DNA of 64,000 bases, taken from assembly GCA_024734555.1 (NCBI GenBank), contig JANPWX010000054.1:10007601-10071600 (forward strand), written 5' to 3'. The stretch comes from Trochalopteron elliotii (lineage: Eukaryota > Chordata > Aves > Passeriformes > Leiothrichidae). The notes beneath the pieces were generated by a model. The model was not told the DNA's origin. It did not search any database and saw only the letters and a program-made list of their open reading frames with translations. Positions 1 through 64,000 of the stretch are shown piece by piece. Each line of letters opens with the position of its first letter. Within the stretch, counting starts at the first letter, position 1. A program made the position numbers and the translations under genes.

Positions 1-130
1 GGGGCGGCTGCGGGAAGGGCCGCGGGGCTGCTTCTCGCGCAGCTGAGGAGTAAGCAGGGCATGGCCGAGCGCTGCTGAGCCGCGGCCACCATTGACCACG
101 GTGCCCTTGGCCGCCTGTCCCACCAGCGGC
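1..130. promoter_or_regulatory. CpG-rich segment at window edge, possible promoter or non-coding first exon
   Basis: The first 130 bases are strongly G+C- and CpG-rich, with a GGGGCGG Sp1-type box at the very start, unlike the AT-rich DNA that follows. It may be the truncated end of a CpG island. A donor-like GA|GTAAGC at 50-51 could end a non-coding exon that splices to an acceptor-like site near 2112, which would make this a distal SYNPO2L promoter. It could equally belong to a divergent gene to the left; in human, SEC24C lies on that side on the opposite strand. The only ATG on the + strand (61) meets a stop after five codons. I see the base composition; the assignment is inference. Confidence 0.4.
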
Positions 131-312
131 CTGTGAAAGACCGCGACAGGGGAGCAACCAGGGGCCAGTTCTGCACCAAGGTGCGAAGAGTTGTTCACTC
201 CGTGCTAACAGCAACGAAGTTGTTGAGTGTTGTACTCGGCACTGGTGAAGCCACACCTCAAGCACTGCCTTCAGTAGGCCCTACAGGCCCCCCTCATTTC
301 AGAAAGGGCATT

Positions 313-762
313 TAGATGCTGGAGCGCGTCCAGAGAAGGGTAACAAGGCTCGTGAAAGGTCTAGAAAAATTGTCTCAGAGGAGTGGGTGAGGGACCCGGG
401 ATTGTTTGTCTCGAGAAGAGGAGGCTCGTGAGGATCTCATCACCCTCTACAACTGCCTGAAAGGAGATTGTAGTGAAGTGGGGACTAGTCTCTTGTGTGG
501 CTACAGAAAGGACAAAAGGAAATGGTCTAAAGCTGAGACAGGGGACACTCAGGTATTAGAAGCATTTTTACTGTTAGGGTGGTCAGGCATTGGAATACGT
601 TGCCCAGGAATGTGGTGAAGTCAACACCCCAGAGGTGTTGAAGATGCATCAGGATCTGGTGCTGGGCGATGTGGTTTAAGGGTTACAGTGGTAGTGCTGG
701 AGGGATGGTTGGACTTGATGACCTCAAAAGTCTCTTCCAAATTTGATGATTTTGTAATTGCG
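313..762 (+). mobile_element. CR1 LINE 3' fragment (copy 1)
   Basis: The segment reads like the 3' end of an avian CR1 retroposon in sense orientation: a 'ctggagcgcgtccagagaag' start, then a 'gaagaggaggctcgtgagg' block, 'caactgcctgaaaggagattgtag', and near the end 'ggttggacttgatgacctc' followed by a degraded 'tcttccaa' tail. CR1 copies are usually 5' truncated, as here. It has several stops and indels and is old. It lies upstream of SYNPO2L, and short ORFs in it are not genes. Confidence 0.85.
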
Positions 763-1097
763 TTGGTGTGTGCCCGCCAGCAATGGGCAATGGCACTGGA
801 TGAGTGGTGCTGTAGTATTGGCAATGGAGTAGTCAACCAAGCAATGGCATCACAGCAAAAGTACATCATCTGGATGTGACGGTATAAGGATATTAGTCAC
901 TGAGAGCTAAGGACATGCAGAATAAGGAAGAGGTAAGGGTAAGCTTGTCCTCAGGACCTTAACAGAAAATTATGTTTTAAGCCTTGTGGGAAGGGGTGAA
1001 GATGGACTGTAATTCTTTCATAACTCCCTGGCTTGGGATGACTAGGAGGTCTTGTCTGTCATGCAGACAAGCAAAACCACTGAAAGACTCTGCTCCA
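763..1097. other. Intergenic DNA, nothing recognised
   Basis: Short unique stretch between two CR1 fragments. I see no exon, RNA gene or clear regulatory motif in it. Confidence 0.6.
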
Positions 1098-1612
1098 CTC
1101 TAGAGAGACCCCATCCGGAGACCTGCATCCAGCTCTGAGGTCTTCAGCACAGGAAAGACATAAACCCATTGGAGCAGGTCCAGAGGGAGGCCAAGGAAAT
1201 GATCAGAGGGATGAGGGCTTCTCTTACTAAGAAAGGCTGAGAGAGTTGAGCCTGAAGGAGATTTTGATGAGACCTTATTGTGGTCTTTCAATACTTAAAG
1301 GAGCCCTTTAAGAAAGCTGGAGACAGACTTTTTAGTAGGGCTTATAGTTACAAGACAAGGGGTAATGGTTTTAAATGAAAAGAGGGTAGATTTAGACTAG
1401 ATATAAGGAAAAAAATTCTGCATGAGGCTGGTGAAGCACTGTAACAGGCTGTCCAGAATGGTGGCAGATGCCCCATCCCTGGAAACACTCAAGGGCACGT
1501 TGGACAGAGCTCTGAGCAATCTGATATGGTTGAAAATGTCCCTGCTCATTGCAGGTGGGTTGGGCTAGATGATCCTTAAAAATTCCTTCCAACCCAAACT
1601 ATTCTCTGATTA
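1098..1612 (+). mobile_element. CR1 LINE 3' fragment (copy 2)
   Basis: A second CR1 3' fragment in the same orientation. Recognisable blocks are 'gaccccatccggagacctgc', 'gcaggtccagagggaggccaa', 'aaaggctgagagagttgagcc', 'gaccttattgtggtctttc' and the end 'gggttgggctagatgatcc' followed by 'ccttccaaccc'. It differs from copy 1 in subfamily-specific blocks and is closer to copy 3 at 5530-6128. It is interrupted by stops and is non-coding. Confidence 0.88.
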
Positions 1613-2453
1613 TCTGAACTCATTGGGCTCTCTTGGCCATTGTGTCTATGTAAGCAGTGCCCTGCAGAGAACTGTTTGAATCCTGTGTCTGTAGCTAATC
1701 CCAGCTATTCTGGTCCCAGTGTCTAGTATTACGAGTGGATGTAGGGGATGTCAGGGAGCAGCACGCTGCGGAGGGAGCACTGTACATCTATAGTCTGCCT
1801 GTGGCTTTCAGGGCAGGCACATAGTGCAGCTGCATAGAAACACTAGTTGCATGGAGAAAATAGAATTGGAGAGACATTAATTGCAAGCTGGTTTTGTTCA
1901 ATTCATTGGGTCAGGTGCTATCACCTGATTTGTACAAGCTTGTGCCTGTGACATGGCCTGGCCTGAAACTCATACTAATGGATGCTGAGTACTGAGTGAC
2001 TCTTAGATTTGCATTTGGAATGCAAAGTGGAAATAAATTTTTTACTGAAATGCTTCCAGCTTTAAGAGTGTCAGACAAAGCTCTGGAGAGACAGGAGGTG
2101 TGCTATTTTCAGCCACGTTCCGGTGAGAGATCCATCATGTATGCGGGGGGGCACAGAGGGTGAGATTGACATGACACGTGTGTAGGACAACTCTGGCCCC
2201 TTACCAAGGGCAGAATCAAATGTCTAATCATAGGCAGAGCAGCAGCTGAGAGTTCAGAAGAGCAGTGAAGGCTGGGCTTGACAGTCTCAACTCTTGTGTG
2301 TGTGTGAACTTCAAGGAGAAAGCGAGCAGAGGGCCTTGTGGGGACTGCAGAGTGGTGGTGTGAATTATGAATATGGGAATAGAAGATTCTGTCTGCTAAG
2401 AACTGGAGCCTGTACTGAAGTTGTGAAGACAAAATACCTAAAGCACAGAAATC
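1613..2453 (+). promoter_or_regulatory. SYNPO2L: SYNPO2L proximal upstream region and probable 5' UTR
   Basis: This stretch precedes the SYNPO2L start codon. The 5' UTR boundary is not certain. An acceptor-like 'tgctattttcag' ends at 2112, so the first coding exon may begin at 2113 and be joined to an upstream non-coding exon; alternatively transcription starts nearby. A TEAD/M-CAT-like GGAATGC sits near 2015 and a short TG repeat near 2297. An in-frame TAA at 2439-2441 shows that the reading frame does not extend into this region. There is no clear TATA box or MEF2 site. The role is inferred from position. Confidence 0.4.
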
Positions 2454-2558
2454 ATGGGAGCTGAAGAAGAAATGCTCATCACTCTGTCTGGAGGTGCCCC
2501 CTGGGGCTTCCGCCTGCAAGGGGGTTCAGAGCAGAAAAGACCCCTTCAAGTGTCAAAG
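2454..2558 (+). CDS. SYNPO2L: SYNPO2L coding exon 1: start of PDZ domain
   Basis: Synaptopodin 2-like (CHAP) is a cytoskeletal Z-disc protein of heart and skeletal muscle that binds alpha-actinin. This exon encodes residues 1-35 and starts MGAEEEMLITLSGGAPWGF, nearly the same as the mammalian long form. The segment SGGAPWGFRLQGG (residues 12-24) contains the carboxylate-binding loop of the N-terminal PDZ domain. The start is chosen because the ATG has A at -3 and G at +4, an in-frame TAA lies five codons upstream, and the family begins here. The exon ends in phase 0 at AAG with donor gtagga. The next coding exon is 13.2 kb away. Shorter family isoforms that lack the PDZ domain are known, so this exon should be specific to the long form. 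Confidence 0.95.
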
Positions 2559-5529
2559 GTAGGACCCTGAGCTGTGACCCGTAAGAGCAAAGTTGTTCTG
2601 CTGAACTAAGATATCCCTTCTGAGTTGGGCATCTTTCACTACTGTTAAGGAATACAGGAACTCCTCGCTGTGGCAGCAGATCTTAAAAGGAGAACTTGGG
2701 TGGTGTGCTCAAGCAGGGTGTGAGGTGGGCTGTGGGTCCTGGAATAGAGGCTGCTGAGGTAGAGACAAGTGTCAGGTGAAGATCTGCTTCAGTGCAGGTC
2801 TGCACAGCTCAGACACTTTGTAGGCTGTACAGCTCTCTTGAGTTGTCAGCAGAGCTATAACCATAGTGACAGTGCAGGGAAAAGGGCTCAAATATGGAAA
2901 CTTCAATGCTCATGTAAGACATCCATCTAAAGAAAAAATAAATTGAAGCAGTAGAGGCCACATTTTTAACTGAACTGTCCCTAACACTTCTTTACTATAT
3001 TCCAGCTTTCAAAATAGATGCACATTTCTCAATGCCTCTTCTGTTGGTGAAAGCTTTTCAACACTGTCTTAAGTGAATATTTGTGATGCTCTAAGCAGCA
3101 AATACTGGTTTAATTTCAAGAATTAAAGAAAAACAGTTGTTTGGATGGGCGATTAAAAAAAAAGGAATAAACATGAACTTCGTGTTGCACTACTTTTGAT
3201 AAACAGCTGCTACTGTTGTATTTTCAGAAAGACTACTGAAGAGATTGAAAACTAGGGGAAAAAAAGGTCCTCTTTATTAAGCTCCTAACAGCTGCATTAG
3301 CCTGACACAATGATATCTTGGGATATCTCACTGGAAGGCACCCAGTAGCAGAAATGCCCAGCTCTTTCTGTTTCCTTAAGCAGACCATGACTCTGACAGA
3401 AATTTGAAATTAAATGTTTTGTGTCACTTGGCTCACCCCAGATCACTGAGTGTCACAACTTCTGCCAAATGGTTTAGAATCCCATAGCTTGGCCTTGAAG
3501 TGAATGTTTCTTATGTAGAGAAAGATGATTTTTCTCCACAAAAACAACTTCTGCACAAGCTCGCAGAGTTTCAGGTGTTAAAATGAAAGAATCAATATCC
3601 TTGAAACAGGTGTCTGGCATCAGTGGTTCTTAGGAAAATGGAATTTTCAGGGGCTACATTAACTCTGTATGGTCTAAGATTATTTTGACTCTTTCCCACA
3701 GTAGACATGAAACTGGAACTGAAGAGGGAGGAGACTGTGAGTGTCTATAAAGATTACTCAGGATTGAACAAGAGCAAGAACTAGTCATTACCCAGGCTAA
3801 GTTGCACCTTAAGGTGAATGGAATATTGCTAAAGGATTAGTAGCACTGGCAGGAAGGTATTAACTAGAAGGAGCTCTCACCCTGAACTGGGTGCTGTACT
3901 TTAAGTCTAGCAATGCAGATATGTATATATTTACAATACTTGTATATTGCATTAAAAATAATTATGGAAAATATAATTGATATGAATCCATTTGAGGCTC
4001 AAATTATTCATCATTCTTTAGGCAGAATTTTAATTTTATAATTATCTTTTTGTCTATTCCCACCTAAAATTTAATAGCATCCAATGACCCTACATACTGT
4101 CTTGAAGGCAACACCATTTAAATAGTCTCTAAAGAATGGATTTTTAGGTCCTTACCAGGTGCCCAGGAAGATCATATCTGAATGTAACCTGCTTAGAAGA
4201 GAATGAACTGCCAGGTGTCATGTGATAGAACAGACAGACATGAATAGCTGATAGGTGCCAGGAGATAACTGAGTGGATGCTGTTTGTGTTTCTGAGATTC
4301 CAGTGCTGTCATTTTAGACAATTTCAACTTCTAGCCTAGAAAAGTCATAGTAGTAACACTAAGGAAAGATGCTTACCTTTGGGTGATGAGTCAAATGATG
4401 AATAAGTGATAAAAAGTTAATTTGGGAAATTAATCAAGTATAACAAATACATTATATATAAATGATACATGTTGGACTTGTAAAGATGCTGGAATTGCTA
4501 AGCTAGACTATGTTAAGAGTCACCTCTTGTCCTGCTTCCTGCTTCCTTTGTGTTTCCTGCAAATATTTCAGAGGAAGTTGTGAGTTTCACAAATGCATCT
4601 AATTTTTGCATAATGCAATGTGGAGGGAAATCCTTTCCCCTCAGGTAGTTATGGGCATGTCCTGGGAAGTGTCTAAGAATTGGTGGTCCTAATGGTTTAC
4701 CCTACAGATAAACAGAAAATTGTTTCTGAACAACTAGTACCTTACCTGTCTAAGTCTTACGTGAGTTCCTAATGAAGATTTGATAACACCAAGCAACCAG
4801 GAATACCAAAGACTAAATGCTGCACTAAGTGGCATTTCCTGCTTGAGTCGCTCCTGTTGTGTTACAAAATCCTTCACAACTCTTCATCTTACATGATCAG
4901 AGTGCACAGTTCATAGTCTTTATGCTTTTATATGCCTTTATGATTTCTAAACTTTACATCACCATTGTCTTTTTATTGTTTTTCTTTATGAGGATTATGA
5001 TAAATTAATCACTAATTGCTGTTCTTGGTATCTTTTTTTTGTTTTCCTGAAAATTTTTTGTGTGCTGTATAGTTCTCCTTTGCCTTCTCTTCCCCTTCCC
5101 CTTTCCCATTAGTGGACCTCTAATTGTTTGTTCTCTCATAAGGTGTTCACAAGGATGGCTTAAATGACTGCATTTTTAAAATTGCAATTAATTCAAAATG
5201 TACAGTGAATATATGCATTTGAAACTGTTTCCTAATGCACAGTATTCAACTGGCTGTAACAAAATAATGTGCATGAACATGTTGGAAGTGGGGTGTGAAC
5301 CCATTTTTCTAAAGACTAAAAGGATGCATAGCTGTAGTCTAAACTGTTTCTCCAAGCAAGAAATCAATTCTAAACCTCAGTCCAGCTGACACAGAGGGGT
5401 AGAAAAGCAGCTGTACCTTCACATGCTGGATCCAGCTGCCAGAGAGTTTCCATGCCATCCAATAACTCCCTGTGGGTTATGGCTTCAGGGACACACCTGG
5501 AGAAAGACATATGCTGGAATTACATACTT

Positions 5530-6128
5530 GTGGACAGTCTCTTGAGTTGTAGCTGGGTATGAGCCCACAATGTGCCCTGACAGCCCAGAAGGCCAACAGC
5601 ACCCTGAGCTGCATCAAAAGAGGAGTGGAGGGAGGTGATTCTGCCCCTCTGCCCACTTGGAGCACTTCATAAACCTCTGGGGTCCTCAGTGCAGGAAAGA
5701 TGTGGACTTCCTAGGGTCTAGAGGATCTAGGTGATCCAAGAGATGGAGCACCTCTCCTGTGAAGAGAGGCTGAGAGAGCTGGGATTGTTTAGCCTGGTAA
5801 AGAAAAGGCTCTGGGGAGACCTCATTGTGGCCTTCCAGTACCTGAAGAGAACTTATAAAAAAGAGGGAGAGATATATTTTAGATGGATAGATAGTGATAG
5901 GTTAAGGGGGAATTATCTTAAACTAGAGGAGGAGAGATTTAGATTAGATGTCGTGAGGCACTGGACCAGGTTGCCCAGAAAAGTTGTGGATGCCCCATTC
6001 CTGGAAGTGTTGAAGGCCAGGTTGGATGGGGCTCTGAGCAACCTGGAAGGTGTCCCTGCCAGTGGCAGGGGGATTGGAACAAGATGATCTTTAAGATGCC
6101 TTCCAACCATTTTATGATTCTATGATAA
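5530..6128 (+). mobile_element. CR1 LINE 3' fragment (copy 3), intronic
   Basis: This is the longest of the three CR1 fragments, in sense orientation with its host gene. It begins in the last part of the reverse-transcriptase ORF ('gggtatgagcccacaatgtg', 'aaggccaacagcaccctgag'). It continues through 'gagggaggtgattctgcccc', 'gagagaggctgagagagctg' and 'gacctcattgtggccttcc', and ends with 'gatgccttccaaccat' and 'tatgattctatgat', the short tandem 3' end typical of CR1. A 118-codon open frame (5731-6087) is a by-product of the element. There is no functional ORF2. Confidence 0.93.
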
Positions 6129-9100
6129 CTAATTCTGTGCTCAAGTAAACTTACAGACCCAAACCAGCTGTGCCTGCCTTGGGATCACAACATTGCTTCT
6201 TCCAGCAGTGCCCAGTGGATACTGAGGAAAAAGCACAAATTTAAGTAACACAAGAAAGATTGAAATGCTAGCATTAGCACCAACTGATTATATAGTTCCA
6301 GATCTGTAACTGCAAATGCCTATTCCTTTCATCTTAAACTTGCCTACAAGAGCACATACTGACTCCTTTGTTCCACCAAAACAATAACTTGCAGTGTCCA
6401 GGTGCTAAAATTGCCTAATGGGAATCTGAAGGCTACCATGCTGATGTGTACTTGAAAGGCATACCATTACTAATTCATCTCATAAAAACAGATACTATGA
6501 GAGTAGAGAGTGAGACCAAAACATAAATGCAAGAAAGCTTTCTGGGGAGCCTTCAGTGAGAAAAAATAGATGATTTTTCAATGAGGGTTGTATTGAAGTA
6601 TCATGCTGTAATGAGTAAGCTGAAAGAAAGGCAGACATTGATATGCTAGCAAGCAGATACACAGCACGATCAAACATCAACAGAGGACATGAATCATTCT
6701 GCAGAAATTAGAAAGGATAGGAATACTGAGAACTAGAGAAACAAAGAGGGAAATAAAGACTAAAGAACACAAAAAGCAAAGGAGAACCTTCATTTTGTTC
6801 TTAGTAACAGCAATGTCCTTTTAAGTGAAATCAGTTGAACTACTCTGGACTCATATTGGCTTATCGTGATTCCTAATGAATCTTTTACCTAATGAAGCAG
6901 ATAAGCTCTAGTGGGAGTTTACATTACCCCTCAACAAAATAAAGCTGATTTGGTCTAGCTTAGTAGCTGTGGTGCAAATGACAACACAACATAAGAAATC
7001 TTTGACCAGAAACAGTCATCAGGGAAGAAAGAGAACAAACATAAACACAAGAAGCAAAAAGGATCCATAGATGGCAAGATTTTTATTTTAGAAAGGCTGA
7101 GGAAAAGTACATGGTCCTCAGATGTGGCTGTAACTGATGAGGTTTACCCATTCTGAAAAGAGAATAAGAGAGAACAATACCAGGTTCCTGGAGGATTTCC
7201 TTGCAGTAAGGATATGTCCATCAAATGCTTTTGAAACAAAACAAAATGTAAAATAGCTAGTCTGAGAAAAGTTGTAAGCACTAATGCCATTAATCAACCA
7301 AAGTAAAAATCTATCATGAAATTCTATAATGGAAATAATTTTTATGAAGATGAACAAGACAGTTTTACGATGACGCAATTGCAAACAAACCTGCCTTCAG
7401 GGATCCTGCTACAAAATGAGATTTATTCAATGAGGGGCAAACAGTTACTTTCTATAAAAAGCAAGGAAGGCATTTCTACCTCCAGCACAAGTAATACTGA
7501 CAAAATAGAACAAATTGAGTCTTTACAGCTGGTACTGATAGTAGAGGCAAAGGACCTGGGCATATTAGTTCATCACCAATAATAAGCCAGCAAAATTATG
7601 AATCTCTGAAAAAAAAAGGCAAACAAATGAGCCTCAGGTAGACATGTCTAAGAGAGCTAGGATGGCATTGATATTACTGTCTAATGCACAAGGGGGAATT
7701 CACTGGAAATACCATACTTACAGAATCAGCCCCTTTCAAGGAAAATAAATGTAAGGTAGAGCAGTCATTGAAAAGGAGGTGAGGAGAGAAGGCTTCTTTC
7801 ACCTAGCAAAATATTGAAAGAGGTGACTGCAATCTACAAATAGATGTTGAGCAAATATCAGCAACACTATTCAAATATAGGTGACAGCATTGACAGCACA
7901 GAACAACTAGCCTGGGAGGTTCAGCAGTGACTTTCCATTCTAGAAAATGAATTGAAAATCTTTTGAGTCAGTTTATGAACTGGAGTAAACAATATGGCCT
8001 TTGAAAACTACAGAGGATTGGCCCTAGTAGCTCAAGAGACTCAGTTAGCTGTTCTGTACAAATACTCTGCAGCAATGTTAGGGGAATTGTTAAGGGAAGC
8101 AGTAACAAGGATTGTATTGGTTCTAAAACCAAAAATTGTTTTGTTTTTTAGGAGCAGTTCATCACAACCTCCTTTTTAGCTCTTTCCCACATATTCCCAC
8201 TTTTTCCTGTATGGTTCTCTGCTGATAATTCAGTATTTCTACTGTCTCCTCTGCAAGATGTCCTTGCTGCCTGTTTGCCATGCCACTGCTCCCTGTGACA
8301 CACAGTCTGGGTGCTCTGTGCCATTCTCCTTTGCTCATGTGACATTATTCCTGCTGGAGGTGCCAGCTCTAACTCAGACAGGTCTCATGGCTTCCAGATT
8401 TGTGAGCACCTTCTCTTCCTCTCCCCTTTTCAGTGAGCAGCCTGTTCTTTGTCTATTTTCACGAATGTTTACTGTCACACCCAAAAAAACATTGCTGGTC
8501 TGTAGCAGTCACTAATGCTGTTTTTGGAGTGCCTCAAGCTGCTTTGGGAGTGCTCCTGCACATACTTTATGGCCTGTTGGCACTCAGGCAGGTGCTACAC
8601 TTGGCTGCTAGTGAGGGAGCTCATGCTGTGGGACCAGTGGAACTTTCCAAGGACCTGGAAGAATCTCTTGATGAGAAGTTGCAGTGAAACCATACATGCC
8701 CCATCTATACCTGGTGCATTAAATGTACCTGGGACCGTTCTCTGGCACTTATGCCAGCTGCTACAGAGTGTAATGAAGCCCAGAAATTAGCATCTTCAAC
8801 TCTTCCAAACAAAATGGCCACATGCCCACAGGCAGTGGCTCTGGGAATGGTCTGTTCTAGCTCCCAAAATGTGCCTGGGAATTGTTCTGGACAGAAATAT
8901 CCGATCTGAACCAAAGGTGTGCCAAGGATCATTTCAATGGTTTAATGCTACAGTAGTTGCAGTCCAGAGCTCAGGTTCATTTGCTGACATCATTCAGCCT
9001 GCTACTGGCTAGAACTACTGAATACATCTGTGGAGCCTGAGCCTGGTTTTTGATGTACATTCACACCTACAGGATGACTACAAAGATGTTGCAAGGCACA

Positions 9101-11539
9101 GGGAACTCTCTGTACTTAAGTGCCCTAGATCCTTCAGGTGAATGGGGTACTTCTCTAATCCATACCTGTGGCTGATCCTGTCCTTGCAGCCGCAGAACAA
9201 TAGTGCTTATCCTCCTCAGCCTATTGCTAAGAGGCTGTCTTTGGGTTACTGAGTGCTGTCTTTTGGTGCAGGAACCCACTCTTGTAGTATTTATGAATGC
9301 TGTGTTCAATATTTTTTTTTTTGCAAACAAAAGTGACCCTCATTCTGTCGAAATAATAGTATGTATGTCTTCTTCTAATTTGCCCTTTCTCAGCATAAAT
9401 ACTGTGGAGGCATAATATACTTAAGACTGTTGCTGTTCAACAATTAGTAGCAGCTGAAAAGAGCCTTCTGTTTTGAGAAGGATTTTTTCAGGGCTTGCAA
9501 ATGCTCATGGCCCCTTAGAGTGCAGTATCAGCACACAGTGTGAAGGCTGGGAACACCTTGTTCTGGAAGACTGAAGCCATGTCTCTGGATAACTCTGGCC
9601 TGTGTTCAAGGGTCTTTCCCTCCTGTCTCAGTTCAGTGGCTGTACCTGTAAAAAGACATTTTGGTGCTAGATTGGCTTATGAGCTTCAATTCCATTAGGT
9701 ATAGATTCTAATTTTTTTATGGCATTGGAGCCAGGCTGAGGCTCTAGAAAAAGGACTTACATGGGACATGTGTGAGCATGTTTTTTCTGAATATTCGTTG
9801 CTTTTCTCACAGCTCCTAAATGTGGGACCTGGTACAATTATTTGAAAAATGTATCTGTTCCTTCTGAATTCTTGCTTCATATAAAAAACACTTGATATCC
9901 TGCTGCTTATGGTGTTGAGGGTAAAATGCTTATCGAGTACTTTTAGTATCTATTCTAGTACATGTGGCATTATTCTTTGTCATTGATATTACATTTCAAT
10001 CACTTTTCAGCTAATCTACCATCAAGTAACAAATAGCTATGGAGATAAAACCTCTTTTATCTACCTGGGGCCACCTCCAGCTAGAAACTTGCTCCCCACA
10101 ATGACACCTGTGCTAAATTTTTTGCTTAGGAAAAGAAAGTGGATTGTTTTTCTCTTCCCTCTCTTGTATAACCACAACAAAAAACTCATTTTAAGGCACT
10201 TAGTTTCAGTAAGAGAAAACCAACAGAGAGAGAAAACCAAGAATCCGTGATTGTTTGTGTTTGTTTTATATCAGCTTGTATCCCCTGGTACAAGTCAGAA
10301 TTAAAGCTAGTGCATCTAAGAATTTGTTCTCTTGTTCCTGCACCAGTAGACTTTAGGCATTAACATATTTTACAGTAGCCTGACATGTAACCAACTGACC
10401 AGCACTAGCATCCTCTTCCACTACCAGTTCTCATTGCTAAACCCCTTGCCCAGAAGCCACCCAAGTCTGTCCTGCCACTTAAGATATGTCTTTTCACCAC
10501 TCTCCCTTGCTCTGTCCATCCCACAAAGTATGTGTTCTCTCCCCTCTTTCTTTGTCTAAAGACTCCATAATTAAGCTTCACCATACCATGGATGACCTGT
10601 GAAGTAGGTCTGCAGAGACACTGGACCTACGATGTTTTACTGGAAATTAAATTACTAGAATTAACTTCCTGTGTAGTTGTAATGCTTAGTGTAATTATAA
10701 CATATATTCTCCTGTAAAATAGCTTCCAATAAAAATATGGCATTGGCATGAGGATTTGCTACTTAAAAGATAAGGCATAGGGAAAGTATCTCACTAGATC
10801 TCTGTGTTCAGGTGGGCAACTGAATAAGGAAAGATTGTTGGAAAATGTCCTGGTTTCCAGGCTCCTGCCTGGCTCACAGTCTGAGTGTTTCCTCTGAGGT
10901 CACACAAAAAATCATCCAGGTCTTCTGAATCCCAATCTAGCAATCTACCCACTCTAGCCATCTCCTTGCTCTAGCCACAGAGATATCCTTCTTTACACAA
11001 AAAAGAGTAAATCCTGGCCTTGGACGAAAACCAAACTGGCCCAATAACCAAAATGATATGAATACACATCTTCAGAAAGAAAAAGAGACGGAGGGTGTTT
11101 GTTTCTGCTTTTGCATCTAGCAACTGCTCTCTTTGTGGTTCAGCTGAACAGGAAGTTCTAGGAGGAGCAGACCCACATGCTGGTTGGCTCTTGGTTGAGT
11201 CATTCCATTTTGGTAATGCTTTATACCACAAAAAGTCATTTCTTACCTCTCCATGAGAACCCTGCGACAGGATAGCATTTCACATAAGGCTGGGAATGAA
11301 ATTTAAACACTGCCAGGTTGTATGTGTTGGACCCCGTGGCATTGTAGCTTCTGCAGGAAGGGGACGGCTGTGTGTTGAGAGATGCAATCAGAGAGTGGAA
11401 GGACATTGGGTGAGAAGATGAATTTTATTCAGTATAAAACTCTTACTTGGACTGAGGTTGCTGGGTTTCTGCTGGAAAGATTGTAGGAGATTATGTGAAG
11501 ACAGATAATAATATTTTTCTTCCTACCTTACAGGCTGAA

Positions 11540-11830
11540 CTCTCCCACTGACAGGAAGTGGGAGGTGGCTTGGGGAGGCAAGGGGAGAGATGGCTGACAT
11601 GAGCCTACACTGCAAACCTCTTCTATTTACCCACAGCTATTTCATTCCAAAGAAGCTGAGCTGGCCAGCAGGGAGAGTGGTGGCTAAGTTTCAAGACAGG
11701 TTCCCTGGGCTGTACTGAGGCAAGATGTGAAGCCACTGAGTTACTATCAGGATTACTCTATTCTTAGCATCCCAGCATGTGTTCAGCCCCCACATACCAC
11801 TATCTAAATATAGCCCCTACTGAAGGACAG
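11540..11830. promoter_or_regulatory. SYNPO2L: Candidate muscle enhancer in SYNPO2L intron 1
   Basis: Within 290 bases there is a TEAD/M-CAT-like CATTCCA (near 11643), an E-box CATGTG (near 11777) and CTAAATATAG at 11804-11813, which fits the MEF2 consensus YTAWWWWTAR. TEAD, bHLH and MEF2 factors drive many Z-disc genes. Single matches of this length are expected by chance several times in 64 kb, so only the clustering and the host gene make it worth listing. Confidence 0.25.
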
Positions 11831-14800
11831 ATGCTGCCAAGTTGCATCTGACCCCCTCCTCTCTTGCATTCTGTTCCTGAAAGCTAGGCTGAATTCCCCA
11901 GGACACGTCAACAGTCAGCATGTCCTTTTGTCTGCCTAGGGCTGTACAAGGAAACTTGTACTGTACTGTTAAAGCCTGATCTCATCCCTGGCCCTCCTGG
12001 CCTCTCCTAGCACTGACCTTCCTTTCAACACCTTTTTTTATTATTTTCCTCCTCAATTGTTTCCTTACTCTTTTCCTTTTTTCTTTTTTTTTTCTGTCTC
12101 AGCTGCCTGTGTTCTTTCCCTTCTGTCTTATTGAACATGATCAATGGGAGGAAGCAGGCAAAGTAAGGAAAGAAAACACATATGTCTGTGCATTTACATA
12201 GGTACTGCAGAGACCTGAACCTCTCTGACAAGAGACAAGAGCTCTTTTGTTGCTACAGATCTCCTGCTGAGAGGGTAGAGACATGGACAATATTCTGAGT
12301 AAATGTTTTTCACACTGATTTATATTTCCAGTAGCATGAATCCATAAGATTCTGAAATTAGGATTTCTAAACCCATTTGAAATCTAAACAGGACATACCT
12401 TGACATGAGTGTGCCATGGGAGAGTGTGTCCACTGAGGCACGGAGTGGAAAGTCTAACAGTCAGTTACAAGAGGCTCACAGAATTTGTGGGGCTCCTCAC
12501 ACAAAAGGAGAGGTCAGTCCTCACCAGTATGTGCTAGAAGGTTGGACAGTGCAATCCCCCAGGGCCAGGTCTGGGCCAACCCTCACCACTTGTCAGAGTC
12601 TGTCAGTGTTGCTTCTCATTTGCACAGAAAAGCTCTCCAAGTATGTGTTACAGAAAGCAGAGAGGTTTTCTCTTTGAAACACCACTTTTTCCGCCTTTTC
12701 CCACCTCTTCAGAACAGCTGTTGGGTGACACCTTCCAAGCTTTCTGCAGCTTAAGCAGAAGCTCCCTGTTAGTGACACTTCATGTGGCTCACTGGGTGCC
12801 CAGGAGAGGGCATCTTTGGACACGGGGAGCAAGTGGCCGATCCTGAGGGCAGCCTGACCTTCAGGATGGGCAGGGAGCCTGGCCTGGGGCCTCAAAGGCT
12901 CGGTGCTGCCCTCGCTGTACCCAAGATGAGCAGGTTATGGGTTGTCATTAAAGTCTCTACAGCACAGAGCTGGCAGCCATATAAAAACTGGCAGGCTTGT
13001 GTTGCTCTCTGTCCAGAGGCTCTGCAGCCTCCAGCACACTGCACCCTGCTGTTGTGGCTGTGGATTGAGTCCTGTCCTGTCCTTCTTTCTCTGCACAGTC
13101 CTCTTCTGTGTTTAACCCCTTTGCCTTCCTCCCTGGCAAATGCAATGAGGTAGGAGTCTGGCATAAAAAATGAAGCTGTGGATAGGTTCATTTCCCTCTG
13201 ATCCCAGAAAGCAAATTCATAAACTTCCAGGGAGGGTTTAAAAATCTGTGGAAGACTGAGCCAGACACATGGTATTTTCAGACTCTATAGGTCTCTTCCT
13301 GCAATGGAAGAAACCTGGTCCTGTTTTCCCAGAAAGGAATGGAAACATGGAAAAGTCCCTCCTGGATTGTAGAGCACTGAAGTACCAATAGTGCTTTCTG
13401 TCCAGTAAAATTTGAGCACAGACCAAACCAGACTCAGCATCCTCACTAACCATGAGAAAAATGCATTGCCTGCTCATGATTATCAGCCCACGTGTCCTGC
13501 TTGAGTCCCACAAGCCTTCTCTGGTATAAAGATACCTGAAACAGCATCAGGCAGTGTTGGGAGCACAGCCTGATCCTTCCTGCCTGGGAACTCCAAACAC
13601 TTGCCTGCAAAGACTTGCAATACTGAGGGACTAGAGAATTGCAGGAAGTTTACTGTTGCTGTTCTGGCTGGTCATCAGCCTACATCCTTGGTTTCAGTGA
13701 GCAGGGAGGAATACCATGGGATGTGAGGAATGCTCTGAGCACTTGTTGACAGTCTTTAACCCCCAGTCCCCTCGCTTCACAACTGGGAGAGATGCTCAGC
13801 AAGTATGTTCCCATCCAGTGCTAAGCACCAAGTACTTGGCTATGGAGCAGCAGTTGACCTTTTGGGGAATACTAGGAAACCCTCCTTTTAACCTCTTTTC
13901 AAACTTCTTCATTCTTTTCATTAGCTGCTGTGTCAGTAGGCAGCACTGGGAAATGTGTCTTCTTTACTGTCTCAGTTAACAGCTGCATCTGGAGGAAGTA
14001 TCAGGAAGCAGCATTTCTACTCTAACAGAGGTTCTTCAGCAGCAGTTCCTTACAGACCTACACATGCTCATTCTGGGCTTATATTAACAAGGAGGGAGAT
14101 AAAGGACTAAAATGACAGAGGCTGATGGATGTGGCAGCTGGGATGAGCCAGTCCCTATTTTAAGCATGCAGGCAAGATTTGGGGTCAAGTTGGAAAGGCT
14201 ACAGAGTGATAAAGTACCAGTGAGCACAAAAACAACTTGAAGCATAGCCCTCCTCTTTCCATCTTCTTCCCCAACACCCCTCAGTCCTGCTGACAGGCTG
14301 ACCTGGGAGGAGTGTTGCTCTTGTCTGCTCAACACAGGCCAGCAGGGTCAAGCCCAAGGCACTGACACACCCCATGGGTGCAGGGGGCCTGGGCCCTAAG
14401 ACCAGCCAGTCCTGCCACGGGACTTCCTTAGGGTTCCAGCTCTCTTCTTTCCTGCTCTCCTGCTGCTCCTGCAAGAACAATGACAGGGCAGCAATCCTCC
14501 CACATGCACTTCTCTTTCCTGAAGCTGCCATGGGAGTGTGGGCAAAGTAGCTTTATGATGTTATGGATGAGTCTGGTGGCTCAAGCAGCAAAGCTGTGAG
14601 ATATGGGTGAAGGTGCCCTGTTGAGTATTACTTCTCTGCAGGGATCTGACACAGTCTGTTCACTTCACCCTCTGTTAAACAGCTCTGCATTGATTTCTCT
14701 TTCACTTTACTGCAAGATCTGAAGAATATTTGAGAAGAATCTACAAATAAAGTGTAATACTACCTTGGTCCTGACTTGCTCTGACCCAGTGATTTAGCCT

Positions 14801-15738
14801 GGCTATTCTTTCATGTGCAAAATGAGTACATAATAGGTGCCAAGCTGTCCTACAAGACTATCCCCAATGCTTGCACAGGCAAGGAGAGATCTGTGGTTTT
14901 TGGCTGAGTGGGCATTTGGTTTGCTTGCTTGCTTACCCTAGCAGAAAGGCTAGGCTGAGTTGGTAAGAAGTTTAACTGGTGGACGATGGAATGCAAGGGA
15001 GAGGAAACACTTGGTGCAAGATGGCCATGAGAGGCCGTATCTAGGAGCTTGCCTGGAACCAGTGACTCTGACTCCCTTCTCAGATATAGCAATGCATGTC
15101 TTGCACAACTCCTGTTAAGGCTAAAGATTTATTCCAAGTTTACACTTGTGTAACAGGACACCAAATGGCCTGATGCAGATGTCCAGAAATACACTGACCA
15201 AAGCCATTGGAGCAAGAATGCTTAACAACAGAATATGCCTTGGAACCACCACCTCTCCCCACTGTCAGCTTCCCTGAGGATAGCACTTGCAGAGGCTCTG
15301 CATGAGTCAGGGATCATACCAAGGAAGTACAGTAGGGGCATGCAGAAGGACACGTGGTCATGTGCAGGCATAGTCTGTTCCTCCTCTGAAACACAGACTC
15401 CCTAACCAACTCAGAAGACAGGGATCAAGAGAAGAGCATGTAGATATTCTTGAGTCTTTCATCTGCACTAAAGAACTTGAACGGGGTTGGTGATCAGGTC
15501 AGACCTATGCTCAGCAGAGTGATTCTTGGAATTAACAGGAATACAGAGACCAAAAGGCACAGCCAGGGCTCATCCAAGAGGATTAGTGCTCCGCTCTGTC
15601 AGCACAGTAGTCCTAGGCCTTATTTTATTCTGTGAGGAATGGTGCAATAGAAGGGCCAGCAAGAGACACGCAGCTGAACTAACTGAACAAGCAACTGAAC
15701 TCTTCCCTTCATCTTTATCCTCTCTTCTGCTTTTTCAG

Positions 15739-15890
15739 ATTCGAAAGAGAAGCAAAGCATGCCGTGGAGGTCTGTGGGAAAATGATGTTCTAGTATCTAT
15801 CAATGGGAAGTCATGTGCTGGCCTGTCCCATGCTAATGCCATGCAGATCATCGATTCCTCCAATGGCATGCTCAACATCCGTGTGAAAAG
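15739..15890 (+). CDS. SYNPO2L: SYNPO2L coding exon 2: rest of PDZ domain
   Basis: The exon encodes residues 36-85 and two bases of codon 86, preceded by a strong polypyrimidine acceptor (gctttttcag). It supplies the PDZ beta strands and second helix: IRKRSKACRGGLWENDVLVS leads into INGKSCAGLSHANAMQIID, where 'VLVSINGKSC' is the usual PDZ turn and 'SHANAMQIID' the ligand-flanking helix. The sequence is closer to the SYNPO2L paralogue than to SYNPO2, particularly the 'LSHANAM' helix, which settles the gene name. The donor is AAAAG|gtaacc (phase 2), and the split codon is completed as Arg by exon 3. Confidence 0.95.
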
Positions 15891-18368
15891 GTAACCTGCT
15901 CCCAAGTGCCAGTGCTGTGACAGTGCAGGCAGTAGGGTGGTTTCATCCAGTACAGCAGCTGTCCACATGCAGCAGAAACAAGGCAGGCAGGAAGTCTTTG
16001 GTTTCACCATACTGCAATGTGACCAGGGGGACTTACCCATGTCCTAACATGGCTAACATGTGGACATCTCCATGTTTTTCTCAGTCTTACAGTGGGCTGT
16101 TGTAGTCCAACAGTCTGTATATTGAGTCCCACAAAGACTAGAGGTATGTGGCTAAGCCCCCTTTTTATGGGAATAAATACCTGTACCAGTCTCTAGTTTA
16201 GGAGAATACTGGAGATCAGGCTCAAATTTATGGACAAAAAATAGTCCCAGTAGCATTCCTCATCCTCCCTGTGCTAAGTTAACCCAGTGTGTCACTGCAT
16301 GCTGGATGTGGCCCAAGCTATAAATGAATAATCCTATAAAGGTGAAGGCAGCAAAGCTGTGTGAGGTCCTAGCTAGTCCACACTACTGCCTAAACAGAAA
16401 TCACCCTCAGAAAATCAGGCCCTGGTGAAGGGGGCTGGGAGATGTGATCTTCTACAATCCTGAAAAGACAGAGAGAGCACTGTGAGCAGAAGGGAGGGAC
16501 ACCCACACTGGTTGCTGTCATCTATAAAGCAAGAGCAGAGGTGGGCAGTGCTCAGAGAAGGAAAGCCTGAGCATGTAGGATCTTCCCCTTGGCTTCTGAG
16601 AAAGTGCCAGTGCCTTCTGATGTGCTCCCTCTATACCCTAGCTGTGATTAAGTGGGATGAGTAAGTTCTATACAAGGTGTCCAGAATAGCTCCTGGTCCC
16701 TTGCCAAGGCCTTATCTCACACCATTGGAGCCTATCTGCAGCCAACAGGTGCCTGGGCAAATTCTAATCAGCCAAAATCAGCACACTTTGAATTAACAAA
16801 GTGACAAATGCAGGTTCCTTGCAGCTCTCTGGATGGAGCCAACACTGGATGGTTTGGAAATAATGTAATCAGTTGGCTTCATTTGGAGTAGTGGAGAAAT
16901 CATCAAATGATGCTTTTTTGATCACGTGTCTATTCCCACTTCAACTTTACCTTCCCAGAGAAAACACCAATCATTTCTGTTCAGAAAGGAGAGATAGCTG
17001 GATGACTCTGGAGTATGTGTATTTCAGAAAAAGAGAAAGGGAGGGACACTGACCTGACAATACAGAACAAGAGAAACTAGCTTACAAGCAGTTATACTTC
17101 TCAATTACCTGGTCAAGTGTTTAAAGAAGAGGAGGGACTGTTCTGTTTTGCTTGTGGAATGCTGAGGTTGCTCCCCAGAGATTATGAGATTTCATAATGG
17201 CAAAGAGTATGAAGAAAATGAACTGCCAGAGAAATTCTCCCACTCTTAGCTTCCACAAAAGTTTTCATTTGACATAAATATAAATTTTTCGCAGTTTAGA
17301 ATTGGGATCCAAGTCATGAGTTCCACAGCTTTACAGAGGAAATGCTGTCTGCCTGGCTTCATGGTATGCATGTTCAGAAGGCAAATACTTAGAACTCCTT
17401 TATAGTTCTTATAAGTCCTGGTGAGTCTGACAAGAGAAGGAACAAGTTCCCAGCTCCATCTGTGTGGGCTGGAGTTAAACTGCCATTGAAATCCAGACTT
17501 ATTCTTGAGGAGAGGGAAGACAGAAAGGGCTCTTTTCCTGTCAGCACAGCCAATTCTCCTTCCCTCTGGAAGCCAGCAGTAGGGTTGACTGCCCCAGTCT
17601 GCCTGGCACCTACTCCAGTCACCCTTCCAGATGTCTTAGGGGCCTGAAATTGCTATGTCTAAGCCAAAGGCAAATGCCACCATGGATTGGTCTGGCCAGC
17701 ATGACGGCATATGATCATCAAAACCCAGTTAGTTAGCTTGTGAAGCAGTTCAGCAGTGAGCAGGCTAAATATTAGAGTGGTCTCCTACCACCAGACACCA
17801 TAGTCCTATCCCCAAAAAAACACTTGGACTTTATATCCTATGTATTTGCTATTTACTCCCATGTAGAAGTCAGAGCAAACAAATAGCACTGACTTCTTGA
17901 GAGCCCAGTCTGCACTAAAGCAGTTTGGGGGTGCCAGGATCTGCAGATCTGACACAGCCTCAGCTGCAGGAGCAGCTGGAGTGCAGTGTGATAGCTGAGC
18001 ACCAGCCATTCTCTGCTGGTAATTGTCTCATTGTCCTGGGGAATGCTTGTTGTGCAGGAATTCATCTCTCCAGGAGAAATGCCTGGGGAGCTGATTAAGC
18101 TTGGTAGATTTTTTATGGTTTTCGGGCATTCTGAATTTTGAGTGTTCAACACCTGGTTTCCATAGAGCTGTGAAGCAGAAAATCAGAATGAGAGCATGTA
18201 GCAGATGTCAGGGACAAGTCTGTCCTTGGAGTCTATGCTTCAGGTGTCTGTACCTCCTGAAGAACATCTGGAACACTGTCCCAATCCATAGCCCTCTCTC
18301 ACCAGGGTTTCCTTCCAGTTTAGCTACACAAATCAGACCTCACTCACCACTTTTCCTTCTCCCCACAG
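15891..18368 (+). other. SYNPO2L: SYNPO2L intron 2 (2.5 kb)
   Basis: The intron runs from gtaacc to ccccacag. It is unique-looking sequence without recognised repeat, exon or RNA gene. The short ORFs in it overlap on opposite strands and have no family resemblance. Confidence 0.85.
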
Positions 18369-19042
18369 GATAGTTGGTGGGGACCAGACTGGCCCCCGGC
18401 TCCAGCGCTCCCCTTCTCCAGGGCAGCGAGTGCTCTCTTCACCATCCCCGCTCAGCCCCTCGGCACAGTTACTCAGCTCTGAACCAGCAGGAGGAGCCCC
18501 AGCCGCCGCACGGCCCGCACAGCCCTCACAGCCGTGGAGGTCACAGAGGCACCTGGAGAGCCTCACGTCCCCACCGGACAGCGAGGCCTACTATGGTGAG
18601 ACAGACAGCGATGCTGACAATGTGGCGCAGGAGAAGCACCGCCGGGCTCGCAAGAAGAGCCCACGCTCCCCGCCTGACAGCACCAGCAGCAGGGCGGATG
18701 CCCCTCAGGACGAGGTGTCCCTGTCGGAACAGAGTGGCTACGAGAGCACGCCCGAGGCTGCTGTGCAGGGGGGAGCAGAGCTGGCCAGCTCCAGCGGGGT
18801 GGCCAAGAGGGAGATTGTCTGTCTGCCTGGCAGTCGCACAGACACTCCCTTCTCAGACAGCGAGGGACAGCTGCGGCCACCGTCAGCAGAGAGACGGGAG
18901 CCTTCTCCCGAGGCAATGCTCCTGCCCCATGCCACCAAGGCTATCCGAGCAGAACGCCATCTCATCCCCATGGTGGGGCCGGTGGAACACCCCATTGATG
19001 AAGACCTAACCACCACGTACACAGAGAAAGCCAAGCAGGCCA
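18369..19042 (+). CDS. SYNPO2L: SYNPO2L coding exon 3: Ser/Pro-rich linker
   Basis: The exon encodes residues 86-310 plus one base of codon 311. The protein is low-complexity and rich in Ser, Pro and acidic residues, so probably disordered. Conserved islands are SPPDSEAYYGETDSDADN, DEVSLSEQSGYESTPEA, SRTDTPFSDSEG and, near the end, MLLPHATKAIRAERHLIPMV followed by EHPIDEDLTTTYTEKAKQA. These match the mammalian protein and fix the frame against a competing open frame in another register (18374-19009). Met269 in the last island is a plausible start for a PDZ-less isoform, but I see no separate promoter. The acceptor is ccccacag and the donor GCCA|gtaagt (phase 1). Confidence 0.93.
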
Positions 19043-21686
19043 GTAAGTCCTCTAAACTGCCATTCACCCATGTCTTTTCCTTGTGCTGGGTTCTCCTTCC
19101 AGAAGCCTGATTCCTGCAAATGTCAGGAGGGTTAGCTCCTCTAGCTTACAAAAGAGCACCAGTCAAATCAGACCTGCAGAGAACCAGGGCTTCCTGCTGC
19201 AGCTTTGGTACTGGGGTCTACCTCACCTAAGAGAAAAAAAGAGACAGGGTCTGGGGTCAAGGGTCTGGCGGCCACTGACACAGGCTGGGCCATGTAACCA
19301 GATGCTCTCTAGTACCTCCATGTGCTGGAAAAAGGATGGAAGTCATCAGTTTCTTCAACACTTTGGGCTAAGAACAGTCAGGTGACATGATGGTATTAGG
19401 AAAGAACTTGGAGGTTAAATTTCCCTGGCTTTCCAGAAATATTATGGCAGCTCAGTTTGCTGCTTAGCTACCTGTGTGTTAAGCACAGAACACTCACTTC
19501 AGGAGGCTCACAAGGAGCCCTCTGTTCAGTTCAGCTCTCCATGGGCACAGAAGCATGCAGTATTACACAATTAAGGATGATGAGAGATAATTTGCAGACA
19601 GCATAGCCGCAAAGAATCTTGTCAGGAACTGATTAATTTCTCTCACCCTGTCCAGCTTAGAGAGGGACTCTTCTACATCAACTTTCCCTGCAGGCATTCA
19701 CTCCTGCAAGGATGCCCATGTCTGGCAGCTCTTGATGAGTTCAGGTAGAATTTATAATTTTTTAGGTGTGGGAAGTGGAGGGTTGCCAGCAAGGATGGGC
19801 AGGAGATGCTAAATCAGCTCTTGAAACAGTTCCTTGTAGTGCCATCCCTGATAGTCAAGACCTTTCCAGGTGGAATAAAGTACTGAAAAATATAGTGTAG
19901 TATATGGTGGTGGACCTGAAGTGATCTTAATTGTGAAATCTTTCCTGGTTTCTGCTACACATGGAGTATTTCAAGCCCAAACATGAGGGCAGAACAAAGT
20001 GTTATCTGATTTCACAGTTCTGATCGAATAATATTAAAAGCAAGGTAATCATAAACTTATTTTCATATATGTACCTCAGTATAGTATAAGTGTGTAGTAT
20101 AAGTGACTACTTTACACGTCCCTGAGCCTGGAAATAAAGCAGGTTTTAAAAAGTTACCTTAAAAAAGTGACAGAATGAAAAGCAGAGACACAAAAAAGTT
20201 AATAGACTGAATCAGAAAGAAAACAAGTAGATTCTAACTTCTGATCTTCTGCTTCAAATGCTAGACATTTTACCCAGGAGAGATAATACTGCAAGGCAAT
20301 TATTAAACCTCTCTTTTCTCTTTTCCTTGGGCTAAACATTCTTTTATCTGTTCTGCCTAAGGAGTCCTATAGAGGAAACTTTCAAACCTAGGTGCTTCCT
20401 TCAGACAGGGCACTGTCCTGCTGCTCTTTCCAGTGTTAAGAGGGCAGGCTCAGTTGGGTCCCTTATGTCTTGCTCTGCTGGGCAGTGCACCTGACCTGAT
20501 GCCTTGTTCTACTTCCTCCTAGTCTTTAGCTCTCATTTTCCTTAGGACAGGAAAGAAATCAGCAATTTCAGCCTCCCTAAAGATGAAGCTATTTTTTCTC
20601 CCTTTGAATAATGTACAAGCATGAGGTGAATGTTGAGAAAGGCATGTTCAGCTGCTCCCTGCCACCTGATAGTCCTAGCAGTAGAAGAGCAATTGCTTTA
20701 CATCCAAGACTTATTTCCATGGATGGCATCAGTACAGAGGGATCCCAGAAAAGCTAGGTATTTAATTCAGAGCATTTCTGATGGCAAGATAATATCCCAT
20801 AGCAGGAGATGATGCAACAATATAGCCAGCTGGAGTTAGGGTTCCCAGAAGCACTGCAGACTCTCCTTAGAAAGCCCCAACAGCCCCTGCAGTGAGGTTT
20901 GGGCCTCTCTCATTCCAAAGTTCGTGCTCTATTTGCACACTGGTATTGGCTCATTTTTCTCAACTTGTGGGATAAGCACGTATGTCATCCCAGTTCTCCA
21001 CAGGACACATGACTTGAATGTGCTTGCTTTAAAACCCACCCAGAGCATTAGTGATGCAGACTACTGGGGCACTGTGGGGAGCCATACATCCCCCAAATGC
21101 AGGGGACTTTGCCCTACAAGTAAAAAACTTCAGTCTGCATCACTACCCAGTGGCTTCTATGCACCCTGGTGTTTTGCTTAGCGGGGTAAGAGAGCAGCTA
21201 GCAAACAGGGACTCTCCTATATTTTAAATGAACTATCGAACAGTCATGTTTGTGAACAGCTGGTATTTTGCCTCATCTGTAGAAACAACAGTATGAATTT
21301 GTTCCCTTCCCACTAAAAATGTAAATTGCTCTTTTTAGAGAGGTGATTAATCCCTGGGGAAACTGGGGATCTTTAGGCCCTCGGTTTGTCATCACTGTAA
21401 AGGGCCAAGCTAAGTCCCTTCCTGAGATGATTTATGTGCAACTAGCACAGTGCAGAAGAAAATGAAGAGATAAAAAGACAGCAAATACAAATTTAAAAAA
21501 TCTAAATCAGTGTCAGGAGGTTAGCAGAAAGCAGGAGCTTGTGGCAGGGAGAATCAGACTATAGTTGTCACAACTAATTGCAAGTGAGGTTTTTTGGTTC
21601 CCCATAGGTTCTGCAGTGTCCTTCTCTTCTTGCCCCACCTTCAGAGGTTTGGGATCCATCTGTAGCCAGGGTTGCTTCTTCTCAGC

Positions 21687-21894
21687 CACCTGTGCTCTCT
21701 GAGGTGCACTGTGTTTTCACCCCCCATCCTAAATCATCTCACAGGACAAAAGGCTCAGCCTTTCTCACAACTGGAAACAGGATAGACATACCAGGACAGC
21801 AGTCTATTCCTAACTTGCTATCACTGACACTGTGTCAGTGCAAGAAGTGCTTCAAAATATCTTAATTTAAACTTATCTGCTGGACTATTTTTAG
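21687..21894. promoter_or_regulatory. SYNPO2L: Candidate regulatory cluster: E-box, palindrome and MEF2 site
   Basis: A CACCTG E-box (21687-21692), a perfect 9-bp-arm palindrome CACTGACACTGTGTCAGTG (21822-21840) and CTATTTTTAG (21885-21894, an exact MEF2 consensus) lie within 210 bases of SYNPO2L intron 3. The motifs are directly visible. Enhancer or internal-promoter function for a PDZ-less isoform is inference. Confidence 0.25.
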
Positions 21895-24800
21895 TTCCTA
21901 GGAGTCAAGAGCCTCTCCATGTATGGTAGAGGAAGGGAGGGAAAACTGGGTGGGGAAATTTCCTCCTCTGCTTTATATGAGCCTGGCTGCCTGTGTAGAG
22001 TCATCAAAGTTACTACATCCCATATCAGAAAAGGAAATCCTTCTTGTTTTAAGTGGATGTACAGCAGCATCTCTTGAAAAGATAGGATACTTATAAATAA
22101 GTGGCCTGTTCATTGGCAGGTCATAGAGATTACCTCTTCTAAGAGTGACTGCAGTCATATTTCTCTACAGAGAGGGTGAGTGCAGCAAGCCATCCCTCAG
22201 CCCATTACAACTGGTATAGGCCACAGAGCTGTGAACAAGATGAAGTAGCTGAATGGCAGTTTGAAGCTATTGCACCACATTTTCTATTTGGCTTTCAGCT
22301 TTGACAGTTGTAGCTCTAATGATCACAGTTATGTGACTGTTAGATTAACTTACAGTCTTTGTCATTCCCTGCAGTCTAGGAGACCAGTAGGTTTAGGATA
22401 GTAGCCTACTACTACTACATCCTACGTGCCTTAAATTAAAACAGAAAAGCATTCTGCTTAGATTAGGAGATTAAAATTAATTGCCTGAACTACTGATCTT
22501 ACAGAAGTCTGTTCCTAGCAGTGTGAAGCCTTGCTGAATCACCCTTGGCCCTTGCCACTGAATGAGCAGTCAGCCATTTGGAAAACAAGGACCACAGCTT
22601 CCATGGTTGAATCACAGATGGAGAGACTGATCTCATTTCAGCACGCATGAAACTGGAAATCGCTTCTGCTTGGGAAATCAGTTTCCATACACTGCAGTAG
22701 CAGTCTAGTTGTATGTGTTTGTTTAAGAAACCCCACTTAATAACTGTCATTCATCTTTGAATTCTGTGCCACTTGGAAGGCATTTATTAAAGACTACAGT
22801 GAGATAAACACCAGGCATCTAGAGCCCTCTTTCTCCACCTTTAGGCTTGAGTACGACATTTGATCTTATTCCTTCAGTCAGTGTCCTTCTATGGAAAGCA
22901 GAGGTGACATTTTCAGGCTGATATATTAATGGGGCAGAAGCCAGACTGTAAACTACTGCTGTCTGTCCTGGCTAGCGTGGAGGAATTCTTCCTTCTTTCT
23001 TGAGTCATCTCATAATTGTCACAAGTAATTTGCCATTTTCCTCAGGTATTCTTACTGGAGACCTCCAGCATTGTTCCCTCCAGCATCACTCTTGTCCAGC
23101 ATTTCAATGAGGATGTTGTGGGTTGCAGCTCTGGAAGTGAGGCTGATAGAGCTCTGCTCTGCTCCACCTTTGTACCTCACTGCAATCCTGCTGCCCCAGA
23201 GCCTGACAGAGACACAAATTTAGCTGAACATGTGTTCACTCAAGATAAATCTAGCTGCAGATAATATTCTCTGGGAGGGGAAAGATCTTTAGTATTTGAA
23301 TATGTATGGAGGAAAACTATGTGATCCCTGAAATGAAAAGGTATATACTCTCCATTGTCCTAATACTTCTACTATATGAGATATCATTTGAAGCATCTTT
23401 TTTTAAACTATCAGTTTCTCAGACATTACTTCTATGTTATTACTGTCAGCACAGGGACTCTGACTCTGGGTCACAGTTCCTCAGTCATGATCAGAGGTCA
23501 TTCATCATCCTGCTGCTGCTAGCAGTGTCAGAGTTCACTTCCAAGATGATACTTCCATGGTCCTTGCAGAGCCCCAGTAAGTGATTTTTCAGACTATGTT
23601 GTCCCATATGTTAAATTAACATAGCCTGGCCTTGCACATGCACTTCTACTCTGACACAGGGTGTGTAAGGGATGGGGAACAACTATGTTACAACAACTGT
23701 GTAACTGATGGGGAACAATGGCATTAAGCCAAAATTTTGCCAATAGTTCAGATGGCAAAGGTGATCAGAGCAATAATCACGCTGAAACAGCTGTACATAT
23801 AACCCCACAGACTGTCTTAACCAAGCTGGTAGTTTTAGATTCCAGAGTTTTGAGATCTGAGTTGAAAGAAATTGTAATGCAAACAGACAACAGGAATCCC
23901 TTTCCCCGTCCAGGTGTTTCCATCAATTCTGAAAGTGATATGGGACAAGGTTGCTGACAAGGTAGGGACAAGTCTGCTCAGGGACAACACTGAAATTGTT
24001 TTGAGACAAAGTGATAGTGATGAATAAGGGAGAGGCATAAAAGGGTGAGGCATGAAAGGACTTTGACAAGGAGTGATTAAACAACAGCCACTACTCAAGA
24101 GAAATGAGAGAAAATTATGGCTAGGAAGGAGAAAGCTGACAACCTGGCAAATATTTGTTCTTCAGTTTGACTTAAACCCATCATAGGAAGGGACATCAGT
24201 TTGTTGGGAAATGTGTAAAGCTTTGCTGTCATCAGTCTCTACCACTTAAATTAACTCAGAATCTCTTTGCAGAAATAAACAGGAGCAGAAACAGGCCAGT
24301 AGATTCAGCATATCTTGATACATTGACTCTACTGAAAGGAGAAGGCTGAGTCAGCTTCTCTGTAGAGGTCAAATGCAAGGAATTAGTGAAACTTGTATCA
24401 GAATGATCCCCAGTCCTTGCCAAGTACCTTGGAATAATGAGAAGGGTGTCAGGGAAAAAGACCAAGAATACACCCTTCTAGTAGACATAGGTTCTAATGA
24501 TAGGGAAAAAAAATATAATTTAGCTTCAATTACGTGCATGAAGGAGTTCTTTTGTGCATATTTGCAGAAACAAAATGAACGGTAAAATCAACGTGGACTA
24601 ATAAAAAGTAGAAAGAGTCTTTGACCTGCTCAGTAAGATAAGACTTCATGGCTGAAGGAATAATGTGAACACAGTATACATTGGCTTCTATAAGATACCT
24701 GATACAGTTCCACATGACTTTTCCAATGAGAGAAATATGGATGAGATAGGACTACCGTAAGGTGACCACACAATTGGCTAAGAATAGAACAGAAAACATA

Positions 24801-27800
24801 ACTATTAATGGTTCATGATGTCAGATGAGCTAACTGGCTAAGTTGGTGGTAGTGCTTCACTGGGCTTCTGAATCTTAACATGACTACCTCTATATTTTCA
24901 CCCATGGAGCTTTAAACACCAACGTCAATCAAAGGTCCTCTCCACCTCAATGTTATATGACTGGCAAGGAGACAGATGATAAAAAATCCCAACCCTCTTC
25001 TCTTCTGTCAGTGGATCTTATCCTCTGGCTGCATCTAGACGGAACAAGCAGCATGTGCTGTGGGGCACACCACAGCCCCAAAACTGCTGTTATTCAGATC
25101 TGGAACTTAGCTGAGACACCTTGCAGCTTTTCTCTGGTTTTTCTTCCCAGAGAAATCCAGGTGTGTGGGGGACACAGGGGAGGGAGGGGGGTTACCTGGA
25201 CTGAGGAGTTCAGAAGCTTCCCAGGTACACCACTATTGTCTTCCTATCTGCTTTTTCAGATGCTAATTCCTGCTAGTGAAGCTTTGTAAATGTGGCTTGT
25301 TTCTCTTGGATGTTGTACCTAGCAAGCAGTAACAGGAAAGAGCAATAACACAATTTTCAATGGATGTCCTGGGGATTCAGTGGAGATTGCTGTGTATTAA
25401 TTGGCAGATGACATAACACATGGAAGGTATACAGTTGTCTCGTGAAAGGCTAGAATTTCTAATGTAGCAGGAGCTTGAATAGTTGCAGAAAAGGACTAAA
25501 ATCCACTGGTTAATGAGACTATATGGCAAGTGCTAGAGGATTAATTAAATCTACATAGTGAGATGGTGAGCATATACTTGTCTGTATTACTGGAATAGAT
25601 GTTGGATAGACTGAAAGACAAAGACGTGATCAATCAGTGGTATCCTGCTGCCAGACATCAAGCAATTTTGTAAGCAGCAGAATTAGCAGATCCTGGCATC
25701 CTTGTCATTTCTGTTTTGTATTTGATATCTCATTCTCTCATGTCTAGTAAATGCAAGTCTGTCTGTTGTCTGTCTCTCACATTCAAAATGAGAAAGCATG
25801 TGTGTGTGTGTGTTCTTCAGTTTTTGATGCCTAATTAAGACTGCACTCAGCCTTCTTGCTTCCTATGGTGGGGTCTCTTTTGTTGAGCCTCCTATTTCCA
25901 TGTAAAGTTGTAGGAGTATTGTATCTTTGTGACTTCAGACTGTTAAAATTAGCAAATGGACTCAAAAGTTTTAGCATGAAATGGGTGAGACCAAAAGATG
26001 TGCAGCATTGACCGCATAAACCTTTCATAGGAAATTGGGCTAAAACTGCAAAAGACAGATTCACTAGTGCATCAAAAGGTGCTGTCCTGGCAAAAGCAGA
26101 AAGTCTTCTTTGGGAGAAGACTATGTAGGGAATATTCAGGGCCCAGGTGTGAGCTGTCAGCACAGAAAAACTGGCCATATGTGCTACCTTTTGCACCGAG
26201 GACACTTGCATCCAGCTCAGAGAGAAAGGCAAACGGTCAACCAGCTGAGAGATTTTTTTGAATGAATAAGCTATTCAAGTCTCCAGCAGGATACCTTGAG
26301 ACTAAGATATTGCAGCCATGCACAGTGATGTCTTTACACACTCTCTGCCTAACAAAGCTCTCCAATAGCAGTATGGCTAAGAATGGTCAAAAATCTACAA
26401 AATGACTGGGCATGTTTTTTCCCCTGGGCTGTTAACTCACCTTCAGAAAAGCCTGTTTCTTTCTGTTTTTCCAAAACCAGGAGATTGCAGTGGGGCAGTG
26501 TCTCACTGGCACCCTTAAAATCACTAGTCATTTAAGAAGAAACTGGTTTGACAAGTATTTTAACAATTTAACCTCAGATACATGCTAAAGTGTTGCAGAT
26601 TTGAGTAGGACTGTATCATTTGTCTGTACCATCCTAAATTGGAGCTGAAGCCATATTTTTGTTTTATATTATGCACAGGTTATGTGATGGAAGTGTGCAA
26701 ATATCCAAGAATGACAAGTATTTCCTATCCCAAGAGTTTTACCTTTACTTTAAAGTAAAAGAATATATACTCCTCTGCTTAACTGTTTGCAATTTAAATA
26801 CTGATCAAAGCTTTAAAGGTTGAAACTTTCAACAGGGAAATACTTAGAAGGTCAATATAACCCATCCAAATCTTATTTTGAAAGGACTTCAGGTATGTAA
26901 AGTATTAGATGTCTGCGGCCTCTAATGACTTATTGAGATATTTGCAACATTAGCCATGGAAAAATGACTTTGTCTAACATAAATAGCTGGAAGAACAAAA
27001 TTCGAGGTGACCTCATCTGAAAAAAGCAGTTGACAAGTAGCATTTCATCACAGAGGAACAGGCTCTTTATCTCTGGAAGTAGCAGAGTGCCTTATTTCCT
27101 ATAGTACTGGTTTTTCTAGAATTCAATCTTTGTAATAAAATTTACCATTGTTTGTTTCCTAGAGAACATGAACAGTATCTGACCTCATGTAAGCTGGCTT
27201 GTTCAGTAGCTTGCCTGGGCATACATCAAAATGCTTTCTTTTAATAAGGTCTGATCTTGAAAAGATTTATACCTCTTACGCTTTTCTTCCCTGTAATTAG
27301 TAGCAAAAATCAAGTCACTTCAGTGAAACTTAGATAGGAGCAAAATCTTCATAGGCTTTGCTTAACAGAAATTTTTCCATTTTGTGGATTTTTTCCAACA
27401 GAATTTAGTGTGTACATGAAATAAGTGCTTTAGAAGTTAACAAAAAGTTTTCTGTAGAAATTATTCATGACACCAACAGAATTTATGAGAGTTTTATAAC
27501 CCTTCCTTTTACTTTTTTATCTATTCCATTTGAATGTTCTTACGAGAGACAGAGCTGTATTTTCATTCCAACAGTAGGTATCAATATTACGAGGCTTTCC
27601 CAAAGAGACATATATATACATAAATCCCTATATGTGTAAATATTCATCAAAGAAGAGACTGAACCACTTTCATTGCTCTTGCTCTAAGAGCCTCTGTATG
27701 AGATATGACAGGTCTCTCTACAGCAGTGTTGCCTAGTGGGAGTTGTCTTCTTGGTGTGCAGTGATGGCTGCTGGACTCCAGCATGTATGATCAGACCTTC

Positions 27801-29020
27801 ATTTTTCCAGACTCTCTAGCATTGGAGATGGTCTGCCAAGGCTACAGAATTGCTAAGGCTGGGACTGCTGAGAGGGAGAATGATGGGAGAGTGTCCCTTG
27901 GCCCCGGCTCTGGGATTGTCTCACAGGAGCTATGGCTGGAGTACAGAAAGGAGTGATAAGACAGAACCTAGACAAAGTGTGAAGAGATGCTGAGCAGGCC
28001 ACAACTGCAGAGATTTGCAGACTCCCAGCACCATCTATTCCCTTCCTTCCCATCCACCACAGTCCTCACTATCAGCATCTCATCTTTCAACACCTCTCAG
28101 TCTCCAGTGCTGGAGCTCTGAATGGTGCTGCCAAAACACCACTCCCTGGTTTCCAAACACTCTGTCACCTTCCCTGGGCACAGCCAGGCTTTCAGTGTAG
28201 GTAACAGCCTCTGGTGTTTTAATTCAGCTAAACAACTTCACTGCAGGCATCCAGGATCCTAATGCTCCTCTGTTAAATGTTCCTCAATTGTGTACACAAC
28301 AGAAATCTGAATCATGGACTGATTCTCCTCAGACATGGAAGAAAATTGATAAACACAGGGAAGCCTCTGCTCTCTCTTTTCTTCCTCTTTACCTGTAGCT
28401 GGGTGCTCTCTGAGAGTTTCAGACAAGGAAAGTTATTTTCCTCCCGTGGAGGTTTGTTCTGCCTCTCCATGTTGGACATGCACACTGTGTTACTTTCATC
28501 TTTTTGAAGGGTTCTTTGGCACAGAAATGCTGGACATTGAGGCATTGGTAACACTAGCTTGAAGTTTGCACCTTTCTAACCTGAAGCTTGTACCACAGAA
28601 GCTGCAATAGTATAGAGTATATTTTCTTATTTTAAAATAAAAAAGAGGAGTTTGTCTTTACAGGGAGTGCAGGGTGGGGGAAAGAATAAGGGCGTTTAAG
28701 TGCCAGGTGACAATGTCCATCACACTGTTCAGTGATGAAGTTATGAAGACAAAAATAGACAAAGTGACCTCATGGCTTTCAGCAGCAATGCCTACGAGAC
28801 AAAAGAGAGGCTTTAAAAGGCTTGTGGACTGATAGCAAAGAGCTTGGACATCTCAGAGTTTTGGTTCTGCTCCAGAGGGGGACTGCTTTGCTCCTCTCTC
28901 ATTGCCTCTCTTTCTGTTTATGGGGAGTTGTGAATTAAACGGGCTTTGTGACATGCCCAGTTCTCCAGGTCTGGACTGTACTTTCTCAAGCTTGGATCAG
29001 CCTTATGCAGGTACAAATGT

Positions 29021-29474
29021 CTTTTCTTTTCCCTTTTTCTTTTCCCTTTTTCTTTTCCTCTTTTCTTTTCTTTTCTTTTCTTTTCTTTTCTTTTCTTTTC
29101 TTTTCTTTTCTTTTCTTTTCTTTTCTTTTCTTTTCCTTTATTTTCCTTTATTTTCTTTCTTTTTTTCTCTTTTCTTTTATTTTCTTTTCTTTTTTCTTTT
29201 TTCTTTTTTCTTTTTTCTTTTTTCTTTTTTCTTTTCTTTCTCTCTTCTCTTCTCTTCTCTTCTCTTCTCTTCTCTTCTCTTCTCTTCTCTTCTCTTCTCT
29301 TCTCTTCTCTTCTCTTCTCTTCTCTTCTCTTCTCTTCTCTTCTCTTCTCTTCTCTTCTCTTCTCTTCTCTTCTCTTCTCTTCTCTTCTCTTCTCTTCTCT
29401 TCTCTTCTCTTCTCTTCTCTTCTCTTCTCTTCTTTCCTTTCCTTTCCTTTCCTTTCCTTTCCTTTCCTCTCCTT
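29021..29474 (+). repeat. Polypyrimidine pentanucleotide satellite, (TTTTC)n/(CTCTT)n/(TTTCC)n
   Basis: A stepwise satellite is seen: TTTTC units first, then a short block of TTTTTTC units (about 29200-29236), then about 190 bases of CTCTT units (about 29242-29430), and finally TTTCC units. The + strand has only three A interruptions (29140, 29150, 29179), and 29180-29474 is a pure 295-base pyrimidine run. Such homopurine-homopyrimidine tracts can form triplex DNA. It sits 2 kb before exon 4 of SYNPO2L. Two long open frames across it encode only Phe/Leu/Ser runs and are not genes. Confidence 0.97.
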
Positions 29475-30838
29475 ATTTTAGTCTACTCTCCTTACCCTAT
29501 TCTTTTGCCTTTTCTGATTTCATTCGTGCTCTTTACCTTCTACAAGTCGTCTTAGGAAGAGTTCTCTTCCTGTTTTTTCTTAAACTGTTGTGAAAGATTG
29601 TAGCTTGAATAGCATGACCATTTTTCTCTTGGGAGGACTGGTGTAATTAGTCATGTGCTTTAGCTTTTGATGAGGAGAGAGGTAGGAAGAAGAAAAGAAG
29701 GAGATGAGAAGCAGGTTCCAGAGGGCCCTATTTGCCAGCTCCTTCAGAGCACAGGACAGTTCAGAGCAACTTCCTAGGGAAGTTGTACATGGATCCTAAT
29801 GCTGAGCCAGGACTACAAGCTGGTGGAGTTAAAGCCAAGACCATCCTCTGTTACATTTTCTCTGACAGTATTTGTTAGCCCAGACTTTAGGGCTGGCACT
29901 TCTATGGTAGTCTGCTGTCAGAACGGGCTGTGCAGACATCCCTTTGAATGCTATTGCTCCCTATCTGTTAGCTCCTGATGCTAGAAATCCTCCTGTGAGT
30001 CACTCAGGCCAGAGTTTGCATATTCTGCACTTGACTAAGATTCTGTGGTGCTGCTCTTTCTCCTTGTAAATTTAGAAAGAAAATACCATCAGGTGAGGTG
30101 TAGTAACTTGTAGCAAGGTTGTTTGTAGCAACTTCTCTTATTTTCTCTATTGTCAACACCCCCTAGAGACACATCAAAGCAGATCTGTAAATGAAGTGGG
30201 CAGACCTTCAGGGACTGTAGTTTGTTTCCATCACAGAAAGCAGGTCTTTGAGGGCAAGTCTGTGACTGCCCTGAAGAACATTAAATCTACACAAAAACCT
30301 GGACACTACTTCAGTCTTGGTTTAGCAAGGTGGAGTCATTCTGTAAGGAAAGTTTTGCAAAGAACCTTCATTTTGCAAATGCAAGTAAAAATAATGAGCC
30401 ATTTCAGCATTGCTTTTTCCTGTTTCTAGTTCTGGGTGCAAAGGAGAGGGATGGACTGTGCATCCACATGAAATGATCTCAAACCACAGAAGTCCCCTTG
30501 CTGAAATCCTAAAGCAGCAGCATGTGCTATGGAATGGCTGCAAACTTTGAGAGCTTCCTGGAAGGATGACTGCTTTGCAAATCAACACTTTATTTTCAGC
30601 ATGGGGTGGAAGAGGGAAGCTCTTTCTGATGTGGTTATACTGATGCAGTACAGAATGATGACACTTGCCACAATTCTGTGGCCTAGAAGGGTTTTAGGAG
30701 ACTGCAGCCCCTAGGAAAACTAGTAAACTTCTTAAATAAGCTCTCTGTCCCTCACTGCAGGTGACTTTGCCACATTAACAGGTTCACATTGAATGAATGA
30801 ATGCTTTGTGATAAAATGATCACAAGGGAGATCCTGAG

Positions 30839-31206
30839 NNNNNNNNNNNNNNNNNNNNNNNNNNNNNNNNNNNNNNNNNNNNNNNNNNNNNNNNNNNNNN
30901 NNNNNNNNNNNNNNNNNNNNNNNNNNNNNNNNNNNNNNNNNNNNNNNNNNNNNNNNNNNNNNNNNNNNNNNNNNNNNNNNNNNNNNNNNNNNNNNNNNNN
31001 NNNNNNNNNNNNNNNNNNNNNNNNNNNNNNNNNNNNNNNNNNNNNNNNNNNNNNNNNNNNNNNNNNNNNNNNNNNNNNNNNNNNNNNNNNNNNNNNNNNN
31101 NNNNNNNNNNNNNNNNNNNNNNNNNNNNNNNNNNNNNNNNNNNNNNNNNNNNNNNNNNNNNNNNNNNNNNNNNNNNNNNNNNNNNNNNNNNNNNNNNNNN
31201 NNNNNN
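30839..31206. other. Assembly gap (368 N)
   Basis: A run of 368 unknown bases in SYNPO2L intron 3, 319 bases upstream of exon 4. The true size is unknown. It may reflect difficult sequence, like the satellite 1.4 kb upstream. ORFs spanning it are meaningless. Confidence 0.99.
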
Positions 31207-31525
31207 GGACTCTTGGCCACATGCTTCAGAAATAGGAAATCCCAGGTCAAATGGAGGAAACTTAGACCAGCCATCAGAGTGGGAGGAGTTCCCTCCCCAC
31301 ACCTGCATCGACTTCTATTGTGTTTGCAGGGAAAGAGAAAACTGCTCCTGATTTTCTATCAACAGTGTGTAAAGACATTATCATCAGCAAAACTGCAATG
31401 AAAAAGAAAGGCAAGGGGTCTGTTTCCTCTTATGTGCACTAGAGCACCTATAGCCATTTCCCTGTCCACCTTTGCCCACCCAAGCTTTTCTGATCTCTGA
31501 GACTGCCTCTTTCCATCTCTTTCAG

Positions 31526-33862
31526 AGCTCCACCGCCACGAAAGCATCCAGGAGAAGAATGTGAAAGAGGCCAAAACCAAGTGCAGAACCATTGCTTCCC
31601 TGCTGACAGATGCCCCCAACCCCCACTCCAAGGGGGTGCTGATGTTTAAGAAGCGCAGGCAGAGGGCTAAGAAGTATACACTGGTAAGCTTTGGCAGTGT
31701 TGATGAAGACCGCTCCTACGAGGAGGAAGACGGAGTTTTTCCAACTAGTGAGTCTGAATTTGATGAGGAAGGTTTCTCTGATGCCCGAAGCCTAACTAAT
31801 CACTCAGACTGGGACAACACTTACCTAGACATTGAAAAGTCCAAATCTGACTCTGAACAGAAGGAAGAGAAGCAAAAAGGTTTGAGTGAGGCCTCAGGTA
31901 AAGGAGCACGATTATTTGAGCAGCAGAGGGAACGGGCTGGGAAGTACACAGTTGAGAAAACTCCAGTGCAGAAGAGCCCAGAGCTTGCCTCAGCTGCCCA
32001 GCCAAAGCAGGGCACAGTGAACGGAGACATGCCTGTGCCAGAGAAGGCAGACAGTATGCCCCTCAGCATCCACCTGGAAGGTGTGCAAGTGCCCAGCAAG
32101 CAGCCAGCCACCATCCCCACTCAGCTCCTGACTGCCCCCAGCCCCACTTTCTTCCCACCTCCCCCAAGCACCCCCGACCCCTTCTCTGCAAGTTCAACAA
32201 GCATGTTCAACAGGTCTGCACGGCCCTTTACTCCTGGCTTTTCTGGCCAACGTCCAGCAACATCCTCTGTCATCTTTAGGCCATCTGCACCCAAAAAACC
32301 CACTGAAAGTCCAGGTGGGCAAAGCACAGTGGTTCCCCCTTTCTCACCTCTGGTTCCAGGAACACCTGCCAATGCACCAGTGCCAACACAGCGTGGTCCG
32401 GTCAGCTCCTCCACGTCTCTGTATATTCCTGCACCAGGAAGACCAACATCACCACTGGGGTCACAGCCAAAAGGGGGAGGAAGTGCTCCAGAGATCAAAC
32501 CTTCTGCCAACACTGCCCGGACGTCCACCACCTCTATCTTTCTGTCATCTCCCTCAAAGCCAGGAGGGGATATGGCCTCCGCAGGATCCCAGCCACGAGT
32601 CCCTGGAACAGCCTCTTCTTCATTGTATATTAGTCCAGCACCATCACAGCACATGAGAAGCAGTTCCCCTGTGCCCAAGCAGCCTTCTCCTGCCATCACT
32701 CCAACAACACCACGACCTCCTTCAGATCCCTTAACCTCCAGGGAGCAGAGGATTGCTGTGCCAGCTCCCCGCACAGGCATCCTGCAGGAGGCTCGCCGAC
32801 GAGGCAACAAGAAACCCATGTTCAGTAAGATTGAGGAGAAGAAGAAGAATTCACCCAACCCTGAGCTCCTGTCTCTGGTGCAGAACCTGGATGAGAAGCC
32901 AAAAGGTGACCACCCGGGGGCAGGCTTTGAGTCTGGGCCTGAGGAGGACTTCCTCAGCCTGGGTGCTGAGGCCTGCAACTTCATGCAGTCCTCAGGCCGC
33001 AAGTTCAAGACCCCACCTCCAGTGGCCCCCAAGCCTCAGCAAGATGCTGGATTGGTAAACGGGGCCCAGGACATGCCTCAGCTTAAAGGCAAGGGGGCAG
33101 AGCTCTTTGCCAAACGCCAGAGCCGCATGGACAAATTTGTGGTGGAAACAACACCGAAGCCAGAGTACAAGCCCAGGACCCCCTCTCCATCCCCTTCTCT
33201 ACCCTCATGCTGGAAATATTCACCCAACATCCGGGCTCCCCCTCCAATAGCTTACAACCCAATGCATTCCCCTTTCTACCCCCTGGCAGCCACCAAATCT
33301 CAGGCTAGCAAAGCAGAGAGCAAAGTGAAAAAGGCACCTGGCCAGAAATCAGGGATCAAGGTCATTGATTTAATGCGCCACCAGCCCTATCAATTAAAGT
33401 CAGCCATGTTCTGTTTTGATGATCCCCCAAGCCCCAACACTCAGAATACTCCTGGTCAGCCAACCCCACAGGCTAGCACATCCTTCATGACCGCCAAGCA
33501 GGTCCCTGTGAAAATAGCCAAGACCCAGGAGATTCGTCGCTTCTCCACTCCGGCTCCCATGCCAACTTCCAGCAGCCTGGCGCCCACTGTGCTTGTGCCC
33601 CGCTCAGCCACCACGCTGGATGAGCCATTGTGGAGAACAGAAATGGCCTCTTCTGCCCCTGCTACACCAGCACCCTTCCAGCTGGAGCTCAGCCCCCCCC
33701 CCTAAGCCATATCAGAGCTCCCCAGAGCCTGGACAGGTGGGACAGGGACCTCCTCCAAACTCAGCCTCTGCCTCTCGGTTTCAGGTGGCCAGGCCCAAGT
33801 TCTCTGCAGCAAGAACAGGCATGCAGGCCAATGTGTGGAGGCCAAGTTTTGGCCATCACTGA
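31526..33862 (+). CDS. SYNPO2L: SYNPO2L coding exon 4 (main body), with +1 frameshift near the 3' end
   Basis: The last exon starts in codon 311 (Lys) and encodes about 70% of the protein. Conserved parts: CRTIASLLTDAPNPHSKG then VLMFKKRRQRAKKYTLVSFG (330-367); a second KG..LF motif (436-454); FNRSARPFTPG (538-548); KTPPPVAPKP (805-814, SH3-type proline motif); a third KG..LF motif (833-851); WKYSPNIRAPPPIAYNP (873-889); and RRFSTP (981-986, a possible 14-3-3/basophilic kinase site). Between these it is Pro/Ser/Thr-rich and disordered. The continuous frame stops at TAA 33703-33705, directly after ten C (33693-33702). The conserved family C-terminus, FQVARPKFSAARTGMQANVW with a few more residues, lies in the next frame and ends at TGA 33860-33862. 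One base fewer in the C run would join them, giving 1088 residues instead of 1036 (human about 977). The acceptor is ctctttcag. The product acts at the Z-disc and on actin bundles. Confidence 0.95.
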
Positions 33863-36412
33863 GGCAGGCGCCCCTCCCATCCTGTCTGTGGCCCCGCAGA
33901 GATAGTGTTTGTTTTGTCTGTCATGTCAGCTCAGTACATTGGGATGAGTGACACAAAATGAAGAAAAAAACCCTCAAAAAATTACTGCCCTTCTGCACCA
34001 CCCCCTTCCCCAGCCTCCCCTTGGTCTCAGATGGGATACTTCATGGAAAGGCTCACTGGCTGTGGCTACAGCAGGAGGAAGAATGTGGAGAGAGGGCACG
34101 TGTGTGGTACACAAAGACTGGGAACTTGTTCACAGCAGCAAAACCCCCCTCCAGAGGGGGTGAATGGCAGAGGTTGTCTCACATGGAGACATACGTGAAG
34201 CAGTAGTTTTCCTTTCCCAAGGGCTTTGGAGTCACCCCTGCATAGAAGGAAACTAGGAGGCAAGAGCTTTCCAGGAAGAAAGGGTAAGAGGTGAGATTAC
34301 AAAACAGAAGCCCCAGCTTTCCCATTAGACTGTTGTCCTCTGATCCTCCCAGTCTGTACACTTGTGTGTGCACACACATGCACACAGCAACACTCAGCAG
34401 GGAGTGAAAGAACAAGTGGGGCCTCACCTGGGACACTTCTCCCAGACTTCCCCCCTCTGTGGGGGCATGGGAAAGAAGGCAAGAGAGCAGAGTGAGCAGT
34501 GGTGTTTGCCTGTGCACATGTGGCCCAAGAGTGGCCATGTGTACCTGCTCCTCCAGTCACCAGGGCTGGGGGTAAAAGAGAGAGTCATTTTAGCTGGTAC
34601 TAAATACCACTATCAGGTCTGGAAATAGTTTGCCAAAGAGGGGCTTTGAGAGGACTCGATGGGGCTATCACCCACTGTGGGAACTGCAGAAGGAAGTATC
34701 CATTTCTGTGGATACACCAAGTCAAAGCTAAGTCAGGCAGTGTCTGGTTGGCACAAAGAAAGGCCCTGCAGCATCAGTCCCACTGAACAGGATATGGGTA
34801 CTGTAAGTAGAAAGGTGGATTGCATGGGAGAAGGTACAGTTGGCTTTAAAATGAGGCAGGACTGAATAAGCATTTGTACATGATCTTTTTGTTTCGTTTA
34901 GGACAGAAGTGGGGCAAGATTAGAAATGGGTCACAGCATAAAACTTGCTGAAAGCTTTGTGATGAGGGGAAAAGAGAGGGCCTTTACAGACATTCTCAGC
35001 ATGGAAGTGGAGGTCAGGAAAACAGAAAGTCACAAGTAAAACTTCATACAAAATGACTTAGGTATTATTGTGGGGCCTATTTGATAAAACCAGAAGTGCT
35101 CTGAGAATCCCAGAGGATCTGCACTCACACACATATACAGAGTTCAGTTTGCTGATGATGCTGAGGAAACAGTACTGGTTATTCCTTGAATGTCCCAGGC
35201 TAGCCTCCAACCTAATTCCTACACTACAGGCTTACATGAAGAAAGCACTGCCTTCCCAAGGAAGAATTCAGTGTATTAGTAGGGACTGTGCATGTGTGTG
35301 TGCATGTCATGTGTACTCTGGTTTACACACCCCCTGCTTGTGGTCCTCCTTTGCCAGCAGCCACTTTTCCAGTGTGATCCCACAAGTACACCAAGAAAGC
35401 ATTGCTCTGAAATGCTGGCTCCAAACACAGCGAATGCCTCAGCTACAGGGAGGGGATTTGCCACCTCTTTCTGGGTCAGGGTGTCTCACCCTTTGCTAAA
35501 CTCTTGGGAACATGTACATGAGGCAGAACGAGGGTCTCATAGCCCTCTCTCCTTGAGACAAGTCTCCCTCTCACTAGGCTTGCTCCTCTCCTTCAAGCAG
35601 TAGCCATTCTCTGACTGGACTGAGCACCAACTTTGGATATACAAAAGTTTACGTTCTGGGGGAAAAAAAAAGGAATGCAAGCAGGTTTGAAGCAGTCTGT
35701 ATGCAGTGCAGCTAATGTTATTTCATACTAAATCTAAGTCAACCTTCCTCTGCACAGCAGCAACTTATGATGTGTAGCTTTTTTTATGACAGCTGGGGCT
35801 CTACTTTTTCTTGGAGGCTTGAAACTCTTTCTCTGTGAGCGCCTGGAGATTTTTCACATGTGCTCTCCTATGAAGAAAAAGAAGGCTGGAAAACCTAGCT
35901 AACATGTGTGATCCTGGACAGGCTTGGGAGGGAAAGAATGAGAGAAAAGGAGAAGTAATACACAATTCTGCCTTTGAATCCTTCACATTCTGGCTGGACG
36001 TTTTTGCAGGCCTGTGTTTGCAGTGCACATTCCTGGTGGCCCTGAAACATATAATGAGTGTGCTGGGGAGAGAGGAGGACAAAACTTTCCCCTCACTTGG
36101 CACACTATCAACCATGGGAGAGGATTGTAAGAAAAGCCATGGGAACACCTTGAGCTAAAGGACAAAAGTGAGGCTGAGTCAGAAGAGATGCTGCATCTGG
36201 TTATATGACATGGGAGCAGCTGACCTGAATTGATGAGGAGATTGTGTCCCTGAAAAGCCCCAGAGGGGATGTCTTAGGAGAAATCATCACCACAGAGTTA
36301 ATTGAGATCACCAGAATCCACTTAGCTCCAGTGAAGGGGAGCAGCCATGCTACAAAACCTATCTCAGATGATTGCTTTCTCACTCATCCTGTACTGCATT
36401 GCATTGCTTCTT

Positions 36413-36480
36413 AAAAAAAACAAAACAAAACAAAACAAAAAAAAAAAAAAACAAAAAAAAAAAAAACCAAAAAACCACAA
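36413..36480 (+). repeat. A-rich / (CAAAA)n simple repeat
   Basis: CAAAA units are followed by long A runs broken by single C residues. It could be the remnant of a retroposed poly(A) tail, but no source element is recognisable just upstream. Confidence 0.9.
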
Positions 36481-36871
36481 CAACCTGTGTGCAAACTGAA
36501 CCTCTGTGACTCTTCCCAAACATGGAGGGAGGAATCTTCTGTTTTATCTAGGAAAGCTGTATGAAGGAACTCAAGAAGTAGCAGTGCTCCAAAAGCTTTG
36601 TCTCTCATCTCCTTGTGGAGTATTGTCTGTCCTGGCTAGATTGAAGCCATTAGCCTTAGACAGACAAGCTAGCCCAGGCTGAAAGCACTACTGAACTCAG
36701 GTGTAGAGAGGGGTTGTGTGGACCAGAGGAAGGGTGCTCAACATAATTCTGCAGTCAAGAAATAACCTCAGAAAGTCTGAATCTTACTCCAGTATCCCTT
36801 TCCCTCAGGCCCCTAAAGTTAAGTGCTCTCAGGGTCTGAAAGTCTCAGGAAATTAATTTTGCCACTGGAAA

Positions 36872-36877
36872 AATAAA
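36872..36877 (+). terminator. SYNPO2L: Candidate SYNPO2L polyadenylation signal
   Basis: The first canonical AATAAA after the SYNPO2L stop. No direct evidence links it to the transcript. A further AATAAA lies at 38332-38337, and either could be used or be a chance match. Confidence 0.25.
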
Positions 36878-36900
36878 TAAGTCTGGCCTTAGCATGTCAG

Positions 36901-39900
36901 GGAGGTTGCATGGGTTTAGTATTTTGGTAATCCCACTCCAGACTTCTGGGAGACAATGATTTCTGTTGAGGAGTGATTGCCAAACACCATTCAGTCTTAG
37001 ATAACATGATCCAAGGGAGTGGAGATATTCCAAGGGAATAACTGCATTTGCCCCATCATTTCTGATAATGTAATGGGCAGGAAATGAAAAAAGTTAGGTT
37101 TGATTGGAGAACAAATAATAAGTATAACAGCAAGGAAAATAACCAGGAGGCTGGGAATCCTGCATTTTACTTACATCCTAGCTTCAAAGCTATGTTTAGA
37201 AGCAAAACTGAAGTAGCTTAATGGACTTTAGCCCCTCACAAACTTTCCTGGATCCTGTGCTGACATGCTGATCTGCAGAAGCAGAGGCTGTTGCAGGTGA
37301 GGCCTACAGTGCTCGTGGTGTATCCCAAACAAGGCCTGTAGCTGCAAGTAGCATGAGATGAGAAATAATACTGAGATGCATCTGTTAAGCTGCAAGGAAG
37401 AAACCTGAACTACTGCTGGCTTTAGGCAGCTCTGCTAATGTCTGCTCACAAAAATACTGTGGCTGGCCTGTTGGAAAGGTGACAGGTGAAATTACAAGGA
37501 ATACTTTTGAAACATGTAAGCTTGTCTTGAGCCTCTCCAAATGTCTAACTCCTCAGCTGTTGAACAAGCACAGACATAAACCATTGTTTGAAAAGTTTTA
37601 GCTCCCACCTGCTATGTTATAAGCTGCAGTGGTAGGCCAAACCCCAGTGTTCCCTTGTTAAATATTTGAAGATGTCTTTATTGGCTCTGATTTAAAACTG
37701 CCTATCATCCCTCCTCTCTAGCATGCTGCAGGTTTCACATTGCAGCTATGGCAATTCAGGGGTTTTATCTTTGCTTCAGAAGTTACAGTCCCTTCCCTCT
37801 CAATACATGGGAACACTTACCAGAGATAACCTCAAGATCCTGCAGCATCTGGGAGGAAGCATCTCAGAAGAGACTGGTGTGATGAGGAGTCACTGATACC
37901 AGACGTGAGCACAGTGTGAGGCAAGATTGTAAAGAATATGCTCCCTTTCTGCTGTAATATCCAGCACCCCATACTACACCCTTTTGCCTAGAAGAGATCC
38001 ATCAGTGCTCTGAAAATGGGAGCCCAGCAGCAGTGCTCTGTCTGGTGAAAGATGTGACCCCAGATGAACAGAGTTGGCATCTTTGTTTATGGAAATACCT
38101 TTTTTCCTTTTCTGTTTTGTCTTTTTTTTTTCCAATTTACAATCACTTTCTATTTGTTTGTGCAGAAAAATAAACTTGTGATATGCACTTTACATGTGTC
38201 ATTTTGTCACTCTTTGCTTGGCACTCAGGAGGAATTGCTATGTGTACAGCACATGCATTTAGCACTACCTACTACAAACTTCTAAGGACAAGAGAATATA
38301 AGGAGTTCAGAAAAGGATGGGATGTCTCAGCAATAAAAACACCTAGGTTGGACTTAAAGCCTCTATACATTAAAAAAAACCCATGCAAGCAAAAACTTAA
38401 GTGAGATCCAAAACGTTGGTACTACAGACTATAAAACGCCCACTCACTGACAAGCTGAAGATATTTGTGGTCCAGCCTGAGCTGGCCTGCCCCATCACTG
38501 CCCCTTAGCCTGTTGTAACCTAAACCCTACCCTCTGCTTGTAAATCCAGTATCAGTGGAAGCTGGTCAGCTCTGATAAATCCAAATGTAAACTCTCACTA
38601 AACAATTCAACTTAATATTAACCAAGATATCAGAAAAACAAGTCAGTCAGAAAATCAAATGCATCTCATTGTATTCTCAGGCTCCAAATCTAATCCTAAC
38701 TCTAAACTTAATCCAATTAATGTTAAAGTCTACTCGGTTTCTGGGTCCTGAGAGGTTCATTGTGTTCCATTTAGGACAAATGTTAGCAGGTTGCCTTTCC
38801 TAGACATATCTCACTCACAGACAGCAATTCCTAAGCACTGCAAAAGACACTGGGATCAGCTGTAGGATTAGACTTCAGGCTCTGGACATTTGTCCAGGTA
38901 TAATTTTGTGGATGTTTGTCAGATTAATTGCAAGGAGGGCTTTCTTTTGCAGTGGTCTGGAGGTAGGTCTTAGGACTATCCAACATATTTCTGATTGACT
39001 TGCCATCAGAAAAGGCAGAAAGGGGCAGCAATGTTTGCTGATGCCAAACCTGAGCTTCTGTCCAACCAGAAGCACAGCTCCCAAAAAAGTAAGTATACAG
39101 ATGCACAGGCTGCAGATTAGGACTGCATCTTGTTTTGCTTAATAAATCTGACATAGTAGGATTATGAGCTGCTCCAGATGGTTTGACACATTGCAGGACA
39201 GTTGCTGTATCTAGGGCTCTTAATTAAATTCCCTGTTAACCTCTACAACCTTCTCAAGTGAGAGTCATTTCCTCTCAGAGCAGATCATGTCAGAAGGAGC
39301 CAGACAGACTTTGAAAAGTGGAACAGGAGCCTGCCAAGCCAAAGGATTACTAAACAGCTATGCAGCAGGCTAGGGATTAACCTGGTCTTCAGCGCCCACC
39401 TTAGAGAGAAAACCAGAAAGTAGTTAGGTGTCTAGTGGAGACATCTACTCCCAAACAATCATACCCGATGGAAGAGGAATGTGCAGCAAAGAGCCCAGCA
39501 GGGAAGTATGTGGCATACAGGAAAGACAAGGCTATTCCCCAACAGTACAGACCTATAGCTTCAACGGCCACTAGATGCTGCCACTGTTCTTCTCTGAGTT
39601 ACCTGGGGTTTTGGCATTCGCCTGATGCCCTAAGTCTAGAGGGTTTAAAATCTTAGGAAGTCCCTTCTTCCTAATCTATCCTCTTTTGACATTCACATAT
39701 GGTGCTGCTCAGTCCCACATACCAGAGGAGAAGGTCAGGCTCATACCAGAGAGTGTTGGCAGCAGGGGGCTTGCTGCAGCTCGGAGGGGGATTCCTGGGT
39801 CATGCAGACAAACAGGCTGCCCAGCAAATCACACACCATGGGAACGGCAGCTGTTTCCACACGCACTCCATCTCTACGGGCAATTCCTACATATTTCTGT

Positions 39901-42900
39901 CCCAGTCCTAGTCTTACTGTGCATTAAGCCCACCTAGTGGCATGACAGAGCCTGGCATTTACTGCTTCTCCTGTTTTGGTGCTATGAAGTACTGACAAGT
40001 CTCCCTGGTGTCTGTGTAAATTGGAACAGGTTAAGAACATGTGAAATATTTTACAATTTAAAAAATTATATTTATTTCATAATCATCACAATAACAATAA
40101 CCAGGAAAAAAGCACCAAATCAAGAGTTTTGCAACTTTTTTTCAGAACAGATTGAATCATGTTGGAATCTGCTGCTCATGAACACTTTCAACACAGATCA
40201 GTCCTGGGCATAAGGGAAAAAGGACAGCAAGGACAAGGTTTAATTCTCCATCTTTGAAAAATTAAAGTAGTGAAGACTGATGCTGTTTTCCTGACTTCTA
40301 CATGATCAAAATGTGCTCTGGAGACAGCTCTGCTGCTGATACTTCTCTGAAGTACTGCTTGTGTCCATCCAGCAGCGTAATAAAGCAGTTTCATATGCTA
40401 CTCTTGAAATGAGTTTGTAGGCGTTGACAGCTTGAAGTTAGACCATTTGAAATTAGGTGTACGAGAATGCAGTGTGAAAATAAATTAATTTTGAAGATAC
40501 ATGTCAGGGAAAGCAAAGCTTTGTTTAGGCTGTTCCTCAGGCCACTTAAACAAAGGGCATTTTTGGAAAGAGGGAGGTGGTCACAGTGAGACACAGACAG
40601 TTTCTTGTATGATCATAATCTCTCTGAAGTGGTGAAAAGTCCTACAGGCAGCACATGTGCTACCGCACTGGCATTAATGGAAATTCCATGTACTTGAGCA
40701 AAGATTGAATTTAGCCACCAAACCTCACCACAGTCCAGGTAAACCCTTCCACCCTAAACAAACCAAAACCACCTCAAGCACAGCTTGTAGTGATTTAAAA
40801 CCCTTAGCATTGACTACTATGAGTGGGTAAGATAACAGATACCACCTGAGTTCATTGCATTATTTATGGCAGGGATAGAAGATTGGAACAATATTCCCAG
40901 TGCAAAAAAGTCACTGACCTGCTGAACCTGGCACCATGGCAGGACACAAGTCAAATCTCTGCTAGACCCACAATTGACATGTATACACTTTTGAACTAGA
41001 CATTCCTATGTCTCAGGAGAAACCATGTATAGAAAGGAGAAAGGAGCAATATTTAGTTCTCAGTGTGGTAACTGAAAATAAAGACATATAATTTTATTTG
41101 AAGGCAGAGTAGGAGGTAAGAATCTCAGTTTAAGGTGTGTCTTGGTGCTTAAGCGTCAGACACAAGAGTGCATTATACAAATCACCCTATAAATGCTGGT
41201 GCCATACTAATAGGTTCAAGGCTCAGGCTCTGTTCATTCCTTGCAGATGGACTCTTAGGTCCCATGTCTCACCTGTTACATGTATACTCCTCACATGAGA
41301 CCTTGACTAGGCAAACAAACGCTTTGTTCCCGTCAGACCACGGTTCCCATCACTCCTTATAGCTGGACTTCAGCATCCTTGGCCTTGATCTCAACCCTGC
41401 TTGCCTCCGGCCCTTTGGGCTGGGGCTCCACAGCAGACTCTTGTCTCCTGGAGTTAGCTCACCCTGAACTGTCAGTACCTTGTTCCTGGTCCTAATTGCA
41501 GGCTGTGCCTGCTCATAGTCTGATTGAGATCCTCACACACCATGCTAGACATGCCTTCTCTTCATCTTGCTATTGCTTTTCCCTAGTCTCTCTCGAGTTT
41601 TATAAGAGGGACCTCATCTGTTTCCTGTTCACTTCCAATTACCATAGGGCACTCTGCTCCCTTCCAGCATGCTCAGCTTCTCTCTCTGTTGCAGCTGCCT
41701 GGGGTGGGAGGAAGCAGAGGTGCGCCAGGTCATGTGACAGGGAAGAGCAACCACATGCTTCCCTGCTTCATCATCTTTTGGAGCTGCACCATGCCTCAAA
41801 ATCCATCAGGTTCCCACATGATATCCAGCTGGCACAAACTGTTCCCCTAAGGTGTAATTTGTGCTCAGGAAGGCACAGGAGATGACTGGAGAAATAAAAC
41901 AACACCTATAAAGTGGTCTGAAAACAGCTGCTTGGAAGCAAGAAGGGAGGAGGTAAAGTTTAGCATCAGCCTAGTTACTGCAAACAGGTATCATATAGTG
42001 GTACCTGCATTTCTCAACTTCTCACCTGATGATAGAAATCACATTAATTTCTCAGATGATTATCAAAATGGAGCTAGAAACTTCTTAAATTTAGATGTAA
42101 CTCTACCTCATGCCTTTGGGAGAGGCAAAGGGCTCTGATTTTAAGCAATAAAGCAGCACACTGTGTTTGTTCTCACTCTGCTCCCTCCATATGCCACCAC
42201 CTTGTGGCAGGCAGTGCCTCCCTTGATGAATGATGAATGAGAGTTTACAGCACAGGGAATTTGAATAGGAGAGCAGCATCTCAAGGAGCACAACTAGATG
42301 TCACAGCAGACACTGGCCACTCTGGCCAAATGTCAAGCATGGTGCTAAACCAATCCAGAAGAATTAATGTGTGAGAAAAGTACTCCTCCTTGTACAATGT
42401 GCAGTGAGCAGGGCTTGGCAACACCAAGAGACCCACTCCTCTGTGGCACCTGCCCTTGTGCAGGGTGGGTGTGATGTGTGGACAGATGGTCAGCTGTGAC
42501 AGTAGCATTTGACACCCTCCAGCTTTGTGCAGATGTAAATGCCTTCACCAGGCATGAAGCTCTGTGATGCTGCCCAGAGCAGACAGTGGGTGTTTACAGT
42601 TTAATTGTGCTTATTTTACACTGGAACTGCTCCAGGGATTTGCTCCTGAATCACCAGCACGGGAGTGTGAGGGCAGGATCTGGGCTGGACATCACTCTGG
42701 TGTATCATCCCAGCTCAGAGAAGGATGCAGTGCTCCTGTTGGTAGTGGAAAGCATGTCATGCTCTTACAGTAGATACAAATGAGGGAGAATCAGAGCTGT
42801 GAAATAGGCACAATGCAAGGTATACACTGTGGTTATATGCATGCAAGCAAGAGGAAAATGGGAAACTTTCAGCCAGAAGAATGCCATATGTGCCCTAACT

Positions 42901-43960
42901 CCAAGCAGGATATAAAAACTGTTTATTGCCTATAGGAATGTTACAGCAGTCTTCTACAGGACCTTCCTAACGGTACTGGGGATTAACACTTAGTGCTTTC
43001 AACCCTGTTATCACACTGCAAAGCTTTATATGCATTTGGTGCAGGAAAAACACAACAGCAAAGTCCAGGGAAAATGGAACGTGGCTATCTCCTGATGTTC
43101 CTTTATGTCAACTTTGCTTGCAATTCTCTGTGCAGATGATTCTACTACAACCACAACTGTGTTTTGTTTTTTTTCCTCCTCACTAAACTCTAGAATTATT
43201 CAGTGGACAACTTGATTTTGATCCAATAGGGATTCAATCTTCCAATATTAAACAGAAAGGCAATGTTTTCTGCCTCATTCAGAAGCTGAAAGGTATGTGC
43301 ATCTTTAAGTATTCCAGTAAAATGAGGTATGTTTCCTTCATCCTAAAACCAGAACCCGATTTGGTAGGCAGGAAAAAGAGGGAGAGTCACCTCATAATGA
43401 ACAGAAGTTAAGGGGAGTTATTTGTATAAAATAACAATAACAAAGCTGCACCAAATTCAGGATATCAACCCTATTTCTGTCATTAATCAGGAAATTAATT
43501 TCCTTGCTTTTTGATTCAGTTGGGTTTCCCATACATATTAAATAGCTACTTCCCAGAATTCTGTAAATAGCTTTCTACACTTTGTTTTTTCCTACTACTT
43601 CTTGTTTCATGCATACCGTTATTCTGCTTCTTTATTTTCTGAAGCATTTTAGGAAATACATATGACAGCCTAGAGGACACTGGGGTGAATGATTAAGAAG
43701 GTGCAGAAGGAGGGTGTAAAACAGAGCAAGACCCAAGATATTTTTTGAGGCATTACTGACAAACAGGATATTGAGAAGGTTTTATGAATTGCATCAAAAA
43801 GCAATAGGAGGAGGAAGAGAACTGCAGGTTTAACTGAACAAAGGAGGAAGAAGTGAGCTGCCTATGGAGTGCCTGGTTTTCCAGGACATTAAGACAGTGA
43901 CTGCAGGAGACCTCCTGCAGGAGACTGGAGGTGCAACCTTTTCTTTTCCCCTCTCCTCAG
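36901..43960. other. Intergenic region between SYNPO2L and MYOZ1
   Basis: About 7 kb of unique-looking AT-rich sequence. I recognise no exon, RNA gene or transposon. Chance AATAAA motifs and a TATAAAA at about 42911 are present; the TATAAAA could mark a promoter, but no donor-bearing exon follows as clearly as the one at 44253. ORFs such as 41496-41885 have no family resemblance. Confidence 0.6.
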
Positions 43961-44005
43961 GGATGGCAGCAGTGCTATCTGAGAGTCTGCCCTCTGGGCC
44001 TTTGG

Positions 44006-44015
44006 CTATTAATAA
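44006..44015 (+). promoter_or_regulatory. MYOZ1: MEF2-type site in the candidate MYOZ1 promoter
   Basis: CTATTAATAA matches the MEF2 consensus YTAWWWWTAR exactly and is AT-rich enough to double as a weak TATA element. It lies 238 bases before a perfect-consensus donor that could end the non-coding first exon of MYOZ1. MEF2 control of muscle Z-disc genes is established; its use here is inferred. Confidence 0.4.
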
Positions 44016-44029
44016 CTGCAGGATGCCTG

Positions 44030-44253
44030 TGTGAGCAGCCTTCAGGAGTCAAATTCACAGCACTTTGCATCAGCACTTTGTGCTGGGCAGAGCCTCCCTG
44101 CACCCAGGCACCCTGGGAGAGCGGGGCTGCTGGACAAGCCTCCCCAGGCAGCACCCAGAGACAGCACCCAGAGACAGGCTGGGAGGAAGCAGCCACTGCT
44201 GAGCTCTGGGGCAGGTGTGTGAGCTGGTCTGAGCCTGGCACTGCAAGCCTGAG
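44030..44253 (+). other. MYOZ1: Putative non-coding first exon (5' UTR) of MYOZ1
   Basis: A locally G+C-rich stretch ends in CCTGAG|GTGAGT, a consensus splice donor at 44254, 2.05 kb upstream of the acceptor of the exon with the MYOZ1 start codon. Mammalian MYOZ1 also has a non-coding first exon. The 5' limit is a guess placed just after the MEF2-type site. A 13-bp unit, AGCACCCAGAGAC, is directly repeated near 44150-44175. An open frame of 108 codons crosses it but resembles nothing and lacks conserved character. Confidence 0.45.
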
Positions 44254-46304
44254 GTGAGTTGACTGGGCAGCAAAATAGTGCAGGTGCTGGAGAAGTAAAG
44301 ACTGGTTTGGCTTGCAGCACCAATGACTGCTGCAAAGATCGAAGCACAAAAACACAGAGAAATTGAACCAGGGGACAGAGCTGAGGGAGAAAAGCCCTGG
44401 TTTTATGTAGAGATAGTAAGGATGGGGTCTGAGGCTCCAGCAGCTTCTGGGAGGGCTGAGAGAGCAGTAGTACCATGTAACTCTGGTTACATTGCTGTCC
44501 CTTTCCTTATGCTAGACCAATTGCATGCAGTGGGTTTTTCAATCTTCAGTCCTGCTGGATTGGTAAAGGACAGCAGAATGGGATGGACTTGTCTTCACTA
44601 CTGCTTGGGAATTAGTGTGATGAGCACAGCTCCCCACCATGGCTCTTTCTGCCTTGCCCCAGGGAATCCGTGTTTGTGGCATACAGATGATTTTTCTCTG
44701 TTTTGCCAGTTTTAGGAGCCATCAGATGGGCCATAACCTCTCACCCCTGCTGTCTCCTGGCAGCATTGCCCCTTTCCTGTCAAGCAGGGCCTGCTGCTTT
44801 TATACGGCCAAGCAGATGTCTGGCTGCTTGCAGAGAATGTGCAGCGCGTGCGTCATGGCTGCACCTGCTCACACTTGCCTTGGGAATACCCCAGCATGGG
44901 CTCGTTTATGATGTGAGCTACACAGGCAGCATCTCAGGAAAAGGAAAAGCCTTCAAATCTGAAAGAAAAACTAATCCAAGGGAGTATCTGCCAATGTGAT
45001 TGACACTGTTTTGTTGTGGCTGGGCTTCTTTTAGCAGTTATCACCACTCCATCACATAAAAATCATGTTGCAAAAGAAGTAATGGTGGAATGATACTTCA
45101 GAATACACAGGAGATAAAAATGTCTTGATCAGAAGGGCACAAACTCCTAGTTACAGCTGTTTGCTTGCTAGTTTTAAAATATAACTCGTAGTTCAAGTAA
45201 AATGCAAAGAATCACAAGGACAGAGGTGGTTAGTTATTGCTGCTGCTGAAGCCAATGGGTCTTTGCCCATTTTTCTTTGTGTTCTATTGCAATATATTAG
45301 GTGGGGATCTGTCCCCTATATGCTGTTGTTTGGGCATGGACAGTGGTGAAGTGAAGGCAAGACATTTATTCTACTTGCATTGTGTGCAATAACCCCTAAG
45401 AAGGACTGTCAGAAGCTGCCTGAAATGGAATTGCTGAGATTACTCCTGATTTTCCCTGGCTTTGCAGTTCAGATCTCTCATCCTATCTGGGGACAGAGAT
45501 GGGGAACACTGTACCAGAAGAAATCTCCTTCTCCTCTTTCCCCCTTCAAAATGGCATGGGATAAGATCAACACATAAGATACAGATGCAAGTGACTTCAA
45601 ACAAATTGGGTGAACAACTTTAACAGGTTTTCCTGTGCCTTCCTCCTTCAGCTTTTCTGTAATAAAACAGTAGCAGTCATAAAAGACAGAACTACTTGGA
45701 ATTTTGTTTTGTTTCTTTTTTTTTCCCTTCCAAACTTGCAGTCTGGTGACTTTCTGAATACCTATTCCAATTCTAAAAGGACTATCTAAATATCCAAATC
45801 AAAATCACACATGATGCAAAGTGCTCCAAATAACTCATGGACAGACCTGAAATCTTTATCCAAAAGTAAATATTACCATCTAATGATAACTGCATGTTGT
45901 TATAACATTGCATCATAGAGCAAATTTTCAAAGTGACATCCTGTTGCTGCAGCACAAGATGATAACAGAGTATCCCTACAGCACTTGTGGATTCTGGGAG
46001 ACTGCCTCGTTGCAATTAAATTGCCTCTTTTGGATGACAGTGCTATATGGCACGCTGGCAATGCTTCTGCTGGGATCTGCTACCATATTTTGTCAGAATG
46101 CTGGGTCTCCAGAGAACCCCAGAATGGCCTGCTGATGATACCCTGTATGGCATGATACCTTTGTTAGCTCCATCATGGGAAAGGGATAGAAAAGAACCTG
46201 TGTGTGAAATGAAGGCTGTGCATCTTTTACCTGTAGATGGCAACTAAAAGAGAGGAAAGAAATACATTTCCAGTGTTTCATTCTCCATTTCCTTGTGTGT
46301 TTAG
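44254..46304 (+). other. MYOZ1: Putative MYOZ1 intron 1
   Basis: If the upstream exon is right, this 2-kb stretch is the intron in the 5' UTR, ending in ccttgtgtgtttag. I see no repeat or exon in it. ORFs at 44323-44999 are not recognisable proteins. Confidence 0.45.
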
Positions 46305-46330
46305 AGCAAAGCAGAGAACTCTTTGTGGGA

Positions 46331-46406
46331 ATGCCCCTTGCAGGGACTCCTGCTCCTGTTAAAAGGAAAAAGTCCACTAAACTCATTGGGAAGCTGACAC
46401 ATGAAG
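46331..46406 (+). CDS. MYOZ1: MYOZ1 coding exon with start codon
   Basis: Myozenin-1 (calsarcin-2, FATZ-1) is a Z-disc scaffold, mainly in fast skeletal muscle, that links alpha-actinin, filamin C, telethonin and ZASP and tethers calcineurin. This exon begins at 46305 after tgtttag; the ATG at 46331 opens MPLAGTPAPVKRKKSTKLIG, matching the mammalian N-terminus with its basic KRKK cluster. It encodes 25 residues and one base of codon 26, with donor GAAG|gtaaga (phase 1). The whole gene encodes 294 residues in five coding exons (human 299), all joining in frame with intact splice sites. Fast-muscle expression is assumed from the family, not from this sequence. Confidence 0.93.
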
Positions 46407-47314
46407 GTAAGATATGCAAAACTGCACATGTAAGAATTGTTTAAATTTCAACCTGAATTTCAGCCTTTAAAATTTCACACCTTGTCTGACTGAACTCCCA
46501 AAACAAGACATGCAGTGAACATATCACGGGGCAGAGCCACAAATTTTACTGAAGCCCAGCCTTCAACCACGTCACATTTTCTATTTTACAGCTGAAAAGC
46601 ATTGCACACACTCAAGTCGAAAGCTGACCTAGATTACACTCTGTAAACTTGTATTCTCCTGCAGCATTAATTTGGATGCACACCAGTGTAAATTGACAGA
46701 AAACATGATCTTTTACAGGTGTCAATATTACAGTGCCTAGATACATTCTACGTTGTTCTCTCTCTTATAACCTTTGTCTCATACTTATTTTCTCCTCTGT
46801 GTGAGAGAGTTTCTTTGATTCCAGCACTCATTACCTGAAAAAGACAAAGTCTCTTAGAGAAGTTAATAGAGCAGGAAGAATATAACCTGGAACATTTTTC
46901 TTTCTACAGAACATGTGTATATTGGATAGGGTAACTTTTAAATAACTGTGATGTCCTTATCTTTTCTTTACTTTTGACAGCATGAGGAAAGTTTTAGAGG
47001 TTTGGAAAAGTAGTCATTTTAGGCAGTACCAAGAAATATTGCTGCACTGACTGAGATGCTGCAGATGTGGGAGACACTCATCTAACTCCACCCCTATACA
47101 ACTCCTCTCTGCAGATTTGCCTTGCTTGCAATCCAGAGTAAATCCCAAACATCTGTATCCAAAGTGTCATCAATGTAAAACTTGGTGCATAGATAGTTTC
47201 CTAAAATCTTAATTTAGAAGATAATTTGGGTGTTTTGAAATGATGCCAGGAAGCAATAGACAAAAACATGGACCAGAGTACTTCCTAAAGTGTCCCACTG
47301 TATATGTTTTGTAG
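46407..47314 (+). other. MYOZ1: MYOZ1 intron 2
   Basis: A 908-base intron with donor gtaaga and acceptor tatgttttgtag. No repeat, exon or RNA gene is seen in it. Confidence 0.9.
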
Positions 47315-47496
47315 CCATGCCACAAGAGGTGTCCAAGCTGAACCTGGGGAAGAAGATCAGCATCCCCAGAGATGTGATGCTAGAAGAACTTTCTCTCCTC
47401 ACTAACAAAGGATCCAAAATGTTCAAATTACGTCAACTGAGAGTGGAGAAGTTCATTTATGAGAATAACCCTGATGCCTTCACTGACAATTCTGTG
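47315..47496 (+). CDS. MYOZ1: MYOZ1 coding exon: conserved N-terminal calsarcin block
   Basis: The exon encodes residues 26-86. LNLGKKISIPRDVMLEELSL (34-53) and KGSKMFKLRQLRVEKFIYE (57-75) are nearly identical to mammalian MYOZ1 and form the most conserved N-terminal part of the calsarcin family. The second block matches, without gaps, a motif found three times in SYNPO2L upstream (see findings). An internal ATG at 47317 opens a 61-codon frame, but it is only the exon continuing the upstream frame. The exon ends in phase 0 at TCTGTG|gtaagt. The next exon lies 7.4 kb away. Confidence 0.96.
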
Positions 47497-50400
47497 GTAA
47501 GTTGAAGATTAAGACTAAAATGCTACTCCATACACTTAGGGAAAACAGGAATGGAGTGTGCCTGAGCTCTCTTATGTTTTAATGTGTGTGGGCAGGGGGT
47601 AGGGAGAGTCTACTAGCAAAGAAGTGAAGGAAGAAAACAAAATTACATAAATACACAAGTTTTATTTCCTTTTGGCAGCAGCATTAGTTTCCTCTGGCAA
47701 ATATTTGGTATCACACATACAGAAGCATGACAAAATTCAGTACTGAGTGATGAAGGAAGGCTGCATGTTTGGCAGCTGTTCAGAGCTCAGGGCAGAGCTA
47801 ATTGGTTTTGTACCGATTCCATTTCTTCTTTGCATGATGGCAATGATCCATCCAGGTTTGACTTCTGCTCCAGTAGATGCAGTTCTATTTTTAGTCTAGG
47901 GATACTTTCATGCTTTCTGCTGGACAGAGTCCTCTGCTAATATCTGCAAGCTCCACAAGTGAAACTTCTAACCTGACTCTGAAATATTTTCAGTTAATTT
48001 GCTAGAAGCCCAGTTTGTTTTCTTCTAAAACATTTTCCTTTCCAATATGGTGTATAAATACAGATATTCTTTTTCTTTTCCCTTTCCCCTGCATTAGTAC
48101 TGTTATTTAAACTTCTTTCTATAGCTAGTTGCAGGTGTAAAGTCTTTTGAAGAGACCTAAACTTTTACAAATGAAACTCTCTATTCACATGATTATCAGA
48201 ATTCAGTAAAACAAACAGAAAATGTTTAAGGTTCATATGCATTTTGATGTACCACCTCATCTTCTGATGTTCTTTAAAGTTGGTTTGGTGACATTTTATC
48301 TCTTTATGGCATCTGTTTTCCAGTCCAAGGAAACTCAAGGAAAACAATAAAAGTTAAGCTGAAGAAAATGTTTTGCCAAACGAAAACACACTATCTTTTA
48401 GCACTCTGATATTTTCAGAAGTGGCATTAAGAAAATATCTGTGGCTCACTTCTAAAAAGAACACCTTAAAAATCAGAATGTGGAAAGATGCATAACTTAA
48501 AAAAAAAGAAATTAAAATTACAACAGTAATATTACAGATTAGGGATGACAGACCAGAGATACGGCAAGCATATCTCATGATGTTAAACTTTGGGCAGTTT
48601 CTTCATGTCTTTGTGTTTTAAGTAGTTTATTTCTTCAGTGAATTATCTCCTAGAGAGAATGTGAGAATGAATGCTATGTTGAACTTCAGACTCCACAGAA
48701 TAATATCCTAGAGAAATGCATGCTGTTTTTATACTCAGCAATCTCAAAGCTCCTAAAACATATGAGGGCCAATCATACGTGAGAATGTGCTGCAGTGAGT
48801 AGTGGGAATATAATAATTGGATGGAATAAAAAGGCTAAACTCCAATGTCTCAAAAATTTGAGGGTGCCACTAAAGAATGTCCAATCAGAACAATCCAAAA
48901 TATAAGTCGTGACAAACTGACTAAAGACTGGACATGCACAGTCATTTCATAACTAACATGACAAATGCTGATGACAGTTGCTTCTCTTTTGTTAGCTGCT
49001 TTTCCTACTTTGTTTATTCATCTGTGCCTGACTTGCACTCCACACCCTTTCTGTAGTGCATCTCTCTCTCTCTTTTGTAAGAACATATCTGCTCCCAAGA
49101 TCTTAGCATGACTACTAAGATCCTGTGCCATGGAGAAATGTAGTTGGGGGTTAGAAAATACTCTAAAAAGCCTAGGATTTTCTTTATGGCTTTGCTGTAG
49201 GAGAACCACGGCACGGTCTTCAAATAGGAACTGGCATTCTGCTTAAAATCCTCCATGATTCGCTTCCAGGTCTTCTCTCCACATCCATGGTACAGATAAC
49301 AAAACTCCACTGGTCAGTGCAGAAAGACTTTGGTCTGCCCTACAGCCCTCGCTTGGGGTCAGTTTAGCAAGATCAAAACACGATTGTTACTGTTTTCTGG
49401 CTGCTCCATGTGCTCGCTGGCTGCATCCACTGCCTTTGCAGGAAACTATTCTCATCACCGCAGGCAGCACGAGTGAGCAGCTTTGCTGCAGTCAGATCGT
49501 TAAGAAAAGCTGAGCAATCGCAGCAACCGAGTCATTGTCTGGGAGAACTGGGTGCTCTTGAGCAGGTAAAGGCAACAGATCTGAAGCCTGTTATCTTCAA
49601 GACCATCAGGACAGCGCCTGGCCTTAGCACCAAACAACTTTCAGTAAAAAGCCCTTTTGATTGCAGTATCTGATTAGCTTTCATTTCTTTTCCTTTCTTT
49701 CTCCTCTATCTGCTCAAAGGCAGATGCAGAAAAGAAAGCTTAAACAAAAGATAACTGTGAAGAAGATAATGGCAGAGTAAGAAGTCCTACTGCTACACAC
49801 AGTTACTTCCCCCTCCCAAGTAACTTCCATTTCCTTTGCTCCCCATCCAAAAGAAGTTCTTGTGTCTTTGAGGCTGTGGGACAGAGAGGGAATTTGAAGC
49901 TGGTGGTGTGTTTTCTGCTTTCATATCATAGATTTCTTAACTGTCTTGTCTTAAAATATTCTCAGGACACACTTAAGAAAGCAGGGCAAGGCAGGTCTGG
50001 GATGGAGTATGGATTGTTTCTTTCCCACAAAAGAAGTTTACCAGCAAGATAATGTAATATAAAAACTCACAAAGAGAAAGGTTATTAAAAATAAATCCAA
50101 ACCATATAAGGGGTTCCAGAATAGCCTGTGCTGTAGCCATAAACCTTCCACACAAGGGAGAAGATCTCAGCAGTCATGTGTCATTGACCCACCCTTCTGC
50201 TTCTCTCCTCCTCCTTTTCCTCCAGCCAAAAATCCACACTGGACAATCAGATCACTCTCCTTACTTGTAGCAGAGGAAAGATACATATTGTGTGTACATG
50301 AATGTCAGACAGCTCCATGCAAAAGTGAAAACCTGTCTCTCTGTCACTGCTGCAGCTCTACCCAACCAGTTAAAGGCAAACAGTAGCTAAACCCCCAGGG

Positions 50401-50850
50401 TTTAGGACTGACCATTCCCAACATGAGTAAAATGAAATGCACTACCTACTGTGGAGCTGTTTTCAATACTGTGACTCTCTTTGCTTGCAAATATACAGTA
50501 CAAGGGGAAGGTTTTAGGGAGGGGTAAGTTTGACACCAATATCCCATCAAACAGGTAGAATTTGGGCAACATCCTCCTTGTTTGGTGCCGTGCTGGAAAA
50601 TCTGGTTTCTTCTGAACCCTGTCTAGTAAACCAGATGTAGGATTTCTTCTCCTCACCCCAGGCTATGTGCCACCCACAGGAACTGTGATTCTCTCCATGT
50701 CTCAGAGGATATTTTTACTTTGTTGTGGAGCTGCAAGATATAATTTATTACTGACTAAAGACCATGATGAAATCCTATCTTGCTATGTGCTCTATTACTG
50801 TATCATCTGGCCAACTAGAGAATGAGGGAAATCACTACATTTATTTTTTA

Positions 50851-50945
50851 ATGGTGAAACTGAACCATGGGGTAGATTTATGAGTTACCCAAAATCACAG
50901 ACAGGGTCCCAGTCTTGTCTCTGGATGTCCTAAATCCCACTTCAC
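50851..50945 (-). repeat. Probable MIR-type SINE remnant 1
   Basis: 'ggtgaaactgaaccatgggg', 'gagttacccaaaatcacaga' and 'agggtcccagtcttgtctct' follow the order of the reversed MIR core ('gaaactgag...', 'acttgcccaaggtcacacag', then 'agc...ggattcgaaccc'). It is diverged and lacks both ends. A family call needs a profile search. Confidence 0.4.
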
Positions 50946-51439
50946 TGTTAAGCAGTTAATAGATCAGCAGTTCATAGATATTTCCTTCACAGTGCTAAAT
51001 TTGTTTGGCCTCAAACGCATTAAGATCATGCAAAAAAATATTTCTTAGCCTTACAGCCTCACTCATTATTTATTAGCTCTCCACCTAACTTCTTTTGAGA
51101 TCCCACCTCTGCTTCTGAACCACAGTGTAAGACCTCTAGCAAAATGAGCTTTGCTGCATTGGAGCTGGATTGGTGCAGAAGACCTGGAGGCTCCACTATA
51201 CCCAAAGCTGAGTAAGAGTGAACATGGGGTCCAATACATTCTTATTCAAGAAATGACTGGTGTGAAAAGAGCAGAGTAACAGTAAAAAAGAGCCTTTTAT
51301 TTTCCACAGCAATTTGTTGGAGCACTGTCAGAAAACTCTGGACCAAAATTCTGAAACACAATTTCTTTCATCAATGAAGAAAGTGTGGCAAAGATGATAT
51401 AAAATATCCAAATAAGATATATCTAATTTTGGGTAGCAT

Positions 51440-51570
51440 TAGATAAAAATTCCTGTTATTTAGATGTGTAAAATCAGACACAGAGGCAAAAATATTTTGC
51501 CCAAGATTAAACAGCAAGGCAGAAATGGACCTGGAAATAGAAAGCAGGAGTTCAACCTGCTCTGCCTCTT
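51440..51570 (-). repeat. Probable MIR-type SINE remnant 2
   Basis: 'gtgtaaaatcagacacagag', 'attttgcccaagattaaaca' and 'aatagaaagcaggagttcaa', followed by 'cctgctctgcc', follow the reversed MIR core block by block and more closely than remnant 1. It is on the minus strand in the same intron, about 0.5 kb from remnant 1. Confidence 0.5.
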
Positions 51571-53269
51571 GGGGTAACAAGTTTAAAAAAAATAGTGTAA
51601 GATGCTTCAACAGCTTCTTGTTTTCATCCTTTTTTAAAAAGTGAGTCATAGATTTAAGGCTAGGCAATTCCAAATGAAGGACTGAGGCCCACGCTTTGAC
51701 AAAAACAGCAGGCAGTCTGAGACTCTCCAAGTGTCTGAATTTTAAATCTCCCTTCTCACCATTAAGGAGCATTTGAGTGGCTGCCACGGAGACGATGCAG
51801 TCCGGTAACTTCAGAAGTGTTAGTAACTACATAGGCATCAAACATTTGGGGAGCTCTTTATCAGTGAGGTGGAAATAGAAACACATTTGGTGGCCTCAAT
51901 CATTTTCTTCAGGGCACAGCAAGGAGCTGAAGGGGAGCACACAGTGTCTCTCCTGGGGACTGCCTGCAGTGACGTCAGGGCCTTGAGATACAGAGAGATC
52001 TCAGCTCCATTAGCTGGATCATCTTTCATTATCTAGTTTTTATTAGGCACATGCTCTAGAGAATTCAGAATTTGTCCATCTAAGCACTCAGCCTGCAGGA
52101 GCAGGCACTTGTTAGCACTAAGGACTTCAAAGACAGAAGCCCAACTTGTTTAGCCAACCCAGGGGACCCATCATGTGAACATGTAATAAATGTTCTCTTA
52201 TTAGAGTGGATTTAGGGATGCCCAGGGACTGATGATACTCACTACCTCCAACAATGCACAGACAGGAGGAGCTGTGTGATCTGTCCCCAGAGCCAAGAGG
52301 AGAAGGTTGTCAACCATCTCAATTGACATTCCTGGACTTCTCTCCTGGAACTTTTATGATGTGACTATGCATATGTAAAAGTTCCACAGGCTGTTAGCAG
52401 CGACCCAAGACATGCATTCTCCTCAAGTGTGAGCTCCAAACCTCCAAAACTCTGACCAGAGGTGTGCTCTAAGTACTGCAGACAAAGCTGTACCTACGCA
52501 GCTTTGACTGTGTTGAGACTCCTGCTTGAGGCTGTCATTCCTGAGCTCCACTGTCTTGGAAAATCCTTCAAAAATATTAATTTCCCTTTGCCTCATATTA
52601 ATTTGAGCTACGACAAACAATTGTAGTGGTCAAACTTCAAGAAAATTATATTTTTGTTCTAGCAGGTGAGTAGACTGGGGTGTTGCATGGAAAACGTGTC
52701 TTTCCTGTCTGAATGGAGTTGTCTGCTTTTAGCAGATCAGATGTTTCTCAGCAGGCCCATGAAGAATCATGAACTAGCTTAAGGCAAATCAAACTAATTT
52801 AATTTGCAGCTAAATAAGCTTTAAGAGTGGCTTTCCTGATACAGACCTTCTGTTCCAGAGAAATTTCATTCCTACTTAGTGATAATACTGCAATTTAAAA
52901 TAACACCAGATGACAATGATGCCCCTCCCTAGTCACATCAAATACTACTGTGAGCAGAAACAAAACAGCCCATTTTACTGCAGGGCATGTTATGCTGATG
53001 CTTTGTGACTTTTTTTTCTGTTGCAGGAGAGGCAAGTAAGTAACCACAGGAGAGGAGAAATAAGCATTTAATTCGCAGAAAGGGCACACAGCATGGGTGA
53101 AACTTGAAGGAAAACAGATGCAAATTCTGTTTTGAAAGCAGTGAGCAAATCAGTAGAAGCATTATCCTTGCATATACATTAACAGTTCGAAAATAACCTC
53201 ATTCTGACCCCTAACCCTCAAAATACCCTTGTTCAGTTTGCCTTTTTACAGCTACAGAGCTGCCATGCA

Positions 53270-53720
53270 TAATTGAGCAGATTGCCCTGTGAGCTCCTGT
53301 GTACAGCTTCATGCTCACAATCCTCTCCTCTCTCAGCGCTTCCTGACATTCACAGGAACATTACCTCCTCTGTTCCTAAAAAGGGAATTCCCTGCAGCTA
53401 GGAGAAGGACAGACAGTCCCTAAAGGCCCCGGGGGCACCAGCTCTGCCACTTCAGCCTGCAGCTGGCTGCCTGCCTGGGTTGCAGCCTGGTGACCTGCTG
53501 TGAAACCCTGGACACTGCTGTGGGAGACACAGGGAGCAGAGGGTTAGCTAATTCTGCCTTGAGCCTTGTGGGGTTTTCACTTCTAGACTATTTTTAGCTG
53601 ACTGAACAGCTGGCCTTGGAAGCCTGTTTACAGCCTGGAAAGCCTCTTTTTGCTAAACTGTGCTAGGTGTAAGAGCCCTGAGAAAGCCTTAACCCTTTGA
53701 GAGTCATCTCTGAGGCTGCC
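53270..53720. promoter_or_regulatory. MYOZ1: Candidate muscle enhancer in MYOZ1 intron 3
   Basis: A G+C-richer island in AT-rich intron DNA holds a CAGCTG E-box (53460-53465), an exact MEF2 site CTATTTTTAG (53588-53597) and a second CAGCTG E-box (53607-53612) only nine bases after the MEF2 site. MEF2 and MyoD-type factors cooperate at closely spaced sites. The paired arrangement is the best regulatory cluster in the window, but it rests on motif matches alone. Confidence 0.35.
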
Positions 53721-54912
53721 TGAGGTTAATGTATACAGGTAGAATTGCAGCATGAGGAACCACAGATTCATTCAATGTCATTCACGTGTATTTGTTGCAT
53801 CTTTGTGCACCTAACAGCCAATCTCCTAGCCCAACAGGAAAGACTATATGTGATATATAACCCAGGTTACTTGTATTATATAGCTATGTGGGCTGTACTA
53901 TACAAGAGACATCTTTTTAAGTCTGACAGGAGCCAAGTTTTGATGTCACTTATGACCAAAATGTAAAATATTTTTCTGAACATACTGTATTGGTTTCTAT
54001 TCCACACAAGTATTTATTAAAGTTTCTGTGTGCAAAGACAGGATATTGTGCCAAAATGTACACCACAAGGTCTATAAATCCTGCATGGATTACTTGCTCT
54101 TTTACTACATACTGCAGAGGTTGTGCCTTCTAGCCTGCACAAGGGAGAGTGAATAGTCTGCAAAATAAGACCAATTTTTAATTTTACTGATGGATATAAC
54201 TTTCTTTCTTTCTTACCCTGTCAGTTAGATTTGGTTTGCTAATTCACATACTGCTACAAACAAAATTCTTCCTTTTTGTCATTTCCCCTTGTGGTCTCCA
54301 GGAAGTATTTTCTGTTTTCCCAGGCTGCTATCTCTTCAGTTTTTCTCAACATGTAAATACTCCCCAACCTCCCCAAGCAGACCTTCATATATACGGAAAA
54401 CAGGCCAAAAGGCAGACATCTCCCTGGCTTTTATGTTGTCACAGATACCCTGCTGTTCTGGTGGCCTGTAACACTTAATTCCCACACTGTAATTGAGCTG
54501 GGGTTAACTTTGACATGAAAACACTTCCTTTTTCTTGCCCAGCTTGCTTTCCCACAGGTTAGCTAATGTTATCTCTGTTTGGACTTTTACCAGCTCAGGC
54601 AAAAACTAAATTTCCTTTCCTCTCCTCCTGTATTTCACAGTCATCATTGTTGGGGACAACAACACCCTGATCACATAAAATTACTATGAGGCATGTGTAC
54701 TTCCACTGCCACTTCTGCTGTTCCACAATTGCTGCTATACCGAATAAAGGGAATAACTCACAAGAAGTTCTGCCACTGGCTTTGTAACGGAGACACAGAA
54801 CTGGTCAGATCACAAAGACTCAGGAGTTCACACTCTGGGACCCAGCCCTGCAAACACGAACAGACCATGTCCTGTAACAGAGATTCAATTGCACTCTTTT
54901 CTCCTGCCCTAG

Positions 54913-55147
54913 GATCACTTTCAGAAGTTCATCCCACCGGGAGGGCAGTATGGGGAGGATGCTCACGGCTATGCCCACGGGCGGATGGTAGGAGGAATGG
55001 CAGCTGGGCAGCACGGCTCCGGGGGGCAGCAGCATCCCGGTGTCCCTCCTAGGCCCGGAAGCAGGGGAGGCGCTAGAGACGGTGAAGGGGAGCATGCAGG
55101 GAAATCATCTGGAGGTGCTGGAGAAGGAGGTGATGGTACTGACAAAG
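54913..55147 (+). CDS. MYOZ1: MYOZ1 coding exon: glycine-rich central region
   Basis: The exon encodes residues 87-164 plus one base. It opens with DHFQKFIPPGGQYGEDAHGY, which matches the conserved DHFQKFLP of mammals. A Gly/His/Gln-rich low-complexity stretch ending in GGAGEGGDGTDKG follows, as in the calsarcin family, where this part is disordered and varies in sequence. The local G+C content is much higher than in the flanking introns. The acceptor is ctgccctag and the donor AAAG|gtaagt (phase 1). A minus-strand ORF over it is a shadow. Confidence 0.94.
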
Positions 55148-57853
55148 GTAAGTATCTCTCTGCAAGAACAAGAATCTGAAGCTATCCGACTGAGACATTA
55201 ATTTTTAAGAATTAAAGACTTTAGTTAAACTAGATATTGCTGAGGTAAGATAGACAAACTTCCCTCTATTAACAGTAGCCGGATTTAAGGAACCGATAAA
55301 TCATGAGGCCTGTTTATGTATTCTGACTAATCAATAAACTCCAAAAATACAATACAGTCATACATCAAAGAGCCCTGGAAAAACAGGATTCCGTTGTCAT
55401 GTAACACTAAAAGGTTAAAAAGTCAAAGCGAGGAAGACCCATCTTACTTCATCATTTTGAGACCCCACCCCATAAAAAGAACCACCGACCCATTTCAAAG
55501 AACAAACTACGCATGCTTAATGACTTTTTGGCTAATTACCATACGAAGCGGGGAATGGGATGTACCAGAGCTATGAATATGTATTTGTGTTTTGGGTATT
55601 CAATACTCCTGTACATAAAAGACCCTGTGATCATCTGTAAATGGCCCGTGTGTATTTGGGAACTATCCCCGCACGCTGCCCTGCGTCGTAATAAACATAA
55701 ATAAACATACACTTTCTAACTTTAAACTGTTAGAGAGTCTTTGTCCCTCATAGTTGGATATTGGTATTAGATCAATATCCATATTTTTAATATATCAAGA
55801 CCACATGCCAAGCCTAGTCTTAAGGATAAGCAAATTAATCTAACACCTGGATTCTTCCAAACAAAGTTCCAGTGTAAAGTCTGGAAGAGTTGCATTTAGC
55901 TTGATGGTTTTGTTTTTATGCTTCTACGTTGCTCAACCACAGGCAGGAGGCAGAAATACGTCCCTTGACTGGATAACAGAAATTACAGGAAACTTACCTG
56001 CTGAGCTCCTAAGGCTGACAGAGCAGCAGGCCAGTACAGCTATGCCATGCCAGTGTGGCTCTCCTTCCTTCCAAGGGTTTCACACCAGCCACTGCTGGAG
56101 ACAGTGGTATTAACTCTTTAGTCTGATCTGAGTATCAGACCTGAATATCTGAGCCCTGATTTCAAATCAAAGCTTCTGCCTACACAAAGAACACTTTTTA
56201 GATAATCTTCAGAAAGGAACAGCAATATTTCTAGAAGTTATCTGGTAACCACCACTGGGCCACTGAGGCAATATCTTTGTGAGTAAACGTAGTTTTATTC
56301 CAATTTACTCTTTGCCTGATTTTATCCTCTGTTAAGTTTGGCCAGAAATCTCTAGAAACAAACACATAGTATAAGAATCAGCAGATGAAATCATAACTTT
56401 AACACTCCTTACAGGTTTTTACAAAAAAATCAAATTTGCTTGGGAACAAGGAATAAATGCCTTGAGTAACCAAAGGAATGACTTGTAAAATCCAAAGTTT
56501 TTCATTTACATTCTGGAATAATGAGAATTTTATATCAAAATCAGCTTTTACATTTCCTGTGAAAAAGCAATCTGTATAGAGTCTTATAGTCTTCTTATAG
56601 GAGATTTTTCTTCATTGTTATCCTGTGTGCAGGGAGAAGGAGGATTAATGTCATCCTATAGCTTTCACTGCAGAGACAGATCCTAGCTGCTTTTATGTTT
56701 CAACCCTAGCAATCAATTTGCTGGTAAACTGCTTAGTTTAAATACTTCACAAAGAATGAGGGGAGTAGTTCTTACTTTTTTTAATGAAAATTAGATTCTT
56801 GTAAATGTCTGCAATTCTCTGAAAGCAGGAAACCCCAGGACTTGGCATGGTTTGAAATAAGCAAGACAAATAAAGGAGGTGTGATAAAGAGGAAAGATTC
56901 AGATAATAGTGTTCATTCTTTGCCACTTAGTTCATAAGGATTTGTTTTCTACACAAAATGTAGCACCATGAAAGCACCAGGATGTCTCTCTCCATTAACC
57001 TATTATTCCCATCTGCCCTAATCAAGCTAAGCAGATGTCATTGCTCAGGACTTTTAAGGTTTATGAAGGATGAAAATATTGTAAGTGTGCTATATCTCAA
57101 CACAAAACTTATGCTCTTACGAGCAAGGTGGTATTATACACATCTGGGGGAAGGGATGGGAAATGCAAAATGAAATCCCTTATTTGAACTCATTTGCATA
57201 ATGGAGCAGCTAGAAGATAATCTAAAATTTCTAGCAATCAAGTGTCTGACTTTACAACAAAGTGCATCTCTAGTCACTGATAGGATTTTGACTTCCAGTG
57301 AGATACCACATAATATTTGCAAACTGCTTTCAGCCATCCTGAGGTGATCGAGACAGACTTGTCTCTAACATACCAGTTCAGGAGAGGAAAAAGATTAATG
57401 TCTCTTTGTGTAATCACAAAGAAGATGCCATGCCATGTCTGCTATGATCTGACGGAAAATAAAGAAAAGTAAATTAAGAAAATATTTAGCATCTTTCCTC
57501 ATATAAAGCTTCCCCCCTGCTAGTGAAAGAGATAATAAAGTGAGGACTTTGGTTCTTTCTATATGAGCAACCAAAGAGAAGAATGAAAAATTAGCTTTCA
57601 AATATATGCTTTAATGCAAATTCCTGGATGAGTGACTCTTAGACTATGTTACAATCTGCTTTTGTGGATAAGGACAGAAGTGGTGTATGATTGTCTTTTT
57701 AAAACAGAAATCTAACCATAGAAGTTTGTATTGATGTAGGAGTTACAGAATCTGGAAGCAAAGCTGGTGCTACAGCTTCAGTAGCAGGATACAGAAGCAC
57801 AATGCAGTTAGTGTGCCATCTAACTAGACTGCTTTACCTTTCTCTGTTTACAG
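55148..57853 (+). other. MYOZ1: MYOZ1 intron 4 (2.7 kb)
   Basis: The intron runs from gtaagt to ctctgtttacag. Its first quarter is taken up by a probable retroviral LTR (55230-55785). The remainder is AT-rich with no recognised feature. Confidence 0.88.
55230..55785 (+). mobile_element. Probable solo LTR of an endogenous retrovirus
   Basis: The base composition and word use differ from the intron around it. On the + strand there is a TATA-like ACATAAAA (55613-55620), then 'gctgccctgcgtcgtaataa' with AATAAA at 55690-55695 and again at 55700-55705, then 'gttagagagtctttgtccct'. This promoter-then-poly(A) spacing of about 75 bases is typical of an LTR and the sequence resembles avian ERV (possibly ERVL-type) LTRs. 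The right edge has an inverted repeat GGATATTG...CAATATCC (55756-55780), and GATATTG recurs at the left edge near 55233. No gag, pol or env sequence flanks it, so it is probably a solo LTR. The ends and target-site duplication are unresolved. Confidence 0.6.
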
Positions 57854-58013
57854 ATGGAAAGTCAGGAGGCAAAAAGGTTACTATATTTAAAACTTATATT
57901 TCCCCTTGGGAACGAGCGATGGGGATCAGCCCTGAGGACAAAAGTCAGTTCTCCACGGACTTGCTGTCATACAGCCCCAAACCTGATTTCCCCCATTACA
58001 AGTCTTTTAACCG
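57854..58013 (+). CDS. MYOZ1: MYOZ1 coding exon: conserved C-terminal calsarcin region, part 1
   Basis: The exon encodes residues 165-217 and two bases of codon 218. KVTIFKTYISPWERAMGISP (172-191) is the hallmark of the C-terminal calsarcin region, the part that binds alpha-actinin and other Z-disc partners in the family. HYKSFNR at the end begins the first of two FNRT motifs. The acceptor is ctctgtttacag and the donor AACCG|gtaagt (phase 2). All hallmark residues of the mammalian protein in this stretch are retained. Confidence 0.96.
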
Positions 58014-58780
58014 GTAAGTCTTCTTACACAGTGAATGCACTTGATTTATCAAGAGAAAACACAATGATGCTGACCACAGTCCTCCTGTCTTGTGCACTGT
58101 AAATAAGTTCTAGTTGCATGTCATTTTGCTTAGCACAGTCTCCAGTAGATGAAATGTTTGGAAGACTACAAAGACAAAATACATTAAGAGCTGAAGATTT
58201 GAATTCAGATTATGCACAGAAAACCTATGCAGTTGGATAAGAGGACTTCAATCCTATTTGCCTTTCTTTCTCTCCCCATTTGACCAGGAGATGTAGCTTG
58301 CCACTGTTTCTTACTGCATCCCTTTGAAGTTCAAGAGCTCAGGAAAAATGCTTATGATCTGCAGCAATATACTTCACAGCACTTCAGTTTTTTGTTAACC
58401 TCTCTGTACAATTTTTCCACCCATAACCTCACACATCAGTACCAAAGACAAACCCACATCTCAGTCATTTCTGCAATAATATCTGCTACATATATAGAAT
58501 ACTAACAGATGTGAAAGGTGTATGGTTTGATGGAGATTGATGCAAGAAGGGTGAAGAAAGTACACAGCAGTGTATGTGTGTGTTTACATAATTTTTAATA
58601 CATGGGCAATGGATACATCTATGTTCTCATGAAGGATTTGTTGGCCAGTCAACTGCAACAGGAGCAAAATTTAGAATCTTGATAAGTTTGATTTTATAAA
58701 GTTGACTTATAAATTGATTTTATAAATCCTGTTGTTTAGCTATGCTCTGTTTGCTAACTCCATGTATTCCCCTATGCCAG
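58014..58780 (+). other. MYOZ1: MYOZ1 intron 5
   Basis: A 767-base intron from gtaagt to tatgccag, AT-rich, without recognised features. Confidence 0.92.
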
Positions 58781-59012
58781 GACTGCCATGCCTTATGGGG
58801 GTTATGAGAAAGCAGCCAAACGGATGACCTTCAAAGTGCCTCAGTTTGATATCTGCCCTTTGCTCCCAGAATCTCTCATGATATATAATCAAAATTTCAG
58901 CAAAAGACCCTCCTTCAACAGAACCCCAATACCTTGGATGCCTTCAGGAGACTTCTCAGAGTACCAGACTACAGCCAGTGTGCCAGTATGTGGTGAAACA
59001 GAGGAGCTGTAA
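58781..59012 (+). CDS. MYOZ1: MYOZ1 last coding exon with C-terminal PDZ ligand
   Basis: The exon encodes residues 218-294 and the stop TAA (59010-59012). TAMPYGGYEKAAKRMTF (219-235) and FSKRPSFNRTPIPWMPSG (257-274) are conserved family blocks. The last five residues, ETEEL, form the acidic C-terminal PDZ ligand that myozenins, myotilin and palladin share and that binds enigma-family PDZ domains such as ZASP. The exon follows acceptor cctatgccag and is complete; the protein of 294 residues is close to the mammalian length of 299. Confidence 0.97.
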
Positions 59013-59294
59013 ATCTCCACTGCCAACATCTTCCCTTTTTTCTCAGCCCTTTCCATTTGCAAGTTGATAGTGAGGAGCAGAAAAGTGCAACTCTAGTTCT
59101 GTCAGTGCTTCCTTTCTTTTGCCCATAGCCAAGACAAGTCCCTAGCAGGTTCTATACTTCTCTTCACTGTATGGTTAATCTAAATCAGACACAGTTTGAG
59201 GAAAAGGAGCTTTTTATTCACCAGCACATAAGAGGCCAAGACTAAGGAAGTGTTTTTCTGTTTAGCAACGCTACATGCTGCCTGTCTGATTGAT
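59013..59294 (+). other. MYOZ1: MYOZ1 3' UTR
   Basis: A short untranslated region of about 0.3 kb between the stop and the polyadenylation signal. No open frame of note. Confidence 0.75.
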
Positions 59295-59300
59295 AATAAA
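59295..59300 (+). terminator. MYOZ1: MYOZ1 polyadenylation signal
   Basis: Canonical AATAAA 283 bases after the stop codon, followed within 15 bases by a T-rich stretch and, at 59326-59331, by a second AATAAA. Position and context fit a compact 3' UTR. Confidence 0.75.
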
Positions 59301-59331
59301 CCTGTTTTGTCATATATTAACAAAAAATAAA

Positions 59332-62300
59332 ACACCAAGATGAAAAACAGCTTTTGTGTTTTTTCCTTAAAAACTCCTGAAAGAATTTGGGGATTAGCAA
59401 TAACAAAAGTTTAAATCTCACAACAAGACTATTAGTCTGGGATGAAAGATCAGGGCCTGACGGGGACAGTCATAAGATTTATATATATCCAGGTGGCCTG
59501 GAAAAATACTGCCAAAGTGATAGGGAAGAATGGTGACTTTGAGAGGTAATTAGAACAACATCAGAGATGAAATAACAAATCAGCCTGTCAGCAAAATAAA
59601 CAGCTTAAAGTATTTCACTGTCACCTAGGATTCCCCAGTTTTCCAGAGAATAAACTAGGTGACAACTTAAGCATTTTGGTTGGCTTTTTTTTTTCCATTT
59701 TTTTCCAGAAATCATAAAGTCAATAGGTTGGGAAGGAATAGAGGCACACCCAAGTAAGATGGCTTGTCTATAGTTACAGAGCAAGAAAACAAACGCTTTA
59801 ATAACAACAGAGCTAATTTGACACTTACCACAGTGCATTACTTATTCAAATACACACCATCAAAGCCTATTCCATTTCTTGCAGCAGTTTCAGCAATGCC
59901 ACACAAACAGGAAGAAAGGCAGGCACTGTGGAAAAACCACTGAAGAACTCCTGCTTGGAGACTTCTTTGGAATTCTGTTCTGGTGCCTCAACACTTCCTC
60001 CTGTAAGCAGGGCTGAACAGCTTATTCATGGGGATAGCTTCCACTGAAGTACTTTTAATTTAGGAGTTTTTCCTCCTTGTATAGAAATTCCTGCAGCCAT
60101 GCACTTGATTTTTATTCTGTTGGGTAGTTATGTGGTTGGCATTATTACATGCCTCTGTAAGGCTACTGAGAGGGCATCTGTGACATCTCTTTAAATATAT
60201 GCTAATAATAACAACAAGCTGCAAAAGTAATTAATGAGTAATTTCCTAACCGTTCTGCTGCAATGGCTAAAGAACATTTATTATATATCCTATGAAATTA
60301 TTAAGAAGTATCCATAACTCAGTTCTGTGACTAAATTTAAAAATATTAAGGTGCTACTTTGATCTAAAGAACATTTCAACAAAAATGAAAAAGCTCTGTT
60401 TGAGCTCAGTTTGGAGATGAGGTTGCTGTTTTCCAATATTTTAAATCAATCTAGCTTTTTAATTGCATTTCAATTAAGAAGGATAGATCTATTTTCCAGT
60501 TCAAAAGTGCTTTAATACAAGAATCCAGTCCACAATGACAGGGCTAGAAATTCAGAAAGTCAGAGGAAATGTCACAGAAAACAATGTGACATTAAGCAAA
60601 ATATTCTCCCACTAAATAAGTCTTTTATTGCCTCCCCTTTTCTGACACATGTTTCAGCCTACCACAATATAGAATTACATGTTTTTTTTTTTAAATACAT
60701 TATGCTTTCATGGTAAATATGTCAGGAATAGTAGAAACAAGATCGTTTGGTAGCCATATGTCACAATCTGTTTTCAGTAGCAGGTATTCCAGATGATGGG
60801 CCAGTTAAGGAATGTCAGGGTGCAGGGAGGACTGGCTGCTCTGAGGAAGCATTGCCACAATCACAGGACAAGTCTCAGGTCCAGCCAGGAGACACCAGTG
60901 CAGGCCAGCACCTCTACAGCACCTCTGCAAAGGACCCCAGGACTGGGCCTGAGACTAAAAGAGGTTTCTGGGCTGTAAGTGGGGTGAAGGTCCCAGATGA
61001 GGTTAGTCAGGTCAAGGAAGGGCTGCACACAGGGTGCACACAGGACAACGACAGCAAAACGTGTGGGAATTCCAGTAGAATCACAACAACCACTTGAGTT
61101 CTACTGTATCACAGAAAAAAGACTGAATAAAATAGATCCTGAAACACGCAGAGTCAGGTAAGGAGTACAAGCAGAAATAGCACAGTGCTCTCTGGTGGCC
61201 CAGTCTCAAAGCTCCCAGGTACAAGGAAAGCAGCACGATCCTGCAGGTAGCCAAAGGGCTGGGCATGTACCCAAAGCTCCCTCTGGTCCATAATATACTG
61301 TTGGAAAACACAGTATATTGTGTCAACACACTCCATTAACCCAAACTCTAAATGGGGATAGAAGTTGCAATGTCTTTGGAATTAGTACTGTATCACTGCA
61401 AATTATTAATAATATTGCTATAATTCATACTTGTAAGCTGTTTCCTCAGTTTTGGTACATTTACTTAATAAGGCACATAGCTCTTCTTTTGCCAGTGCAC
61501 TTTCAATCTCAAATCCTGTCAAGGAGGATTTATGTGCTTTTGTTTCTAGTACAAAATGAGAAATACAACACTACATGTTGTAGAACAATTCAGACAACTA
61601 TTGTCTTGTTGTTTACAAAGCCCAAATTACATGCTAGTTTAGTCATTATGCAAAGTAACCTTACAAGTGAGAGAAAAATCAGTAATCCAAATTCTGTCTC
61701 AAAAATAATTACTTTGAGTAAGGCTTTCAGCTATTACTAATCAGAGCAGAAGTTTCTCCATAATGATCAAATATTTAAAAGGAAGTAAGAAATAGCTCCT
61801 GTTCTTTGTTTTCCTTGGGCTGTGATGTAGACTCAGGGGAATTGCCTATGTCAGAGGATTGTTTATATTTGGAATTAAGAGGATTTTATTAGATTTAATT
61901 ACAGTGGATTTTCTCCCACATAGTCAAAGCAACAGAATGGAAAGTCAGTCATCTGCTTTTAAGCAGGATCATCATAGTTAGAGATAAAAAAGAACAAATT
62001 ATTGAGCTCATTGTCTTGAAAAGGCTACAGTTCCCTTATATAGGATATACTGGATATTAAGCTTATACTCCATGGAACAGCAGCTAAAAATCCATCTAAT
62101 AGAGAGGGGCTGACCCTTGAATATCGGATTGCAGAGAATTTTGTGACATTCAGATCTTTCATTCAAAACAAAATGCTCTCACATTTTTAGTTATTTACAC
62201 TGTCATTTATAGGAATATTATTTCACAGTTTCCAAGCTTTAAAATGTTTCTCTCATGAAGACAAATTCTATGATAAAGAATCCAAGCCATGCTAAAAATG

Positions 62301-64000
62301 CATTTTAAAAGAGTGCCCACATTTTAATGTAAAAGAAAAGCATTTTAAAAAATCTCAGCAATATTATCCAGAAATATGGTCTCAGATGTTTTAAAACTTT
62401 GCCTGAAGTTATAGCTGATGGCATAAATATTCGGCAGGTAATAGCACGGTTAGCATGCTTCTCTTTGTTGTGCAGAAAACCTTCCATTTGACTGCACTGT
62501 ATTCCCTAATCAAAGGGAACAGTTTGACAGATCATTGACAGATCATTTAAGAGGAGATGGCTTCGTCTCTCTGAAATAAAATCTGGGAGAGTCTCAGGCT
62601 CTTAAGAGAATACTTGCTTTGTCCTTTTTTTTTTTTTTTTTCAATCATACTGTGAAGATAAAAAATGTATTCACTTTTCTTATTACAAGATGGCAGGCAC
62701 CAGACAGCCTAGAGCCTGGATATGGTATTTCTGTTATGGAGCAGAGATCTGCACGTGGCCATCCCTCCATGGGAAGCACAGTTCTTTGGCACAAGGCTCG
62801 ACACTCACTGCTTTGAGGTTTTTTTCTCTTATTAGCTTGTCTGCAAGTATGTGTTCTCTTCCACAGAAGACTGCTACAGGTGTGATCATCTGGAAAACGT
62901 CCTACTTCCAAAGGACTTCCCCTTGGTACAACAATCTGCTCTTAACCTGGCTCTGGCAATTTACAGGGGCCACTGCTGCCCGCTAGCAGCACATATAAGA
63001 GTCTCTCTTAAGTCAATATTAGAAGTTTTCAAGCCATCCTGCTGTCTCACAGCACATTAAAACATTTATATGCATCTCATCTGTGGCCAAATTGCAGGTT
63101 ATAAACTAATTTAGACAAGTTTCCTATTCTGTGTTGCAGATGTGCTTGACCAGGGCTACAGATAACCAAGAAGAACTTGCAGGCAGACACAGAGGCAAGA
63201 CTGAACACATTGTGTAGAGCTCTACAAGTTTTGTGAATTGAGCGAATGTGGAATTTGAAACATTATTAATTATAATCATATATCTACTAGTAAAACTCTC
63301 TTCAGTTAATATAATTAATTAGCAGTGCATTTATGTTCTTGCTCTCTATGTATTTAATACAGTAAGTGTTATCTCTCTGAGGATCATCTTCTGCTTGCAG
63401 TACAACTAACAGTGAGCTTTAAGGAGTGCAAGTACTTGCTCAGATATATTTTGTGTTAATTAACACATGCAGTAAAGGGAAGAGAATTACATAAACAACC
63501 CTGAAGCAGTGCTTTTAAAATGTAACCTAAACTTCAGTCAGCTTAATAAACAAATTCTCAAATATAAACTCTGATTTTCAATTATACTTTTTAGAAACAT
63601 TATTTACATCAAAACTTTTAATGCATATTGTCCAACTATTTTTAAGAAAACCTGCAGGGTTCTTTTTATGTGTTTATTTTGATCTTTTGATTAACAACAA
63701 AAGAAACAAAATGTTTTGTGTGAAGAGATTTAATTTTAAAAGTCTGTTTTCATTTAAACAAAACATCACCTGAAATACTTTTAGAGAGAACTGATACAAA
63801 TAAATTTGCAGACAAGGGACCACTACCCTCTAAAAAAACTGGAACAGAAGCAGTTAGGTATAGCTCAAGCCAGAATGACAACAAACATTCGCCTTTCAAA
63901 AATCCAGAGTGAATAAATAAATGCATAAGATGAGATTAATTTATGGTTACAAGTTCTTCAGGTGTCAAATCAAAGTAGTTAATTCTTCCTGGTTCTTGTA
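59332..64000. other. Intergenic region after MYOZ1
   Basis: About 4.7 kb of mostly AT-rich DNA. In mammals USP54 follows MYOZ1 on the same strand, but I recognise none of its exons here. A G+C-richer island at 60780-61090 contains a 116-codon open frame (from 60747) with no family resemblance. A perfect hairpin lies at 61292-61319 and a T homopolymer near 62625-62641. Nothing else is recognisable. Confidence 0.6.
61292..61319. repeat. Perfect inverted repeat (10-bp stem, 8-base loop)
   Basis: AATATACTGT and ACAGTATATT are exact reverse complements separated by TGGAAAAC. The stem is AT-rich and weak. It may be a chance hairpin or the edge of an unknown element. Confidence 0.8.

Follow-up and report, generated by a model that had tools for sequence, protein, structure and literature searches.

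Results

SYNPO2L and MYOZ1 are tandem neighbours in the window (the whole 64,000-nucleotide stretch of DNA analysed here, which comes from a passerine bird), both on the + strand, with SYNPO2L upstream. For SYNPO2L, we placed coding exon 1, where the PDZ domain starts, at 2454..2558 (end taken from the sequence), coding exon 2, also encoding PDZ sequence, at 15739..15890 (approximate ends, from tblastn), coding exon 3 at 18369..19042, whose donor leads into a phase-1 intron, and the large last coding exon at 31526..33862. The unedited open frame of this last exon has a stop at 33705; the C-terminus WRPSFGHH occurs in SYNPO2L relatives and in the matching frame of the window. MYOZ1 coding exons 1 to 5 lie at 46331..46406 (with a donor into a phase-1 intron), 47315..47496, 54913..55147, 57854..58013 and 58781..59012 (up to the stop codon), respectively, and the protein ends in GETEEL. 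Reading the open frames at both window ends by eye, we recognised no further genes. The initial annotation had also given the human paralogue pairs SYNPO/MYOZ3 and SYNPO2/MYOZ2 as adjacent; in published papers, each pair is listed within the same chromosomal interval, which supports the claim at the level of intervals.

A 19-residue motif with the pattern KG..[LM]F.....R..K[YF] occurs three times in the last SYNPO2L exon and once in MYOZ1 coding exon 2. These four ungapped matches had been noted beforehand, and all were recovered letter for letter on the + strand and lie above chance: copy 1 (KGVLMFKKRRQRAKKYTLV, 31630..31686), copy 2 (KGARLFEQQRERAGKYTVE, 31900..31956), copy 3 (KGAELFAKRQSRMDKFVVE, 33091..33147), the site that bears the Calsarcin annotation in synaptopodins, and the MYOZ1 copy (KGSKMFKLRQLRVEKFIYE, 47407..47463). 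The span assigned to them, 31627..47465, holds the motif sites but starts 3 bases off and ends 2 bases off. A helix was predicted at all four sites. Net charge is +8 for copy 1, whose basic tail resembles the SYNPO2 nuclear localisation signal (NLS), +4 for the MYOZ1 copy and +2 for each of copies 2 and 3. We rejected a strongly amphipathic helix as an explanation, because the hydrophobic moment was not above that of shuffles. Downstream of copy 3 lies a strongly conserved block, WKYSPNIRAPPP (33211..33246, + strand); by our assignment, this block probably represents the 'hairpin' of the calsarcin domain as published.

In ungapped alignment, MYOZ1 had BLOSUM62 scores of 35, 34 and 52 with copies 1, 2 and 3, respectively, and a recount of copy 3 against MYOZ1 again gave 9 identical positions out of 19. 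With the MYOZ1 19-mer held fixed, none of 1000 shuffled SYNPO2L sequences reached the score of any copy (null maximum, 28). When both whole proteins were scanned, 0/1000 shuffles reached 52, with a null maximum of 50 and a mean of 32.7; copies 1 and 2 alone would thus not stand out in such a scan. The profile check against shuffled controls suggested in the initial annotation gave significant similarity between MYOZ1 and the synaptopodins: 0/300 column shuffles reached the score for each copy, and the MYOZ1 helix, taken as a fourth synaptopodin repeat, therefore has profile similarity beyond column shuffles. All matches of a MYOZ1 HMM in 123 synaptopodin-family proteins fell in register on the copies (254/254). 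The reciprocal test was weaker, with the HMMs of copies 1 and 2 beating the best shuffle in 0/120 and 1/120 MYOZ1 proteins, respectively. Within SYNPO2L, 0/200 shuffles reached the score for each pair of copies, and MYOZ1 resembles the copies to about the degree that they resemble each other. Judged by their sequences, copies 1 and 2 represent the same helix as copy 3 in diverged form. A sequence search of solved structures with the translations of the two motif-bearing exons returned no credible relative.

Relatives were taken from the best 120 of 661 and the best 120 of 754 matches, and from a third search giving 5 matches of 41 candidates. F6 and R12 are invariant in copies 1 and 3 (123/123 synaptopodin-family proteins). 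In copy 2, the F is present in 120/123, the R in 95/123 and the [KR]-aromatic pair at positions 15-16 in 47/123; its first half is conserved and its tail is lineage-specific, the 47 proteins being, by their listed names, those of the window, birds, two crocodilians and tuatara. The proposed pattern thus stood for F6 and R12 in copies 1 and 3, and we rejected conservation of the full pattern in copy 2. All three copies are present in lamprey, and no protein was named as an invertebrate one among the best 120 of 661 and the best 120 of 754 matches and the 5 of the third search, one entry carrying no name.

The Pfam family PF05556 (Calsarcin, the myozenin/calsarcin/FATZ family; profile length, 255 positions; gathering score, 24 bits), of which MYOZ1 is a member, matched 37/38 synaptopodin-family proteins at E up to 0.01; among these results, one relative scored 21.3 bits, below the cutoff, and another went unmatched at E up to 1. 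The SYNPO2L exon scored 42.7 bits, above the gathering score, and thus carries the domain. Segments of 90–100 residues holding copies 1, 2 and 3 scored 15.6, 19.1 and 19.3 bits on their own, respectively, all below 24, with PF05556 being the only family listed for each among 24736 families. All three copies match profile positions of about 50–100, and the SYNPO2L matches are restricted to part of the profile, at best positions 52–100 of 255. An ETEEL-type C-terminal PDZ ligand is a feature of the myozenin family; we rejected the classification of SYNPO2L as a myozenin because its PF05556 coverage is partial and it has no such ligand.

A second shared motif, FNR[ST]AxP[FY], is collinear with the helix in both families. 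It reads FNRSARPF in SYNPO2L (32206..32229, + strand) and FNRTAMPY in MYOZ1, where it is divided between the end of coding exon 4 (58006..58013, + strand) and the start of coding exon 5 (58781..58796, + strand). We found it in 120/120 MYOZ1 and 121/123 synaptopodin-family proteins, compared with 4/6150 shuffles, and the order copy 1, copy 2, FNR motif, copy 3 was kept in 121/121. The motif ranked third in the whole-profile comparison; HHalign probabilities in this run were low (19.9, 13.3, 1.5 and 0.7%), and 2/223 and 9/223 null alignments reached the scores of the FNR motif and copy 2, respectively. By themselves, the HMM bits of the FNR motif were not above those of shuffles. Besides the motifs with their short flank, the whole-profile run gave one more, weak alignment (16.9). 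A second MYOZ1 site (SFNRTPIPW), compared with the SYNPO FNR block, was rejected because 8/200 shuffles reached its score. The myozenin-1 chains in PDB 7A8T, 7A8U and 7ANK, which we take to be alpha-actinin complexes, contain FNRTAMPY, the counterpart of SYNPO2L FNRSARPF, and begin downstream of the KG..[LM]F helix. Myozenin/alpha-actinin complexes of this kind are mentioned in the available part of PMC11070111.

The two genes also resemble each other next to the helix. An SLLT[ND] flank upstream of it is similar in both, and phase-1 introns lie 30 and 34 codons upstream of the motif in the two genes, at nearly the same aligned place, as seen at this one locus. MYOZ1 is nearest to copy 3 by residues and to copy 1 by flank and intron.

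Whether the motif had been described was left undecided in the initial annotation; for one synaptopodin site it had, in PMC11753949 (2024) and in PF05556. The core likeness between the synaptopodin and myozenin helices is therefore already known for copy 3. According to the available text of PMC11753949, the synaptopodin "calsarcin" helix is similar to one in myozenin, with conservation extending to SYNPO2, SYNPO2L and a fly orthologue; the domain, mouse aa 464-508, corresponds to SYNPO2L copy 3 plus the following hairpin. It is treated there as one site, and copies 1 and 2, the FNR motif and the gene structure are absent from that part of the account. In the available parts of the literature examined, we found no report of copies 1 and 2 as separate Calsarcin sites. 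Our analysis thus adds copies 1 and 2, copy-wise conservation, the collinear second motif and the phase-1 intron likeness.

Discussion

We propose that the helix is shared by descent, that a tandem duplication of a synaptopodin gene gave rise to the pair and that the helix makes a lattice contact, and we hold this joint explanation at slightly better than even odds (about 0.55). Common descent is favoured over convergence, and its probable route is the partial duplication, in tandem, of a synaptopodin gene. The motif makes up part of Pfam 'Calsarcin' and would be a short basic alpha-helix in two mostly disordered actin-associated scaffold families, with three divergent copies in SYNPO2-type synaptopodins and one in myozenins. 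For both the event and its direction, we infer that a tandem duplication preceding the vertebrate genome duplications copied a 3' stretch of a synaptopodin-family gene that included a helix copy and the FNR motif, and that the duplicate became the myozenin gene; SYNPO2L/MYOZ1-type genes would still lie side by side because of this duplication. An origin of myozenins beside a synaptopodin gene, with its module kept, was one of two readings offered in the initial annotation, and the collinear second motif and the phase-1 intron lend it support.

The other reading was convergence, in which two disordered Z-disc scaffolds would each have gained the same short motifs on their own to bind a common partner (alpha-actinin, filamin C, actin or PDLIM), with gene linkage kept for another reason. 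In its favour, both motifs are short and sit within disordered protein, only one weak alignment was obtained outside them and their short flank, and PDLIM proteins are a shared partner family, although myozenin binds PDLIM without this domain (PMC11753949, in its available part). Convergence would nevertheless have to account for a matching order of the two motifs, the likeness of the SLLT[ND] flanks, the shared intron phase, the tandem position and a similarity of MYOZ1 to the copies on the same scale as that between copies, and we consider it unlikely. Far less probable still is a chance likeness of basic, low-complexity stretches. Taken singly, copies 1 and 2 do score modestly (15.6 and 19.1 bits, below the Pfam cutoff), but the column shuffles for each copy, the register of every match, PF05556 as the sole family listed per segment and conservation from lamprey on all speak against chance, which the shuffle and register controls led us to reject, for copy 3 outright.

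As part of the descent reading, the helix may contact the F-actin/alpha-actinin lattice weakly; several copies per molecule would favour bundling, and myozenin would combine one copy with its alpha-actinin-binding part. The binding site of MYOZ1 is the alpha-actinin rod, and to our knowledge MYOZ1 is not known as an F-actin binder. In the available text of PMC11352367, SYNPO2L bundles F-actin and binds alpha-actinin, and atomic force microscopy located SYNPO2La where the alpha-actinin rod has its globular ends; the difference between this location and that of MYOZ1 argues against a shared alpha-actinin ligand. According to the available part of PMC11753949, deletion of the calsarcin domain from synaptopodin led to loss of F-actin inclusions, an EGFP fusion of the calsarcin domain was cytosolic and synaptopodin pieces flanking residues 384-473 were still at stress fibres. 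The latter two results speak against simple forms of lattice docking: they indicate that the helix does not suffice and is not the sole actin site. The published observations concern whole proteins and fragments larger than the 19-mer.

Going by its residues, copy 1 probably has a second role as a nuclear localisation signal. The SYNPO2/myopodin NLS KKRRRRARK (PMC10405370) is the same basic stretch in the middle of copy 1, reading KKRRRRARH in lamprey and KKRRQRAKK in the window; the available part of that paper describes it as an importin site, with no relation to a repeat or to myozenin in the account. The helix could also be shared by descent and yet be mainly regulatory or membrane-side (importin for copy 1, endoplasmic reticulum [ER] for copy 3), having been reused later in myozenins. 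Our equation of copy 1 with the reported NLS would fit such a role, as would the need of ER-associated inclusions for the calsarcin domain (PMC11753949, available part). However, excess basic residues are few in MYOZ1 and in copies 2 and 3 compared with copy 1, and domain deletion also abolished the inclusions of a C-terminal fragment that is not ER-associated (same source), which makes a mainly regulatory or membrane-side helix distinctly improbable.

Within the preferred reading of descent with a lattice contact, we can offer a more far-reaching version only tentatively: myozenins may be cut-down tandem offspring of a synaptopodin gene built from helix/SLLT/phase-1-intron and FNR modules. 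The two families would then share one cross-linking code, the synaptopodin parent with several helix copies and the myozenin offspring with a single one; in both, FNR would bind alpha-actinin and the helix would add a further contact to the lattice. Counted on the human sequence, MYOZ2 S48P presumably lies five residues upstream of the helix motif. S48P is named as a cardiomyopathy variant in PMC11070111, and one atrial-fibrillation locus has both MYOZ1 and SYNPO2L as candidates (PMC11477451; both in their available parts). The predictions are that SYNPO2L FNRSARPF is an alpha-actinin ligand, that helix copy number sets bundling valence and that one helix also serves as a nuclear signal. If the proposal is true, two Z-disc protein families would have a single origin, which would also give a simple history to a gene pair that has stayed together in vertebrates.

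Four copies of a shared module in SYNPO2L and MYOZ1

The four 19-residue matches proposed in the initial annotation were encoded letter for letter, all on the plus strand. Copies 1, 2, and 3 of this KG..[LM]F motif lie at 31630-31686, 31900-31956, and 33091-33147, all within the final, large coding exon of SYNPO2L; the MYOZ1 motif lies at 47407-47463 in coding exon 2 of MYOZ1, whose product is 97% identical across 268 residues to that of another passerine, Chamaea fasciata. The two genes are arranged head to tail on a single strand, and among the matches listed both lie on contigs of equal length in at least 12 species, one of these contigs having 67,773 bases. P0166, a predicted 776-aa protein of the rodent Scotinomys teguina, runs the first half of SYNPO2L directly into a complete MYOZ1 and is probably a fused gene model of the two neighbors; MAFFT, unprompted, aligned its MYOZ1 motif onto SYNPO2L copy 3.

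Aligned without gaps, the MYOZ1 19-mer had BLOSUM62 scores of 35, 34, and 52 with copies 1, 2, and 3, compared with a maximum of 28 over 1000 SYNPO2L shuffles. When both whole proteins were scanned, shuffles reached 50 (mean 32.7), so that only copy 3 stood out. A hidden Markov model (HMM) built from MYOZ1 alone, run with a very loose threshold against 123 synaptopodin-family proteins, gave 254 domain matches, all 254 in register with the copies (copy 1 in 120 proteins, copy 2 in 15, and copy 3 in 119), and its best match exceeded the best of 9840 shuffled sequences in 79 of the 123, counts that are not independent since the sampled proteins are related. The listings of MYOZ1 and SYNPO2L relatives covered the best 120 of 661 and the best 120 of 754 matches, respectively. 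The signal was weaker in the reciprocal direction: of 120 MYOZ1 proteins, none exceeded the best shuffle with an HMM of copy 1, 1 did with that of copy 2, and 105 did with that of copy 3, although the best matches were in register in 104/105 matched proteins, 119/120, and 119/120, respectively.

Profile-profile comparison of MYOZ1 with copies 1, 2, and 3 gave scores of 22.9, 21.4, and 26.1 (shuffle maxima, 18.7, 16.1, and 15.3), none of which was attained in 300 shuffles each; the claim of a module common to MYOZ1 and synaptopodins was thus upheld for every copy. Adding human MYOZ2 and MYOZ3 blocks gave 34.5, 32.5, and 42.6. The SYNPO2L copies are also repeats of each other (34.2 for 1-2, 18.6 for 1-3, and 43.7 for 2-3; 0/200 shuffles each).

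Conservation of the copies

The 123-protein sample spans lamprey to mammal and bird and is mostly SYNPO2L and bird-rich; the remainder includes a small number of SYNPO2-type proteins from fish and three entries from two lamprey species. The predicted conservation of F6, R12, and the [KR]-aromatic pair at positions 15-16 held for copies 1 and 3, in which F6 and R12 were present in 123/123 proteins each and the pair in 119 and 118, respectively. It failed at the end of copy 2, in which F was found in 120/123, R in 95/123, and the pair in 47/123 (by the listed names, the window, birds, two crocodilians, and the tuatara), and this tail is free to vary. The K-aromatic end of copy 2 is lost in mammals. 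An altered copy 3, RGGELFAKRQSRADRYVVE, is common to 26 proteins. Many mammalian SYNPO2L proteins lack PF05556 in precomputed Pfam annotation, and most of those from birds and reptiles carry it, among the matches listed.

The search in lamprey suggested by the initial annotation recovered all three copies: RGVLMFKKRRRRARHYTLV for copy 1, RGAEMFKERQR for copy 2 (first half only), and KGAQLFAKRQSRMEKYIVD for copy 3. Because lampreys carry them, the three copies predate the split between lampreys and jawed vertebrates.

Predicted structure and the calsarcin domain

AlphaFold2 predicted two helices in MYOZ1 exon 2, at 18-29 and 34-50, the latter being the motif (block pLDDT 90). The SYNPO2L exon was predicted to be mostly disordered (mean pLDDT 45.8), with helices at 16-36, 44-59 (copy 1), 134-151 (copy 2), 454-461, and 531-543 (copy 3; block pLDDT 70 and 52). 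The predicted pair 16-36/44-59 resembles the MYOZ1 two-helix unit. Segment 16-36 of P0001, the SYNPO2L exon product (window 31546-31608), precedes copy 1, contains KEAKTKCRTIASLLT and many invariant residues, and is the most confident helix of the exon (block pLDDT up to 87).

Pfam assigns the SYNPO2L exon to Calsarcin (PF05556, the myozenin family domain) at 42.7 bits (cutoff, 24); of 38 synaptopodin-family proteins, 37 have a match with E <= 0.01. Isolated segments with copies 1, 2, and 3 scored 15.6, 19.1, and 19.3 bits with PF05556 as the sole family listed; therefore, the whole-protein score seems to depend on more than one copy. The initial annotation had left open whether the likeness was already described. 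For copy 3 it is in print: the accessible part of PMC11753949 assigns residues 464-508 of mouse synaptopodin to the Pfam calsarcin domain, likens its helix to that of myozenin, and describes the helix as conserved in SYNPO2 and SYNPO2L and running on into a hairpin. Drosophila CG1674 carries the domain with 47% similarity to human (PMC11753949). Neither that part of the paper nor the literature searched yielded a description of copies 1 and 2 as calsarcin sites.

A second shared motif and gene structure

A likeness between FNRTAMPY in MYOZ1 and FNRSARPF in SYNPO2L was first spotted by eye and then tested. The pattern NR.A.P[FYW] occurred in 120/120 MYOZ1 proteins, 121/123 synaptopodin-family proteins, and 4/6150 shuffled proteins; bit scores of an FNR HMM alone did not beat shuffles. 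HHalign comparison of the whole MYOZ1 and synaptopodin profiles, with no region preset, gave five alignments: copy 1 with the upstream SLLTN/SLLTD (35.1), copy 3 (33.2), YKSFNRTAMPYGGYE with TSMFNRSARPFTPGFS, the FNR motif (24.5), copy 2 (21.9), and a weak fifth alignment (16.9), for which HHalign's own probabilities were only 19.9, 13.3, 1.5, 0.7, and 0.2%, respectively. The top score of 200 column-shuffled profiles was 25.2, with 2 of 223 null alignments reaching 24.5 and 9 reaching 21.9; the third alignment in any shuffled profile scored at most 13.6, and a reversed-profile control gave 15.3. Compared head-on, the FNR blocks scored 22.1, which 0/200 shuffles reached. The order copy 1, copy 2, FNR, copy 3 was found in 121/121 synaptopodin-family proteins. 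The MYOZ1 FNR motif lies within chains of PDB entries 7A8T, 7A8U, and 7ANK, which we take to be alpha-actinin complexes and whose chains all begin behind the KG..[LM]F helix; structures of this kind are mentioned in the accessible part of PMC11070111.

MYOZ1 intron 1 (GAAG/GTAAG ... GTAG/CC) and SYNPO2L intron 3 (GCCA/GTAAGT ... CAG/AG) are both phase 1, an agreement at one locus that phase alone gives about 1 time in 3. They precede the motif by 30 and 34 codons, and by manual count the Ser of SLLT[ND] by 25 and 23 codons, respectively. The sole gap of the window, 368 N at 30839-31206, is intronic, and the large SYNPO2L exon begins about 320 bases downstream of it; as speculation, a short isoform could start near this gap. 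The same intron holds a long pyrimidine-rich TTTCT-like repeat (approximately 28950-29550), visible as open frames of phenylalanine-serine-leucine. A ten-C run lies directly 5' of a stop codon in SYNPO2L (33693-33705). P0231, the SYNPO2L of a relative, reads on in a different frame (98% match to 33710-33859), which suggests that this stop results from a length error or variant within the run.

Human USP54, SEC24C, and NDST2 presumably lie near MYOZ1/SYNPO2L. On mouse chromosome 3 the order is Usp53, Myoz2, Sec24d, two more genes, Synpo2, Prss12, and Ndst3 (PMC4204525, in part), and a table in the accessible part of a 5q- deletion paper contains MYOZ3, SYNPO, and NDST1 (PMC4671954). These surroundings fit duplication of one linked pair.

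Origin and possible role of the module

Of the two origins offered initially, common descent, by tandem partial duplication, is the best reading given the three copies, the second motif, and the shared intron phase; convergence of both families on ligand motifs is a serious rival. The favored mechanism is a lattice-docking helix that would make weak contact with F-actin/alpha-actinin and whose repetition would favor bundling. The evidence for it is indirect: synaptopodin from which the calsarcin domain is deleted no longer forms F-actin-positive inclusions (PMC11753949), and bundling and alpha-actinin complexes are described with both SYNPO2L isoforms (PMC11352367). However, in the accessible parts of the same papers, a calsarcin-EGFP fusion is found in the cytosol and stress fibers are reached by other pieces of synaptopodin (PMC11753949), and the short SYNPO2L isoform does not enlarge alpha-actinin bundles (PMC11352367). 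Copy 1 contains a basic stretch reported as the SYNPO2 nuclear localization signal (PMC10405370, in part) and therefore probably has this second use.

The likeness of synaptopodins and myozenins is thus real and partly known, and its extension is worth testing. In the boldest version, myozenins would be cut-down tandem offspring of a synaptopodin gene, with FNR as an alpha-actinin ligand and the helix as a second lattice contact. In the accessible part of PMC11352367, SYNPO2La is located at the globular ends of alpha-actinin rather than along its rod, which disfavors a shared role of FNR as rod ligand in the two families and lowered our probability for this tentative reading from 0.40 to 0.35.
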